64,000 nt of DNA. Origin: Prillingera fragicola. Lineage: Eukaryota; Basidiomycota; Tremellomycetes; Trichosporonales; Trichosporonaceae. This document shows, piece by piece, positions 1-64,000 of the stretch (the first letter of the stretch is position 1; every line of letters begins with the position of its first letter). The position numbers and the translations under genes were made by a program. The stretch is from positions 1,364,001-1,428,000 of the forward strand of contig BEDY01000005.1 in assembly GCA_002335605.1 (NCBI GenBank). Reading direction: 5' to 3'. Under the pieces are notes generated by a model. That model had not been told where the DNA came from, did no database searches, and saw only the letters and a list, made by a program, of their open reading frames with translations.

Positions 1-675
1 CACCAGGAGGCCAGGAGGCCCAGGAGGCTCAAACCTATGTGACACAGACTTGCAGAGGTGGTCCGTGTTGCAGAATTGAGTGCCCAAGAAAGGGGTTCAG
101 GCACGAGTTGCGACACCTGAAACTGCTGGCGACATGCCGCCGGCCAGGCTGGTAAACCATTTGGCTCAAAAGGGTGTCCATGACGAGTGCGAAAAGCAGA
201 CCTCTTGCCTCTGGGGCCGGCCAGTAGAAGGGATGTGCTCGCAGCGCTTGGAGGATCGTGGAGGAGGCAGAGGGCAGCAGAGCCTATGCAGCAGCCGTGT
301 ACCGTCGCTATCCACAGAATGCATCTCAGGGCGGGGCAGGTGACAATCCGTCGGATTCACGTGACGTGACTCTGCTGTCATCTCGGAGCAGCCAATGTCA
401 ACAGCCTACCAAGGTCTCCGAGCTGCCGATCCTGCCAAAGCGGAGTCCTGACAGACAAAGACAAATCATGCGGCGACTGCTCGCTGCTACTTATTTGGAA
501 GCTACTGTAATCTGTCCGCTTTCATTCTCAAGCTGGTACTCTGCGATCACTTCCCGCTCGACACTCAATTCATCGCCACATCAATTGCCTCACACCTCCT
601 GCCGCTGGCCACCGGTCCACCACCGTCAATCTATCCGACGTACTACGATCCTCAATCTCCCCCATCGCCGCCCAG
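1..675. other. Intergenic, no gene seen
   Basis: No reading frame here has coding character or a recognisable product. Bases 1-30 contain three imperfect copies of CCAGGAGG. The last 200 bases are pyrimidine-rich and probably form the promoter and leader of the F-box-like gene that starts at 676. Confidence 0.5.
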
Positions 676-1800
676 ATGGACCACCGACTCTACCCCCACA
701 TCTTTGATCTGATCCTCTCTTACACCGATCCAAGCGTGCACTTTACGCTCCGCCAGACAAGCAAAGCAATACAGGCCAAAGCCGATACACTCCTGCGGCG
801 CCATCTCGTCATCACCTCGTGCTGGCCGTCGGTCGACCGCGCTTTTGCAGTTCACACCCGGTCGGGGTGTCCGCTTCCCAACCTCGCTCCTGCGGGCTTG
901 AGAGGCGATGCGGAAGCCGGTGTAGGCGCCAGCGAAGCATGGGCTGCTCTCGTGGGCCCAGCGACGGTCGTGGATATTATCGGCGTTGTGCTGCCCAAAT
1001 TCGAGATGGACGCTCTCGCCGCCGCAGCGCCAAACGTGGCCACTGTCCGCTTGATTCCAGATAGCGCGGGAGCTATGGCGTTGTTTTCCTATTTCAGTGC
1101 ACACACGCTCGTGCTCTTCCCCGATGTCGCTGCGATTAAGGGGGAGGAGGACGGGTTTGTCACCACATACCCTCATTCTACTGTTCGGAGAGTGGTTTGC
1201 AATGTGCGCCACCACTCAAATGCGGGATTCATTCGGCGCAGAATTGACGACTTGGCCAACGTTCAGGAGGTCGTCTATGTGTTTTCTCACTTTCGAGGAG
1301 GGGCTGGGGGCTTGTGCATAGCAGGTTGCCCGACAATAGCTGGTGGCAATGTGGCCGACGCCAATGCCGGTTCGGAGGTGTTGGGCGTTGAGGTTCCCTC
1401 CTCCGTTTCCGTTAACTGCGGCGACAACTCGAAACCAAGAAAAGAAGAAAAGCGGTGGGCAGAATTCTCTGCGAGCCTTGGACGGGCCCTCACAGCAGGC
1501 GTTCGCATCACACTTGTCGACTTTGAGAACGCACCGCCCTCGTGGTACGGATTCGAACCACACGTCACGCCAACCGATGTGCAGGGATATATTGAACATC
1601 TGTGCGAGAAAGACGACGAGCCGAAGAAGGCAACAAGAGGGTGCGCAGAAGGGTGCCCGACACAAATGAAGGAAAAGGCAGGGAAGGCAGTAGGAAAGAA
1701 GCAGCCAGCGATGGTGAAGGCGCGCTTTCTCTCCTCGAGCGAGTGGGTGCGCGAGCTCGCTGGTGGCCAGGCAACACTCAAGCTGTTCACAGAAATTTAG
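676..1800 (+). CDS. F-box-like hypothetical protein, intronless
   Basis: A single uninterrupted frame of 374 residues. The first 45 residues (MDHRLYPHIFDLILSYTDP, then a TLRQTSKAIQAKAD segment) resemble the short helical N-terminal F-box-like region found in large families of hypothetical proteins in Tremellomycetes. F-box proteins bind Skp1 and bring substrates to SCF ubiquitin ligases, but the match here is only to overall pattern. The middle is a variable Ala/Val-rich stretch and the C-terminal 60 residues are Lys-rich. There is no signal peptide or membrane segment. The ATG at 676 was chosen because it is the first in-frame ATG and starts exactly at the F-box-like segment. Lack of introns is unusual next to its intron-rich neighbours. 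Function unknown; the coding call is fairly firm because of length and codon use. Confidence 0.6.
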   Translation: MDHRLYPHIFDLILSYTDPSVHFTLRQTSKAIQAKADTLLRRHLVITSCWPSVDRAFAVHTRSGCPLPNLAPAGLRGDAEAGVGASEAWAALVGPATVVDIIGVVLPKFEMDALAAAAPNVATVRLIPDSAGAMALFSYFSAHTLVLFPDVAAIKGEEDGFVTTYPHSTVRRVVCNVRHHSNAGFIRRRIDDLANVQEVVYVFSHFRGGAGGLCIAGCPTIAGGNVADANAGSEVLGVEVPSSVSVNCGDNSKPRKEEKRWAEFSASLGRALTAGVRITLVDFENAPPSWYGFEPHVTPTDVQGYIEHLCEKDDEPKKATRGCAEGCPTQMKEKAGKAVGKKQPAMVKARFLSSSEWVRELAGGQATLKLFTEI

Positions 1801-2586
1801 ACACTGTGATCACGTACATGCTGTGTGTGCAGCCAATGTGCACCGTAGCCCTAGGGGGCGGCTGTGGTATACTGGGCCTGGCCAATAGTGGCCCACTCAT
1901 GGCCACCACCACTCCACCGTACCCCACTAGCCCCACCCCACTCTACCCACGCCCACATATCTCCCTCGCCACTGGCTTGTATCCAACGCCTCGCTCCCAA
2001 TGCATGGTCCACAGACCGCCACACCGCCACACGCACACCAAGCACATCTTATCAAGCTCCGCCGGCAGTAAGATGTCGACAATCACAGATCCGACCTTCG
2101 GCACCACGTCCTTTGGAGGCCGATCCCACCGACCTCCGTCGGAAAAAGTTGGTCGGACCTTGGAATGACGGCAAGGTTATGGCGACTCCTTTTGTCTGGG
2201 CTTCTGGATTCATTCCTGTGTTTGCATGTCTGCGTGGGGGCGAGTGGCGTTGCGGGAGTGCCGAGGCATGCATGGGGGAGTTGACGTAGGTTGGATTGTT
2301 GAGGGATCGCAGGGAAGGTCACTGTGGCATATGGTGCCGCCGTGTCCTGACTGGATTGTTTTGAGCCGTTGCTCTCCATCCTTCTGGCGTTAGAGTATGC
2401 CGGAAGCTGTCAGTCGCAGTCATAGAGAGCATCAGACGTGGTCATCTGTGCATCGTAGACGAAACACTGTAATGTCATTACGCTTTTGTACTTCCTCGGC
2501 CAAACTCCCAAGGCTCCCAGAAGAAGGAACCTGTTCGTCCAACGCCATCCCCAGTCCACCCACCCACTTCCAGTTGGCAGTCTCGC
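1801..2586. other. Tail-to-tail intergenic, no gene seen
   Basis: Lies between the 3' ends of the F-box-like gene and the dehydrogenase gene. Several overlapping short frames exist but none shows a family signature or consistent codon bias. Presumably 3' untranslated sequence of both neighbours. Confidence 0.5.
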
Positions 2587-3575
2587 TTAAGCCAAGCGAC
2601 CACCGTCAACAGGAAGAGCAACTCCAGTAAGGAAGCTTGCCTCGTCCGAGCAGAGGAAGACGGTCGAGTTGGCAATGTCCTCGGGCTCGGAGGGGCGGCC
2701 GAGGGGAACCGACTTGATGAACGTGTCCTCCGACGCCTCACCAATGAACATGTGCTTCAGGGGGGTGTTGCCGACGACGGGGCAGATGGCGTTGAAGCGC
2801 TGCAAAGTTAGCAGTCATTCCTGGCTGATTCGAGTGTGGCAGGGAAGGCTAGGGAACTGCCAACCGGCTCTCCTACTGCCCCCTCACCCCGTGGGGCCTG
2901 TACTCACAATCTGCTCAGGGCCGAACTCAATGGCGAGGTTCTTGGTCACACTGATGGCAGCAGCCTTCGAGGCGCAGTACCAGGTCAGACCGGGGCGGCC
3001 CATGATACCTGCTGTCGAAGCAACGTTGACAAACACGGCAGGTCCGCCCTTCTTGCGGGTCTCGCGGAGAGCGGGGATCATGACGTGAACCGACTGGAAG
3101 ATGGACTTGAGGTTGACGTCCATGCAGATGTCAAAGTCCTTCTCAGTGGTCTCAAGTACAGGCTTGGACTTGTAGGTCGTACCGGCGTTGTTGACAATGT
3201 AGTTGATGTGGCCAAAAGCCTCCTCGGCGGTCTTCCTCAATGCCTCCCAGTCACTGCGGGAGGTGACATCGCCTGATGATGTCAGGACACTGCCAGGGGA
3301 CGTTGAGCCGGAGACTCACACTTGGCGAAGATGGCCTTGCCGCCGCCAGCATTGATCTCCTCGACGACGTCGTTACCGCCCTTCTCATTCTGCAGCGTCA
3401 GAGCATGCGACGCACGGCACTCACAATGTCAACGATAACGACAGCAACGTTCGACTTGGCGAAACGGCGAGCAATACCGGCGCCTGGACAGTCAGTGACT
3501 CGTCTCCCACCCACAGCATCACCTACCAAAACCGGAGCCGGCACCGGTGACAATAGCAACACGCTGGTCAGACAT
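2587..3575 (-). CDS. Short-chain dehydrogenase/reductase (classical SDR)
   Basis: Five exons (3575-3527, 3483-3425, 3389-3320, 3272-2908, 2799-2587) give 251 residues, the usual classical SDR size. Seen directly: the Rossmann glycine motif [12 protein letters not shown] near the N-terminus; an Asp closing beta-strand 2 (VVIVDI), which in this family usually favours NAD(H); the NNAG motif; the catalytic Ser in ASTAG; and the catalytic Tyr/Lys in YCASK. The C-terminal [12 protein letters not shown] is typical of 3-oxoacyl-ACP reductase/sugar-alcohol dehydrogenase-like SDRs. The substrate cannot be named. No signal peptide or peroxisomal tail, so probably cytosolic. Intron phases agree across all four joins. 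Confidence 0.9.
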
Positions 3576-4737
3576 GGTAGATGAGTTCTTTCGTTCGTAA
3601 GAAGGTGAGGCAATGGGCAATGGGAAACACGCATCCCTAGCTCCGTTCGTTTTAGTACTCTGTCGCTTGCAAGCAGGCATATGGCGGCTAAGTCGGGCCT
3701 ATACGCCGTAGCCGACATTCGCCAGCATGGGTGGGGGTGTGCATGCACTTGCGGTGGTAGTTGCCCACCATAACCCGGCCGTGACGCCGGCGCTGACCGC
3801 CGTCGCCGTTGATGCTCCGTGTTCCTGGTCCCACACTTCCCCGCAGCGGAAAGTGGGCAAGCCGAATGCCGGCTATCATGTCGCTACACATTTTGGGCGT
3901 GCACAAGACTGTCACTCTTTCGTTTCTTGTCCATCCACAAAGACATGTCAACACGGCTTTGACGTCGATGTTGCATGAGCACTCTGATGGTAGATACCGT
4001 GAAACACAAGATTGCGAGAACCCCGTTGCCGCCAGCTGAGCGGCGAGCGGCTTTGGTGTCCTCGTCCTGCTCTCCTCGGGTTCAGGTTGTAGGTTGGGCG
4101 GTGACTACTACGGCGGCGGCGTTCAGGCCGGCTCACCTCCTCCACATTCTGAGTGCCGCAGAATATCTTCGTCTCAAATGTGTCAGCTTGCCAGTTTACA
4201 GTGGGTGCCATGGACACTTGTAGAATCGCGGAAAATATTAATTAATAAATTGTCAGACTGCCTGCGGTTCATGGGACAGGTTTGGCATTCTTGCAAGTCT
4301 GCACTAGAATTAGGCAACAGTGAGATATTTAAAATATTGGCAGTATCTTCAGACAGTGTCCAGGGGCCAGTTGACATCCTCAGACGTTCAGAGGTCTGAT
4401 CTATTCTGCAAACGGGTCATTGAAAGAAATCATTCACAATATCGCGTCAGTGTTCGAGGTTCTAGTTGCCTGTCAGATCACCGGCTTTCACACACGATCA
4501 CCCCCCCGTATCCGATGTCATACATGTTCTCTCGTCTTGAAAGCATCTAGCGGCAGCGGGGGGACCATTACTAAATCGATACCTTATCTCGGCCTTCGGA
4601 TTCCCATACAAACCGCCCACATCAGCACGTCCACCTCAACAGGGCACCGAGGCAAGCAGTCACATGTAGCACCCAGAATCCCGGATCAGAGCAGCCTTGT
4701 CTCGCACGTTGAACACTCTCTCAACACCCCAGCAACA
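3576..4737. other. Divergent intergenic region, no gene seen
   Basis: Separates two genes transcribed away from each other and so should contain both promoters. A locally AT-rich patch lies around 4230-4340 (runs such as AATATTAATTAATAAATT). No tRNA or conserved frame was found. Confidence 0.5.
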
Positions 4738-5804
4738 ATGACAAAAGACACCTTTCCGCGCCTCGTCCCCCATGGGTCAGGAACAGCCAATGTTCTGATG
4801 ATCAACAACGGCTTCCTGACCCCACGCACCAAGGCGGACTGGTACGATACCACGCAGGCTGATCCGTGTGCCCCGCCTGTCATGTGTTTTGTGATTGAAA
4901 AGGACGACAAGCGGTACCTCTGGGTAAGCCTTCCCCTCACTCGCCGGATACTGATGGGCAGGACATGGGCATGCGCCGGGATTGGGAGAACTTGAAGCCC
5001 GGCACAGTATCTACCTTTGGTGGGAAGCCGCCGACGATTCATTATGCGCTTCCCTCTGAGCTGCCGGCGGCGTACCTCCCTCTAAGTGGTATCTACCTCT
5101 CGCACTACCACTGGGACCACTGTGGTGATGTCGACACTGTTCCGAAAGATCTACCAGTCTACGTCGGCTTGGGGACGAAGCAAGCCTTGATCAACGGGGA
5201 GTTCGGCAACTTTGGTGGTCCGGCCACCCCTGAGACGATTGATAGGATGAGTGAGCTGCCGAGGGGCACACTGCAGGTGGAAGGCTTCCCCGATCTAGGC
5301 CACGATGTCTTTGGCGACGGTAGCTTGGTCATCGTTCCCGGACCAGGCGTGAGTCCTGATCCGAGTGAGCTGGACTGACTCTCAGCATTGCCCTGGACAC
5401 AGCGTAGCCGTGGTACGCACTTCCTCAAGCCCAGAGACATGTAAGCTGCCTTGCCGCCGTTCACAGCTCCTAACAATGCAGACATGATCCTGGGCGGCGA
5501 CTCTGGCCACCACCGCTCCCTGTATGCTGCCTGCCCGTGCCACCACGAGACGTCAGCGTTCAGCACCCGCCGTCCGATTCACCTGGATCTCGTGGCTGCC
5601 AAGCAGCATATTGAGCGTATGGGTCGAGCCCACGAACGGCCAGATACTTGGGTTATCGTCACGCATGAGGGCGAGGTTATTAGGACTGTTCCCGAGCAGA
5701 TGTGGCTGGGGGACTGGAAGGAGAAGGGGTGGAAAGACAAAGTCCAGGAGACGTATGAGCGCGAGTTCAAGGAAGAAGGGTGTTTCAAGGATAGTCAGAA
5801 GTAA
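4738..5804 (+). CDS. Metallo-beta-lactamase-fold hydrolase
   Basis: Four exons (4738-4923, 4962-5348, 5386-5440, 5482-5804) give 316 residues. The metal-binding set of the superfamily is visible: HYHWDHCGD (HxHxDH), the His of CPGHS created by the join of exons 2 and 3, the Asp in GGDSGHH, and a later His in VIVTHEGE. This is the layout of lactonase-like/AhlD-type members that hydrolyse esters or lactones with two zinc ions. Which substrate is used is unknown. No signal peptide. Phases add up to an intact frame only with these three short introns, which supports the model. It converges with the golgin gene, leaving only 62 bases between stops. Confidence 0.88.
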
Positions 5805-5866
5805 GCGATGTAACCCAGGTGTTGTACGCGGTACGAGTATGTACGTATTGTAACAAGCTGCATACT

Positions 5867-7597
5867 CTATCGCCCGCCCCCCATAGCCTCCTGCAGCCCG
5901 AAGCTAGGCTTCCTGTGTCCCTGCCCCGGACGCACCAACTGATCCAAGGACGGCGTGCTCGCCCCGCCTCCGATACCCGCACTGCTGCTGCTGCTCATTG
6001 CGCGGTTACTCCGTCCGTAGCCGTAGCTGCTTGGTGTGGCGCTCCCGCTCGGGGTAGGGGAGGCGTGTACTGGCGGTGGGGAACGGGAGGCCGACGGCGA
6101 GTCCAGTGGGGATTGTCCACCGCCTGGAGATGTGCCGTGGCTTGCCTCCTTCAGCAGGAACTCGACAAACAGGTTTGAGAAGGACTGATTGTCAGCATAG
6201 TTCATAATCCGCAGCAACGCTCGCTGCTTCCAACCCTGGACTGACCTCGTTCATCGCCGCCTCCTCCTCCGCTGTTCTCTCTGGTGCAGATCCGCCTTTA
6301 TTCCTCGCCGGTGCCGGTGTTCGACCCTTGCCGCTCGAGCGCGCTAGACCTGCACGTTCCCGCTCTGCCTCGTCCCAGCTGAGAATCGTCGACAGTAACG
6401 ACAACATCTCGAACCGTTTCGAGTCTGCGCGTGCAGTTGTCAAGAACTGGAGAAGAATGTTGGTAACAAGACGCCTGTCGACGTTGTTGTCACTCGTATT
6501 CTTGCGAAGTCGTCGCAGAGCCTCCGTGAGGTGCTCGTTTGTAACCACCGCTACTGGTTTAGCATTATAGACGAGAAAGGAAACGTACCGTCGTGTCGCA
6601 ACTTTGAGATCGTCGCATTCTTGTCCCTCAAATCCTTTTCAAGCGTGCTGGAGCGACTTGCGTCGTTGGCCATTGACGACAACGAGCTCTCGGCATTGGC
6701 CGCACGCAGTTTAAACTCTGACAGCTGAGCGGTTGCACGCTTCAGCTGGCTCTCAAGCTCGTTGGTCGCCTGGCGTAACTCCGAGTCCTTAGCTGCGCTT
6801 CATTAGCACCAAACACATCACAATGCTGTGCGAAGCGCCGCGCACGTACCCTGCTGGAACTCGCCAAGGACTTCCTGTAGATTTGATGCCCTCTCGCGCT
6901 CCTGATCGAGCTGCTCCACTGCATCCTCGGCAGCCTTGCGGGCCTCGAGCTCGCGGTGCTCTGCCGCGCGTGTCTCGTCCTCGAGCGCCTCGCGCGCACC
7001 CCGCTCACGCTCCGCCTCCGCCTCCCACTCCTCGCGCTCTGCACGCAGCCTCTCCATCTCGCCACGGAGCTCGCGCATCTCGCGTGTGAGAGATAGAACG
7101 TCGCTGCTAGAGCTCTCGCCCTGGCTGCGCAGCTGCTGAAGCTGCTGCGCCAACGACTCGCTTTCGCTGCTGGCTGATGCAAGCTCCTCGCGGAGCTGGG
7201 TCACCTGGTCTTGCAGTGTCTGGTTGTCGGTTGTCAACGTCTGAATCTGGACCTCGCGCCTATCGAGCTCTTCCTGTGTTTACACGTTAGCGCGAGCCAA
7301 CCATGTTTGCACTATACGAACAGCATCTTCCTTGAGCTTTTCCCCCAGAGTGTTGCGCATTGCAGTCAACTTGCCCAACAGCGAGCGATACTGGTGGCTG
7401 AGATGCTCCTTCTCCTGCCGTGTGCGCTCGAGTTCTGCCTCGACCGAGCCCGCAGGAGTGCCACCGCGTGTGGGGAGGTCGGAAGACGCTCGCGGCGAAA
7501 TGGGCGAGAGCAGGCCGCTTGGCGACGCCGCGCTCGCCGAGCTGGGTCCTGCGCCGGACTCGGCATCGCCGCCATTCGTATGCTCTTTGCTCGCCAT
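5867..7597 (-). CDS. IMH1: Golgin with GRIP domain (Imh1-like)
   Basis: Five exons (7597-7322, 7273-6850, 6792-6589, 6553-6246, 6184-5867) encode 509 residues. Residues 1-60 are Ser/Pro-rich; roughly 60-300 are heptad-rich coiled coil (long Glu/Arg/Leu/Gln runs); about 302-360 match the GRIP domain (the ILLQFLTTARADSKRFEML segment and following). After it comes SFSNLFVEFLLKEA, as in fungal Imh1, then a Ser/Gly/Pro tail of about 90 residues. GRIP golgins bind Arl1-GTP and tether vesicles at the trans-Golgi. The tail beyond the GRIP domain is the only unusual point. The start at 7597 begins a compact N-terminus; upstream in-frame codons lack an ATG in good context. Confidence 0.85.
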
Positions 7598-7848
7598 GCC
7601 GGTGGGCGTGGTACGGCTTGCTGATTGAGGACGATTGGCCGTGGTGTGGTGGATGAAGCGTGGAGTGTAGGACGGAGGTAGTTGACGTTTCAATGTGACG
7701 TGTGGCCAGCCAGGATCCAGGCGCGTGGTTTCAGCCCACTGGCCACTGAAATGTCCGGATGCTCTTGCCATCGTCCTGTACCCCAACGCTACCCTAACGC
7801 TACACTCCTCGTCTCAACGGAGCAGCTCAACATTCTTAGCGCGCGCCA

Positions 7849-9216
7849 ATGCCTGCTCTCTTTCGAGGCGCGTCGTCGCTCGTCATCCGGTGCTTTAAGA
7901 AGGTCGAACATTGCGCCGATGCTGTCACTGGCGCCGCTGGCCCCGTGTTCATCTTCATTGCATGGGTGCTCACAGTAACGGCTGGAGCTTCATTCTGTGC
8001 GTCTCCGCCCCTAACCTTACTCTTCCTGATTACCCTCCTGACACGCGCCAGTCGACGTTGTCGTCCGCAACCAAGGCTTCTGGACGCGTCTGATCCTTGC
8101 ACCGCTCTACATTCTCGTCCCTCTCAACCTATATGGCCAGTACTGGCTGGTGACCCACGCCTCGGCCGGCTTTCCTCAGATACGCAATGAAACGGAAGAG
8201 CGCTGGATGTCCCACAACCCACGCTCGCTGCTCGCACCGGAACGCTGGGGCTGGAATCGTACCTTGGGTGGCAGTATTTACATTCCCCCCGACCCGCGCA
8301 GCGAGGGCAAGCGTGTGCGCAGGTGCCGCAAGTGCGAGGGACCGAAGCCAGAGGTGAGCTAGGCTACATAAAAGTGGACTGACAAGCAGCGCACCCACCA
8401 TTGTTCTGTGTGTAAACGCTGCGTGCTGCTAATGGACCACCACTGCCCATGTAAGTCGCCGACAGTCCCCTTGTGGCACAACTGACTGGTAAAGGGATCA
8501 ATGCCTGCGTGGGGCTGTACAACCAGCGCCATTTTGTGCTGTTCATGATCTGGATAACGCTCGGATGCTGGGTCATGATGGCGCTTGGCTACTCCTACTT
8601 TATCGCCTCGCTCGACTGGACCAACGAGGCGCCGTGGAACGCTCTTTCGCCGAGGCTCATGTTCACGCTGTCCTACATCCTGGCCCTTGCCATTGGAGTG
8701 TGCGTTCCCGTCCTAGGCGGCTGGCACATTTACATGGTCGCACGCGGCGAGACCTCTATTGAGGGGCACGATAACGAATACCTCGAGAAGAAGGCAAAGG
8801 AGGACGGATTGATATACCTCAACCCCTACAACTTGGGCAGGAGGCGCAACCTCGAGCTCTTCTTCAACATCGGGCCAGGCGGATAGTACGTGACCGTGAC
8901 TGCATGATAGCTGACCACCAGTCCCGCAGTCACGTTGTTGTTCCCCCTGACAGTGCCGCCGTACACCAACGGCTGGTCGTGGCCGCGCCGCGCCATGCCC
9001 GAGCCCGAGCCCGAGCCCGGGTACACAAGCAGCGCAAGCAACGGCAAGCGCTCGCCCGACCACTCGCCTGAGCGCGCCGCTAGCGTCAACTCGCGCCCGA
9101 GCGGGGAAGCCGGATTGCGCGGGGACGGACCTGGCGGGAAATATGTCATGGGCGGCGCAGAGGACTTGACGGACGATGAGGATGGGGGCGGAGGGTGGTG
9201 GGATGGTGATACTTAG
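7849..9216 (+). CDS. DHHC-type palmitoyltransferase
   Basis: Five exons (7849-7996, 8052-8353, 8390-8450, 8495-8885, 8922-9216) give 398 residues. Two N-terminal membrane segments precede a cysteine-rich domain ([19 protein letters not shown]) and the catalytic DHHCPW, whose Trp codon is split by an intron. Two more membrane segments follow. The Cys of DHHC forms the acyl-enzyme that passes palmitate to cytosolic cysteines of target proteins. The order of domains and the VGLYNQRHF motif fit the Pfa3/Pfa4-like yeast enzymes; which one cannot be decided. The C-terminal 90 residues are acidic and Gly/Ser-rich. Probably located in the vacuole, Golgi or ER membrane. Confidence 0.9.
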
Positions 9217-9562
9217 TGATTGGATAGCCTCGTGGTTGCTTGGACTCTTAGATGCGATTAGTGTATACCGCCAACGAGGTTCAGTATGTTGAAGTCTGTC
9301 AGTAGTTTAGAGGACGCCGTCAGAGCCCACCGATGATGCGTAGCAGCTGCTTTCATATGCACACGGCAACCCGAATATGTCTATGACGCGGCACAGATGC
9401 CGCTCGCTTCAGCGCAAGCAAGCGTCGCCCGTCCGCGTTTTACCCACAACCGCAAGAACCGATCAGTGGGCCACGCCCGCTTCTCAGTTCCCGCACGCAC
9501 ACCTACGCACATCACTCTCAGCGAACACTGTACCCACAACGCTCGTACATGCGATGCAGAAT
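9217..9562. other. Tail-to-tail intergenic, no gene seen
   Basis: 346 bases between the 3' ends of the palmitoyltransferase gene and PHO88. Nothing beyond presumed 3' untranslated sequence was recognised. Confidence 0.5.
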
Positions 9563-10455
9563 TTACTGGGACTTGCCGCCGGCCTTCTCGGCGGCCTTGA
9601 CGCTGGCGGCGTCAGTCTGGGGGCCCGAGGCGGCGCCAGTGAGCTGCTCCATGAGGCCGGGGGCGGCCTTGAAGGGGCGGGCGAGGTCGCCCTCGGGCTT
9701 CTTGCCCCAGAGGTGGAGCTTGGCCTCCTGCGACTCGAGAACGCCCTTGAGGGTGGTGAGGGCCTGGACGAAGAGCTGCAATAATGTTAGCTGGGCTGGC
9801 CTGGTCGGGAGAGCGCGCTTCAACGTACAGGAGGAACGTAGCCCATGTAGAGGTGGAGGAAGGCCATGAACGCGAGGCCGGTGAAAAGACCCTTCATGGC
9901 CTTGCCAGTCTCGGTGAGGTCGTAGTCACGGACAGTGGTGGTGATGAGCTCGTCCTTCGAGTCGGGGTTCTGCAATTGTTAGTTTAGGAGGTCGGCAGAG
10001 CTGCACAGCGCACGACCACCAAAGGCAGCAGAGCACGCGCGTCGTTGCACACTTACCATTGGCGACTTGGGCTGGACGTACTTGATGACGGAGAGGTCGT
10101 TCTTCGAACGGATCTGATGTTGTCAGCTCAAGTCCAGGCTTGTCTTAGCTGGCACAAGCCGGGCCAACGGCACGGATGCGGCGAGCAGGCTGTAAAAGAA
10201 CGCACCTTCATCATGATGTACTGGTAGACGGCGAACGAGAGCGCAATCGAGCCAATGTAGCCGCAACGGAGGTAGAAGACGCACTGGGGGTCCTCGGTCG
10301 GGAGACGGCGAGCGACTGGGCTGCGTCAGCGTTGCCGTGGACATGGACAGCAAAAGTGGAGCTAGGAGTGACCGGTTGCGGTGGTGACAGCTTGATTAAT
10401 ACGTACTCTGCATCGCGCCGAGGGAGACGGCCATGTTGGTGAATGCGGGGTTCAT
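9563..10455 (-). CDS. PHO88: Pho88/Snd3 ER targeting protein
   Basis: Five exons (10455-10407, 10315-10206, 10113-10057, 9969-9829, 9775-9563) give 189 residues, matching the about 188 of yeast Pho88. It starts MNPAFTNMAVSLGAMQ and continues with ARRLPTEDP, TTVRDYDLTETGKAM and KLHLWGKKPEGDLARPFKA, all family landmarks. Two hydrophobic segments are present. In yeast this ER membrane protein (Snd3) acts in the SRP-independent SND pathway that inserts membrane proteins, and was first linked to phosphate transport. The C-terminal 25 residues (Gly/Ala/Lys-rich) extend beyond the yeast protein. The assignment is firm. Confidence 0.93.
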
Positions 10456-10967
10456 TGCTGCAAGATGTAGCGAGTGTGGGTTTGGTAGGGTATGTGGGTA
10501 AGAGGTAAAGGTAAAGAGGCGACGCGAAAGATGGCTAATGTCTTGCGAGCACTTCTCGAACAATCTCAGCCAGGCGGACCGGGGGTGGGGGCCGCGGCTG
10601 TGTGGTGAGCGCCAGTGTGCTGGCTGGCTGGTGAACCGCATGTGGTAGTCCCCCTCACCCTGGATAAACCCTTGTGCCACGTCGCGTACGGTGAGGGTAC
10701 GTAGACTGACAGCCAGCTCACCCGGAAGCAGATTGAGGACCCATAAACGCCACACCACCGGGGACTCTCGGGGTTATATCTTTCTGACAGATGTCCTGGG
10801 CGGCAGAACGGACTTGGACGGCAGACAGAGCCAGGAGGCCCAGCCAGGCAGCAAGCGTCGGTGCATGTCGGAGGTGCAGCCGCCGACGACTCTACTGTTC
10901 TCACTACCGCTTGCACAACCCTCTCCATCTCTCTCCTTCCCCTCCCTTCGCCCTTCTTCCGCCCGCT
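10456..10967. promoter_or_regulatory. Divergent promoter region PHO88 / ATP20
   Basis: Both genes start at the edges of this 512-base gap and are transcribed outward, so both promoters must lie here. The 40 bases before the ATP20 start are a C/T-rich run, typical of well-expressed fungal genes. No clear TATA box was found. Confidence 0.5.
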
Positions 10968-11952
10968 ATGCGTCCCCAGATCGTCGCTCGTACCGCCCGC
11001 ACTCTTGGCCGCCGTGCCAACTCGTCCAAGGCCGAGGCCCAGAACCCCCTCGAGCACCCCCAGGTCAAGCAGGCCGTCGACCAGGCCTCGCAGCTCTACA
11101 ACAAGGGCGCGGAGAGCGTGAAGCGTGTTGCCGGCCCCGTCGGCGACCGTGTTGGCTCGCTCCTTGGTGGTGAGTAGCTGCCCCGGATCAGGAGAAGGAC
11201 AATGGATGGGGTTATCGCAACGGAGCAAAAGGCGGGTTGAAGATGTTGAACTTCGCCCGGCGAGCACCTGGGTGGCTGCAAGAGTGCGCAGAAGAACTGT
11301 GACGCTCGCCGTCATGTTCTGTGACATGCGTGTGCTGTCCGCGGAGCCGCATCCCAGCCATCACTGCTGCCGGAGAATCTTGAAGTGGTTGACGACCACT
11401 TCCGGACCGTTTTGCACACATCTCCGAGCAACAAGTACCCATTGCCGAGCATCTCCGTTGTCCCCTCCTCGGCGCCCACTTCGCAGTCCAGCCCAAGTTA
11501 ACATGCCACAGCGTACCGCCAGCCTCTGTCGTACAACTGGAACGTCTTCACCTCGCTCTGCCGCCAGGTCTACCAGGCCGAGAAGCTCGCTCCCCCCACG
11601 CAGCTCGGCCAGTGGGCCAACGCCTACGCCCAGATCTTTTCCAAGGGTACCTCGGCCTCGTTCTGGCGTGGAGCCCTCGAGTCGGGCGCTTGGGCTAAGA
11701 TTGCTGTTGCTGTGAGTCTTTGCCAAGGGGAGAGGGTTGTTGGGCTTTGAGGTGGTGGACCTGTGGCACCAGCTATTGCTGGGTGCCACAAGCGTGCTCC
11801 AAGTCTTAAATCTCACAACGACTCTCCCCAGCAAGCGTCCTCAGAGCAAGAACTGACGACCCCAGGGTGTCGAGGCTTACGGCCTCTTCAAGCTCGCCGA
11901 GATGGTCGGCAGGCGCCACGTTGTCGGCTACGGCGTCAAGGAGCAGCACTAG
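10968..11952 (+). CDS. ATP20: Mitochondrial ATP synthase subunit g
   Basis: Three exons (10968-11169, 11512-11711, 11866-11952) encode 162 residues. The first 20 residues (MRPQIVARTARTLGRRANSS) form a basic, Ser/Arg-rich mitochondrial presequence. The conserved block LSYNWNVFTSLCRQVYQAEKL and the C-terminal hydrophobic segment ending GRRHVVGYGVKEQH fit subunit g. The single membrane helix near the end (YGLFKLAEMVG) is where subunit g packs beside subunit e to promote dimers of the F1Fo synthase in the inner membrane. The first intron, 342 bases, is long for this genome. Firm by family pattern and size. Confidence 0.9.
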
Positions 11953-12565
11953 GAGGGCGTAAAAGGCCACTGATTTGTGGCCGTAGCATGCACATTTATA
12001 CGGATCTACCGTTGTGGCGGAGCGGACCGAACTGCAGCGGAGGGAGCGAAGCGCTACGCAAATTGTGCAAGAGCTCGGTACTGCCTGCGCGAGTAGCCCT
12101 GTCTCCTTGGGATATGCTGCGACTTTGGTCTGATGCCGTTGAAGGCCTTGCGAGGCCCGGGACGAGGTCTCGATCATGCCTATTGGCTTCGACTGAAGAC
12201 TGCATTGGCAGGGCAGCCTGGATTGTGGAGATTGAGACCGACACCTCTCTCAACGACTGACAGCAGCTCTATTAATCCTCTGACTGACGCAATGCACAGA
12301 TACATACCCAGCCGGCGCGACTCAATCCACAGATCACAGATCACAAATCACGGATACCCAGTCAACCTGCACATGACAACCCAGCTACCCTCGTGGCCAC
12401 GAGACGGATGGTGAACATGTACAAATGTTTCGTGCATAAACCCAACGATCTCCCCAGCACTGCAATACTACCAAGACCCCCAAACCCTTCTTATCCTGTA
12501 CGATCGAATTGCAAAGCCCAAAGCCAAATAAACACCAACGAAAGCCACTCGCAAGCCCACATTGT
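11953..12565. other. Tail-to-tail intergenic, no gene seen
   Basis: 613 bases between the 3' ends of ATP20 and the PARP-finger gene. Near 12340-12360 there is a short direct repeat of ATCACAGATCACA type. No gene was seen. Confidence 0.5.
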
Positions 12566-13893
12566 CTAGTCCTCCTCGTCGCTGGCGACGAGCGCCTTGC
12601 GCTTCGATACGGGTTTCTTGGCCGGCGCCTTGTCCTTGCTGGCCGGGGCTTTGGCCTTGGAGGCAGGCTTGTCCTTGCTGGCCGGCGCCTTGTCCTTGGA
12701 CGCGGGGGCCTTCTTCGAGGCAGGCTTGTCCTTGCTCGCCGGGGCCTTGTCCTTGCTTGCAGGTGCCTTGTCCTTGCTCGCCGGGGCCTTGTCCTTGCTC
12801 GCGGCAGCCTTCTTGGAAGCGGGCTTGGCCTTGGCCGCGGGCTTAGCGTCGTCGTCGTCGGCGTCCGGGTCGGCCTTGGCGGCCTTCTTGCTCGGGGGCT
12901 TGGTCTTGGAGGCCGGCTTGTCCTTGCTGGCGGGCGCCTTGTCCTTGGATGCGGGCTTCGCAGCGGTCTTGGTGCGCTTGGCCTTTATGTCAGCTGTTGT
13001 CCGCAGAGCAGGCTTACCTTTGGCGCCTCGTCCTCGCTGTCCGACTCGGCGGCGGCACGCTTGCCCTTCTTCTTCTTGGGCTTCACCTCCTCCTCCTCCT
13101 CCTCACTGAGCTCCGACTCGGGCTCGGAAGCGCTCATCGCAGACTCGGCCTCGGACTCGGTCTCGTCCTTCTTGGCCTTCTTCTGCCACAGTCAGCGCCC
13201 ACGCGTGACGAAAACAATGCCAACCTTTGGCGCGGCCTTCTTCTTGGGCGCAGCTTTGGCCTTTGGCTCAGCCTTGTCCTTTTTGGCCGCAACCTTCTTC
13301 TTGGGCGTCTTCTTCTTGTCGTCCTCGTCATCAGAGGCCTCGTCGGCAGTGTCCTTTTTGATGGCGCTCTCGGGAATGTCCTCCTCGGCCACTTTGGGGT
13401 CAGCACGGACACGAATGTTCAGAGAGTCACACGTAAACTAACCGTGGCCAACCTCCCAAGCCTTCTTAATCTGAGGGTTGTTAGTACTAGCTTTTGGGGC
13501 GAGCTTGCCAACTCGCCTTGTCCTGGTACTCGGCCCTATCGTTGTCAGCAGTGATTCACCGGGGTAGCCACGCACGGGAGCTCGTCAACGCCATCCATCT
13601 CCTCGTAGTCGTTAAAGTTCTCCTTCATGTTGTGTAGAATCTTCTCCGTGACACCTGCCAGAAAGTTAGCATCGATCGGTTGTGCCTTCCCCTCATTCGC
13701 GCGAGAGAAAGGTCTTGTGAGGACAAAGCAACGTACATCCCCAGTGACGCCATTTGAAGCTACCCTTGTCCTTGAACTCCACCCAGGTGCCCATACGCAG
13801 CTCTCCCTTCTGGATCTTGGTGCCGTTGCATGGCTTGGGGCCGTTGCAGCCTGCGCGGCTTGTGGTCGAGACTTCGAAGCGGTAGGCTGGCAT
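12566..13893 (-). CDS. PARP-type zinc-finger protein with Lys/Ala repeat tail
   Basis: Seven exons (13893-13737, 13654-13576, 13535-13517, 13470-13443, 13391-13225, 13182-13018, 12982-12566) give 343 residues. Residues 3-60 form a PARP-type finger; the CCHC ligand set reads as Cys16, Cys22, His50 and Cys53 (HWGC), with the RFEVSTTSRAGC and ELRMGTWVEF landmarks. Such fingers bind DNA breaks in PARP1 and DNA ligase III. No PARP catalytic domain or ligase domain follows. Instead there is an acidic/Lys-rich middle and about 140 residues of (A)SKDKAPA-type repeats, like a histone H1 tail, ending VASDEED. Likely a nuclear chromatin-binding protein; role unknown. Intron 13471-13516 uses a GC donor. 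A second in-frame ATG lies 33 bases upstream. Confidence 0.85.
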
Positions 13894-14839
13894 TGTATTA
13901 TTGTGTGGTGGATGTGTGGTGGGCAAGAATGGGAACGGTGGCGCGGCCGTGAGAAGAATTTGCAGGCAGAGAAGAGTCTAGCCGCAGTAGTGTTTGTGTT
14001 CGTTGTCTAAGATGGTGTGTGAAGAAGAATCGTAGGGATGATTGACGACGATGGACGATAGTGATGAGAGGTATGGTAGGGATGTGGATGGCTGCTAGCT
14101 GGGGAGACGATGATGGTGGTAGTGGGGCCTGGCTCTGGGCTGGCCGCGGGCCGGTGGAGGCACGGGCTTCCTTTGGAACTCCAGCAACTTGGTGGCGACG
14201 CGTCTGGCTGGGCTAACTCTGCATTACCATGATTCAATACCCTGTACCCTGGACATTAGCGGAATCAATTCTATTACAAAGGATCGTCGTGCGAGCTGTG
14301 TGTGACTTGGTTTCATCAAAAGATTGACGTCAGGGTTTCAGACTGGGACCGATCTGGCTGCGGTGGGCTGGGCAGGAGCCAATACGGGGCAGGTCCATCC
14401 TACATACACACCAGGCCAGATAGACTTACTGCGAGCAGCAATCCACCACGAGCATCAGAAGGGACTCTCTCACCCGGGCTCACTCGTCCACCCCGCATAC
14501 ACCCTGTGCCTCTACCCACCCTCCTCTTCATCGTCACGCTGCTCGGCGTCACCGTTGCCAAAACACATACACACGCACACTCGATTCCAATCACAACATC
14601 CATTCACCTTCCCTCAAAGATCGGCCAGCCCCGCCCCGCACGTGCGGATCAGTCCCGCTCTCTTGCCTCCGACTTGTCGCCGCTCATAACTACATCCTAC
14701 CGTTGCATTGCGATCTCACCTTTCTTTACTTCTTCAAACGCAGACCAACTCGCCCTTACCGCGCAACTCCCCGACATACATACATACAGAACTCTGTACC
14801 AAACTACGCCGCGCAACAGGCCAGTGAACAACGCAAACA
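13894..14839. promoter_or_regulatory. Divergent promoter region and long leader
   Basis: 946 bases between two outward-facing genes. The half next to the exchanger is pyrimidine-rich (about 14450-14780) and likely a long 5' leader. No TATA box or gene was convincing. Confidence 0.45.
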
Positions 14840-17800
14840 ATGAGCGACTCAGTCCCGCCTTCTCGTGGGCAAGGGCAAGGTCAAGGGAAGCGCAGCGATA
14901 CTCCGCCGTCGACGGCATCGCCAACGCCTACTGTTCGCCCCACGCGTGCACCGGGCCTCTCGCCGCTGGGTCTGGTGGGCTTGCCATCCACTTTGTCCGA
15001 CGGCGGCTCACGCACACTCGGCATTGGCCACCCCCGTCGTCTGTCTGACTTTGTAAGTACACTCTTGGTCACCAAGGAAACGCACGCTTGGTCCTTTTCA
15101 CGCGTCACGCAACACCGACGCTGACGTCGCACTAGAGAATTCACAGCAGCCAGCCGTCGACGCCCTTGTCGCCACCATCGGGTATGACTATTCCCACCCG
15201 TTCCAGCCGGTCGGGTTCTATAACCTCGGAGGACGACGACGATTTTGACGGATCGCATGCCACTCCTCGCACTGGTGGATACTTTCCTCCTCAACCTGCA
15301 CCTTCTGGACCAGCAGGCGGTGAAGCCCGTCGAGTCAGCGAAGTAAAGCAAGCAGCAGCCCCGTTAGGCACAAGCATGTCACCTAGTGGTCCCTCGAACG
15401 CGGCCAACTCTGGCTCGCTTCGGGTTTCTCGCCCGCGGCTTGCAACTGCCCAGTCAGCCGGCCCCAGCACCAACGTGTCGCGTTCTGGCTCTCGCATTCG
15501 TCTGCCCCTGCCTCACGCCCCTGCTCGCACGCTCAAGGATGATCTCGACGACGATGAGCTCAAGGTCGTCGACCGCGGAGAAGATCTCATCCGTCGGCGT
15601 ATCAAGGAGCGCAAGCGCGCAAAGCGCGAGCGTGAGCGTCGGATGGCCGAGTACTGCACCGGAGACGACGAGGACGGTGAGTATGACGAGGCTGTCACCA
15701 GCGCCCCGACCTCTGCGCGTCAAGAAGCCTTTACCCCAACACCCGCACGTGTCGCTGCTATGAGTCCCGCCGGCCGCCCACGTGCAGTCTCTCGGCCTCG
15801 AGCCCCCAGCGCCACCCGCGGCGCACCCACTACCACCACCAGCCACGGCGCCGGTGGTGCCAGCGAGGTCGAGCGCCCCGAGTCGCTCCTCTCCGTTCCC
15901 ATGGAGGACGAGGATGATCAGCACCTCAGCGCCAGCATGCATACGGACGCTGCGTCTGTCCATGACGAGGAGTTTCCCGAGGAGGACGAGGAACTTGGAG
16001 ATGATGATGAGGAAGACGAGTCTGGAAGCGCAGAGGATGACGAGGGTGTGACCGTCAAGGATCGTCAGGATGTGAGTTGCGCCCGCACCGGATTGGAGCT
16101 GACATACAGGCAATCAACCTCGAGCATCCCTTTGGTCTGCCAATCTGGAAGCCTGCGCTGTACCGCAAGTCGCGTTCGGTTACTCGCAACGCTGAATCTG
16201 CGCTCCACTCGATCCCCTCTGCCGCAGCTGAGCGCCACCTGTTGCTTGGCAACCTGGTCTGGGTCATCGTCTTTGGCTGGTGGCTCGCGCTCACTTGCGC
16301 CTTTGTGGCCATTGTCGTTACTGCGGCCGAACTCATAGCCGGAGGCCGCGGCGGGTACGGCAAGACCCTCCGTGGGTTAGCATGGTACATTGGCTGGCCG
16401 TTCGGCAAGTACGTAGAGGGCGAAGGCGCCCCCGACGACAGTGACGATGAGGCCACTGAGAACGACAACACCAACGCCGACGAAGAGAACGCTGTCGGCT
16501 ACGGAAGCACCAACCTGTCCCGCACTGCCCTTTCCGAGTCTACGTCATCATCGACGACTGTTCGTGCGGCAGGTCTTCAGCCCTTGGAGACACTCCCTGA
16601 CGAGCCCGTGTCGCCACGCGGGGTGCTGGGGCCTCGCCGCCAGCATGGAGTGTCCTTTGCCGCTGGTGTCAAGTCGCCGTCGCCTGACTCCACGGGCGAG
16701 ACCGTGCCACTGATCACCAAGTGCACGCAGCCTTTCCGCAAGCCTACCAATCGTCGCGCCAAGTATGTCGGATCAATCTTCTACTGGCCGAGCTTCATTC
16801 TCATTGTTGCGCCGGTCATGTTGTTTGTTTGTGTGATCTGCTGGTTCCTCGTCGTTACGATTCCCATGGCCAAGCTTACCTGGGAGCTTCTCGTGCTTCT
16901 CTGGAACCGTCCTCTGGAGATCAACTTCCGTCCGGCTCCAAAGATCATGTTCACGCCCGAGTCTTCTCCCTCGCCGGTAAACGGCACCAATGGCACTGAA
17001 GAGGGAGAGGACCCCACCGCTTCTCCCGCTACCAGCTACACTATCAAGCGCCAGCGTCTCACCAAGGGCCAGGTTGCGCCCACTGCTGGACCCACCTCCA
17101 CGGTGCTTCTTTGCACGTACCGCGCTGTTGGTCTGCAGTACTACAAGTACACTGTGGGCGGTGTCAACATCATGTTCATCAACTTGCTGCCGCTTGTCTT
17201 CTTTACGATCATCGACGGCATGATCCTGCTTCCGATTGTGGAGAAGGCTCATCACGAGGGACGCACCGTGTCGCCGATCCTTGCGATGGTTGCCTCGCAG
17301 GCGCTCATCTTTGTCCTCGGTCTCGCTAGTGTCATTCCTCTGTCTTACTTTATCGGGATGGCTGTGGCTTCGATCAGTGCTCAGTCCAGTATCGGTATGG
17401 GTGCGGTCATCAACGCGACTTTCGGTTCGATTATTGAGATTGTGCTCTACGGCATTGCTCTCACGCAGGGCAAGGGCCGTCTTGTCGAGGGCTCAATCGT
17501 CGGCTCCATTCTCGCCGGTGTGCTCCTCATGCCTGGCGCGTCCATGTGCTCTGGCGCACTGAAGCGCAAGGAGCAAAAGTTCAACGCCAAGAGTGCCGGT
17601 GTCACCTCCACGATGCTGATCATGGCTATTATCGGTGTCCTGACGCCGACAATGTTTTACCAGACCTACGGCTCGTTCCAGATTCACTGCCAGGGTTGCC
17701 CGGAGCCGGGAGAGAACGGCGAGTTTGACCCCGGACGCTCATGGCAGTGCAACCAGTGCTGGTACGAGCACCCCGACCCGACTACGGACCCCTTCTACCA

Positions 17801-19082
17801 GGATCAGGTCAAGACGCTCATGTACAGCTGTGCAGTCATTCTTCTCCTGTCGTACCTCATTGGTCTCTGGTTCTCGCTCCGCACCCACGCCTCGCAGATC
17901 TGGCAGAACCCCCAGCAGCTCATGGCCAAGGAGGAACTCCAGATCCCCGCCCCGCGCGCCAGCCACCACCTCGCACGCATCACCCCCGCCGCCATGATGA
18001 ACCCCATCCTGCCCGTCCACAGCAAGCCCGGCTCGATCAAGGACGGCGTGTCGGGCCACGACGCCTTTTCGCCTCGTCACGGTCGCGTCGCAGCGGGCAT
18101 ATCGCCTCGTCGTCACCGTGATGCGTCGGCTTCCAAGACTTCCTCCCCGCTTGCACCTCGCCGCGAGCTCGTGCCGGAGGCTAACACCAACCTGCCCTCG
18201 TCGGGATACACGCCTTACCTCGACTCGATTGGCATGAAGGGAAACATGGACAACATGCCGCCGCTCCCTGGCCAGCTCACCCAGGAAGATGTCCGTCGTG
18301 CCGTCCACACGCTTGCGAGTGTCGGTGCGCTGCCTCCCCCCAAGGCCAGTACTGCCCACGCTCACGCTGTCGAGGATGACGGCTCGCAAGGCGGCCACGA
18401 AGCGCCCAGCTGGACGCGTGGTCGTTCGGCCGCCGTCCTCCTCTCGTGTACGGTGCTCTACGCCGCCATTGCCGAGGTTCTCGTCGATGTCGTCGACGTT
18501 GTCCTCCACGGCAGTGGCGTGGACGAAAAGTTCCTCGGTCTCACGCTGTTTGCGCTCGTGCCCAACACGACCGAGTTTATGAACGCCATGTCGTTTGCCA
18601 TGAACGGCAACATTGCGCTCAGTATGGAGATTGGTTCGGCGTATGCCCTCCAGGTGTGCCTGCTGCAGATTCCCGCCATGGTTGCGTTCAGCGCGTTCTA
18701 CGACCCTAAAAAGCTAGGCGACGCTATTGATACCTTTACGTGAGTTTTAAAGCCAAAGTATGGGCTGACGCGCAGTCTCATTTTCCCTCGCTGGGATGTC
18801 ATTGCCATCATTCTCTCCATCTTCCTCCTGACGTACACCTACATCGAAGCTCGCAGCAACTACCACCGAGGCTCCATCCTTGTGCTAGCGTGAGTGCCTC
18901 CTTGGTTTCACGAGCTGTCACTGACTTTTTGCAGTTATTGCGTTCTCGTCATGGGCTTCTACTATGCGCCAACCCACGAGCGATTCGCCGACACCACGGG
19001 CATGAGCGGACATAGTCTCGTCCCTACCGCGGAGGCGACGTTTTCAAAGTTCTCGCTTGCTGTCAGCAAGCTGTGGGCTTAA
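14840..19082 (+). CDS. Vnx1-type vacuolar cation/proton exchanger
   Basis: Five exons (14840-15052, 15136-16071, 16110-18739, 18776-18889, 18935-19082) give 1346 residues. About 380 N-terminal residues are Ser/Pro/acidic and probably cytosolic. Then follow around 12-13 membrane segments in two halves. The CaCA repeats are visible as GAVINATFGSIIEIVLYG and ALVPNTTEFMNAMSF, each with the acidic residue that binds the cation. A Cys-rich lumenal loop (HCQGCP, CNQCWYEHPDP) and GALKRKEQKFNAKSAG match the yeast Vnx1 branch, a low-affinity Na+/K+(H+) exchanger of the vacuole, better than the shorter Vcx1 Ca2+ exchanger. A 220-residue low-complexity loop lies between the halves. The ion specificity is inference. 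Confidence 0.87.
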
Positions 19083-21348
19083 GACTGCGCGACGTGCTAG
19101 TTGTCCCTCGCTTGATCGCCGTAGGCGATATTTGGCGTGTCCAAGAGTATTGTGCAAATATCAACTCTGGATAGGCCCAGTTGTCAACCTGTAGATACCC
19201 CGTACCCCTTTTGTGACCCATGAACTTGCATTATGATCTTTGATTGAGAGACGCCACGCTGCCACAAGCGGCTCCTCTGCCACACCACTCCACGCTCACC
19301 AACTACTCGTCGTACCGCATTGCCAAGCAGCCACAGCAGGTGGCTGACGTTGCACAGATCCCCACCCATGCACTGACGTGTAAATGACATTTGTGACACG
19401 GGCACCACGCACAGACCCAAACTGATTGGCTCTCCCCCACCTGCACAGGCCACGTCATGTGAGCCCCCACCCGCGAACATTGCCAGGAGGGGCGCCCTGG
19501 CGATCTCCCGCGTTTCCAACCCCGACCGCCAGGGGTTGCGAGTTGTGGCACTGCCAGTGGCACCACCACTTTTGCGCGTCGTCTAATGCCCAAGATGCTC
19601 TACGGCGCTGCGTGGAAGAGTTCTTTCCGGGTAAAGTGCCCTAATCCAAACATGTTTGTCGCCCGCGTCCTATCTGATTAGCTGGAGAGGCGGGACATTC
19701 TTATTGATGGTATGCCCGGAGGTTTGCCCGCTGGATGCACGATGGCGATTTCTCCGAGCCCACCATTTTGTGAGAGAACATCAAGACTTGCAGGCCAAGT
19801 ACGCCGGCCTGACGTTGGAGCTGCAGCTCCGGCGTCGTACATGGACCACAGTCGAACGAGGTACCGCAAGGAGCGGCGTCTAATGAAGGAAAGTGCCTGC
19901 TCCGCTCTCCAGAAACCAAGAGGCCAAGAGGTCTGTCCGCTGTGCCAAAATCAATGTTGCGCACCTGATCAGTACACGCCGCCGGCTGCTTTCGATGATA
20001 GCATGACCAGGGAGACTAGTCAGGGTGACACTGGGAGACCCCGCACTTCAGGGAAGAATGCCGAGTTCCCATTGGCTAGTAATTTGGTGTCGAGCAGTTG
20101 CGGGGAGGGTGTTTTGGTAAGCATGTCAGGTGCAGGAGCGTTCAAGACGACGAGAGAAGGGCAACAGCCCGGCAATACAGGCACGTCGTCTGGGGCTGGG
20201 CTCGAAGGGCGTTTTGGGTGATTGACCGCGATGCATCAGCGCCCGGCACGCAGCGGCGTACGAGGGCACGACCGCACGAGGCAAAGCGAGTTGGCAAGCA
20301 CAGAGCAGTGCCAAGCCCCGCCTCTGTGGGCATGGGACCCCAGGGTGGTCCGGATCCGAGGGAGATCCTGCATAGAACGCGGGTGCAAAGGGACAAGGGC
20401 AGGGAGAACGGGCAGAATCCCAGAGGCCTGAAGCATTCAAGCATGAGGGAATGAGGGGAGAGCCATTTTTGATTCCTCTGGTCTAGTGGCTTACGGCTAC
20501 TCCGCCGTCCGGTGCAAGTGCGTCACTGAAGTGATCGCCGCCCTCTTCGGATCCTTGGCCGGCTGCGTGCCGCCCCTCCCCCCGCTGTACACCTAGGCCT
20601 CGTCCTCACAGACGAACACTGCCCAAGAAGCTTGGCAGGTCTTAATTGAGGAGAGGACTACCCAAAGCCCTGTCTGCACCTTTCTTTGCATTGCCTTGCT
20701 GTCATCATCTGCTTTATCATTATCAAAAGCGACAAGCAGGCCATCACATTTCTATCGCTCGACTTTGCAAAGCATTTACTCAAAGTCACGCCACCCAACT
20801 GGCCCAACAACTCCCCTTGCCCTCCGGCTCAACCTACCGTGTCTGCGAAAACGACTCACCAACGGCTATTGGCACTTGTCCCGACACAACTGTGCGCAAA
20901 GAACAGTCCAAGCTCCTGCCTGTATCGCTTTCACTTCGATCGCCAGCCACAGTCACACACGGCCTCTGCGCGCCCTTTGTCTGCAACAACACAACTCACG
21001 TCCCTCTTTGTCAAAGGTCGGGCTCTTGCTGGCCTCTCTTTGCCACCAAGTGGAACACATTTTGACCCCGGCAGCCACTACCCGCGCACCCGAGCCTAAA
21101 CCAACCTTTCCACGGGGAACGCTTGCATTCCCATCCTCACCGTCTTCATCTTTGCTTGTGTTATCACTACACCGCGTTGAGAATTGGCCGCATCGACAAC
21201 AGCGAGACTCATCTGTAAAGGGCCAGAAACACACACCTCCCACACAAACCTCCACCACACGTTTACGCAGCACCACTGTGCTCCAATCTCTCCGCGGCTC
21301 CAACCACCGCACCCCTACCAGCCTCTCAGCGTCCATCCCACCCTGCCC
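19083..21348. other. Long gene-poor stretch
   Basis: 2.3 kb after the exchanger. Several frames longer than 100 codons exist (for example 19712-20221 on +) but they lack family signatures and coding-type third positions. The last 700 bases are rich in CA/CT and probably form a long leader or promoter for the gene at 21349. A tRNA A-box look-alike near 20480 has no matching B-box. Confidence 0.45.
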
Positions 21349-23082
21349 ATGGTAGCTCTCGGATTCTCGCCTCCTGCCCGCCCCGTCATTCTCGTGCCGA
21401 CCAGCCCCAATGTCGGTGCGCGGACTGGTGGCATCCTCATCAACAAGCAGGACAGCCTTGACCTGCATGCACGGAACACTTCCGACCCCCCGTCGCCACT
21501 GGTCCCATCCGAGCCGGCGCGAGGCCGTCCCCCCGTGCCAATGAACATTCCCACCGCTCGCCATACTTCGGGCGACTCTATGGGCAGCAACGGCGATGGC
21601 GCTGCCACGTCGCCGCCGCCTCGTATTAGGTTTGCTCCACTGCCCGAACCTCGCGCCATGTCCATCGGCCACAGTCCTCACGACGAAAAGCAAGACTATG
21701 ACTGGGACGACGACGAGCATGCACTCGCAGACGGCAGCGAGGACGAAGACGACGAGGAATCTCGCCGTCGTTCATGGGGCATGTCGGCCATGGGAATGCC
21801 TTCCCTCGGCATGGGCAACTGGATGGGCACCAAAAAGCTTCTCACCGGCAGCAGCGGCAAGCCCAAGGATGAGCCATCCGAGTACACGATCGGTGCCCCG
21901 CTCAAGAAGAGTGTTAGCACTGGCGGTCTTATTGGAACGTAAGTGTCTGGCCGCCGGCGTTTCCTCCCCGCCATCAAACATGTGTCACAGGCACATTACT
22001 CCCCTGTACCCAGTTCGCTTGGCGCTGACCTCACCCGCAGTTCACCATTCCGTTCTACGCAGGAGGTCGAACGTAGGAGGAGCATGATTGGGACGTCACC
22101 GCAGACGTCGTCGTTCATGGCAGCCATGGGCGCCGGAGGCCGCCGTGGCTCCACCGCGTCGTCCGGCAGCAACAGTGGCAGCATTGCCGCCAACCCCAAC
22201 GCTCACCGCCGCGGTTCCAGCGGTGACATGAACCCCGCCGTCAAAATGCTGAACGGACGTGTGTACGGCGCGCGCCGTGCCAGCGAGGCAGCCATCCAAG
22301 AGAAGATGCGCCGCGAGGCATCAGAGCCGGCATTCGTGGAATGGGGCTCGGGCCAAGGTGGTGGCGGCGTAGGAAGCCAGCGCCGTCCCAAGTCTGCCGA
22401 CGACGAGGACGACGGTTCAGGTATGGCCTGGATCCGCAAGCGCCGTGAAGAGCGTGAGCGCCGTGAGCGCGAGGTTCGCGAGTCCCGCGAGGCCGACGAA
22501 CGTCGTGCTTCACAGTCCGCCGAGGCTGGCGGTGCCGCTAGCCAACAGGGCGACGTCTCACCCACAACCGTCGCCCACCCAGCCCACAACGAAGAGATCG
22601 GACCCATGGGCGAGCGTCTCACCACCCCCAACCTTCCTCCGGGGAGTCTCTCTAGCTCTGCCTCCAGCAGTTCTTCGACCCCCGAGGTACGCTCCGCTAA
22701 CGGCCCTCTTACGCCGCACGAAGCCCCCGCCGTCTTTGCCGCCTTCCCACCTGAGATACAGGTCACCGCCCCCGGCGCACCCAAGGTTGAAGCGCCCCTC
22801 GACCCTACTGCCCGTAGGCCTTCGGACGCACCCAGCCACCCACACATGGACTCGGACCAGCTTGTCCAGGAGCCCGCCCACGACTCGGAGGCGCACTTTG
22901 TCCAAGCCATTCAAATTCCTGGGTCGTCTCCCCACCCCAAGGACCCCCAGGAAGACTACTACGACGACGACGGCGAGGACGACGGCGACTTTGAAAACGA
23001 CGACGAGGAAGAGGAAAACTTGCCCGACATCCGCATGACCTCGTCAGCAGCCGGTGTCGAAGTCATGAGTCGTCACAAGTAG
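21349..23082 (+). CDS. Unrecognised low-complexity protein with IRFAPLPEPR motif
   Basis: Two exons (21349-21938, 22041-23082) encode 543 residues. I do not recognise the family. Visible features: SPPPRIRFAPLPEPRAMS at about residues 85-102, which looks like a conserved linear motif; an acidic block (DWDDDEHALADGSEDEDDEE); a Met/Gly-rich segment (MGMPSLGMGNWMG); a Ser/Gly-rich stretch; a charged helix rich in Arg/Glu; and a very acidic C-terminus. No signal peptide, membrane segment or enzyme motif. It is probably largely disordered, with short motifs for binding partners. Coding status is strong: the frame continues across the intron in phase and codon use is strongly biased. Confidence 0.75.
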
Positions 23083-23845
23083 GCGCAGCTAGAGTCACTT
23101 GTGCAGTAGAAAAATCGTTCAGTCGCCTGGTGTGGCCACCAAAGCACCCACAAGCAATCTGTTCAGCAAAGCCAATCGTTGTATACAAAGCTCCAGGAGG
23201 AGCCGGACTACTTCCCAACCGAAACGGACCCACACACCATCCCAACCCATCACAACAACCAATCCACCACCTCCTCAACTCAACCCACGGCCCTCCACTC
23301 AGCCAACACACCAGTCTCCATTGTATTTTCCTGTTTTTGCGTAGTGTCGTCGCGCAGCGAGCGGCGAGAGCGTAGTGTACTGCCCCCCGAAAGCCATGCG
23401 AGGCGTCCGGAAGCGAGATGAAACAAATTATTGCGCGCTTTTTGCTTTGCTGTCGTTGCTAGTTCAACTGATCGAGGCGAGGCAGTGCGGCATGCGCGGT
23501 CGGTCCGAGACTAGGGCGCTAGAGTGCGTGAGATATGAGATTGGTCTTGCACGTGGCTGCTATCTTGTTCATATCAGCCGTTGATTTACCGGGAGGAGGT
23601 GGAGCTTTGAGTCATGGCAGCATGCCAGCCATCTTGGAGAAGTAAAAATGCTCTTTGGCAAGACTCGGATCCTACAGCAGTCAGCGAACAAGACAATAAG
23701 CGGGCGGATTGTCAGATAATTTGTGGGTTGTTAGTGACCTGTATAGGGTTGAGTGAGAGAGCGAAAGGGTGGTTAGTCGGAAAGCTCTGGGAATGATCGC
23801 ACATGCATGGGGTATGTAGGTAGTACAATGTGACAGGAAACCGCT
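23083..23845. other. Tail-to-tail intergenic, no gene seen
   Basis: 763 bases between two 3' ends. The first 250 bases are CA-rich. Nothing else was recognised. Confidence 0.5.
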
Positions 23846-24963
23846 CTAAACCAGAAGGACCGAGTTGATGCAGCCGTCGAGCTCGGGGTTGTTGGTGATC
23901 TGGGCATACTCTGTAGGGTGTCAGTCACAGTCTAGACTCAGAGGGGCAACCAATTTGCAGAACTGCAAGTCCCGCCAGAGGTACTCACTCGACCAAACGA
24001 CCTTTCCGCCGGTCGTGACCATACCAAGCTCGGAAACGTTGACCTCCACAATTGTTCCCTTGGTGAGGACACCGAGCGAGGTGTAAAGAGGCGACTGGGG
24101 GTTCTTCTTGACACCGAGAATGGGGAGCTGGAAGGTAGTCTTGAGCTCGGCTGACGGGGTTAGTAGCCGCTTTATGACTGCCAACTGGATCAGACTCACG
24201 GTGGGTGACATTTGCCTTGGTCATACGGAGACCCATGGGACGGATAAAGCGCTGAGGAGTCAGTATACACTCTGTAGGCTTGAATTTAACGCACCTCGAG
24301 CTTTACAGGCTTGCGAGTGAAGCCCTCGCCGACGAACGTGGCCTTGTTGACCATGCGCTTCCAGCTCTTCTGCTTCTGCTTTCCGGTCTTGATGACCTTG
24401 AACATCTCGTCCTCGGCAATTCCGCGGACCTTGGGCAGGGGCACCGAGTACTTGGCGGCGCGGTCCTTCCTGCGGTCCTTGATGGCCGACGAGAGCGCCT
24501 TGGCGTCCTTCTGGCCCTCGCGGTCGAGAAGATAAGCGGGGAGAGCACCATCCTGGACGGCGCCGTCGTCCTTCTGCTTGACGTTGCGCTCGTCGTGGGC
24601 CTTGAGCCTCTTCTTCATCTGCACCTTCTCGGCATGACGCTTGGCGTGGTGCAGCTTGGCCTTGTGACCGACCATCTGCTGCGTAACCTTCGAGTTCTTG
24701 TGGACCTCACGCGCCTCACGCTTGCGCCTGCACGGTCAGCATTACGCCTCTAGAGCTCAAGCATCCAAGCAAAGCTACGCACTTCTTCTCCTCGTAATCC
24801 ATACGACGACCATGACGCCTACGGTGCTCATCCATGTAATCGTTCTGGGCACGTTAGGTTTCGTAGCTCGGATGGGGTCGTCTAGGGACCGGGGGTACAA
24901 ACCTGCGGCTGTGGAGAATGTCAGCAACCATCATATGTACGAGCATATCGACCAGCGTACCAT
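23846..24963 (-). CDS. NSA2: Nsa2 60S ribosome biogenesis factor
   Basis: Seven exons: 24963-24961 (ATG only), 24908-24903 (6 bases), 24844-24783, 24727-24295, 24251-24200, 24150-23989, 23910-23846. The product is 260 residues, the size of the human and yeast proteins. Landmarks seen: N-terminal [91 protein letters not shown] and the ending [14 protein letters not shown]. Nsa2 joins late nucleolar pre-60S particles and is required for 27S pre-rRNA processing. The start was chosen because only splicing ATG to the 6-base exon CCGCAG restores the deeply conserved MPQN N-terminus. It shares a 239-base divergent promoter with PXR1. Confidence 0.92.
24903..24908 (-). other. NSA2: 6-base microexon of NSA2
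   Basis: CCGCAG, encoding Pro-Gln, lies between a 52-base intron (24960-24909, ending CTCCACAG) and a 58-base intron (24902-24845, starting GTTTGT, with a CTAAC branch site). It supplies residues 2-3 of the conserved MPQN start. No other arrangement of ATG and splice sites in this interval gives that N-terminus. Confidence 0.8.
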
Positions 24964-25202
24964 ATTGGGCGATGCTCTTTTGGGTTAGATAGGTAAAAGT
25001 GAACGAGTTGCGAGTCCCAGTTGGTGAATGGGCCTTGGTGGCAAGAGCAGAGAAGAGATGGATGAGATCAGTGCCCGCCCAGTGCACGCGGGCCCAGCAA
25101 AATTTCAGATTCCGGAGGTCCACTTTTGGGTGGTCTCTATTGACATCCATCCCATCTTTTCAGCAACCGCACCCTTCAACCCCATCCAACCAAGCTGCAA
25201 TC
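24964..25202. promoter_or_regulatory. Divergent promoter NSA2 / PXR1
   Basis: 239 bases separate the two start codons of genes that both act in nucleolar RNA and ribosome maturation. One short region must serve both directions. No classical TATA box was seen. Confidence 0.6.
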
Positions 25203-26552
25203 ATGGGTCTCGCTCAGCGCAAGGATAAACGTGAGTGCATAGTAGCGTAACATGCAGCTAATAGCGCAGAACGTATTGGGTACGACCCCCGTAACCTGAC
25301 ATGGTCAAACGACACCGACCGCTTCTCGTACAAGCACATGACGGCGCTTGGATGGGACACTAGCAAGGGCATGGGCCGCGACGGTGGTGGTAACCCAAAC
25401 CACATTGCTGTTATCCGCAAGGCGGACAACGGTGGTATCGGCATGGGTCGTGCGATCAAGGAGGGCCAGGACCTCTCTGCCGGGGCTGGCCAAGCTGGCG
25501 CCGGTCTTGCTGATGTCCTGAGCCGTCTGGCTCGCAACAAGGCCGCCAGCGCCGCTGCCAGTGCTGCCACCACCCCCGCTGAGTCTGAGACTGCTTCTCC
25601 GGCACCCGAGTCGGCACCCGCCAGCCCCGCTGCACTCGCATTGAGGAACAAGATGGCATCTCGCCAGCGTCACCTCAACTCCAAGCGCATGGCTTCCCAG
25701 TCGCCTGCTGCTCTGGCCGAGATTCTTGGTGTTCCCGTCTCTTCCCTTCCCGCATCCCCCGCTCCTGCCACTCCTGTCGTCTCTGCACCCACCTCTGGCA
25801 CCTCCACCCCCGCCACGGCCAAGGCCAAGTCGCCCGAGCCCACCAGTGTCATCACCTCTGGCACTGAGACGATCACGCGCGACTCCACAGAGGCTGACGG
25901 CGTCACCAAGTCGACCATGTCGGTTGCCGAGTACTTCCGTATGAAGTTGCGCGAGAAGGCGCTCAAGCGCCAGGCTGCCAGTGGATCGACCACTCCGTTG
26001 CCAGAGATGGCTGCCGATTCCCTTGCTGTGATGAAGGAGGAGAAGAATGTGGCCATCGGTGGGGTCGCATGGGAGGGAAGCAAAATGGCTTTCGAGGAGA
26101 CGACTACAACGATCGTGGAGCTCGGCGGTGACGATGGACCTGTTACCGCCACTGAGACCACTACTGTGGAGATTGTGGAGGGCAAGAAGAGCAAAAAGGA
26201 GAAGAAGAGCAAGAAGGACGACACCCCCGAGGCTGGCCCCAGCACACCAAGTGCCGCTGTCGACGAGAAGGCCGCAAAGAAGGCACGCAAGGAGGCCAAG
26301 AAGGCTGCCAAGCTCGCCGCCGAGTCGTCGGCTGCTGCCACCCCCGTCGACTCACCATCCACCCCCGCCGCAGGCGATGTCACCCCCGCATTGTCTGAGA
26401 AGGAGGAGAAGCGCAGGCGCAAGGAGGACAAGAAGGCGCGCAAAGCCGAGTCAGCCGGCAGCTCGGACGATGCGAAGAAGGAGAAAAAGGAGAAGAAGCG
26501 TAAGCGCGAAGACGATGGAGAGGAAAAGCGGTCAAAGTCCAAGTCGAAGTAA
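25203..26552 (+). CDS. PXR1: Pxr1 G-patch nucleolar protein
   Basis: Two exons (25203-25230, 25270-26552) give 436 residues. The start MGLAQRKDKQRIGYDPRN and the WSNDTDRFSYKHM segment are the signature of Pxr1/PinX1. The G-patch follows at about residues 25-70 (GWDTSKGMGRDGGG). The rest is Ala/Ser/Thr-rich, with KKSKKEKKSKK and KKEKKEKKRKRE clusters typical of Pxr1 tails. In yeast Pxr1 activates the helicase Prp43 in rRNA and snoRNA processing; PinX1 also restrains telomerase. Exon 1 is only 28 bases and the 39-base intron is among the shortest here. The protein is longer than yeast Pxr1 (271) because of low-complexity spacers. Confidence 0.92.
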
Positions 26553-26762
26553 AAGGGCTTGGGATTTTTGCCCATCAGTGTCAGCTCGGTGCAGCTGAGA
26601 GGTGTTGTTTTGCATAGATCGATCTCATTCTGCATAGTGTCATAGTTTTTACATGCGACCAGGGTTCTTGAACAATATCTAGTGCCTGTCGATCAATGTC
26701 TCATGTGTGTTGTGTGCGCAACGCGAGCAATTCAAAACCTATTACATCCACTCAAAATCTAT

Positions 26763-29700
26763 CTAGATCTCCTTGTCCTTGACACTGGAAGCCCTGCTCG
26801 AGGAAGGAGCCGCGCCAAGGCCAGACTCCTCGACGAGAGCGTAGAAGAGCGACTCGGGGCGCTTGAGCAGCTCCTCGGGCGTGTCGTACTCGGCTACCTT
26901 GCCCTCGGCCATGACCAGCACGTTGGTGCTGTCCATGATCGTGTTGATGCGGTGGGCAATGGTGATAGTCGTGACGCCAGCAAACGCGGGGCCACGGAGA
27001 ACCTCTTGAAGGACCGAGTCCGTCTCGAGGTCGATGGAGCTCGTGGCCTCGTCGAGGACGAGAATTTTGGTGCGGCGGAGGAGTGCACGGGCAAAGCAGA
27101 TGAGCTGACGTTGACCGGAAGACATGTTGGAGCCACCCTCGGCGACCTCAGCCTCAAGGGTGCCACCCATGTTTTTCATGACGTGCTCCTTGAGGTGAGC
27201 CTCCTCGAGTGCGGTCCAGATCTCGGCGTCGGAAGACTTGCTGGTGGGGTCGACGTTGTTCCTCAAGCTACCCTCAAAGAGCTGAGGATCCTGAGGAATA
27301 ATGCTGATAACGTCACGGAGGTCACGCAGGCCAATGGTAGAAATGTCGACACCGTCAATCCAGATCTTTCCTGAGGACGCTTCCAGAATACGGAAGAGGG
27401 CGAGAGTGAGCGACGACTTGCCGGCACCAGTGCGACCGACAACACCGACGCGACTGCCACCCTTAATCTTGACGCACACCTCGTTGAGGCAGAGAGGGAG
27501 ATCAGAGCGGTAACGCATGCTGAGCCCATCAAACTCGATGTCTCCGTTGGATGGCCAACCCTGGGGCGGCTTGTTATGCGGGACCTCTTCGGCAGCCTCG
27601 GCAGGTAGATTGACGTAGCCAAGAACACGCTCGACGGAGACAATGTTCTGTTCAACCTCGGAAGCAGTGCGAACGAGCCAGTTGAGCGAACCAGTGACCG
27701 AGATGGTGTAGCTCATGAGCATACCCACAACACCGGCATAGTCGTCCGCGTTGAGTGACTTGGTGTAAAACAGAGCGGCGACTGACACCAAAGCAGTGGA
27801 GAACATGAGGCATGACCCAAGGAACTCGAGGCGAACAGCCAGCCAACGGTTGATTGCCATGGCCGGCATGTAGCAGGCCTGGTTGCGGTCGACACGGGCT
27901 TCGTTGTTACCCCTGAAGCGGCCGCTCTGGTTGTATGCGCGGATAACGGAAAGACCAGCAAGGGTCTCGCCAAAGAACGAGAAGATTGGCGAGCGCGACA
28001 CGGCGTCCAGGCGCTTGAGCTCGCGAGAAGTGGCGAGATAGTACTTCATGATCATGCGGTAGATGATCCCGAGGGGAACAAGAACGATGAGAACGGAGGG
28101 AGCCCACAGCGCAATGACGACAACAACACTCAGAACGGCAATACCAGTACGAGAGAACTGGCCCATGGCGGTGACGAGGAGTTCGTCAATAACGAAGATG
28201 TCGCGCGAGAAGAGGTTGAGGATTCGGCCGGTAGGTGTAAGCTCGAAGAACGACAAAGGCGAACGCATGAGGGCATTGAATGCCAAGTCGTGCATGATAC
28301 GTCCAGCGCGCAACCCGCAGTAGATCTTGAGGGTGGCCATCGCCAAGACGTTGAGAAGGCCAGAAGACAGGCCGACAATGCCGTATGCAAGAAGATACTT
28401 GAACACGTGGACGTTCTTGCCAGCAGCGCTGTTCAAACCTGCCCAGGTCTTGAGGATGTAGTTGGAAAAAACGCCAGAGAACTGGCCCAGGACGAAGCAA
28501 AGGAGGAAGATGGTGGCGCCACTGACACCCGCCGCCTTTAGGTACTGCCTGTAGACGTCGCGCTTGACACTGCCTTTCTCCGAGTGCTCCTTTGGTTTGG
28601 AAGACTCGCGGAGATCCCGTAGCGCCTCGCGCTTGGCCTGTCGAAGGGAGAGAACAGATGCACGGCGAGTGGCAGTGCTCGCACGACGGTCTACGCGACG
28701 TTTCCGCAGAGAGTCGGTCTCGCCAAACTCTTCCGCGTCCTCATCCGAACTAGTGTTGACGATTGTAGGGGTCGCGGCACCAGAATCTTCGCCGTCAGTG
28801 GCCGACTGCTTGCCCAGACCGGTGATAAGCTTGTACAGCTCAGAGGAATTGTCGGCCATTGCGCCGTCATACGTGTTGCGTTCAATGATGGCGCCACGAC
28901 GGAGCATGATGATCTGGTGGGCTTTGGGGAGGACATTCACTGCGTTTGTGCAGAGAATACGAGCCTTGTTCTTGAGCAGACCGTTGGGGCCAATGACGTT
29001 TTCCATGATGTGGCGGCCAACATGAGCGTCCACTGCCGAAAGGGGGTCATCCAACAAGTAGACGTCCGCACGAGCATAGCATGCACGAGCAAGACAGATA
29101 CGAGCTTTCTGACCACCACTGAGTGAAACTCCCTTTTCTCCTACTTCTGTGTCGTGGCCTTCTGGAAGGACGGCGAGGTCAGAGCGAAGAGCGCAGGCGT
29201 CGAGGACCTTGTCGTAGAATACGGGATCAAACCGGTGTCCAAACACAATATTGTCCTTCACAGTGGCCGAGAGGACCCATGAAGTCTGGCTAAAGTAGGC
29301 TACGTCGCCACGGATCGTAACGGTACCCTCGTTGCGAGTCATCTCACCAAGACAGGCTCCGAGGAGGGAAGACTTGCCGTCACCGACACGACCAATTACC
29401 GCCATGAGTTCGCCCTTCTTGACACTAATGTTGATGTCGTCCAGAATAGGAGTAGGCGAGTCACGGTTCCAGCGGAACTCTCCATCCTTGATAGTAACGA
29501 CAGTGTCGCCAACCTTGGGCTCGCCTTGGGGGTCATTGGCAGGCTCGATGAGCTTGCGAGCGGTGGGGTCGAGCTCGTCGGCAGCGAGGAACTTTTCGAT
29601 ACGGTCGACCGACACCAGTGCCTCGATGATGCTGTTGATAATGTTGCTGAAGACGCTCATGGGGAACGCCAGGAGGGAGAACAGTGAAATGGCCGGGAAG

Positions 29701-31548
29701 ACAATGTCACTGGTAAGGGGGCGGGAGGACGTCATGGCAAACGAGTAGAACGTCGCAAAGGCGACAAAGAACGGCGTGCACGACCAGAAGAAACTGGAGC
29801 ACGACATGACAATTCCAATCTTGCGCAGCATGCGGAGTTCCATGTTGTTGCGCGCCTCAAATACCTTGGCGGCAAACGCCCTCTCCCAGCCATAGAGCTT
29901 GATCGACTTGATGTTGTTGAGAATCTCACTCATGAGACGCGTACGAACATCCTTGGTGCTCATGAGCTCCCGTTGCAGACGCTTCTGAATGCGGCTGATA
30001 AATGTGTTGATGGGCAGGCTGACAACCATGATAGCGACACCAACAAAGGCCTGCCATCCGATAAGCTTGTAGAGCGACACGAACGCCAGGATAATCTGGA
30101 ACGGCCCCGACCACGCAATGTGACCGTACTGGGCAATGTCACCGATACGCACAGCGTCGACACTCTGCAGGTTGACAATATCACCCGAGGTACGTCCACC
30201 ACGCTCGCCACTGCTGAGGCGGAGCGACTTGCGGTAGATGAGGGTGATGAGACCGGTCTTAACGCGCATCGTGGTCTGGAAGCAGCGGTCAAAGTATTGG
30301 TGCAGAAGCGCAGTGGCAATGTTGGCCGCGACGAACATGATAATGGTGATGCCAAAGCCAGCCGTAGGGCTCATGGGCTTGCTGGTGCCGTAGCTCTTGA
30401 TGAACAGCAGAAGCAAGCGGAGCATTTGGGGCTGAGCGAAGTTGAGGCAGTCGTAAAACGCCTTCATCATTCCGGCGATCAGGTAGGGAAGACCGTATGC
30501 CTTGGCGAGGGCAATCTTGAGCGATGGCTTGGACTTCTTGCCCTGCTTGACCAGCTCCAACTGATGCTGCCAGGTGGTTGCAAGGCGGTCCGACAGTGCC
30601 TCGGCCGAGTCGTCGGGCGGGAGGGTCCAAATGTCCTCCTCACTGAGGAACTTGCGAGTTCCGAGTTGGAGGAGGGGAGTGAGCCACGAAAAGGTCCAAC
30701 GCTCAAAAATGTTGGCGGTAGCCACGGGGCTCTCCATCTCGTCGTCCATCTTGGCATCGTTCTCGACGCCATTGAACGTGTCCTCTTCCTCATCCTCCTC
30801 GAGTCGGATACGGCCGCTTGACCATGGCGCAAGCTTGATCCACTTGTTCTCGGGAGAGTACAGCTCGAGGGTAAAGGCGAACAGCCCAACAAAAATGCTG
30901 CCAAACCAGAGCGACTCGCGAGCGATCAAAAGGCGGCCCTCAAGGGTGTGGGTAAGGACAGGGGAGAAGCCACCGCTGGAAATCGCGGTGCGGATCGCAA
31001 GCGAAGAAATGAGGAGATATAGCGGGAAAAAAAGGAGCACAAGCGTCGAGGACGTACGCGACGTATGATGGTTGATACGCGAAACGTTGGCCAGTACCAC
31101 ATACGTAACGGTAAGAAGCGCAAAGTTGATGAAAGCCCAGGGCGAGTGCTTCATTTGAGGAGTAGCCAAACCAGCCGAGCCGGCAGCAAGCAAGGCTGAG
31201 GCATAAAGAATCACCTGTAATCGGTCAGTATAGCCCCCTCAGCACCACAACGCTACGCACCACCTTGGCCCTGGCAGCCCGTTCGTTCCTAGGAGTACGC
31301 TCAATCCAATCAAGGCTGTCTCGTCCAGTTCTCCTCAACTTTCGTGTGACAGTAAAGATCTGAGCGAGGCCAACAACAATGGCAAGCACAAGTGGGGCGG
31401 GAAGCATTACAGCCATTTCAAAACACTGAGTGAAGTCGAGGTCGCGCCTCTCCGAGACAATCTTGAGTGGCCACGAGCAGTGAAGGTCGCCAGGCTTGCG
31501 ATGGCCATGGGCGTGGGCCGCTGCGGAGGCGTACCACTGCAGAGCCAT
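26763..31548 (-). CDS. ABCC-family (MRP/Ycf1-type) full ABC transporter
   Basis: Two exons (31548-31261, 31214-26763) give 1579 residues. An N-terminal TMD0 of about five membrane segments precedes TMD1. NBD1 has Walker A GRVGDGKSSLLGA, signature LSGGQKARICLARA and Walker B VYLLDDPLSAVD; the Asp-Asp there in place of Asp-Glu is typical of the degenerate MRP site 1. A Ser/Arg-rich linker leads to TMD2 and NBD2, with Walker A GRTGAGKSSLTLALF, signature MSSGQRQLICFARAL, Walker B ILVLDEATSSID and the H-loop TITIAHRINTIMD. Such transporters (Ycf1, Bpt1, Ybt1) move glutathione, metal-thiol or bile-acid conjugates, mostly into the vacuole. The substrate is not determined. No frame breaks. Confidence 0.93.
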
Positions 31549-33693
31549 GGTGTTGAGCCGACCGACGAATACACTGGCTGGGCAGAAGTGTAGATTCGGG
31601 ACTTGGTTGTCCCCGTGCGGTTGCTCTCAAAGACAAAGTCAAGGATGAAGAGAGAATACGACCTATGGATTCCAACTGGGCAGACGACTCGGCGGACGGT
31701 TCGGAGCGCGCGGCCCGGCCGACAGCGGATGATGTATCAGCCTCCACCTCCACACATTTTGGTACCGCTAAGGCCAAAAAACTTTTGATGCAGTCAAATT
31801 GGATTAGGAAATTGGTTTGCTCGATTAGCATTTGAAGTAGGTCACGCCATGCTGGCGGCGACCTTCGACAGCCGCCAGAAGTTGCTCCTTCCATTGACGA
31901 CGCAGGACATGCGCAGCATGCGCAGGCCAGCTCGACTTGCTCGATACAGTTCAATCTCGTGATCTTATCAGGTGATAACAGATATCGGTGTTACGCCCAC
32001 ACAACGCTCATCACGATCATCACTTCCTGTTGCCATGCGCCACCTGTGTGTGTTGGCCATCGCACCTCCAGCCTCCGGTATACCGGGCTGCTGGGCATGT
32101 TCCGAAGGGCGCAAGTCCCTAAACGTCTGGCTTAACCTGACTAAAGCGACATGTGCTGCGCATGCGATGTTGATTATCAGTAGCAGGTAGGCCTTGAAAG
32201 ACGAACAAGCACCTGGGGACTCTGTCCTCAGCACCTTCCCCGCACTGTCCGAGACACTCGTCACCTTGTGTAGCATGCTCGTGTCCATTCAACCACCTGT
32301 TTGGTAGACTGAAATATCGGTCTGGAGAGCACAGGCCAGGGTAATCTAAACTTTGCATGTAGGGCAAGTGATCCTGCTCCGCGGTAAGAAACCTAGTTCC
32401 GGTGCTCAGCAACTTTTGAGACCAAGCTCGCATGCTTGGCATAGTGTTTGATTTGCGGGACCAGTGGCAGAATCGGCGGCTGGAACACAAAAGAGAGTTG
32501 CTCTTTGGAAGCAGAGAGCCGGGCGGCTAGGCTGCCAGAACTCGGCTTTGAGAATTTGGAACAGGCTTTTGGACGACTGACATTACTGTCCGCCCTGGAG
32601 ATCGAAAGCCACAAAGGGATGGGAGTGGGTTTGAGAGCTGTAGCCTCTAGGTTGCCGAGCACGACAGGTGACCGACGCCTCCCTCCCTACCGTCTAGACT
32701 TGGCACGCTCGGCTTCCGAGCAGTACCAAGGCCGCGCCCTCGCTTTGTGTAACACTGTGTGCATCCTTTATCTGCCCGCAGTGTCCCCGTTTTTGTGAGA
32801 GTCGAGAGTGTCTGTTTTGATGGAAGCTTTAGAGCTGTTGTTCTAGCCAGTTGGCAGCAACTGCTGGCCGACGTTTCATGGCTGTAGCAGGAACCTTGAA
32901 GCTTTCAAGCAAAATGTGACCCATAAGCTTGGTTCTGTCGTCTTGTGCCGTCGAAGTGAAGAATTGACTGGGTGAGAGCAGAGGGGTAGAGGTCGGAGAC
33001 CCTGATACCCAGACAAGGTGTCCCTGGTACAAGCATGTCTGCGAGGCATCAGAGCAGAGCCTATAGGTAACGGCGGGGCCTAAAAAAGGTGTTTCCTGTC
33101 CCTGACGTTGTACCTGGGCCCAGAACAGCCAAAGGGATCCGTGCCCATAGACCATATGTCGACTTGGGTGGGTCGGTTGCAGAGCACTCCCTCACTCGAC
33201 AAGACACTTTGACCAGCATTCTTCCTCGAACTTTCTCATCCTCGTTCTCTTCTAAATCACGGTATTGAGACGCACAACAACCGAAGCACATACCCACACG
33301 AGCAGCCGATCGCCGAAAGGACCCTTCCACCTGCGGCTGCATTGTCCCTCGTCGATTTTCCACCCTCCCCGCTTTGCCGACAACATTCGCCAAGCTCCTC
33401 GCTATCTATCCCGTTCACAACCAACTGGGCATTATATTACGCTTCAGTTGATGCGCTTCTAGCCGTCACGAGCACTCAGTGGCCCGCTCTGCCTTCTCCC
33501 GATTGCGGATTCCACGTTTGCAGATATTGTGAGTCGCGTCGTCTATCCTTTCTGGACCGCCGTGACCGTGCGCCGCATTGTAGTTACCACCGCGTTACTG
33601 TCAAACAAATCGGCACGTCTCAGGATCTAGATTGATGTCACCGAGATGTTCATGCTGACAGTAACCTGCAGGCCTGAGTTGGGATAAGAACAA
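31549..33693. other. Divergent gene-poor stretch
   Basis: 2.1 kb between two outward-facing transporter genes. No supported gene. The 450 bases before the oligopeptide transporter start are C/T-rich with many CAACC/CTCG blocks, and look like its promoter and leader. Confidence 0.45.
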
Positions 33694-36600
33694 ATGTCGC
33701 AAGCCGAGGACGCCTCGGCGCGCGCGCCAAGCCGTGCTTCCTCGACCGGTGGCACAGAGTTTCATACTCCGAGTGGTTCAATCTTTGATGGCCACGATAC
33801 CGAAGAGCTTTCAGAAACTCACGCGCAAGCAGCAGGAAAACAGGGTGGCTTGGAACCGCCAGAAGACATTGCTCGTCACTCATCAATGCTGCCGCCCGAG
33901 CTGTCACCAGCACATTCTTCCCTCGCCAGCTTCTCCTCGCCGTCTCCTTCACTCCTTGCGTTGCCCGCAGAGGGCTCTGCTTCAGCAGAACCAGAGGGAC
34001 CCATGCTCAACGTCGTGCCTGCAACTCCATTGCCGCCCGTGAGGGACGTTGTCCCCTCTCTGGATGACAATGACCTCTCCACAGAGTCGACCAACCCAAC
34101 TGTTGGCGAGCCAACCAGTAGCCACATGGCCACCGAATCCTCTTCCTCGACTCTTGCACCCGGCACGAGCGAGGACTACCATCAAGCCGGAATTCTTCGC
34201 TGGGCCAATCCACCAGATACTGGGCGGGCGGAACGCCTAACGACGTCACTGGGTGACCGTTCTCGCTCCTTTCACCCTCTACCTTCCCCAGCGGATTCCA
34301 GTCAGCGCGACGAGGAGGAAGAGGATTACAGTGGCATGTTTGCGTTCAACCGTCCCCCGACTCGCAAACCACAACCTTCTGGTTCTGCTCCATCGTTCAA
34401 CGGGTCTGACTCTGAGCACCACCACCCCGGGGAAGAAGACTATCAGCCAACTGGTCTCGGGGTGCCAGAGCCACATCGTTATGACAGGTCCAACCCACCA
34501 CCGGTGCGTCTCCATTTTCTACCTCCACCTAGTTTGGGAGCTAACATATCAGTTCTCTGGCACCAACAATCTCAACAACGGCATCTTCGCCTTCGGCATG
34601 CGGCGGCGAGGCGAAACGGCCCACACCGACAATAGCGAACGCGAGATGCCGGAAATTCAACTAGACTCGAGCCATGAAAGGCACAGGGGTTGGAGCGGTG
34701 GAATGGCCCCATCGACTTCATACTCGAGCGACACTGGTCTGGTCCCCTGCACGCCTGAAAGCAGCATCTCTGGTGTGGACGGGCCAATGGCCCGGCCACG
34801 AACCGACCGCAGCTACGCCATGACGGAGCTTACCGGCGACATGACAGTTCCCGACGGCAAGACTACCTGGGGAGACGGTCAGGGTGGAGCGTTCAAGGAT
34901 GCAAACGACGGCGGGGACTCTTCCTACGACCCCGACTGGCTAGAGGAGGACAGCCCATACGCAGAAGTTCGAGCCTCGGTGTCGAACATGGATGACCCAG
35001 ATATGCCAGCTCTGACCCTCCGCGCGTACGTGATGGGTCTCCTTCTTTCGCTGTTTACAGTGGCCGTCAACACGTACTTTGTCTTCCGCAACCCCTCGCC
35101 CAGGATTCCTGCGACCGTTGTTCAGCTGATAGCCTACCCAATTGGCAAATTTCTCGCCTGGGCGTTGCCCGTCCGAGTTTGGACAGTGCCAAAATGGATG
35201 GGTGGCTGGAGCTTCAGTCTCAACCCATGCCCGTTCAACGTCAAAGAGCACACCGTGGTCGTCGTGATGGCGACCGCGGCGATCAATCCCGGATACGCCA
35301 TGTACTCGATCGTCAGCTGCGAGCTGTGGTACAAGACCACGTACGGGACAGGATTTAACATTCTCTACCTGCTTTCATCGCAGTTGACAGGCTTCTGCAT
35401 GGCAGGCGTGTTGCGTCGCTTTGTCATTTGGCCTGCTTCCATGATCTGGCCCGGTGTGCTGGTCAGCACGACGTTCCTCAACGTTCTGCACGCCGATGCC
35501 GACGCAGGTACTCGAGGACCAACCCGTTTCAAGTTCTTTGTCGTTGTCGCTTGCGGCGCTTTTGCGTACTACTGGCTGCCGGGATTCCTGTTCACGGCGC
35601 TGAGCTACTTTTCCTACGCCTGTTGGATCGCGCCAAGGAACGTCACCGTCAACCAGCTATTTGGCGTATCAACTGGGCTGGGAATGGGATTCCTCACCTT
35701 TGACTGGGCTCAGATCTCATGGCTAGGCTCTCCCCTTACCGCGCCGTGGTGGGCAGAGGTCAACGTGGCTATTGGCTTTGTCGTCTTCTATTGGATCATC
35801 ACACCGGCTATCCACTACACGAACGTAAGTTTCCTGTGTTGCATTGAGCTGACAGTACAGGTCTGGTGGACACAGTACCTTCCGATGATGTCCAGTTCCG
35901 GTGGCGACCGTTTTGGAAGCGAGTACAACATTACCAACATCATTACCCCCGACTTTCACCTCAACACGACAGCCTATGCCGAGTACTCGCCTCTCTACCT
36001 GACAGCCGCGTTTAGTACCACGTACATGGTCGCGTTTGGATTGACGACCTCGATCATCGTCTACACCTTGCTCAACCATGGCGGCAGGATCTGGAAGGGT
36101 CTGCGCAAGATCAAGGTTGAGGAGGACGACCTTCACATGAAGCTCATGTACAAGTACCCCGAGGTTCCAGACTATTGGTTCCTTAGCGGCCTTGTCGTCT
36201 GCTTTGTGCTGGGAATCGTCACTGTTGAGGTCTTTGGTACCGGGCTGCCAGTCTGGGGTCTGGTCATTGCTCTGCTTGTCGCGTTCACCTTTGTGCTACC
36301 TTCGGCAATCATCTTTGCCATGACCAACTTGGAGCCGTCCTTCAACCTGATTGCGGAGCTCATCCCTGGATACGCCTTCCAGGGACAGCCCATTCCCGGC
36401 ATGGTGTTCAAGGTATTCGCAGTCCAGTCTATCAGCGAGTGCATGGTCTACACGCGCGACATGAAGCTCGGCCACTACATGAAGATTCCGCCTCGGTCAA
36501 TGTTCATTGTGCAAATGAGTGCCGCCGGAATCTCAAGTCTGGTGCAGATTGCTGTCAAGAATTGGATGTTTGCGACCATCCCCGACATTTGTACAGACAA

Positions 36601-37275
36601 CCAACCCGACCTCCTCCTGTGCCTTGGTCCCAAGACCAACTTTACGGCGACCCTGGTGTGGGGTCTCATTGGACCAGCGCGCATGTTCAACAAGGGTGCC
36701 ATCTACAACCCACAGCTGTGGATGCTGCTCGTCGGGGCAGTCTTGCCTGTCATTGTTTGGCTGTGGGTCAAAAAGTTTCCAAAGTCAATCTTGCGCAACT
36801 GCGTTATCCCGGTCATTTTCAGCGCGGCCAACTTTACGCCACCCGCTACTGGCATTCACTTTACGAGTTTCTTGGCCGTAGGATTCGTCTTCCAGTTCTG
36901 GATTCGACGGAGGGCGTTTGCGTGGTGGTCAAAGGTGAGCCTTGGTTGACTGTTGGGAGATAAAGGCTGACAACATAGTACAACTACACGCTGAGTGCTG
37001 CACTGGACGTCGGTACGGCGTTGGCGGTCCTGGCCATTTTTGTGTGCTTGGGCATCCCTCGGGTCTCACTCAACTGGTGGGGTAACACAGTGTACAAGAA
37101 GAGTGAGTCGGCAATGGGCGGCCTAACAGTGCGGTGCTAACACTGTCTCAGCTTTGGATTACAACGGCGCAGTATCGCGGACCGTGCCGCCCGGAGGGTT
37201 CGGTCCAGACACCTGTGAGTAGTGACTTCATGATCATCGGAGGACCACCACTGATGTTCCACAGGGAAGGTATAG
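33694..37275 (+). CDS. OPT-family oligopeptide transporter
   Basis: Six exons (33694-34503, 34553-35824, 35861-36934, 36979-37102, 37152-37214, 37265-37275) give 1117 residues. About 440 N-terminal residues are Ser/Pro/acidic and probably cytosolic. Then come about 14-16 membrane segments. Family landmarks include LNPCPFNVKEHTVVVVMA (the consensus NPG is NPC here), NPGYAMYSIVSCELWYKTTYG, ASMIWPG, PAIHYTN|VWWTQYLP and LNWWGN near the end. OPT proteins import tetra- and pentapeptides, glutathione or metal-peptide complexes with protons across the plasma membrane. Intron 35825-35860 is 36 bases, divisible by three and stop-free, so it would read through if retained; removing it restores the family motif. 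Confidence 0.92.
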
Positions 37276-37513
37276 TGGCGTTTGTGTATCGGCTACCCAC
37301 ACAACGGATATGAGGAGGAAAGGAGGAGGGGTGCGAGGGGAGTGTGTCTTGTTGGAGGTCTTCGAGGAGCATTGGAGGAGGAGTATCGCATCTGAGGACA
37401 ACTTGTAAATAATAGGGCTCTCGTGCAAGTACCAACCACTGTGTATCATGTCAATCATTTATTACGAGCACGCAGTATGGGAAAGAGAGATGGGACTCGA
37501 AAGGGGCAAGAAC

Positions 37514-37594
37514 GGGGGTTTGTCCAACACAGACAGAGAACCCCAACGACAGACCGGGGGTGTGTCCAACACAGACAGAGAACCCCAACGACAG
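37514..37594. repeat. Direct repeat, two 39-base copies, period 42
   Basis: Copies at 37514-37552 and 37556-37594 differ at one base and are separated by ACC. They include TGTCCAACACAGACAGAG. No coding role seen. Confidence 0.85.
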
Positions 37595-40500
37595 CTGCGC
37601 AAGGCAAGGCCAAGGAACCTCTAGCAGCCATCAGGAGCGCATCCATCGGAACGGGCCGCTGGGTCAGGTCGACTCCAGGACTAGTCGGTCCTGACGGGTT
37701 CCAGTGGCGACGGGAAAGTTAAGGTTTTGTTTAAGTTTTATGCCATTACTCCGTTGGCTTGTCACTGGCCGGTGAGCTGATGACCTTCGTCTACGTGGTC
37801 CTCTTATCGCCCCATGACCCATGGGTGGCTTTGAAGCTTGCTCGTTTCCTGCCAATATATGCTAGCGCGAGGGTTCAGTTGCGATGAGCTATGCGACGCT
37901 TTCACGGGATCTGTCGGCGCAGGCGATCATTGCACATGCACGCCTTTGGCGGGAACGTGGAGCAACTCCGCTCAGTGCATCACGAATGAGGGGAAATAGA
38001 GTAAAGAAGTGCTTGATCGTGTGAAGGAGGGGTCAAGCGTCAACTGCCGCCACCTTTCTCGAGTACCTCCACTGCCACTTTGAACCTCCCACTGCCACAG
38101 CTCTCGTCATGCGTCGGCCCGTGGAGCTCTCACCACCACTTGGTCCCACCATTCAGCCTTCGCAGTCGGTACGTGGAGCACATGCTGAAGCATACCACAC
38201 ACACACTCCACGGCACGGGCCACGGGCTTTTGCGACCGTACGTTCACAGGCGGTTTATGGTTCCAACGGCCGGCTCGCCCTGCGCCAATGTGTGCCCATG
38301 CTGAGCATGTGCCGCGTGATGGCCAACACTTGTATGCAGCATACCTTGGCCTCGTCATACGTTGGCCCCAAAAGCCTACTTACCCACACCTGGCAGAACT
38401 ATTGCCAGGTGTGACCGTCGTAATGTCGCGCCGGCAACGACCGAGAACGACCCTGGTTATGCTAGCTCGAAAGTGACAACAGCTCGACGTGTCCTGTTGG
38501 AATAGCCGACCGTAGAAACGATTAGCGATCAGACCATCCAATGATTCGAGACCAAGACCAGGACCCAGAACATGCAGAAAGATTCCAACGTGGGTTACAG
38601 GATCACCCAAGACTTTTCCAGGAGCACCACTTTCGGCTCCACTTTTTTTAATGGCCTTGTGGATCAGCCTTTGTCAGTTGGTCAATAGCGGGGGGGCCTG
38701 TCCCGGTGTTCCGGAGCTCGGAACGGCATCACTAGCTTAGAGCCAAGCTTTGGTGAGGGTCAGAGAACGGCGGCAAGTGCCCGCTAGCCTTCCCATGCCA
38801 TCCGCCAGATGGGTTTACTGGGTTCCTGGTGGCCGGCGCCATGTCATGACGGCGGACGCTAGCTCGACAATCTCCGCCTCAATTCTCCCGTTCATCACGG
38901 ACCTGGCTCCAAGTCTTGAGTTTTCGTGTATGGCCATGTGTCGCCTCGTCTGTGTGGTTGCATTTCGATAGATCATTGGTGTTCTGGTCAGCAGGAGTGC
39001 CGTTGTCAGGAACAACAGTCGCCGCTCCCCTGTGCTCGGTTTCTTTGAACGGTCGATCCTTATCGCAGGCCGTGGCTTATGCATCAGAACGTCAGCAACC
39101 TAGATTAGTGACAGAGGTACAGAGGCGTCTTTAGATCGCCCCTTACTTGCCGGCCAGGAGTGCAGGAGTGGTCAGGTCCCAATAAGCGTGAAGATCGGCC
39201 GGCACAAATACGACTCCTGTTCCCAACTCTTAACTCTAATCACAATTTCGACCACAAGATGAGCCAACTTACCTGATGATTAGCACTTGGTAGATTGATG
39301 CCGAGAGATCTATTCCATGCCAGGATCGGATGCAAGACGAGTGAGGCTCATACGAATCTCCCGAAATTGATCAAGGAGGTACAAGTGACAAGTTGACATG
39401 GAGCAAAAAGAGCGTCGTGCGTGACGTTCTGGACTGGCCGCTTTGCACGTACATCTCCGCACACACGATGCTCGCTCGGCATACCTTGAGAAGAGGCGTA
39501 CTGATGATGCGGAGGCGGCAAAGGCTACGCAGTTGCACTCAGCCATAGGAACGCTGCGAAGAAACGCCTCAACCTTAAAATCAGTGGGCCAGGCTTGGCT
39601 CGGTCGTCTTTTCTGCTCTGACTTCTCAAATCCTCTCTTGCATTGCAGACAGACAATACAGATGTACGACCACAATGCAGTCGGACGAGTCTCGAAAACC
39701 CAAGGGTGACCCAATTTCTTGATCCTTTGACCCGTGGTGGGCATCTGTGCCTGTCCAAAGCCTAATTGACAAATGTCGCCCAGGCACCATCATTGGTACC
39801 TGTCTTTTCGACCTGATGGCGGCGTAGTCGCGAACAAGATGCGCCGCAGATCGGGAAAGTAAGGGGGTGTGGTGGTATGCCTAACTGCATCATGAGCACT
39901 GAGATGCTATTTGTGAGATGGCAGCCGTATAGTATCGTAGGGGAAGCGACGTTCACAGGTAGTGTTCCGGAAAAGCCGTTTCACCATAATCAGATAGCAA
40001 TGGCCTCTGAGGTTTAGTCACCACAGTCTCTGCCGGCCGGCACCTGGCCACAAAGCTAGCCGGCCGCCTTTGGCCAGCGGCCAGACGCGGCTGCGCCACT
40101 AGGATGTTCTGAGATATTTCTGGGAACCTATTGCTGTTTCTGGGGCCAGTGTGAAACGAGCGGCGAGGAACACCACATGTCACCGATGCTCTGGAGCATC
40201 ACGAGCAGTCCCAGGATGCCTGGATTAGCCGGCGGCCTGGACGGCCAACGAGACAGCGTCCTCGGGCATTGAACGGGGTGGCCGCGGTGGTCTGCAGGCT
40301 ATTGCTTCGGGATCTGCCAATGTCTTGAATGTAGTGGGTGGGTGTCGAGTGCGAGAAACCTCTTTGTCAATGCCGGGCCACGGGTTCCTTGCGCGTTCAG
40401 ACTCAGGGGACGACGCGCGATGCACGCTTAAACCTTGTTCATGAGAAGCAGATGAATTCCTGGCAATCGTACTTCCTTTAGACATCCTCCCACCTGGCCA

Positions 40501-41753
40501 CCTGCCGACCTGACCACGTCTGTCGCAAGCAGCAGCGGCGCAGAGGCAACAGAGCGCACAAGGGGTGCACGTCCGACTGCAGGAGTTGTAAATGCCACAA
40601 TGTCTCAGTTGCGATCCTGAGATCCTTGGGACCTTTGCGCTCGCCCTCCCCCGATTGCACCGGTATCTGGGCCCTGAAAACGTCGTCCACCTGGTCGTCA
40701 TTTGCCAACTACCGGCGACTGGACGTGTACGAGTACAAAAGTGGTGTGCGCACATGCGACCCAGAGATCCCAGAGAGCGCAGAGAGAGACAGGAGCGGGG
40801 GACGTAAGGATACGAGGACCGCACTAGAGGAGGGAAATTACGCCGCGTGCCGCGCACCTATTCATGCATTGTTCCGTCGGCGTTCTTGCAAAGGACCCGC
40901 AATGCTCGGCGCCGGGACGAAGAGCAAGAGGGAGAGGGCAAAACCTTTCGAGACCGCAATCCAGGCCGGCAGCCGGAGCACCATTGTGGCGTGCGCTAGC
41001 AACTAGTGTACAACATTGCCCCGCAGGCCCGCAGCTCGTCTGGCCAACCGTGTCCGCAACCCCAAGACATTTTGTAAGGGGTTGAATTAGGTGCATAAGG
41101 GCCTATGGACGCCGACAAGAACGGGTACAGCAACAGAGAAAACTGACCTGACGTCAAGGTCACTAGTGTCGATCTAGCATTGAACACTTTTGTGCCGCGG
41201 CTGAGGGGTGTGCGACGCATGCTCCCTCGTGCCCACTCGCCTTGCCTCGCCGCCCAGCAACAGCTTGTCTCTGTCGCTAGTCAGTTCCCAACCAGTGCGC
41301 TGGCGCAGACCGCAGAAAAGCGCCCACCCCGTGTCCAAAGGATACGCGCATACGCCACTCCTTGCTCGTCTGCTCTTTCGTCCACCTCTCAGAAAACAAA
41401 CGCACGCTATCGACAACGGGCTCACGGCACTCGGCCATCGTTCATATCCTCTCCTGCCAAGGCACGTGGCGTAAGACGCACTCCGACAGTCCCAACGGCA
41501 AACGTGCTGCCCCCTCTCTCTCCTCGCTCGTTGCTCCTCGCTCTTCTTTGGGCTTGCTCTGCTCTCACCCCAGACGCGCCAGCAGACGGAGTGGGCTCAT
41601 ACAACGTTCCTCAGCCCGGCAAGCCCAAGAACCTAGGCACGCCGCAGTGTACCGCGCCGAGAATCTCTTGATCCACATTCCCTTTCATGCAGCACTCGTG
41701 GCTCGTAGACCGAGACACGCTAAGAACAGGGCCAGTCATCGACCAGCTGCAGA

Positions 41754-41760
41754 TATAAAA
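41754..41760 (+). promoter_or_regulatory. TATA box of the secreted peptide gene
   Basis: TATAAAA lies 177 bases before the start codon and is followed by a CAC/CTC-rich leader. Most other genes here lack an obvious TATA box, so this suggests a strongly or conditionally expressed gene. Position and motif are seen; use is inferred. Confidence 0.6.
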
Positions 41761-41936
41761 GACCCAACACCCCACCCTCTCTTAGAGATCGACACATTCC
41801 TTGCACACCTCTGCTGTCCACTACACCTCTCTATCACAACATTTTTAACTGCACGTGCACGACGGCCCCCCTTTCGTCGTTCGACCCTTAGATAACTACT
41901 CGTGCGCCACCCTCGCCACCAATTCTCTCAACAACA

Positions 41937-42653
41937 ATGAAGTCTACATTCGCTCTCGTCCTCGTGGCCCTCGTCTCGTCGGTCGCCGCCCTCCCCATCG
42001 CTGAGGCGGAGGCCTGGGGTGGTGGTGCGTGCAACGGCAAGCCCTGCTGGAAGAAGGACGCCCTCCCGGAAGCCGCCCCCGTTGCTGAGGCGGAGGCACA
42101 GGGCTGGGGCGGTGGTGCGTGCGGCGGCAAGCCTTGCTGGAAGAAGGACGCTGTCCCCGAGCCTGCTCCTGTTGCTGAGGCGGAGGCACAGGGCTGGGGC
42201 GGTGGTGCGTGCGGCGGCAAGCCTTGCTGGAAGAAGGACGCCGTCCCCGAGCCTGCCCCCGTCGCCGAGGCCTGGGGCGGTGGTGCTTGCGGCGACAAGC
42301 CTTGCTGGAAGAAGGACGCCGTCGCCGAGCCTGCCCCCGTCGCCGAGGCCTGGGGCGGTGGTGCTTGCGGCGACAAGCCTTGCTGGAAGAAGGACGCCAT
42401 TCCCGAACCTGCTCCTGTCGCTGAGGCGGAGGCACAGGGCTGGGGAGGTGGTGCGTGCGGCGGCAAGCCCTGCTGGAAGAAGGATGCCATTCCGGAGCCT
42501 GCCCCGGTCGCTGAGGCCTGGGGTGGTGGTGCGTGCGGCGACAAGCCCTGCTGGAAGAAGGATGCCATCCCCGAGCCCGCCCCCGTTGCCGAGGCCTGGG
42601 GTGGTGGTGCGTGCGGTGACAAGCCCTGTTGGAAGAAGGACGTTGCCGCTTAA
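41937..42653 (+). CDS. Alpha-factor-like secreted repeat-peptide precursor
   Basis: One intronless frame of 238 residues. Residues 1-18 are a signal peptide (MKSTFALVLVALVSSVAA). Eight cores WGGGAC[N/G][G/D]KPCW start at residues 27, 57, 87, 113, 139, 169, 195 and 221, each followed by Lys-Lys. Every spacer reads as X-Ala/X-Pro dipeptides in register up to the core (for example DA-IP-EP-AP-VA-EA), the pattern removed by Ste13-type dipeptidyl aminopeptidase after Kex2 cleavage. In four units trimming would reach the core Trp exactly; in three it should stop at Gln-Gly, leaving a 14-mer; copy 1 follows LP-IA-EA-EA after the signal. Two cysteines per core may form a disulfide. The PCW end resembles Sordariomycete alpha-pheromones. 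Alternatives: a Rep1-like structural peptide or a Kex2-processed RiPP, but no UstY-type gene is nearby. Confidence 0.9.
   Translation: MKSTFALVLVALVSSVAALPIAEAEAWGGGACNGKPCWKKDALPEAAPVAEAEAQGWGGGACGGKPCWKKDAVPEPAPVAEAEAQGWGGGACGGKPCWKKDAVPEPAPVAEAWGGGACGDKPCWKKDAVAEPAPVAEAWGGGACGDKPCWKKDAIPEPAPVAEAEAQGWGGGACGGKPCWKKDAIPEPAPVAEAWGGGACGDKPCWKKDAIPEPAPVAEAWGGGACGDKPCWKKDVAA
42015..42632 (+). repeat. Eight tandem peptide-coding repeats
   Basis: Cores of 36 bases lie at 42015, 42105, 42195, 42273, 42351, 42441, 42519 and 42597, so unit lengths alternate between 90 and 78 bases. Long units carry the extra spacer residues EAQG and always a GGK core; short units always carry GDK. The first core is NGK. 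DNA identity between units is high, which also keeps other frames on both strands free of stops. Confidence 0.95.
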
Positions 42654-43111
42654 GCGCGTCTCCACATAGATAAGGACGCGAATCTTGATGGTTGGAAACT
42701 TTGGTGAGTACCTGATTTTACGGCAGCATGCGGCATGTGTAACTGACGATCAGAACCTTTTACGAACTCTGTTTTGCGTCCATCCGTGATCTTTCCGAGC
42801 TTGCATTTCCTCTCCCCTGTCTCTCTCTCTCTATCTGCTTTAGCGTGTGCAATAGAATTCGTGCACCTCCCTTCGGTGGCCGCCTCTGTCGCTGCCGACC
42901 GTCCTGTCATGTTCGCCGCCATACACGGCCGCCCTGGGCTTTGCCCCCCATTTATTAGTTGTGATCTGTGGCTATGCCTCTGAGGACACAAGCATCATAC
43001 CGATTCTTACTTAGAAGACGTCATGGCTTGTGTTGTGAAATGAGATGAATATCATGTACCCAAGTGCAGCTCGTACGCAGCGTTTAGACGATGATAATAC
43101 ATGGGTTGTTT
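42654..43111. other. Tail-to-tail intergenic, no gene seen
   Basis: 458 bases between the peptide gene and the transcription factor gene. A C/T-rich run lies near 42810-42835. No gene recognised. Confidence 0.5.
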
Positions 43112-45284
43112 TTACTGTGCGCCGCTGTGTGCAAACATGTCAAACGTCTCGCCCATGTCAAACGGCCAGAACGACAGCAGGTCGGTCGGCAGCGTGTACT
43201 CGGCGTCCGTGGACACGGCCACGGGCGGATGAGCCTTGAGAAGGTCGCTTACAAGGCCAGCAGCTGCCAAGTCTGCGTCGTCACCGTTCTCGTCGGTGCT
43301 GAGCAGCTGCGGTTGTTGAATGTTTGGAGTAGACCACGTAGCGCTTCCCGTCGACGGTGAGGCATGTACTGGTACCTCTGGGCTTGTCGTATGCAGCTGG
43401 ACCTCGGCAGTGACAAGGGGAGGCTGATTGCGTGCGGGCCGTGCGGCCGATGACGATGTCCAAGCCGAAGCTGGCAGAGCATTGTGGTAGACCTGGGCGC
43501 GTCTTGATCGGTCAAGGGCAGCGGTCGTCATGTATTGATCGATGCGAGAGACATGGTCGCGCAGCTTCTCTGCGATACCGGGTACAAAGCTCAATGTAGA
43601 CTCTAAGCTGGAGAGGAGCTCCACCATGGCCAAGAGCACGTTGCGCACTTGCAGGTACGACCAGTGGGATAAAGGAGACTGAATCACGCTTCCAAGCAGG
43701 TGTCCGACACCTGCCAAGTGATGGAGCTGTCATAATCAGCGCAGTCTCGGTATGCACACTCACGATTGGCGAGCTAATAGCCTGGATGTAGGCAGTTGGC
43801 ACCAATGACAGGGCATCGAGAAGTTCACCAGCAATTGCGCACCGCTTCTCCACTCCAGCATCTTCTAGACTTGTCATGACCATTTTGACTGTCTGCATGG
43901 TGACGATAATGTCGGCAGCTTGGAACCCGTAGCGGTCGTCGCCAACGTTTCCACTCATTGCCTGTGCGCCCTTGAACTCGGCTGGCAACTCGGCATACAA
44001 GTCGTTCACAAGTTGCAGAACCTCGGCAGGCGTAGGTCCCGAACGGCTGTTGAACATGGTCGTGACACGGTCCTCGTGATCTGTCCTTCGATGACGAAGC
44101 TGCTCCAGGGCGTGCTCGAGAATGCGATACAGGTCGGTGGTAAAGCTCCAGCCAATGAGCCAGGATACACGCCCGGGGTCTCGGCGAACAATACCATGTT
44201 CAGTAATCTCGCTGTCGTCCTCGACATTGGCCGGGTAGAGAACCGTGCATTGTGATTCACGATGACGAACAACCCCGCCCCAAGTAGTTGAAGAGTAAAC
44301 GTCGATGGTGTAGGCACCCCAAAACTATTCAATCAGTTGGGTCATTTGGCCATAACTCACCAGCCGGCGTCGCTCCTGAATCTCCGTCTCTGGCAAGTCG
44401 GGAGGCCAGCGTGTCTCGTTCTGAAATCCGTCCATGGCACACAGCTTGTAGTATTCGTGGAGGTGGGTCGTGAGCTGCCGCACTTGACCGTATTGGATGC
44501 AGAGCATGGCGAGCAGGACACGGGCACGCTTATAGTCAAAGTGAGCCGCGTCAGGCGACAGGTCGGATGGGAAGCATCGGAGGCAGGCATCGTAAAACGT
44601 CTCAGACGAAGCTGTGGACGGAGGAAGGGCGTCCCGGCTCGCTTCACTTCCTCCCGCACCATCGCGTACTCGCGCCGATGTAATTGCACACATGGCCATG
44701 GTGGTGGCACAGAATGCTCGGTCGCTCATGTACACACCAGCACGGATCTTGGACATGAAAGACGGCCAGTGAAAGTAAGGAAGTCTGTAGACGTCAGCCA
44801 GAGTCAAGGCAGGCCGCCGAGGCGTACATCGGGTAGATGATTCGGTAGTAGGACTCGGCCAGAGTCTCGAGCACTTCTGGTGTAGTCACAGGCTCGTAGA
44901 CCCAATTATCCACATGGTTGCCGGTCGAGGACTCGCCCTTGATACTAGACGCTCTGGGCGCGCCAGCTCGGGGCACGGGCTGGTTTGGTTAGACGTGTCC
45001 TCACTGCCACAACCATTACTCACCCCACGACGGCGGATTGGCCGCAGGTAGGTGCACTCTGACCCAAAGGCGGCACATGGTCCACAGATGTCGGGATCAG
45101 CACTTGTAGAGCACTTTACGCCACTTCGATGGCACCGGTCGCATGCTCGCTACCGGGAATTAGTTGTGGGGCACGTTGAGCTTGTAGTGGGACATGAACT
45201 ACATACTGTGATACGCCTCCGTTTGAGGGGTTCTCCTCCTCCCAAGCTAGCGGTTGGTGACTCTGAGCCCCCCAATGCAGACAT
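43112..45284 (-). CDS. Zn2Cys6 fungal transcription factor
   Basis: Six exons (45284-45207, 45149-45024, 44979-44828, 44784-44361, 44324-43764, 43726-43112) give 651 residues. Exons 1 and 2 join to form RRRITRACDRCHRSGVKCS, followed by CGPC and ECTYLRP: the full binuclear cluster C-x2-C-x6-C...C-x2-C-x6-C with an Arg-rich flank, at about residues 30-62. The middle homology region (Fungal_trans type) starts near YPILPYFHWPSF and includes the RRRL|FWGAYTIDVYSS block. The C-terminal 180 residues are Ser/Pro/acidic, a likely activation region. It is a sequence-specific nuclear regulator. Target unknown; it converges with the peptide gene and diverges from the crotonase gene, so either is a possible target by position only. 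Confidence 0.88.
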
Positions 45285-45595
45285 TGCTAGTGACTAGGTA
45301 AGCTGGGGAGCTGGGAATGTGTCTGATGAGTGGATGCGGTGGCCGGTGAGCTGCTGAGAGTGGATCCATGACTGAACGGTGGCCGAGCGGCATCCAGTGG
45401 ACGTTGTTGCCGAGTGACGGAAGCATTTATTCTCCCAGTATACCGGCCCACCGGCTATCAGCGGCCGCGGACACGCCGGGAATGGTGTCCATACTGACGG
45501 TCAAGCCCGCCGAGCAACATATATCTATCCACCGTCTGTCATCTCGCTTCCACCATCTGTCCCTTCAGACCAACTCCCACAGTCTATCTTCAAAC
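45285..45595. promoter_or_regulatory. Divergent promoter, transcription factor / crotonase
   Basis: 311 bases between two outward start codons. A TATTT-like AT-rich patch lies near 45427. A C/T-rich, ATC-rich leader precedes the crotonase ATG. Confidence 0.5.
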
Positions 45596-46590
45596 ATGTC
45601 GCTCATGAAGCTTTCCCGCCCCACCCCGACTGTTTGGGTCATTGAGCTCAACGCGCCGCCTGACAACCGTCTTCACCCAAACCTCCTCACCGAGCTGGGC
45701 GCAAACCTCGACAAGATCGAGGCCGAGTGGCGTGCGGCTGGCGGCGCTGCCAACATGGACCCCAAGAAGCGTGGAGAGCACGGTGGTGCCGGTGCCGTTG
45801 TTCTCACTGCCGCTACCCCCAAGTTCTTCTCAAACGGACTCCACCCTTCCTCGCTTGGCGACATTGGAGGCTTCTTTGAGAGTGCGTCTAGTGCCAAGAG
45901 TCTTACAATCAAGTCTGACTAACGTTGCAGACGTCTATGATCCTCTTGCTTACCGTCTCATGACTTTCCCTCTCGTCACCATCGCTGCCCTTAACGGCCA
46001 TGGTAGGTCATGCCGTCGAACAGAGTCTCAGAACTGACCGGTCCAGCATTTGCCGGAGGTTTCGTCCTCTCGCTCTGCTGCGACTACCGCATCATGACTG
46101 GCGGCCGGGGCATGCTCTCGATGAACGAGGTAGGTGTGCAAGGAATTGTGGCAGCGCGTACTGACAGTACAGGTGTTCATGGGTCTCCCCCTGCCTAATG
46201 CGTTCAACGTTATTCTGCGCCAGCGCATGGACTACCAGACTCTCCGTGAGACCCTCATGGGCAAGCGGTGGACCCAGAAGGAGGCCCTTGCCAAGGGTAT
46301 CATTGACGAGATTGTCGATGACACTGGAGCCAACGAGGGCGCCCTCCTTAAGCGTGCCATTGCCCTGGGTATGGAGAAGGGTCCCATCATTGGCGCCGGC
46401 GCCTGGGGAGCGCTCAAGGTGAGGCGAGATGACCAGCAGCCGTATGACACTGGAGCTAACGTATCAGGACGGTGTTTGGCACGAGGCTATTGATGCTTCG
46501 CGCGCTCGTCGCCAGATCATGCTTCCCGCCGCCGAGGCCAAGGCTTTCAAGGACCGCCTTGCTCGCCAGAGTCTCTCGGCCAAGCTCTAA
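45596..46590 (+). CDS. Peroxisomal enoyl-CoA hydratase/isomerase
   Basis: Five exons (45596-45881, 45931-46002, 46047-46129, 46173-46418, 46468-46590) give 269 residues, the crotonase size. Visible landmarks: the oxyanion-hole segments (VVLTAATPKFFSNGLHP and AALNGHAFAGGFVLSLCCDYRIM), GLPLPNAFNVILRQRM, and MGKRWTQKEALAKGIIDEIV. The C-terminal Ala-Lys-Leu fits a type 1 peroxisomal targeting signal, pointing to beta-oxidation in peroxisomes, similar to yeast Eci1/Dci1. Whether it is a hydratase or a delta3,delta2-isomerase cannot be settled, because the two acidic residues of hydratases are not clearly in place. Phases agree across all four introns. Confidence 0.88.
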
Positions 46591-46676
46591 TGTACTTTTT
46601 TTTGTGACAAGAAGTTGTGCAGTATGAATACGAAATGAGCTATATGATATCAGATGCATCGCTGTGTCGCGGAAGC

Positions 46677-47247
46677 TCAGAGACCGAGGTAGTAAGCACG
46701 CTGAGTAATCATCCAAACGACACCGCTCGCTTATGGGGTCAGCGTCGCTAGAAGACGGGGACTCACAGCCAACAAGCAGGGGGCCAATGCTGGCGCGGTT
46801 AGGCTTGACGGTGCCAAAGATGAGCCACTCGGTCACAAAGTGGAAGGTTGCGACACCAAAGGCACAAATGCCAAGGTCGTACAGTCTCAAATGTCAGCTT
46901 GGCGCAAACCCTTGCTCACCCCTTGTTCGAGATGTCGTAGGCGGCCAGAGCTCGCACAACAGCAGCCATGGCAGTCCACGCGCCAAAGAGGCGGCCAGCA
47001 AGCGGGTTCACTACGTTTGTTAGAACTAAGATATGCCAAGGAACTTACTCAGTTCAGGCTTGCCGCCGTACACCTCCTTGCTCTGCTTGAGCGTAATGTA
47101 GTTTTGAACCACATTGTAAACCGACGCGACGCTGGTAATCATGAGCCAGTAAGGCAGGACACCTCCGCCGGCAGGAATCTGGGGCAGGTCTGGACGTCAG
47201 CATTGCTTTATTGCCTTCCTTTCGTGTGGACACATACAGGCAGACAT
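46677..47247 (-). CDS. ERG28: Erg28 ergosterol-synthesis scaffold protein
   Basis: Five exons (47247-47238, 47189-47049, 47010-46920, 46885-46767, 46729-46677) give 137 residues. Landmarks: LPYWLMITSVASVYNVVQNY, NPLAGRLFGAWTAMAAVVR, AAYDISNKGLYDL and FHFVTEWLIFGTVK. Four hydrophobic segments fit the ER membrane protein that holds the C-4 demethylation enzymes (Erg25, Erg26, Erg27) together in ergosterol synthesis. The first exon is only 10 bases (MSA plus one base); the start was chosen because the next exon lacks an in-frame ATG before the conserved region. The 3' end lies 87 bases from the crotonase stop. Firm. Confidence 0.9.
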
Positions 47248-47789
47248 TATGCAGTGGTGAGTTTGATAGTACAGTTGTCGAACAAGTGCACGCAGACACA
47301 CATGGTGTCGATCCAAAGCAGTCAGGCCGGAATAAGGAACGCCATTAGCGGAACCAAAAGCCGCCATCGCGTGTTTCATTAGGGCATCTAAAGAATGTCA
47401 ACAAGCACCTGAACACCCTGGTGGCCTAAAACCACACACATTGGCTATGACTTGTGATAGGTGACTTGGCAGTGGTAAATCTGGTCAACCGTAAGAGCCA
47501 GATAGTGCAGGAAGGTTGCTGCAGTGAAGCCTCGTTTCGTCAGATCAGTGTGCATTCTGGGGTGGAACGGGAGTATTCGCCACCCAGCCACGCGAAAAGG
47601 GGGCTGGTGACCTGTGTGATTTGTTTGTCGACGCTCCACCCTGTCACATCACACCAACCACAACCTGTACACTCGCCTTGTATCCCTCTACATATCCTTG
47701 CTTGCCACTCCCATAAGAGCGCCGGGCGCTCCACACCACTCTTCCCACCCCCCTTCAACGCCAGATCAAGTGCTGCGGCAGCTACGACA
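47248..47789. promoter_or_regulatory. Divergent promoter ERG28 / alpha-actinin
   Basis: 542 bases between outward start codons. The 160 bases before the alpha-actinin start are C-rich with repeated CCACAC/CTC blocks. No gene seen. Confidence 0.5.
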
Positions 47790-50466
47790 ATGCCTGTCTC
47801 AACACTGAGCACACCAACGTCCACACATTTCGGCTTTGCAGGCTTTCCCCCGCCGTCGCCATCGAGGGGCACTCCCAATGCTCTTGAACGTACTCGTTCG
47901 CTTACTCATCATGCTTCCCGCGAGTTCAAGACTGGTCACTCTCGTGGCCAGTCGTTCAGCACCAACATGAATGGCGTTCCGATGAGCCCTGCTGCACTGC
48001 CCCAGGGGTCCGAGTTCGCCTGGACAGAGATTCAAAGCCGGTACGTTCCTCTTTGGTCGATTTGAACTTTTCCCCTGCTATCATGGAGTAAGAACTAACA
48101 ACGTATGCGGAAACAGAACGTTCTGCAAATGGTATGTTGCACTCCCCTCTCCCATCACTGCCCTTGCTCACAACAAAAGGTTGAACACTAAACTTGAGAG
48201 CCGAGGGCTCGAGCCGATGACCTCCCTTGGCAAAGACTTTTCGGATGGCGTCAAGTTGATCCAGGTGAGTGTGAGAGGGGGTTGTGTGTGCTTGTGCTGA
48301 CAGTGCAGCTACTGGTGCGTTGCGTGCTCGTATCATGTGAACGAGTCTCACCGATCGCAGGAGATCATGTCTGAATCGAGCCTCGGACGCTACACTCTCA
48401 AGCCCAAGATGCGTGTTCAGAAGGCCGAGGTATGTCCAACTCTCACGATCGTTGCTGACGACAGAATGCGTCCAAGGCGCTCCAATTCATTCGCGACCGG
48501 GGAGTCAAACTCACCAACATTGGTGCGCATAGGCATTGGGGCTACCCTGACGTGTCCAGGTCCGGAAGATATCGTCGACGGCAACGTCAAGCTCATTCTT
48601 GGCATGGTGAGTGATGACGCTGGGCTTTATTGACCACCAGATCTGGACGATCATTCTGCGCTTTACCATCTCGGGCATTACGTGAGTTTTAACGCAGAGC
48701 TGGATCTGACCGACAGCGAGGAAGGTCTTTCGGCCAAGGACGGTCTCTTGCTATGGTGTCAGCGCAAGACGACGCCATATTCTGAGGTCAACGTGCAGAA
48801 CTTCAAACAGAGCTTTTCGGACGGTCTCGCTTTGTAAGTGGCACGTTTTTGACGCTGCTGACCCACAGCTGCGCACTCATTCACCGCCATCGCCCCGAGC
48901 TCCTTGATTGGGACAGCCTCGACAAGACGGACCGTCGTGGCTGCACTGCCCTTGCCTTTAAGGTGGCTGAGGAGAATCTTGGCATTCCCGTAAGCATACG
49001 TCCCTCTGACAACGCTAATGTCTCAGCGCCTGCTCGAAGTCTCGGACATATGCGACGTCGAGGTTCCTGATGAGCGCTCGGTGATGACTTACATTGCCGA
49101 GTTCTTCCACAAGTTTTCCTCTGAGGGTAAGTGAATATCGCATTCCTGTGCTGAGCTCGCAGACAAGGCCGAGACTGGAGCTCGTCGTGTGGAAAAGTTT
49201 GCCGAGGTTATGCAGAGCGTCTGCACCTCGAGGAACGACTTTGAGAGGCGCATGGCTGCTCTCCTCCAGGCACTCCAGGAGACCCGGGCAGCTTGGGCAT
49301 CTGCCGAGCGGCCAACTTCGTACCCAAGTGCGATCAACCACTTTGCTCTGTTCAACGAGTACAAGAAGACAACCAAGAGGACGTGGGTCCGTGAGCGCCA
49401 GGAGCTGGCTCAGTTGTATGGCAACATTCAGACCAAGCTCCGCACCTACTCGTTGCGTTCTTGGGAGCCTCGCGAGGGTCTACGCTTGCGGGATCTCGAG
49501 GCCGCTTGGACAGAACAGATGAGGGCAGAGGTGGCGAGGAGTCGTGCGATCAATGCCCGTATTCGAGAGTGAGTCCATTATGATGCACCACAGCTAGCTG
49601 ACACAAATAGGATCAAGGAAGACCTTCGCAAGGAATTTGCTCGACTCGCGCAGCAGTTTATCGAGGGCGTGCAGAAGATTGAGCAGGTCATTGGCTCATT
49701 GAGTGGATCTCTCCAGGATCAAAAACAAGCGCTACTCAAGCTGTCGGACGGGCTCCCAACAATGCGTCTTGCTCTGACCCGCGACATTGCTGCTGCCAAC
49801 CAGGCTTGTCTGGAGGCAAAGGTCGATGAGAACGACTACACCGTCTTCACATACGATGACCTGGAGTTTGAGCTCGAGATTGCCGAGGAGGGTATGCGCA
49901 AGAAGCTTGCCTTTGTCGAGAACCAGATGGTCTCTTCTGCCCACACCAACATTACACCCGCAAAGCTAGAGGAGTTTGAGTCGACGTTCAAGCACTTTGA
50001 CAAGGACGGCACAAACGTGAGTTAGACAGTACAAGCGAGTCAGGCTAACGGCAGGTTCTCACGGTGTACGAGATGCACTCGGCACTGGCGAGCTTGGGCA
50101 TCGTCTACCCGGACGAGGAAGTGGAGGCGATCTACTATCAGCTGGAGTCGCAGTTTGGCGCGCTCACGTACGAGGCATGGCTGGCATTGTTGGTGGAGAT
50201 TACCAAGGACGACGCATCGTCGGCAGATCAGCTGCGTGAGGCCTTCCGTGACGTTTGCGGCGACAAGGGTTACGTGACAGAGCAGGACCTCAAGTTTGCA
50301 AACCTCGCGCCGGAGACGGTACGGTTCCTTACGACTGCCATGCCAAGTCTCGCGTCTGGTGAGGGAGACAAGGTCGGATTTGATTGTAAGTGCCGAGGCT
50401 TGGTCGCCGCTGATGGCAGATCACGTATTCCTGGAGCAGTCATTTGCGCGCGGAGGGACGGTTTAG
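47790..50466 (+). CDS. AIN1: Alpha-actinin (two CH domains, spectrin-type rod, EF hands)
   Basis: Fifteen exons: 47790-48040, 48117-48131, 48180-48264, 48309-48314, 48361-48429, 48465-48522, 48560-48606, 48641-48681, 48717-48833, 48869-48989, 49027-49126, 49163-49568, 49611-50016, 50055-50385, 50420-50466. The product is 699 residues. An 80-residue Ser/Pro leader precedes tandem calponin-homology domains ([60 protein letters not shown]). A helical spectrin-like rod covers about residues 310-560. An EF-hand pair follows, with loop [16 protein letters not shown]. It crosslinks actin filaments in the cytokinetic ring. The rod is short, as in fungal forms. Exons of 15 and 6 bases fall inside the first CH domain. 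Confidence 0.92.
48309..48314 (+). other. AIN1: 6-base microexon of alpha-actinin
   Basis: CTACTG (Leu-Leu) lies between CAGTGCAG and GTGCGT, flanked by introns of 44 and 46 bases. It completes the CH-domain core LIQLLEIM; skipping it keeps the frame but removes two buried leucines. A 15-base exon at 48117-48131 (TFCK plus split Arg/Trp codons) is close upstream. Confidence 0.8.
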
Positions 50467-50901
50467 GGGGATCGACGTTGTATATTGGAGCTGCAGACAT
50501 GACACATTGCTTCGCATATGAGTGGGATGGAAGTCAGGGTGGTGCCAGTGGTGGCGGCGGCGGCGACGGCCGGGGGAGTACGGAGGGGGGTACAAGTCAT
50601 GGCTCACGGTGTGGGCGGCAATGCACCCAGGGCAGCATAGGATCGCTGGACGAATCCAGTCGTTATCAAAATCAGTCGCGCGAGCAAGCCATAGAGGAAC
50701 CAAAGTGCCACATTGGTGTGGGGTGGGTGTCGTCACGGGAGTATTCCACCTCTGAGTGTCAGGGGACAATGACGGCCGCTGCAGCGCCACGCCAGCACAG
50801 AGCGCAGCTTGCGACCTTTGTTCCATCCCATCCATCACCACTTGCACTCTCCCTCTCCTTATCTCCTACCCCGACCCATCTAACCTCTACGCAAAACAGC
50901 C
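50467..50901. other. Promoter region of cofilin
   Basis: 435 bases. A GGTGGC/GGCGGC-rich patch lies at 50535-50590, and a C/T-rich leader of about 90 bases precedes the cofilin ATG. Confidence 0.5.
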
Positions 50902-51638
50902 ATGGTGCGTTGACCAGTTTGCCCGCCAGATTCGCCCCAACAGCGCTAATGTCCTTCTAGTCTTCCGGTGTCCAGCCCGTGCGTGTTTACGTCTACATCC
51001 AGCCATCGTCCCAATGCTAACGTCTGCTCTCGCATCTGCCTCGCCTATTTGGATCGTGCTGTTATGTTCTTTTGCTCTCTCAATGTTGTGCCTGAACCGC
51101 GATTCCTACAACTCTACTGCCGTCACCATTCACCGACGTAAACACACGGTTCCCACCTACAGGTCCAGGAGTGCCTTGAGAAGTACCAGGAGCTCAAGAC
51201 TGGCAAGAAGCTCGTCTACGTTCTCTACGGCATCTCGGACGACAAGAAGTCGATCATTGTCCTCAAGACTTCCGAGTCGCGCGACTTTGAGGAGTTTGTT
51301 GCCGACCTCCCCGAGCAGGAGTGCAGGTGGGGTGTGTACGACTTCCAGTTTGAGCTGCCCAACGGCGAGGGCACTCGCAACAAGCTCATCTTTGTTCAGT
51401 GGTAAGTTGACACTTGGATTAGAAACGTCTGCTGACATTCCCAGGTCGCCCGACGATGCCAACGTCCGCAACAAGATGATTTACGCCTCGTCCAAGGACG
51501 CGCTCCACCGCCGTCTCGAGGGCATCCACGTCGACCTCCAGTGCACCGACTACTCTGAGATCACAAAGGAGGCCAGTGAGTGCTTGATTCTCTTCTATGC
51601 TAACGACTCTAGTGCTCGAGAAGGCCACCCGCCGGTAA
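50902..51638 (+). CDS. COF1: Cofilin (ADF family)
   Basis: Five exons (50902-50904, 50961-50978, 51163-51401, 51445-51575, 51613-51638) give 138 residues. As in NSA2, the first exon holds only the ATG; the second, 18 bases, gives SSGVQP, so the N-terminus reads [19 protein letters not shown], with the Ser cluster that is regulated by phosphorylation in ADF proteins. Further landmarks: [36 protein letters not shown] and [15 protein letters not shown]. Cofilin severs and depolymerises actin filaments. Intron 2 (184 bases) is long for the window. It lies 435 bases downstream of alpha-actinin on the same strand. Firm. Confidence 0.92.
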
Positions 51639-51878
51639 TTTAGCTAGCCCGTATACGCCGCCGCTCTGTAGCCCTGGCCAACGACCATTTCCCTTCCCGG
51701 CACAATATCTAGAATCCTCCCAGTTGACGAGCTATCCGGCCACGGCTTGCGGTCATGGCATGCAACGAGATGTTCTGGGCGGCTGGGGTCTCAGGCGTTT
51801 GTTTGGTTCAGCGGTGATCACTCTGTGCCGATCTTATCGGTGGTCTCTGCGTATCTATACATACAACAATACCAGCAT

Positions 51879-52578
51879 CTAATCCTCTAGCCTGCCCATT
51901 TCCTCCTGCTCGACCTTCCACTTGCCCTGCAGGCGTTCTTTTTCGGCTTCTCCTGCTGCACCTGCAGGTTAGCCTAACTCGGTCGGTGCCTCGGACTCAC
52001 CTTGTGCCACGAGCGTCGCAACAGCAGCAGCAGTTACCCGGCGGTGATGCACAATAGCAGCGTTCTGCAGCTTCTTGATCGTTCCACTGACCGCAATGAC
52101 GCGGGGCAGCACGGCGTGTCCAGCGACAGCCGTGAGCAGAGTCACGCCTGCCCACAGCAGGCGGTAGTGCTGGCGCGCAACACGCATAACCGTAAGAGTC
52201 GTCAGCGGGGAGTGGTACACCACTGTCGTCAGCGTGTGTCTGAAGCGTCGACGCACCCTTGAACGAGCTGGCAATGCGGCCCCAGCCCTCGTCACCAAAC
52301 ACGCTCTGCACAATCGAGCGCACAGCCTTGAACACTGCGCTCCCGCCCTCGTCGCCAAACAGCGGTGCCACGCCCCCTTCAGAAAGAGGCAGCATGAAAG
52401 GCAGCTCGGGGATGCGTGCTAGGGCCTCGTCATCGGCCGTGGCGTCAAAATCGAGGTCATCGTCGTCGTTGGCATCGTCTGGAGAGGAAGGGGGAAGTGT
52501 GGGGAAGCTGGGGAACGGAGTGAGAGATGCTGGATCCAAGAACTCGACGAGAAGGTGCCGGTTCTTGAAGCGCACCAT
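51879..52578 (-). CDS. POP5: RNase P/MRP protein subunit Pop5
   Basis: Three exons (52578-52257, 52222-52001, 51961-51879) give 208 residues. The N-terminus MVRFKNRHLLVEFLDP and the block VMRVARQHYRLLWAGVTLLT are the Pop5 signatures; the VSGTIKKLQ segment follows. Pop5 is a core protein of nuclear RNase P (tRNA 5' ends) and RNase MRP (rRNA). An acidic insertion (DDANDDDDLDFDATADDE) and a 25-residue charged C-terminal extension make it longer than yeast Pop5 (173). It converges with cofilin, 240 bases between stops. Confidence 0.9.
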
Positions 52579-54373
52579 GGTGTGTATGGTGGTATCAACA
52601 AATGGAGATTTGTCCTAGCTGTGCCCAGGCAGCTGTGCCTGCTCCGCGGGAGCAAATTTGGTTGCCTCTGACCTCTGGTGCGCACCCAAAACTGCCACTC
52701 GCGCGGTGCAGCTGATATCTCTTGCAGCAGCAGAGTTGTTGTTGCTCTGGTTTGAGCAGGGGGTAGAGGGATTTGAGACCTGCATGCCAGTCGATTTATA
52801 GATCCCTACATGTCAAAGGGAAGGCACAAGGCTGGATGCAGAATGAGCCACGGTTGGCCACCTCATCAAGGCACAAGGGAACGCCGTCCACTGGCTGGTG
52901 GTGTGACCAGTAAGTGGGGTTCTCAATTAAGCTTTCGAAGGAGGTTGCTATGTTGCGGCCTGCACCATCACTGTGTTGTTCATATTGTCTTCTCTCAGCA
53001 TGTTCCTCACTCACTGGGTTGCGCCACCTCATGTGGCCCAGCATCTAGCAACACCTATCTAAGCTTGGCAATTATTCTGCATAGCCCCACACCAGGGTAC
53101 GGATAGCCAACCACTGGGTTCCGAGATGCTTCGCCGAGCTATCCCCAGCTGATCCACTTGTGAGAATTGAGTCTCGTTGTACAGATGGCTCGCAAGGAGC
53201 GTACCAATCATACACCCAGGTTTTCTACCGTTCTCGGGGCCAGACCAGCTTATCAGTGACAACGTGAGTACGTAGTGTCACGTGGATAAGAGCTACCTCG
53301 TCATAGGTCAGAACAAGAGACGCACAACTGATCCGCTGACGAAGACTGACCTCGAGTGCCACTCACCTCCGTGACCGCGCCACCGTCTGGTGCGCCTGCA
53401 TACCCCACTGGGCGCGCGTGTTTAAGGGCCAGGCGTCACGAACGCCGCTCCGTCGCTACGCTCCGCGCGGTGCTCAGATGTGCTTCGCGCGGATACGTGG
53501 TGCTCGCGCGGATATGTGGTGCTCGCGCAGATACGTGGTGCTTGCGGGGCTGGTTCTTCGCGTGGATACGTGTGGTGCTTCGTGCACATACGTGGTGCAC
53601 GCACAGAGAGTGCTTCGCGCGGATATGTGGTGCTCGCGTAGATACGCGGTGCTCGCGCGGCTGGTGCTTCGGGTGTATATGGGGTGCTTCGCGTCACGCC
53701 GAGCGTAGTGATGGGACGCTGCTGGCCTGCTAGCTGCTGGTGCTGTGTGCGTAGCCAGGGACGCTGCTCCAGTCACGTTTACATGTCTGTTGAACTGGCG
53801 CCTGGCTGCAGGCTACAGTCCTAAAGCTGTGGGCATGTGGCAGGGCAAGGGACGGCATAGTTGGAGAAATGGTGGGGCGCGTGCTGAGCTGTCCTTGACT
53901 GGTGCGCTCGATGGATTGAATAGCAAAAGTGTGAGAGATTTTCGGCCATTGGATCATGGTAATTGACGTGAATAGCGAGTCGAGGAGTTGGATGGATGGG
54001 CAGTGGCGCAGTGGAGCCTCGGGGCGAGATCTAGCCGAGCGTGGCCGAGGGCTCGTCCCAGGGGCGCATCGACGCTGGTCCTTTGGGTTCCCATGGAGGC
54101 AGCGGCCATTGACCACTAACCCCCTTGAGACGCATATTTAATCGGGTTCGAGAACGGTTTCTCTCTCAACCTCTCCCTCTTCTCTTCACCCCACATCCAC
54201 TCGTCTCCTCACCCCACATCCACTCGTCTCCTCACGCAGACACCTCCCCTTCCTTACCTCACTAGCGTCGAATGTCTCGCTCCACCCCTCCTGTATCACC
54301 ACCTCTCAGCCGGTCTTCTCTGGCATGACCTTCCCCGCCGCCGCCCTGCAGCCAGACGGCTATCGTCAACATC
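52579..54373. other. Gene-poor stretch with minisatellite
   Basis: 1.8 kb with no supported gene. It holds the 19-bp minisatellite and, at 54180-54235, a pyrimidine-rich segment in which a CTCACCCCACATCCACTCGT unit occurs twice. TATTTAA at about 54134 and that segment look like a former promoter and leader for the decayed zinc-module copy that follows. Confidence 0.5.
53470..53700. repeat. Imperfect 19-bp minisatellite
   Basis: About ten degenerate copies of GTGGTGCTCGCGCGGATAC; the cleanest are at 53497-53515 and 53516-53534. All frames through it stay fairly open because of the repeat, giving spurious His/Arg/Ser-rich frames on the minus strand. Confidence 0.8.
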
Positions 54374-54780
54374 ATGCGCCCATCGATGGCGTTTGGCCCC
54401 AGTTGCAACCGTCACATTGATGTTATTTTCGCTGACCTCGCCGGCACCACCGCCTTCCGGTTCATGATCAGCCATGTCAATCTGGTCTCCCTGCAGACGA
54501 GGAGGGCGAGGGTGTCGACAAGGACCTTGTCGCGGGCAATAGTGCGGGCAACACTTCGGCCCGCTGATGGTCATGAGAACCTTGACGGCTCCATTGTTGT
54601 CGCCAAGCAGAGGGTCCGCCCCAACGGCCTGTACATCGGCAACAGCGGTGGAAAGACACAGCGCATGTCCATGGAGTCGCGCTGGTTCCGTGACGGGGTG
54701 TTTCTCTGCCCTCGCTGCCCCGGCCTCGAGTTCGTCTTTATCTTTCACCTTACCCGTGCTGCTTCGCTTGCTCCTCCTCC
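54374..54780 (+). pseudogene. Zinc-module family copy A, C-terminal fragment
   Basis: The frame contains RMSMESRWFRDGVFLCPRCP, nearly identical to the last zinc module of copy C at 58200-58300 on the other strand. DNA identity extends over about 100 bases on either side of that motif. The second half of the module (the His pair) is lost, and no start codon or upstream modules are present. A degraded relic. Confidence 0.7.
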
Positions 54781-55152
54781 TTTGCTGCTTTTGCGCACGC
54801 CCGCTCCTCCTGCTTGGGGGCTTTTGCGCGAACCTGTTGCTCCCTCTGTTCGGTTCGCGGCACGAAGTAACTCGAGCGCCAGCCGACAGAGAGTCCTCGG
54901 TGGCATGAGGATGCTGCGGGGGCTGTCGAGCGCTGCGCCGTCTACACTAACGAGGGAGTGGAACGCTGAGGATGCGTTGATGAGAGCTGGACGGAGGTCG
55001 GAGAGAGTGGGAGGCGGCAGGGGGACGGACATTGTGAGCGAAAGGAACGCTGTCATGCGTGCTCAAAGTCGGTCACGGATATTGTCGGTCCCGCCTCACA
55101 AAGTTTTACGGCCACTGTGAGGGCGCTTGTGTCGCACGCCAACTCCTGCGCC

Positions 55153-56616
55153 ATGGAAAGTGCGAAGAAGACTTTTGCTGACCGTTTTGACTACCCCTCG
55201 CACATCCCCATCTCACCAATCACTGGCCCCAAGCCGCTTCGCGGCATCACCGGCCACTATCCTCGAGGTGAGGCGAGTCACCCCATTCGCATTACTCGGG
55301 CGTACTACGACCCGCACGGGTCCGACGACTTCATTGGAGAGTGTCTGCTGTGCCCACACCCGGTTCGCGTCTTCCACGCCTTTGATGGCCTCCGCGGTCA
55401 CTTGGTCAAGCAGCATCGTCTGCTGCTGGCCAAGGCTGGCAAAGAGGACAAGTACGTCGTAGCCGACATCTGCGAGGACGGCTGGACGGCTTTCAGCTCG
55501 GGAGTTTTCAGCACGCATCCTCCAGCATACTATGCCGATCTTAAGGCATACCTCGTGGACCCGCAGGCTCACAACCAGTACGGGGAGCAGAAGGTGACGG
55601 CAGTGTTGGCTGAGGCGTCGCCCGACTTCGGCCAGCGTGCAGACCTCGATCGGAGCAATGTCGACATGACCGTATTGTGCCCCGGTGAGCGCACCGACGT
55701 GCCACCCGACAACCGCTTCCGCCAAAGCTGTGAGGAGTTCCTCGTCATCACCAAGGACGCATTTTGCATTATTTGTTTCTGCGACACGTTCTTGAGCCCG
55801 GCCACGCGCGTCGCACCGCACTCCGTCAACCATGTGGCGCATGCACAGTCGTGCTGCAAGAAGATGGTTTCGGTGCTGCTTCTGCACAAGAAGCAGTGGG
55901 AGCAGGATCAGCACGCTCGCTCCGACGTCGACGAGCTCCCTGGCAGCCCTTCCCTTGGCACCATTGACGACAAGCCTACCGTCGACGGCGACGGCATGGC
56001 CAAGCACCTGTCTCCACCATCCTCTGAGACCGTCGTCGACGAGCAGGCCGTAACCAGCTCTCGCAAGCGCCGCCGCCCAGAGGATCTCAATAACGAGAAC
56101 TCGCAAGGCAAAAACCAGCGCGCGTCACCCAACCGGCAGTGTTTTTTCCTTGACGGGCGGTTTACCTGTCCCTGCTGCCCGGGTCGAGCATACGACTACG
56201 TCTTCCAGCTGGTCAATCACTTTGTCAAAAGGCACAAAGTCGACATCAAGGGCTTTCCCCCTCGTCCCCTCCAGCACATCTTTTCAACTCGGACCGCGAG
56301 ATTCTTCTCCTCGGCGACCAGGCATTCAAGAAAGCTAGGGTCGAGCATTTCCTCGCAGCACACGAGCAGTCTGCCAGGCGGGTGTGTGCCCTGCGATGAT
56401 TGGTACGGCCACAAGTGCCGCGTTTGCTTCATCCACACATCTTGTGCGGCTCCTTTGACCACGGATCCAGTGCCCCCATTGTTCGCTCAATTAAGACTCG
56501 CGACACTGCTGCGGCCGCCCGGCTGGGACTGTCTTTCCCCCCCCCCCCCCCCCCAGTATCACCGTTGCCGACGCGTACACAATTCTCGCCTCCAGCACTG
56601 TTGGCACCTCCCTTGA
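55153..56616 (+). CDS. Unrecognised multi-zinc-module protein, copy B (probably disabled)
   Basis: I do not recognise the family. The frame is open from 54970, but the first ATG is at 55153. Modules in order: a C-x2-C...H-x4-C unit just before and around the ATG (CHACSKSV ... SHANSC); a C2H2 unit (GECLLCPHP ... GHLVKQH); a second C2HC unit (FCIICFCDTF ... HVAHAQSC); a nuclear-signal-like RKRRRPED; and a C2H2 unit (FTCPCCPGRAYD ... NHFVKRH). Copy C shows the same order. After VDIKG the homology moves to another frame (HLFNSDREILLLGDQ, ending at 56399), so the last part is frameshifted. Either a recent pseudogene or a base-calling error in a C-run. Lineage-specific nucleic-acid binding protein is the best guess. 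Confidence 0.55.
   Translation: MESAKKTFADRFDYPSHIPISPITGPKPLRGITGHYPRGEASHPIRITRAYYDPHGSDDFIGECLLCPHPVRVFHAFDGLRGHLVKQHRLLLAKAGKEDKYVVADICEDGWTAFSSGVFSTHPPAYYADLKAYLVDPQAHNQYGEQKVTAVLAEASPDFGQRADLDRSNVDMTVLCPGERTDVPPDNRFRQSCEEFLVITKDAFCIICFCDTFLSPATRVAPHSVNHVAHAQSCCKKMVSVLLLHKKQWEQDQHARSDVDELPGSPSLGTIDDKPTVDGDGMAKHLSPPSSETVVDEQAVTSSRKRRRPEDLNNENSQGKNQRASPNRQCFFLDGRFTCPCCPGRAYDYVFQLVNHFVKRHKVDIKGFPPRPLQHIFSTRTARFFSSATRHSRKLGSSISSQHTSSLPGGCVPCDDWYGHKCRVCFIHTSCAAPLTTDPVPPLFAQLRLATLLRPPGWDCLSPPPPPQYHRCRRVHNSRLQHCWHLP
56537..56554. repeat. 18-base poly-C tract
   Basis: Eighteen C in a row followed by AG, so it could act as a pyrimidine tract for a splice acceptor at 56556. Its length makes base-count error possible. 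Confidence 0.9.
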
Positions 56617-58000
56617 GCCAGCCCGGAAACTGCAGTGCTTCTCGTCACCGGTATCGAGACCTATTGCTGCACGGGCTTGAACACTACCTGCTTGGACTTT
56701 CTTGATGGCGTTCGCCACTATTTGCACGATGGCCTCCCTCACGAGTTGCAGCGAGTAATTGACGTCAAGTCGCAAGGCACATTCCTGGCCAAGTCCATCG
56801 ACCTGAAACACCGTGAAGTAGATGGCTCGCCGGCTGCAACACCATACCACGCCCTCAGCAATGTACGTGTGACAACATGGGGCGACAACAAGGCCAAGGG
56901 CGGCGGCCACCTCGAGGCCTCGGACGTGTTGCAGACTGCGGCCTACCGCACAACGATCGGGGAGACGGCCATTCCCGGCCTACAGGTGTTGTTTCGCGCT
57001 CTGCAGGACCTCCACAAGGCCGCAGGTGGTCAGCGTTACGCCGACGACGAGGTCAAGCAGCAGATTCTGCAAGCCCAGGAGATTGTGGACTGCATCTTCC
57101 GCCGCGAACAAGTCTCGGTAGACTGGGCCAAGTTCAAGGCCCCCCCAGCCTTGGACAGCTGCAGAGGCTCTCGAGCAGCGAGGTTCGCTTCGGCGTTCAG
57201 AGGACGCCCGCCTAGTGGACGAATTCTTGCAAACAGGCAAGGCCAAGTTCATTGGCTTTTCGTATCAGCTCGAGAAGCTTTTGCGATGGGCTTGTTCGCA
57301 AAACGGCGTCGACATCCCTGCCTGGCGGAGGAACTCCGAGGGGTTTCCCGTGGCATTCTTCTCCGTCGACTCGTCGACGCGGGACATGCTGCTGGTAGCC
57401 CAGTGCTCTATTGTTCTCCTCATCACCGAGTGCGACTTGGGTAACAGGCGGGACCCTCACCTGTCTCCGTATGGCATCATTGTCACGTGGCTAGTGTCGA
57501 TTTCGATTTACGACTACGGCTGTCCGCATACCGGCTTTCGCATGGACAATTTTGAGCTGGAGACTTCGTTTGCTGGGCATGTCCGACACGGCTACCCGGC
57601 ATCGTGTGGTTTGGGCAAAGCCATTCCCGAATCGCTAGACGACTGGGACCCAACTGCGCCCAATGTCTGGCCCGAGCTGCACGACGTAACTTTGCCATCG
57701 GCAGTATTCCCCACGCCGCACTCATGCGACTCAGGGAGTCTGGGCGTGGCAATGCCCAGAGGGGCATTGTGGTGGCCACCTCGCAAGGCCTGTGCCCGCT
57801 CACCGTGCTGCCCACAGCTTTCCAGCCAACGGCAGCCAGTCGCGCCCTCACCTACTTTAACGGTGTGCCGCCTTTTGCAGTCCCGTTTCTCTTTACGTCC
57901 TTTCATGGCCCACGTCTCCATGTCAGGCGGTCCGACTGTCTTCATCCCGTCCTGGTTACTGTCGCAGTCATTGCCAGTCGTCGCAGGAAGCTGCGTTAGA
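56557..58000 (+). pseudogene. Unrecognised coding region with two frameshifts
   Basis: Coding-type sequence of about 450 codons in three pieces. Piece 1 (about 56616-57145) includes FLDGVRHYLHDGLPHELQRV; piece 2 (57145-57680) includes DEFLQTGKAKFIGFSYQLEK; piece 3 (57680-57999) includes SGRGNAQRGIVVATSQGL. The first shift falls in a run of seven C at about 57140-57146, where one base fewer would keep the frame; the second lies near 57680, and the only GT-AG pair there would make an intron of 19 bases, too short. No family recognised: no membrane segments, zinc modules or enzyme motif. A pseudogene, or a gene spoiled by homopolymer errors. Confidence 0.5.
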
Positions 58001-58060
58001 GCCCATGAGACAAGGATGGTTCAGGTGATGACTGCAGAGGTCGCAACTGGCTACAGAGAG

Positions 58061-59544
58061 CTACTTGTCCTTCGTCTTCTTCTGGCCCACCGCAAGGACC
58101 TCCTGGTCGGAGCGGAAGAGGTAGGCGGCTGGCCATTTCTTCTTTCCCTTGCTCGCCTTCGGAGTGGCAGACTTGATGTCGACCTTTTGCGTCACGCTCC
58201 GGTGGTTCATGAGCTGGAAAATGTGAACAAACTCGCGAGCGGAGCAGCATGGGCACAGAAACATGCCGTCGCGAAACCAGCGCGACTCCATGGACATGCG
58301 CTGTGCCTTGCCATTGCTGTTGCCGATGTGCAGGCCGTTGCGGCGGCCCCGCTTCTTGGTCGGAACAGTGGCGTCGCCATGGCTGTCCGGGGTCGAAGTG
58401 TTGGCGACGCGTCGCCGTAGAGAGCCGTGGGGCTGGCCTCACCGGTGCCGAGTCCTCGTCGGCATCGTCATCCTCGTCGCCGCCCGCTCTCGGTCTCGGA
58501 CGGAGCGCTCATCTTCTCCCACTGCGTGTCGAGGTCGACCAGGATCGCGGCACAGGAACGAGCACAGCCTTGAGTGTGCTGCAGTGTGGTGTTGTTGCTA
58601 CTAGTGTGAGGGTAAACGCACTTAAGGGCTCCGATGTCGGGTTGGTGGCGCAGAAGCTGCATAGGTAGTCCTTGATAATTGTGCCGAAGCGACCACGAAC
58701 CTGGGCAAAGCGGTCGTTGGCGGCGACGTCGGCCAGTTCGCCAGGGCACTGCACGTCGAGGGATGACGGAGCTCCAGTCAAAGTCATCGATCATACCGTA
58801 CTCTGGGATGGCGGCATCGACAATGAGCGACTGGATGAGTCCCTGCGCAAACTTCATGTGCTCCTTGGGGTCGATGAAGAGTTGGTGGACGCTTGCGTAG
58901 TAGGCGGGGGGGGACGTCGAGTACACGCTCGAGATGTCGGGGGTCCAGTCGCCCTGGCACATGGCCGTGACAACGTCCATGACCTCACGTCGCGCGGCCT
59001 AGGTCAAAATGTCGTGCTCTGTGAGCAGGTGCTCGATAATGGCGCTGAAAATCCTAAACTCGGGCGTGTCGGCGCAGGACATGCACGGAAAAGCGCGACC
59101 CTCCTTGGACGCAAAGAAGGTATAAAGAGCGCACGTGAGATGAATCACGTGGTCCTTCTCGTCCTCGGGAAAGTGTCCTTGTTGGAGCACTCGGGGGGCT
59201 GGCCGGTGAACGGCGAGATTGAGAAGCACGGACTGTAGGGAAAGTTGGCGGCGAAGGCCTTCTTCTCCTGATTGACGGCGCACGCGTTGACATGGGTGTT
59301 CATGTATCGACTTTTGTCGCTGTGTATCGACTAATAAAATAAAATGTCGATACATGAACACCCATGTCAAAGCGTGCGCCCTTGTCGCTGTGTATCGACT
59401 AATAAAATGTCGATACATGAACACCCATGTCAACGCGTGCGCCCTCAAGCAGGAGCTCGTCGACCTCGCGCTTGCAGAAGGGCATTTGCCGTCGATTGGC
59501 GTGTGGTCGGGGCCCAGGGCGTCCACGAGCCAGGGGAAAGTCAT
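58061..59544 (-). pseudogene. Zinc-module family copy C, decayed
   Basis: Related to copy B along its length: an N-terminal C-P-F-C/HVNAC module, the EKKAFAANFPYSPCFSISPF segment (copy B: AKKTFADRFDYPSHIPISPI), a C2H2 unit (FPCMSCADTPEF ... EHLLTEH), SSVYSTSPPAYYASVHQLF, a C2HC unit (LCSFCATNP ... HTQGCARSC) and the final unit (GMFLCPCCSAREF). Damage: an in-frame TAG at about 59000, frame changes near 59180, 58780 and 58600, and a palindromic insertion near the start (59277-59444). A TATTTAAA box at about 59700-59707 and a pyrimidine-rich leader upstream suggest it was once a normal gene. Confidence 0.7.
59277..59444. repeat. Palindromic triplication of a 35-bp segment
   Basis: The segment at 59277-59311 reappears inverted at 59346-59380 (one mismatch) and 59409-59443 (exact). 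The two inverted copies sit in direct repeats of 68 bases (59314-59381) and 63 bases (59382-59444) that differ by five A/T bases. The whole can fold into a hairpin in two alternative ways. It interrupts the reading frame of zinc-module copy C. Confidence 0.92.
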
Positions 59545-60739
59545 GTGGCGGTGAGCCGAGGTGTGTAGAGTTTAGTGTGAGTTGCGGCAAAGGGGTAGCG
59601 CGAGAGAGGTGAGGTGAGGAAGGGTGCGACTGTGTCGTGCGGTGGATGCTCGAAAGGAAGAGAAGTGATGTTGAAAAGAGAAGACGCGCGTGGAACGGTT
59701 TAAATACGCGTCGTGTGGGCGTAGCTGGGCCAAAGTTGATGCCTCTTTGGATCGTTGGGAGCCCAGAGAAGGTGCCCAGCGTCGAGGCGGACCTTCGCGC
59801 CGCCTTTCCCACGAGACCTGGACCACCTCTGGATCCAAGGCTCCACATGCCCGTCCATAGAGCTCGTAGAGCCTCCTCCTTGGAGTCGTTATGGAATTCA
59901 TTTCCAGTTTCTTACAGCCAAATCCACGCTAGCGTTCGCTACACTCCTTCTCCCAGTCAATCCGTCGAGCTCACCACAGCGGCTCAGTCACCTGTCATTC
60001 CCTCCCATGCCACAGATCACAAGCCGCAGCGGGCGCCAGGTTCAACCCTGAAACGCGTGCGCCCGTTTGTGGTATGCGGATGTGCAAGGCGGTGGAGTAG
60101 TCGCAGTGGTGGAGGTGAGTGGCACTGTAGGTCAGTTCATGTCAGTGGATTCAGTTTCTTGCTAACACATGGACGCTCCTCTAACCTGCGGACGAGTTAG
60201 CTCTTGTTGACCTGGCAAGGTAGACTCACGCTGTCACTGATAAGCCATCCAGATCCAAGAACAGCAAGTAAGCATGGGTGCGCGAACAGTTGGTGGCCAT
60301 GGGCGACGGCTTGGCATACGCAAAGCGACCCAACTTGCACGAGCGGATCAGCTTGTGGTGGTTCGGCGACGCGATTCGCAACCCAGAGCTAAGCTAGCTG
60401 TACCCTGGAATGCTGTGCAGAATGCTTGCCAACATGCTGTTGCTGGATGCTGGGCCTCCTGCGGGGGCGAAGCCAGCCCTGCCGAGGAAAGGTGAGGACA
60501 GAAGACGATGAACAAGGTGGTCGCATCGTGCAAGCCGGAAGGGGCTTACGCGAGGGACTATTTAATTAATAGCGAAACTAAACGGAAGCAAAGCGGGAGC
60601 ATTTTCAATGCAATCGTTCGAAACTTTCTTCGCGGTGGGGTGCCAGTCCGCCAGTGTGTGCTGCTCGTCTACAACCTCTTCTTCTGCATTGCTCAACGCT
60701 TCTTCGTCCTTCAACACCATCAGTTTGAGCTCAGTCAAG
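59545..60739. other. Divergent intergenic region
   Basis: 1.2 kb. The first 180 bases hold the relic promoter of copy C (TATTTAAA reading on minus, about 59700). The end holds the RPL5 promoter, with an AT-rich patch (TATTTAATTAATAG) at 60559-60572 and a TTCTTCGTCC-type pyrimidine leader. No gene seen. Confidence 0.5.
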
Positions 60740-61696
60740 ATGCCTTTTGTCAAGCTGGTTAAGAACAGCGCCTACATGTCGCGCTTCCAGGTGAAGCCTC
60801 GCCGTCGTCGTGAGGGCCGCACCGGTGAGTTGGACGAGCTTGGCCGGGCAGAAGACGCCTCCATATGCGAATTGCGCTGACCCGCACAAGACTACTACGC
60901 CAGGCAGCGCCTCGTCTCGCAGGCCAAGAACAAGTACGCCTCGCCCAAGTACCGCCTTGTCGTCCGCATCACCAACCGCCAGGTGATCTGCCAGATTGTC
61001 TACGCCAAGCTCCAGGGTGACATTGTTCTCGTCCACGCTTCGTCCAAGGAGCTCCCCAAGTTCGGCATTGAGCACGGTCTTACCAACTGGACTGCTGCCT
61101 ACGCCACTGGTCTCCTTGTCGCCCGCCGTGCTCTTACCAAGCTCGGCCTTGCCGACAAGTACGAGGGCTTCACTGAGCCCTCGGGTGAGCTCGAGCTCGT
61201 CGAGGCTCTCGGTGACGACGAGCCCCGCCCCTTCAAGGCTTACCTCGACGTCGGTCTCCGCCGCACCTCGACTGGTTCGCGTGTCTTTGGTGCCATGAAG
61301 GGCGCCTCGGACGGTGGCATCTTCATCCCCCACAACGAGAAGCGTTTCCCCGGCTTCGACCCCGAGTCCAAGACCATTGACGCCGAGGTCCTCCAGAAGT
61401 ACATTGTCGGTGGCCACGTTGCCGAGTACATGGAGTCGCTCGAGGAGGAGGACGACGAGCGCTTCAAGAAGCAGTTCGCTACCTACCTTGCTTCGGACCT
61501 CGGCTCGGACGACATCGAGGAGATGTACCAGGAGGCGTACGAGAAGATCCGCGAGGACCCCACCTTCACCCCCACCGAGAAGGACGTCGCCAAGTGGAAG
61601 TCGGAGTCGGGCAAGTTCCGCCCCGCCCGCCTCACCAAGGAGGAGCGCCGCGCTCGCGTCGAGGAGAAGATTGCCGCCTTCAAGGCCAAGAACTAA
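60740..61696 (+). CDS. RPL5: 60S ribosomal protein L5 (uL18)
   Basis: Two exons (60740-60824, 60891-61696) give 296 residues, as in yeast Rpl5 (297). It starts MPFVKLVKNSAYMSRFQVK and contains YYARQRLVSQAKNKY, SPKYRLVVRITNRQVICQIVY, GLTNWTAAYATGLL, GGIFIPHNEKRFPGFD and GGHVAEYMESLEEED, all family landmarks. L5 binds 5S rRNA together with L11 and enters the central protuberance of the 60S subunit. Codon use is extremely biased (almost every third base C or G), as expected for a highly expressed gene; this leaves a long but meaningless open frame on the minus strand. The split G|AC codon at the intron gives Asp of DYYARQ. Confidence 0.97.
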
Positions 61697-62910
61697 GCGT
61701 AGTAGCTATTGGTTTTGGCGTGCATTCTGTGCTACCCCGGGCATTGGGACATGCATCACCGTGTCCGGACAAAGTGTCTTGACACGTTTCATGTGTACAT
61801 ATTATCACTGGTTGCGCCTTCACACGAGCACTAACAACGCTGATGACAAGAAAGGAGAGGCGGAAGCAGTTTTGAAAATGTTGGACAAAGCCAGGAACCA
61901 TGGGTACAAAAATCCCTGTGTTGCAGCACTGGACTTGGCATCGATGTTCTACATTAACACTTGAAGCTCACACGTTGTGCAAGGCGTTACCGTTAGTTCC
62001 AGCAGGCTCCGCAGCGATCTCACAAGTTCTGGCAACTAGCAGTTGTTATGTAAAGTCATCTTAAGGGCTTTCGCCAAGACTCTTACACGCAGGTTGCTCC
62101 ATCAGGTCTAGTCCAAGTGGCAGAGTTTGGTGCGAATGCGTCCAAAGGTTGTGGCTACGAGCACTGGGTGTCATGCTGCCAGGAGCTGGGAGTCTGCAGT
62201 CAGCCCGCTCGAAAGGCCAACATCGAGGAGGGCCAATGGGGTGGTGTCAACCGGCCAGTATGGAACAGGACGCCATCACCGCGGCGACCAACGACTAGCG
62301 TCAGTGGGTGGTGTTAACGGCCCTGTTAACGGCCCTGTCTGGAGGAAGATATCTTCCACCACCAACAAGGAGGGCCAGTGGGGTGGTGGGGGCCCAAATG
62401 TGGAAGAAGGACGCCAAAGTCGATGCTTAGAGCGAGTGTCCGGGGGCTTGTGCTCTGGCTCCTAAGACTCAGTAGATACTTGGGCTCCTACGACCCGAGT
62501 GTAGCACCAACGGCCCTGTCAATAATGTTGTCAAGAGACGTGTGTCAGAGCATTCTATTCTTGGTGCGCTTCGCCTGCCATAGTCACAGTCGCAATGCAG
62601 TCATCACATGGACAAGGCTACTGGTCGTTTGCTGTGCGGTGACGGCACTGTCGTTAACCATGGTGGAGCTACTGGCACCAAGTAGGATTCACGACATGCG
62701 ACCTGGGGCACTACGTTGCAGGCCAAAAGACAGAGCACAAGGCGGATGACAGTTCAAAGCATCGTACATACATCAGCTTGCAGGGCGACTGGCCGGTGAG
62801 CTGGGCGCGCGGATCCAGGAACGGCGCGCCACCTAACATGACGGACTGATTCAATCTGCTTCCATCCTCACCATTCATCCATCTAGCCATCCTCCATCAC
62901 AACCACCGTG
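61697..62910. other. Intergenic, no gene seen
   Basis: 1.2 kb between RPL5 and the next gene. A short tandem duplication (GTTAACGGCCCT twice) lies at about 62316-62339, near scattered GGCCAATGGGGTGGTG-like repeats (62230-62390). No coding signature. Confidence 0.5.
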
Positions 62911-64000
62911 ATGGAGCTTCACAAGAACGGCGAGAGTAGCCGCTCACCCCAGGCGCAGGGGACTGAGCCGGCAGGCATCCCAAATGGGGTTGCCAACTCT
63001 GCCCTCCTCCTCCCGGAGTGGGACCGTGAGTGTCTTTCGCACCCCTCTCCAACTCGCATTTGCACTTTGCCGCCAGTCGTGCAAGACAATGCTCATACCT
63101 CGCGGCGTTGGACTTAGTATGCTCACTCAGCAGCTCTTCCGGTCAAGCATCTGCATTCGTCGCTCGACCTGATCTCGTTGCTCCACCTCGACGGTCTGTA
63201 CAACTCGTACGTTCGCCCGTACTTTGACCCGGTGCCCGAGACCGACGACGAGGGAGGGGCTACGGGGCCTGGTGGGTCAGCTGCGAAACCTGCGCGACCA
63301 CGAAAGAAGCAGGGCTTGAGCAAGGGATACGTTGGATTGCTAGAGGATTGTATCGGTGAGTTGCGCATCCACACGACCTTGGTCTGACCCGAAGACCCCG
63401 TTCCGGCCGGTAACGGAGCCGACCAGTCTCTCATTCCCCTCGTCAGCGAGTGGTTGGAGCCCGGACGACCTCCCGCGCAGCTGTGGGACGCACCCCTTGT
63501 TCCCCTCTCGATCGACAAGCTCGCCTCGGCGCGTCTTGAGTCTGGATTGAAGCAGGATGGATACGCCGGTGGTGAAAAGGTCGGCGTTCGCGAGGCCGAG
63601 GAGAAGCGTCGTCGCAAAAAGCAGGCCCGTCTCTCGCAATCCGTTGCTCCAGAGCTGCCCGACCTTGCTGCGTCGCCCTCGGCGTCTGCCCCGCCTGGCG
63701 GTGGCGGCGTCATCGGTACGCCAGTTGCACCTCCTCAGCGCGGTCAGCGTCCATTCTCCGTTCGCGGCCGCGGCGGTCCCCCTGGTTCAGGTGGACGGCC
63801 GCCATGGCCGCGTGCCAGTGCGCCGCCAGGTGCTGGTGGGTACCGTCCACCAGGAACTCCGGGTACACCGTCTCAGCGCGGTCCCGGTCCCCGTCCCGCT
63901 GGAACACCTAGCACGCCGCTGAAGCGTGCGAGTGAGAGCGCGGCGTATGGCCCTGGCGTGAAGCGCGCGCGTGCAATGGGACACCCGGGCAGCCGGAGTG
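62911..64000 (+). CDS. Possible Mediator subunit 19 (Rox3-like), 3' end outside window
   Basis: Three exons seen (62911-63025, 63131-63355, 63395 onward) and an open frame to the window edge, giving about 315 residues so far. The segment HSSLDLISLLHLDGLYNSYV, then PYFDP, a Lys-rich KKQGLSKGYVGLLEDCI and DPVPAGNGADQSLIPLV recall the conserved core of fungal Mediator subunit 19, which sits in the head/middle of the complex that links activators to RNA polymerase II. The C-terminal part is Gly/Pro/Arg-rich with KR clusters, as nuclear proteins often are. The match is from general pattern only, so the name is tentative. The acceptor of exon 2 is ambiguous by three bases (63131 or 63134). Confidence 0.5.

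Follow-up and report, generated by a model that had tools for sequence, protein, structure and literature searches.

An alpha-factor-style repeat precursor gene beside an apparent OPT1 orthologue in Prillingera fragicola

Kex2-processed repeat precursors (KEPs) are recognised by near-identical repeats with Kex2 sites (KR, RR or KK) between them and by an ER signal peptide. Among the described systems closest to the one reported here is the KEP peptide QSWGGCGGRGTPCW of Trichosporon (Cutaneotrichosporon) oleaginosus, which Le Marquer and co-workers, surveying secreted proteins, noted in 2019 to be alpha-pheromone-like (PMC6339444); in that paper, such basidiomycete KEPs are reported without receptor or function. 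According to the same source, the STE13 ladder, a run of X-Ala/X-Pro dipeptides, is in Ascomycota generally reserved for pheromones of the alpha type and marks candidate hormones (PMC6339444). KEPs are scarce in Tremellomycetes, at 1.00 per strain, and one KEP type is common to Yarrowia and Cutaneotrichosporon (Umemura 2020, PMC7329392). In mushrooms (Agaricomycetes), KEP peptides have been detected in vivo, some of them likely STE13-trimmed (Vogt 2022, PMC9769878). The Ustilago repellent Rep1 likewise derives from a Kex2-cut repeat precursor in a basidiomycete, but its peptides are 37 aa long, attached to hyphae and devoid of the STE13 signature (PMC6339444), unlike those described below.

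A second point of comparison, from within the Tremellomycetes, is the quorum-sensing peptide Qsp1 of Cryptococcus. Qsp1 (NFGAPGGAYPW; PMC5959073) is matured by Pqp1 (PMC7537855, PMC6687208) and acts after an import that requires Opt1 (PMC7537855). Its gene, QSP1/CQS1, is CNAG_03012 (PMC8561399, PMC6687208), which has one intergenic region in common with CNAG_03013, that is, OPT1 (PMC2848560).

The window analysed here is a stretch of 64,000 nucleotides of Prillingera fragicola (C5:1364001-1428000) within a genome of 20.25 Mb in 17 contigs. On its plus strand, at positions 41937-42653, lies an open reading frame of 238 aa that needs no intron and encodes an alpha-factor-style KEP, of which relatives are known. 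The predicted protein begins with a signal-peptide-like N-terminus, MKSTFALVLVALVSSVAA (41937-41990, plus strand), judged by eye and by hydropathy (best 10-residue value 2.97), with a predicted cut before LP (VAA^LP). There follow, on the same strand, eight cores: core 1 is WGGGACNGKPCW (42015-42050), cores 2, 3 and 6 are QGWGGGACGGKPCW (42099-42140, 42189-42230 and 42435-42476), and cores 4, 5, 7 and 8 are WGGGACGDKPCW (42273-42308, 42351-42386, 42519-42554 and 42597-42632). Every core fits the pattern W-x(3)-A-C-x(2)-K-P-C-W and has KK directly after it; the KK continues as KKDA in seven of the eight cases and, after the last core, as KKDVAA, where the protein ends with no hydrophobic tail. 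The predicted mature forms, of 12 and 14 residues, are four copies of WGGGACGDKPCW, three of QGWGGGACGGKPCW and one of WGGGACNGKPCW. A preliminary description of this DNA had pointed out the signal-peptide-like start, the eight two-cysteine cores and the KK after each, all of which we confirm. Eight cores with eight KK sites, and an ER signal peptide recognised by sequence and hydropathy, place the protein among the KEPs. The preliminary description had also held that such a signal would be new or convergent; since one was published for T. oleaginosus in 2019 (PMC6339444), the kind of precursor was already known and the gene in the window is a further member. The two share the W...C...PCW core, the KEX2 site with STE13 signature and the order Trichosporonales (PMC6339444). 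They differ in that the window core, WGGGACGGKPCW, has 4 residues between its cysteines versus 6 in the T. oleaginosus peptide, the comparison being with the published peptide, and in that the window precursor combines D, G and N variants and 12- and 14-mer classes in one protein.

Between the signal cut or a KK site and the next core, the spacers divide into dipeptides whose second residue is Ala or Pro in 49 of 49 cases and whose first residue is one of these in only 7 of 49, so that the X-Ala/X-Pro phasing first proposed for this precursor is borne out in P. fragicola. A full ladder arose in 0.2-1.5% of residue shuffles within a single spacer; being repeats, the units are not independent of one another, and the figure holds for single spacers. 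The ladder of the 14-residue class ends at QG, as had been implied. Three units combine an EA-QG extension with a CGG core; the other five, four with CGD and one with CNG, are without the extension. Across 42015-42632 the QG extension thus goes with the CGG core in all three instances, and all four CGD cores are without it. The array thus contains two unit types with linked features, and from these a pair of distinct mature peptides is expected.

Nucleotide differences among the repeats are mostly silent, with pN/pS of 0.12 across the eight core-plus-KK units and 0.09 over the first 12 codons of seven spacers, which argues that the array is read as protein. The 20.25 Mb genome yielded no second copy of the precursor, the two other matches being antisense within the same array. 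We conclude that the precursor is real, coding, conserved and alpha-factor-style.

When the precursor was searched against 5.8 billion proteins at E <= 1, two matches were returned, one in Cutaneotrichosporon spelunceum (P0001, CspeluHIS016_0903200) and one in C. cavernicola (P0002, CcaverHIS002_0704720); in this and in the profile search below, only the roughly 8000 candidates with the most shared words were scored. Relatives of the precursor, whose repeat the preliminary description had proposed to seek in Trichosporonales, thus exist in these two species. Both proteins share the layout of the window precursor and the string PCWKKDA[LI]PE; they differ from it in the residues between the cysteines (7 in P0001, 6 in P0002, 4 in the window precursor) and in an interrupted spacer ladder, which is broken by EVVHIVAK in all three internal spacers of P0001 and by EVEAR in one of the two of P0002. 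The unbroken ladder thus holds for P. fragicola but not for C. spelunceum and C. cavernicola. KKDA follows all nine cores of P0001, P0002 and a metagenome relative, P0124. Ahead of the core-side ladder, P0001 and P0124 carry VAK-DAE, which is absent from P. fragicola and may represent an alternative processing point. By eye, the annotated C-terminal ends of P0001 and P0002 resemble frame-shifted repeat units, and the gene models are therefore probably wrong there. The UniRef name of P0001 is that of a CBM1-domain protein; a CBM1 origin was rejected, since Pfam found no family in P0001 or P0002 at E up to 1.

A profile built from four rows, the published T. oleaginosus peptide among them (A3), gave ten matches at E <= 10, including P0001, P0002 and P0124. 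The best named matches outside the group were ascomycete alpha-pheromone precursors of the CCG-4 type from Neurospora and its kin (P0123, P0125 and P0126, E from 2e-15 to 3e-12). P0127 followed at E 6e-5, and P0128, P0129 and P0130, pheromone-like precursors by eye, were not significant (E 0.1, 0.87 and 2.9). Because the proteins are repetitive, we used shuffle tests of what carries the profile score, covering four of eight matches (P0123, P0126, P0127 and P0130; P0125, P0128 and P0129 were left out). With a second profile (A2), none of 100 core shuffles and none of 100 spacer shuffles equalled the native score for P0123, P0126 or P0127, and the likeness to CCG-4 therefore rests on the order of both core and spacer. 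For P0130, 20 of 100 core shuffles equalled the native score under A2, and this match was set aside as largely compositional. The CCG-4-type precursors (P0123, P0125, P0126) resemble the window precursor in being repeat precursors with DALPEAEP-like spacers and W...C...CW before basic residues; they differ in their basic sites, which are KR, KKR and others instead of KK. Features of alpha-pheromones seen in the window precursor are the STE13 ladder from KK to core, a Trp near the N-terminal end of the core, two cysteines and a PCW end, whereas the cysteine spacing departs from that of Sordariomycete-type alpha-pheromones. CCG-4-type alpha-pheromones are read by a Ste2-type receptor. The likeness to them could reflect either common descent or convergence. 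The Pfam yeast alpha-factor models gave no match to the precursor at E up to 0.01, a weak test given that they describe yeast alpha-factors. A dikaritin- or ustiloxin-type RiPP was rejected, the precursor being without any Tyr; a genome search for UstYa (DUF3328) gave no matches, with a control that was likewise silent.

Genes for enzymes of the processing type are present in the genome: a Kex2-like gene, whose S8 domain and P-domain fall in neighbouring frames and which has a membrane-like segment at the C-terminus; a single DPPIV_N match with such a segment at the N-terminus, as in a DPPIV/Ste13-like peptidase; and four loci that match S10 carboxypeptidases and are candidates for Kex1. Together with the matches to ascomycete alpha-pheromone precursors, these genes support the earlier proposal of an alpha-factor-style precursor in a basidiomycete. 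Secretion and processing of the precursor appear highly probable, and Kex2 and Kex1, along with an enzyme of the Ste13 type, are likely to mature it. Kex2 cuts less well at KK than at KR, which would suit an intact, uncut repeat-rich wall or surface protein; we consider such a protein most improbable, in view of the KKDA after nine of nine cores in the relatives, the phased dipeptides, the KKDVAA end with no hydrophobic tail and the Kex2-like gene in the genome.

The preliminary description had suggested mating as one role for the peptides. The genome holds one STE3 gene, seen as three exon matches, and a search of the surrounding 20 kb for CaaX-like termini returned three distinct small-ORF ends, CALL, CLIL and CVVA. 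The CVVA end belongs to a 39-aa ORF, MDAFTAVFSNIVSFAKGNTEAPRNAENDRPDGYTGCVVA (MDAFTA...GCVVA; C5:651647-651766, minus strand), which we singled out of the three for its resemblance to Cryptococcus pheromones, and which lies about 5 kb from STE3 (both within C5:645.6-651.8 kb). The Pfam model Mfa1 matched it only at E 0.029, which did not reach the cut-off. This ORF is likely the standard lipopeptide pheromone of P. fragicola. The repeat precursor itself was rejected as a CaaX pheromone, its C-terminus not being CaaX and its N-terminus being signal-peptide-like. In Trichosporonales, among 29 isolates of 24 species, the MAT loci are described as fused, each allele carrying just one pheromone precursor gene, near STE3 (PMC6730849). 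The Ste2 search that had been called for gave no match in the genome, and its positive control was silent too. The repeat precursor is unlikely to serve in mating, given STE3 and a CaaX pheromone-like ORF; the Ste2 result, weak because of its silent control, points the same way. An alpha-factor-type mating pheromone, as first proposed, would fit the architecture, the W...PCW core, the STE13 ladder and the ascomycete alpha-pheromone precursors as best named outside matches, but set against the single precursor gene per MAT allele, the STE3-CaaX pair and the Ste2 result, it seems to us very improbable.

The nearest recognisable gene upstream of the precursor encodes an OPT oligopeptide transporter (33694-37280, plus strand, ends approximate and set by eye; PF03169, 8.2e-160), whose longest open frame spans 34253-36949, with introns inferred on both sides. 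In the gap of about 4.6 kb between transporter and precursor (37281-41936) a codon-bias scan, which short exons can escape, found no coding segment. Two small minus-strand ORFs with hydrophobic starts lie in this gap, at 37455-37646 and 40862-40984 (hydropathy 2.84 and 2.56). Just downstream of the precursor, 43112-44885 (minus strand) holds gene-like frames that have no Pfam match above the cut-off and, by eye, may encode a fungal transcription factor. Farther downstream, 45593-51607 contains a weak enoyl-CoA hydratase match and Erg28 (minus strand), together with a frame for a Ca-insensitive EF-hand (alpha-actinin-like) and a cofilin/ADF-like frame.

Several results point to this transporter as an apparent orthologue of Cryptococcus OPT1. 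Among the matches listed (120 of 1016), the closest were from Vanrija, Cutaneotrichosporon and other Tremellomycetes, and P0015 was the only one from C. neoformans. P0015 has M484, P358 and W932, three residues that have been named in OPT1/CNAG_03013 (PMC8092252); in eight control OPTs those positions hold none of the three, and the chance of all three arising from composition is near 5e-5. Among about 11 OPT genes in the P. fragicola genome, the window OPT scored 892 bits against P0015 and the next 409 in summed pieces (11 genes). In a FastTree phylogeny of 26 OPT rows, for which the frames of the P. fragicola genes were assembled from tblastn pieces and 10 of the 11 own genes were taken (C12:61k, at 106 aa, was left out), the window OPT alone of the own genes fell inside the Tremellomycete group with P0015, and the other nine formed a separate clade (support 1.000). 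Within the group, the window protein branched with Vanrija and Cutaneotrichosporon (0.994) but outside the pair that they form (0.983); the next lineage was Cryptotrichosporon (0.990). This placement makes the source of the window a basidiomycete and most likely an early branch of the Trichosporonales.

The precursor gene thus stands beside an apparent OPT1 orthologue, where a gene for an imported quorum peptide would be looked for, and the locus is like that of Qsp1 and Opt1 in Cryptococcus in placing a small secreted peptide gene next to an OPT1-type transporter gene in a tremellomycete. The peptides themselves are different: Qsp1 is a cysteine-free 11-mer matured by Pqp1, whereas the window cores have two cysteines and come from a KK repeat. 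QSP1 is single-copy, unlike this repeat. The arrangement differs as well, the precursor lying 3' of the window OPT and QSP1 probably 5' of OPT1, as far as tag order and coordinates indicate. In shuffle tests of Qsp1 against six cores, summed, local p was 0.24 and 0.32 and global p 0.018, or 0.28 when the PW end of Qsp1 was kept; the C. cavernicola core alone gave a global p of 0.006 (one of six cores, uncorrected). Scores against the cores were 171, 164 and 148 for alpha-pheromone units, 133 for Qsp1 and 113 for scrambled Qsp1. Clear homology of the cores to Qsp1 was therefore rejected, the similarity not standing clear of composition. Searches for a second, QSP1-like gene were also unproductive: GAPGGxYPW, when as many as 2 mismatches were allowed, gave 2 matches versus 2 for the reversed-pattern control, and by eye both frames were unlike a small secreted protein. 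Between an ABC transporter and the OPT no small secreted ORF was convincing by eye, the best (32035-32190) having a hydropathy of 2.1 versus 2.97 for the precursor. No counterpart of CNAG_03014 (dolichyldiphosphatase) was found in the window, where none of the seven PAP2 matches of the genome falls, and the wider region is therefore not syntenic with C. neoformans. A search of the window for a counterpart of the tyrosinase CNAG_03009 gave no matches, and its control was silent.

Locus tags bear on the linkage in the relatives. The C. spelunceum precursor carries tag 0903200 and the OPT orthologue of that species tag 0903110 (longest contig, 861,526 bases for both). All four HIS tags end in 0, from which we infer a tag step of 10 and a distance of about nine genes; this linkage is a separate observation and may only reflect inherited gene order. 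In C. cavernicola the precursor (tag 0704720, HIS002) and the OPT (tag 0704220, strain HIS471) are possibly 50 genes apart. From about 11 OPT genes, the chance of some OPT lying within about 10 kb is estimated at roughly 1%. The chance of adjoining one named gene is about 2 divided by the gene number, which we take to be some 7,000-8,000; the neighbour was noticed post hoc, and several others would have been equally interesting. We found no published report linking such a precursor to OPT1 in titles and the starts of abstracts, nor in the pertinent passages of PMC6339444 and PMC6730849.

Taken with the neighbouring transporter, the alpha-factor-like build suggests that the gene likely encodes a secreted non-mating signal that is maybe taken back up. 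The precursor would be secreted by way of its signal-peptide-like start; Kex2, Kex1 and a dipeptidyl peptidase of the Ste13 type would likely each cut it, releasing 12- and 14-residue two-cysteine peptides in which a disulfide would close; and these are predicted to serve as a non-mating self-signal, which the neighbouring Opt1-type transporter may bring back into the cell. For this reading we count the anatomy, the mostly silent change, KKDA in the relatives, the processing genes, the likeness to CCG-4, the OPT1 neighbour and the linkage in C. spelunceum. Against it we count the weak likeness to Qsp1, the maturation of Qsp1 by Pqp1, the opposite side of OPT1, the lack of synteny and the C. 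cavernicola tags, as well as the roughly 1% chance of OPT proximity, the size of the peptides and the lack of a phenotype in Coprinopsis KEP knockouts. A two-cysteine peptide of 12-14 residues would be a large substrate for an OPT. Self-signalling by the peptides seems to us somewhat favoured. The import step, a mere possibility, is suggested by where the gene lies and by the precedent of Qsp1 and Opt1, and the whole combination, a Kex2/Kex1/Ste13-matured non-mating self-signal perhaps re-imported through its Opt1-type neighbour, is put forward tentatively, as a possibility that at best falls short of probable.

Self-signalling could also work through a cell-surface receptor such as a GPCR, as Le Marquer and co-workers speculated in 2019, the Opt1 neighbour then being coincidental. 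The same precursor, with its alpha-pheromone-like core and spacers, would serve equally here, but Ste2 gave no match (control silent), the one STE3 gene has its own pheromone-like ORF nearby, and in C. spelunceum, too, precursor and OPT orthologue are linked; we regard a surface receptor as rather unlikely. Alternatively, the peptide might be directed against other organisms or serve metal or redox chemistry, as an antimicrobial, effector or cysteine chelator, with no self-signalling. Coprinopsis knockouts of six KEPs gave no phenotype in axenic culture, and their authors favour biotic interaction (PMC9769878); the pair of cysteines and the pair of tryptophans in each core would also suit such uses. 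The STE13 ladder argues in the opposite direction, since in Ascomycota it generally belongs to alpha-type pheromones and is taken to mark hormone candidates (PMC6339444); we judge an outward-acting peptide unlikely.

Returning to the non-mating self-signal with possible re-uptake, the preliminary description had named density sensing as the other role besides mating; the Opt1-type neighbour, which it had not mentioned, makes density sensing the favoured possibility of the two. A more far-reaching and rather doubtful proposal is that in Trichosporonales a multi-copy precursor of alpha-factor style replaced QSP1 beside OPT1, its soluble, Kex2/Ste13-matured and alpha-pheromone-like peptide being read by Opt1 import and not by Ste2, so that an old signal-plus-importer locus of Tremellomycetes would have undergone turnover of its peptide gene. 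The new lead is that the precursor lies beside an apparent orthologue of the transporter needed for quorum-peptide import, which gives it a concrete candidate partner. If the proposed reading is true, alpha-factor processing and bacterial-like import would be joined in one locus, and signal genes would be worth seeking beside OPT1 across the Tremellomycetes.
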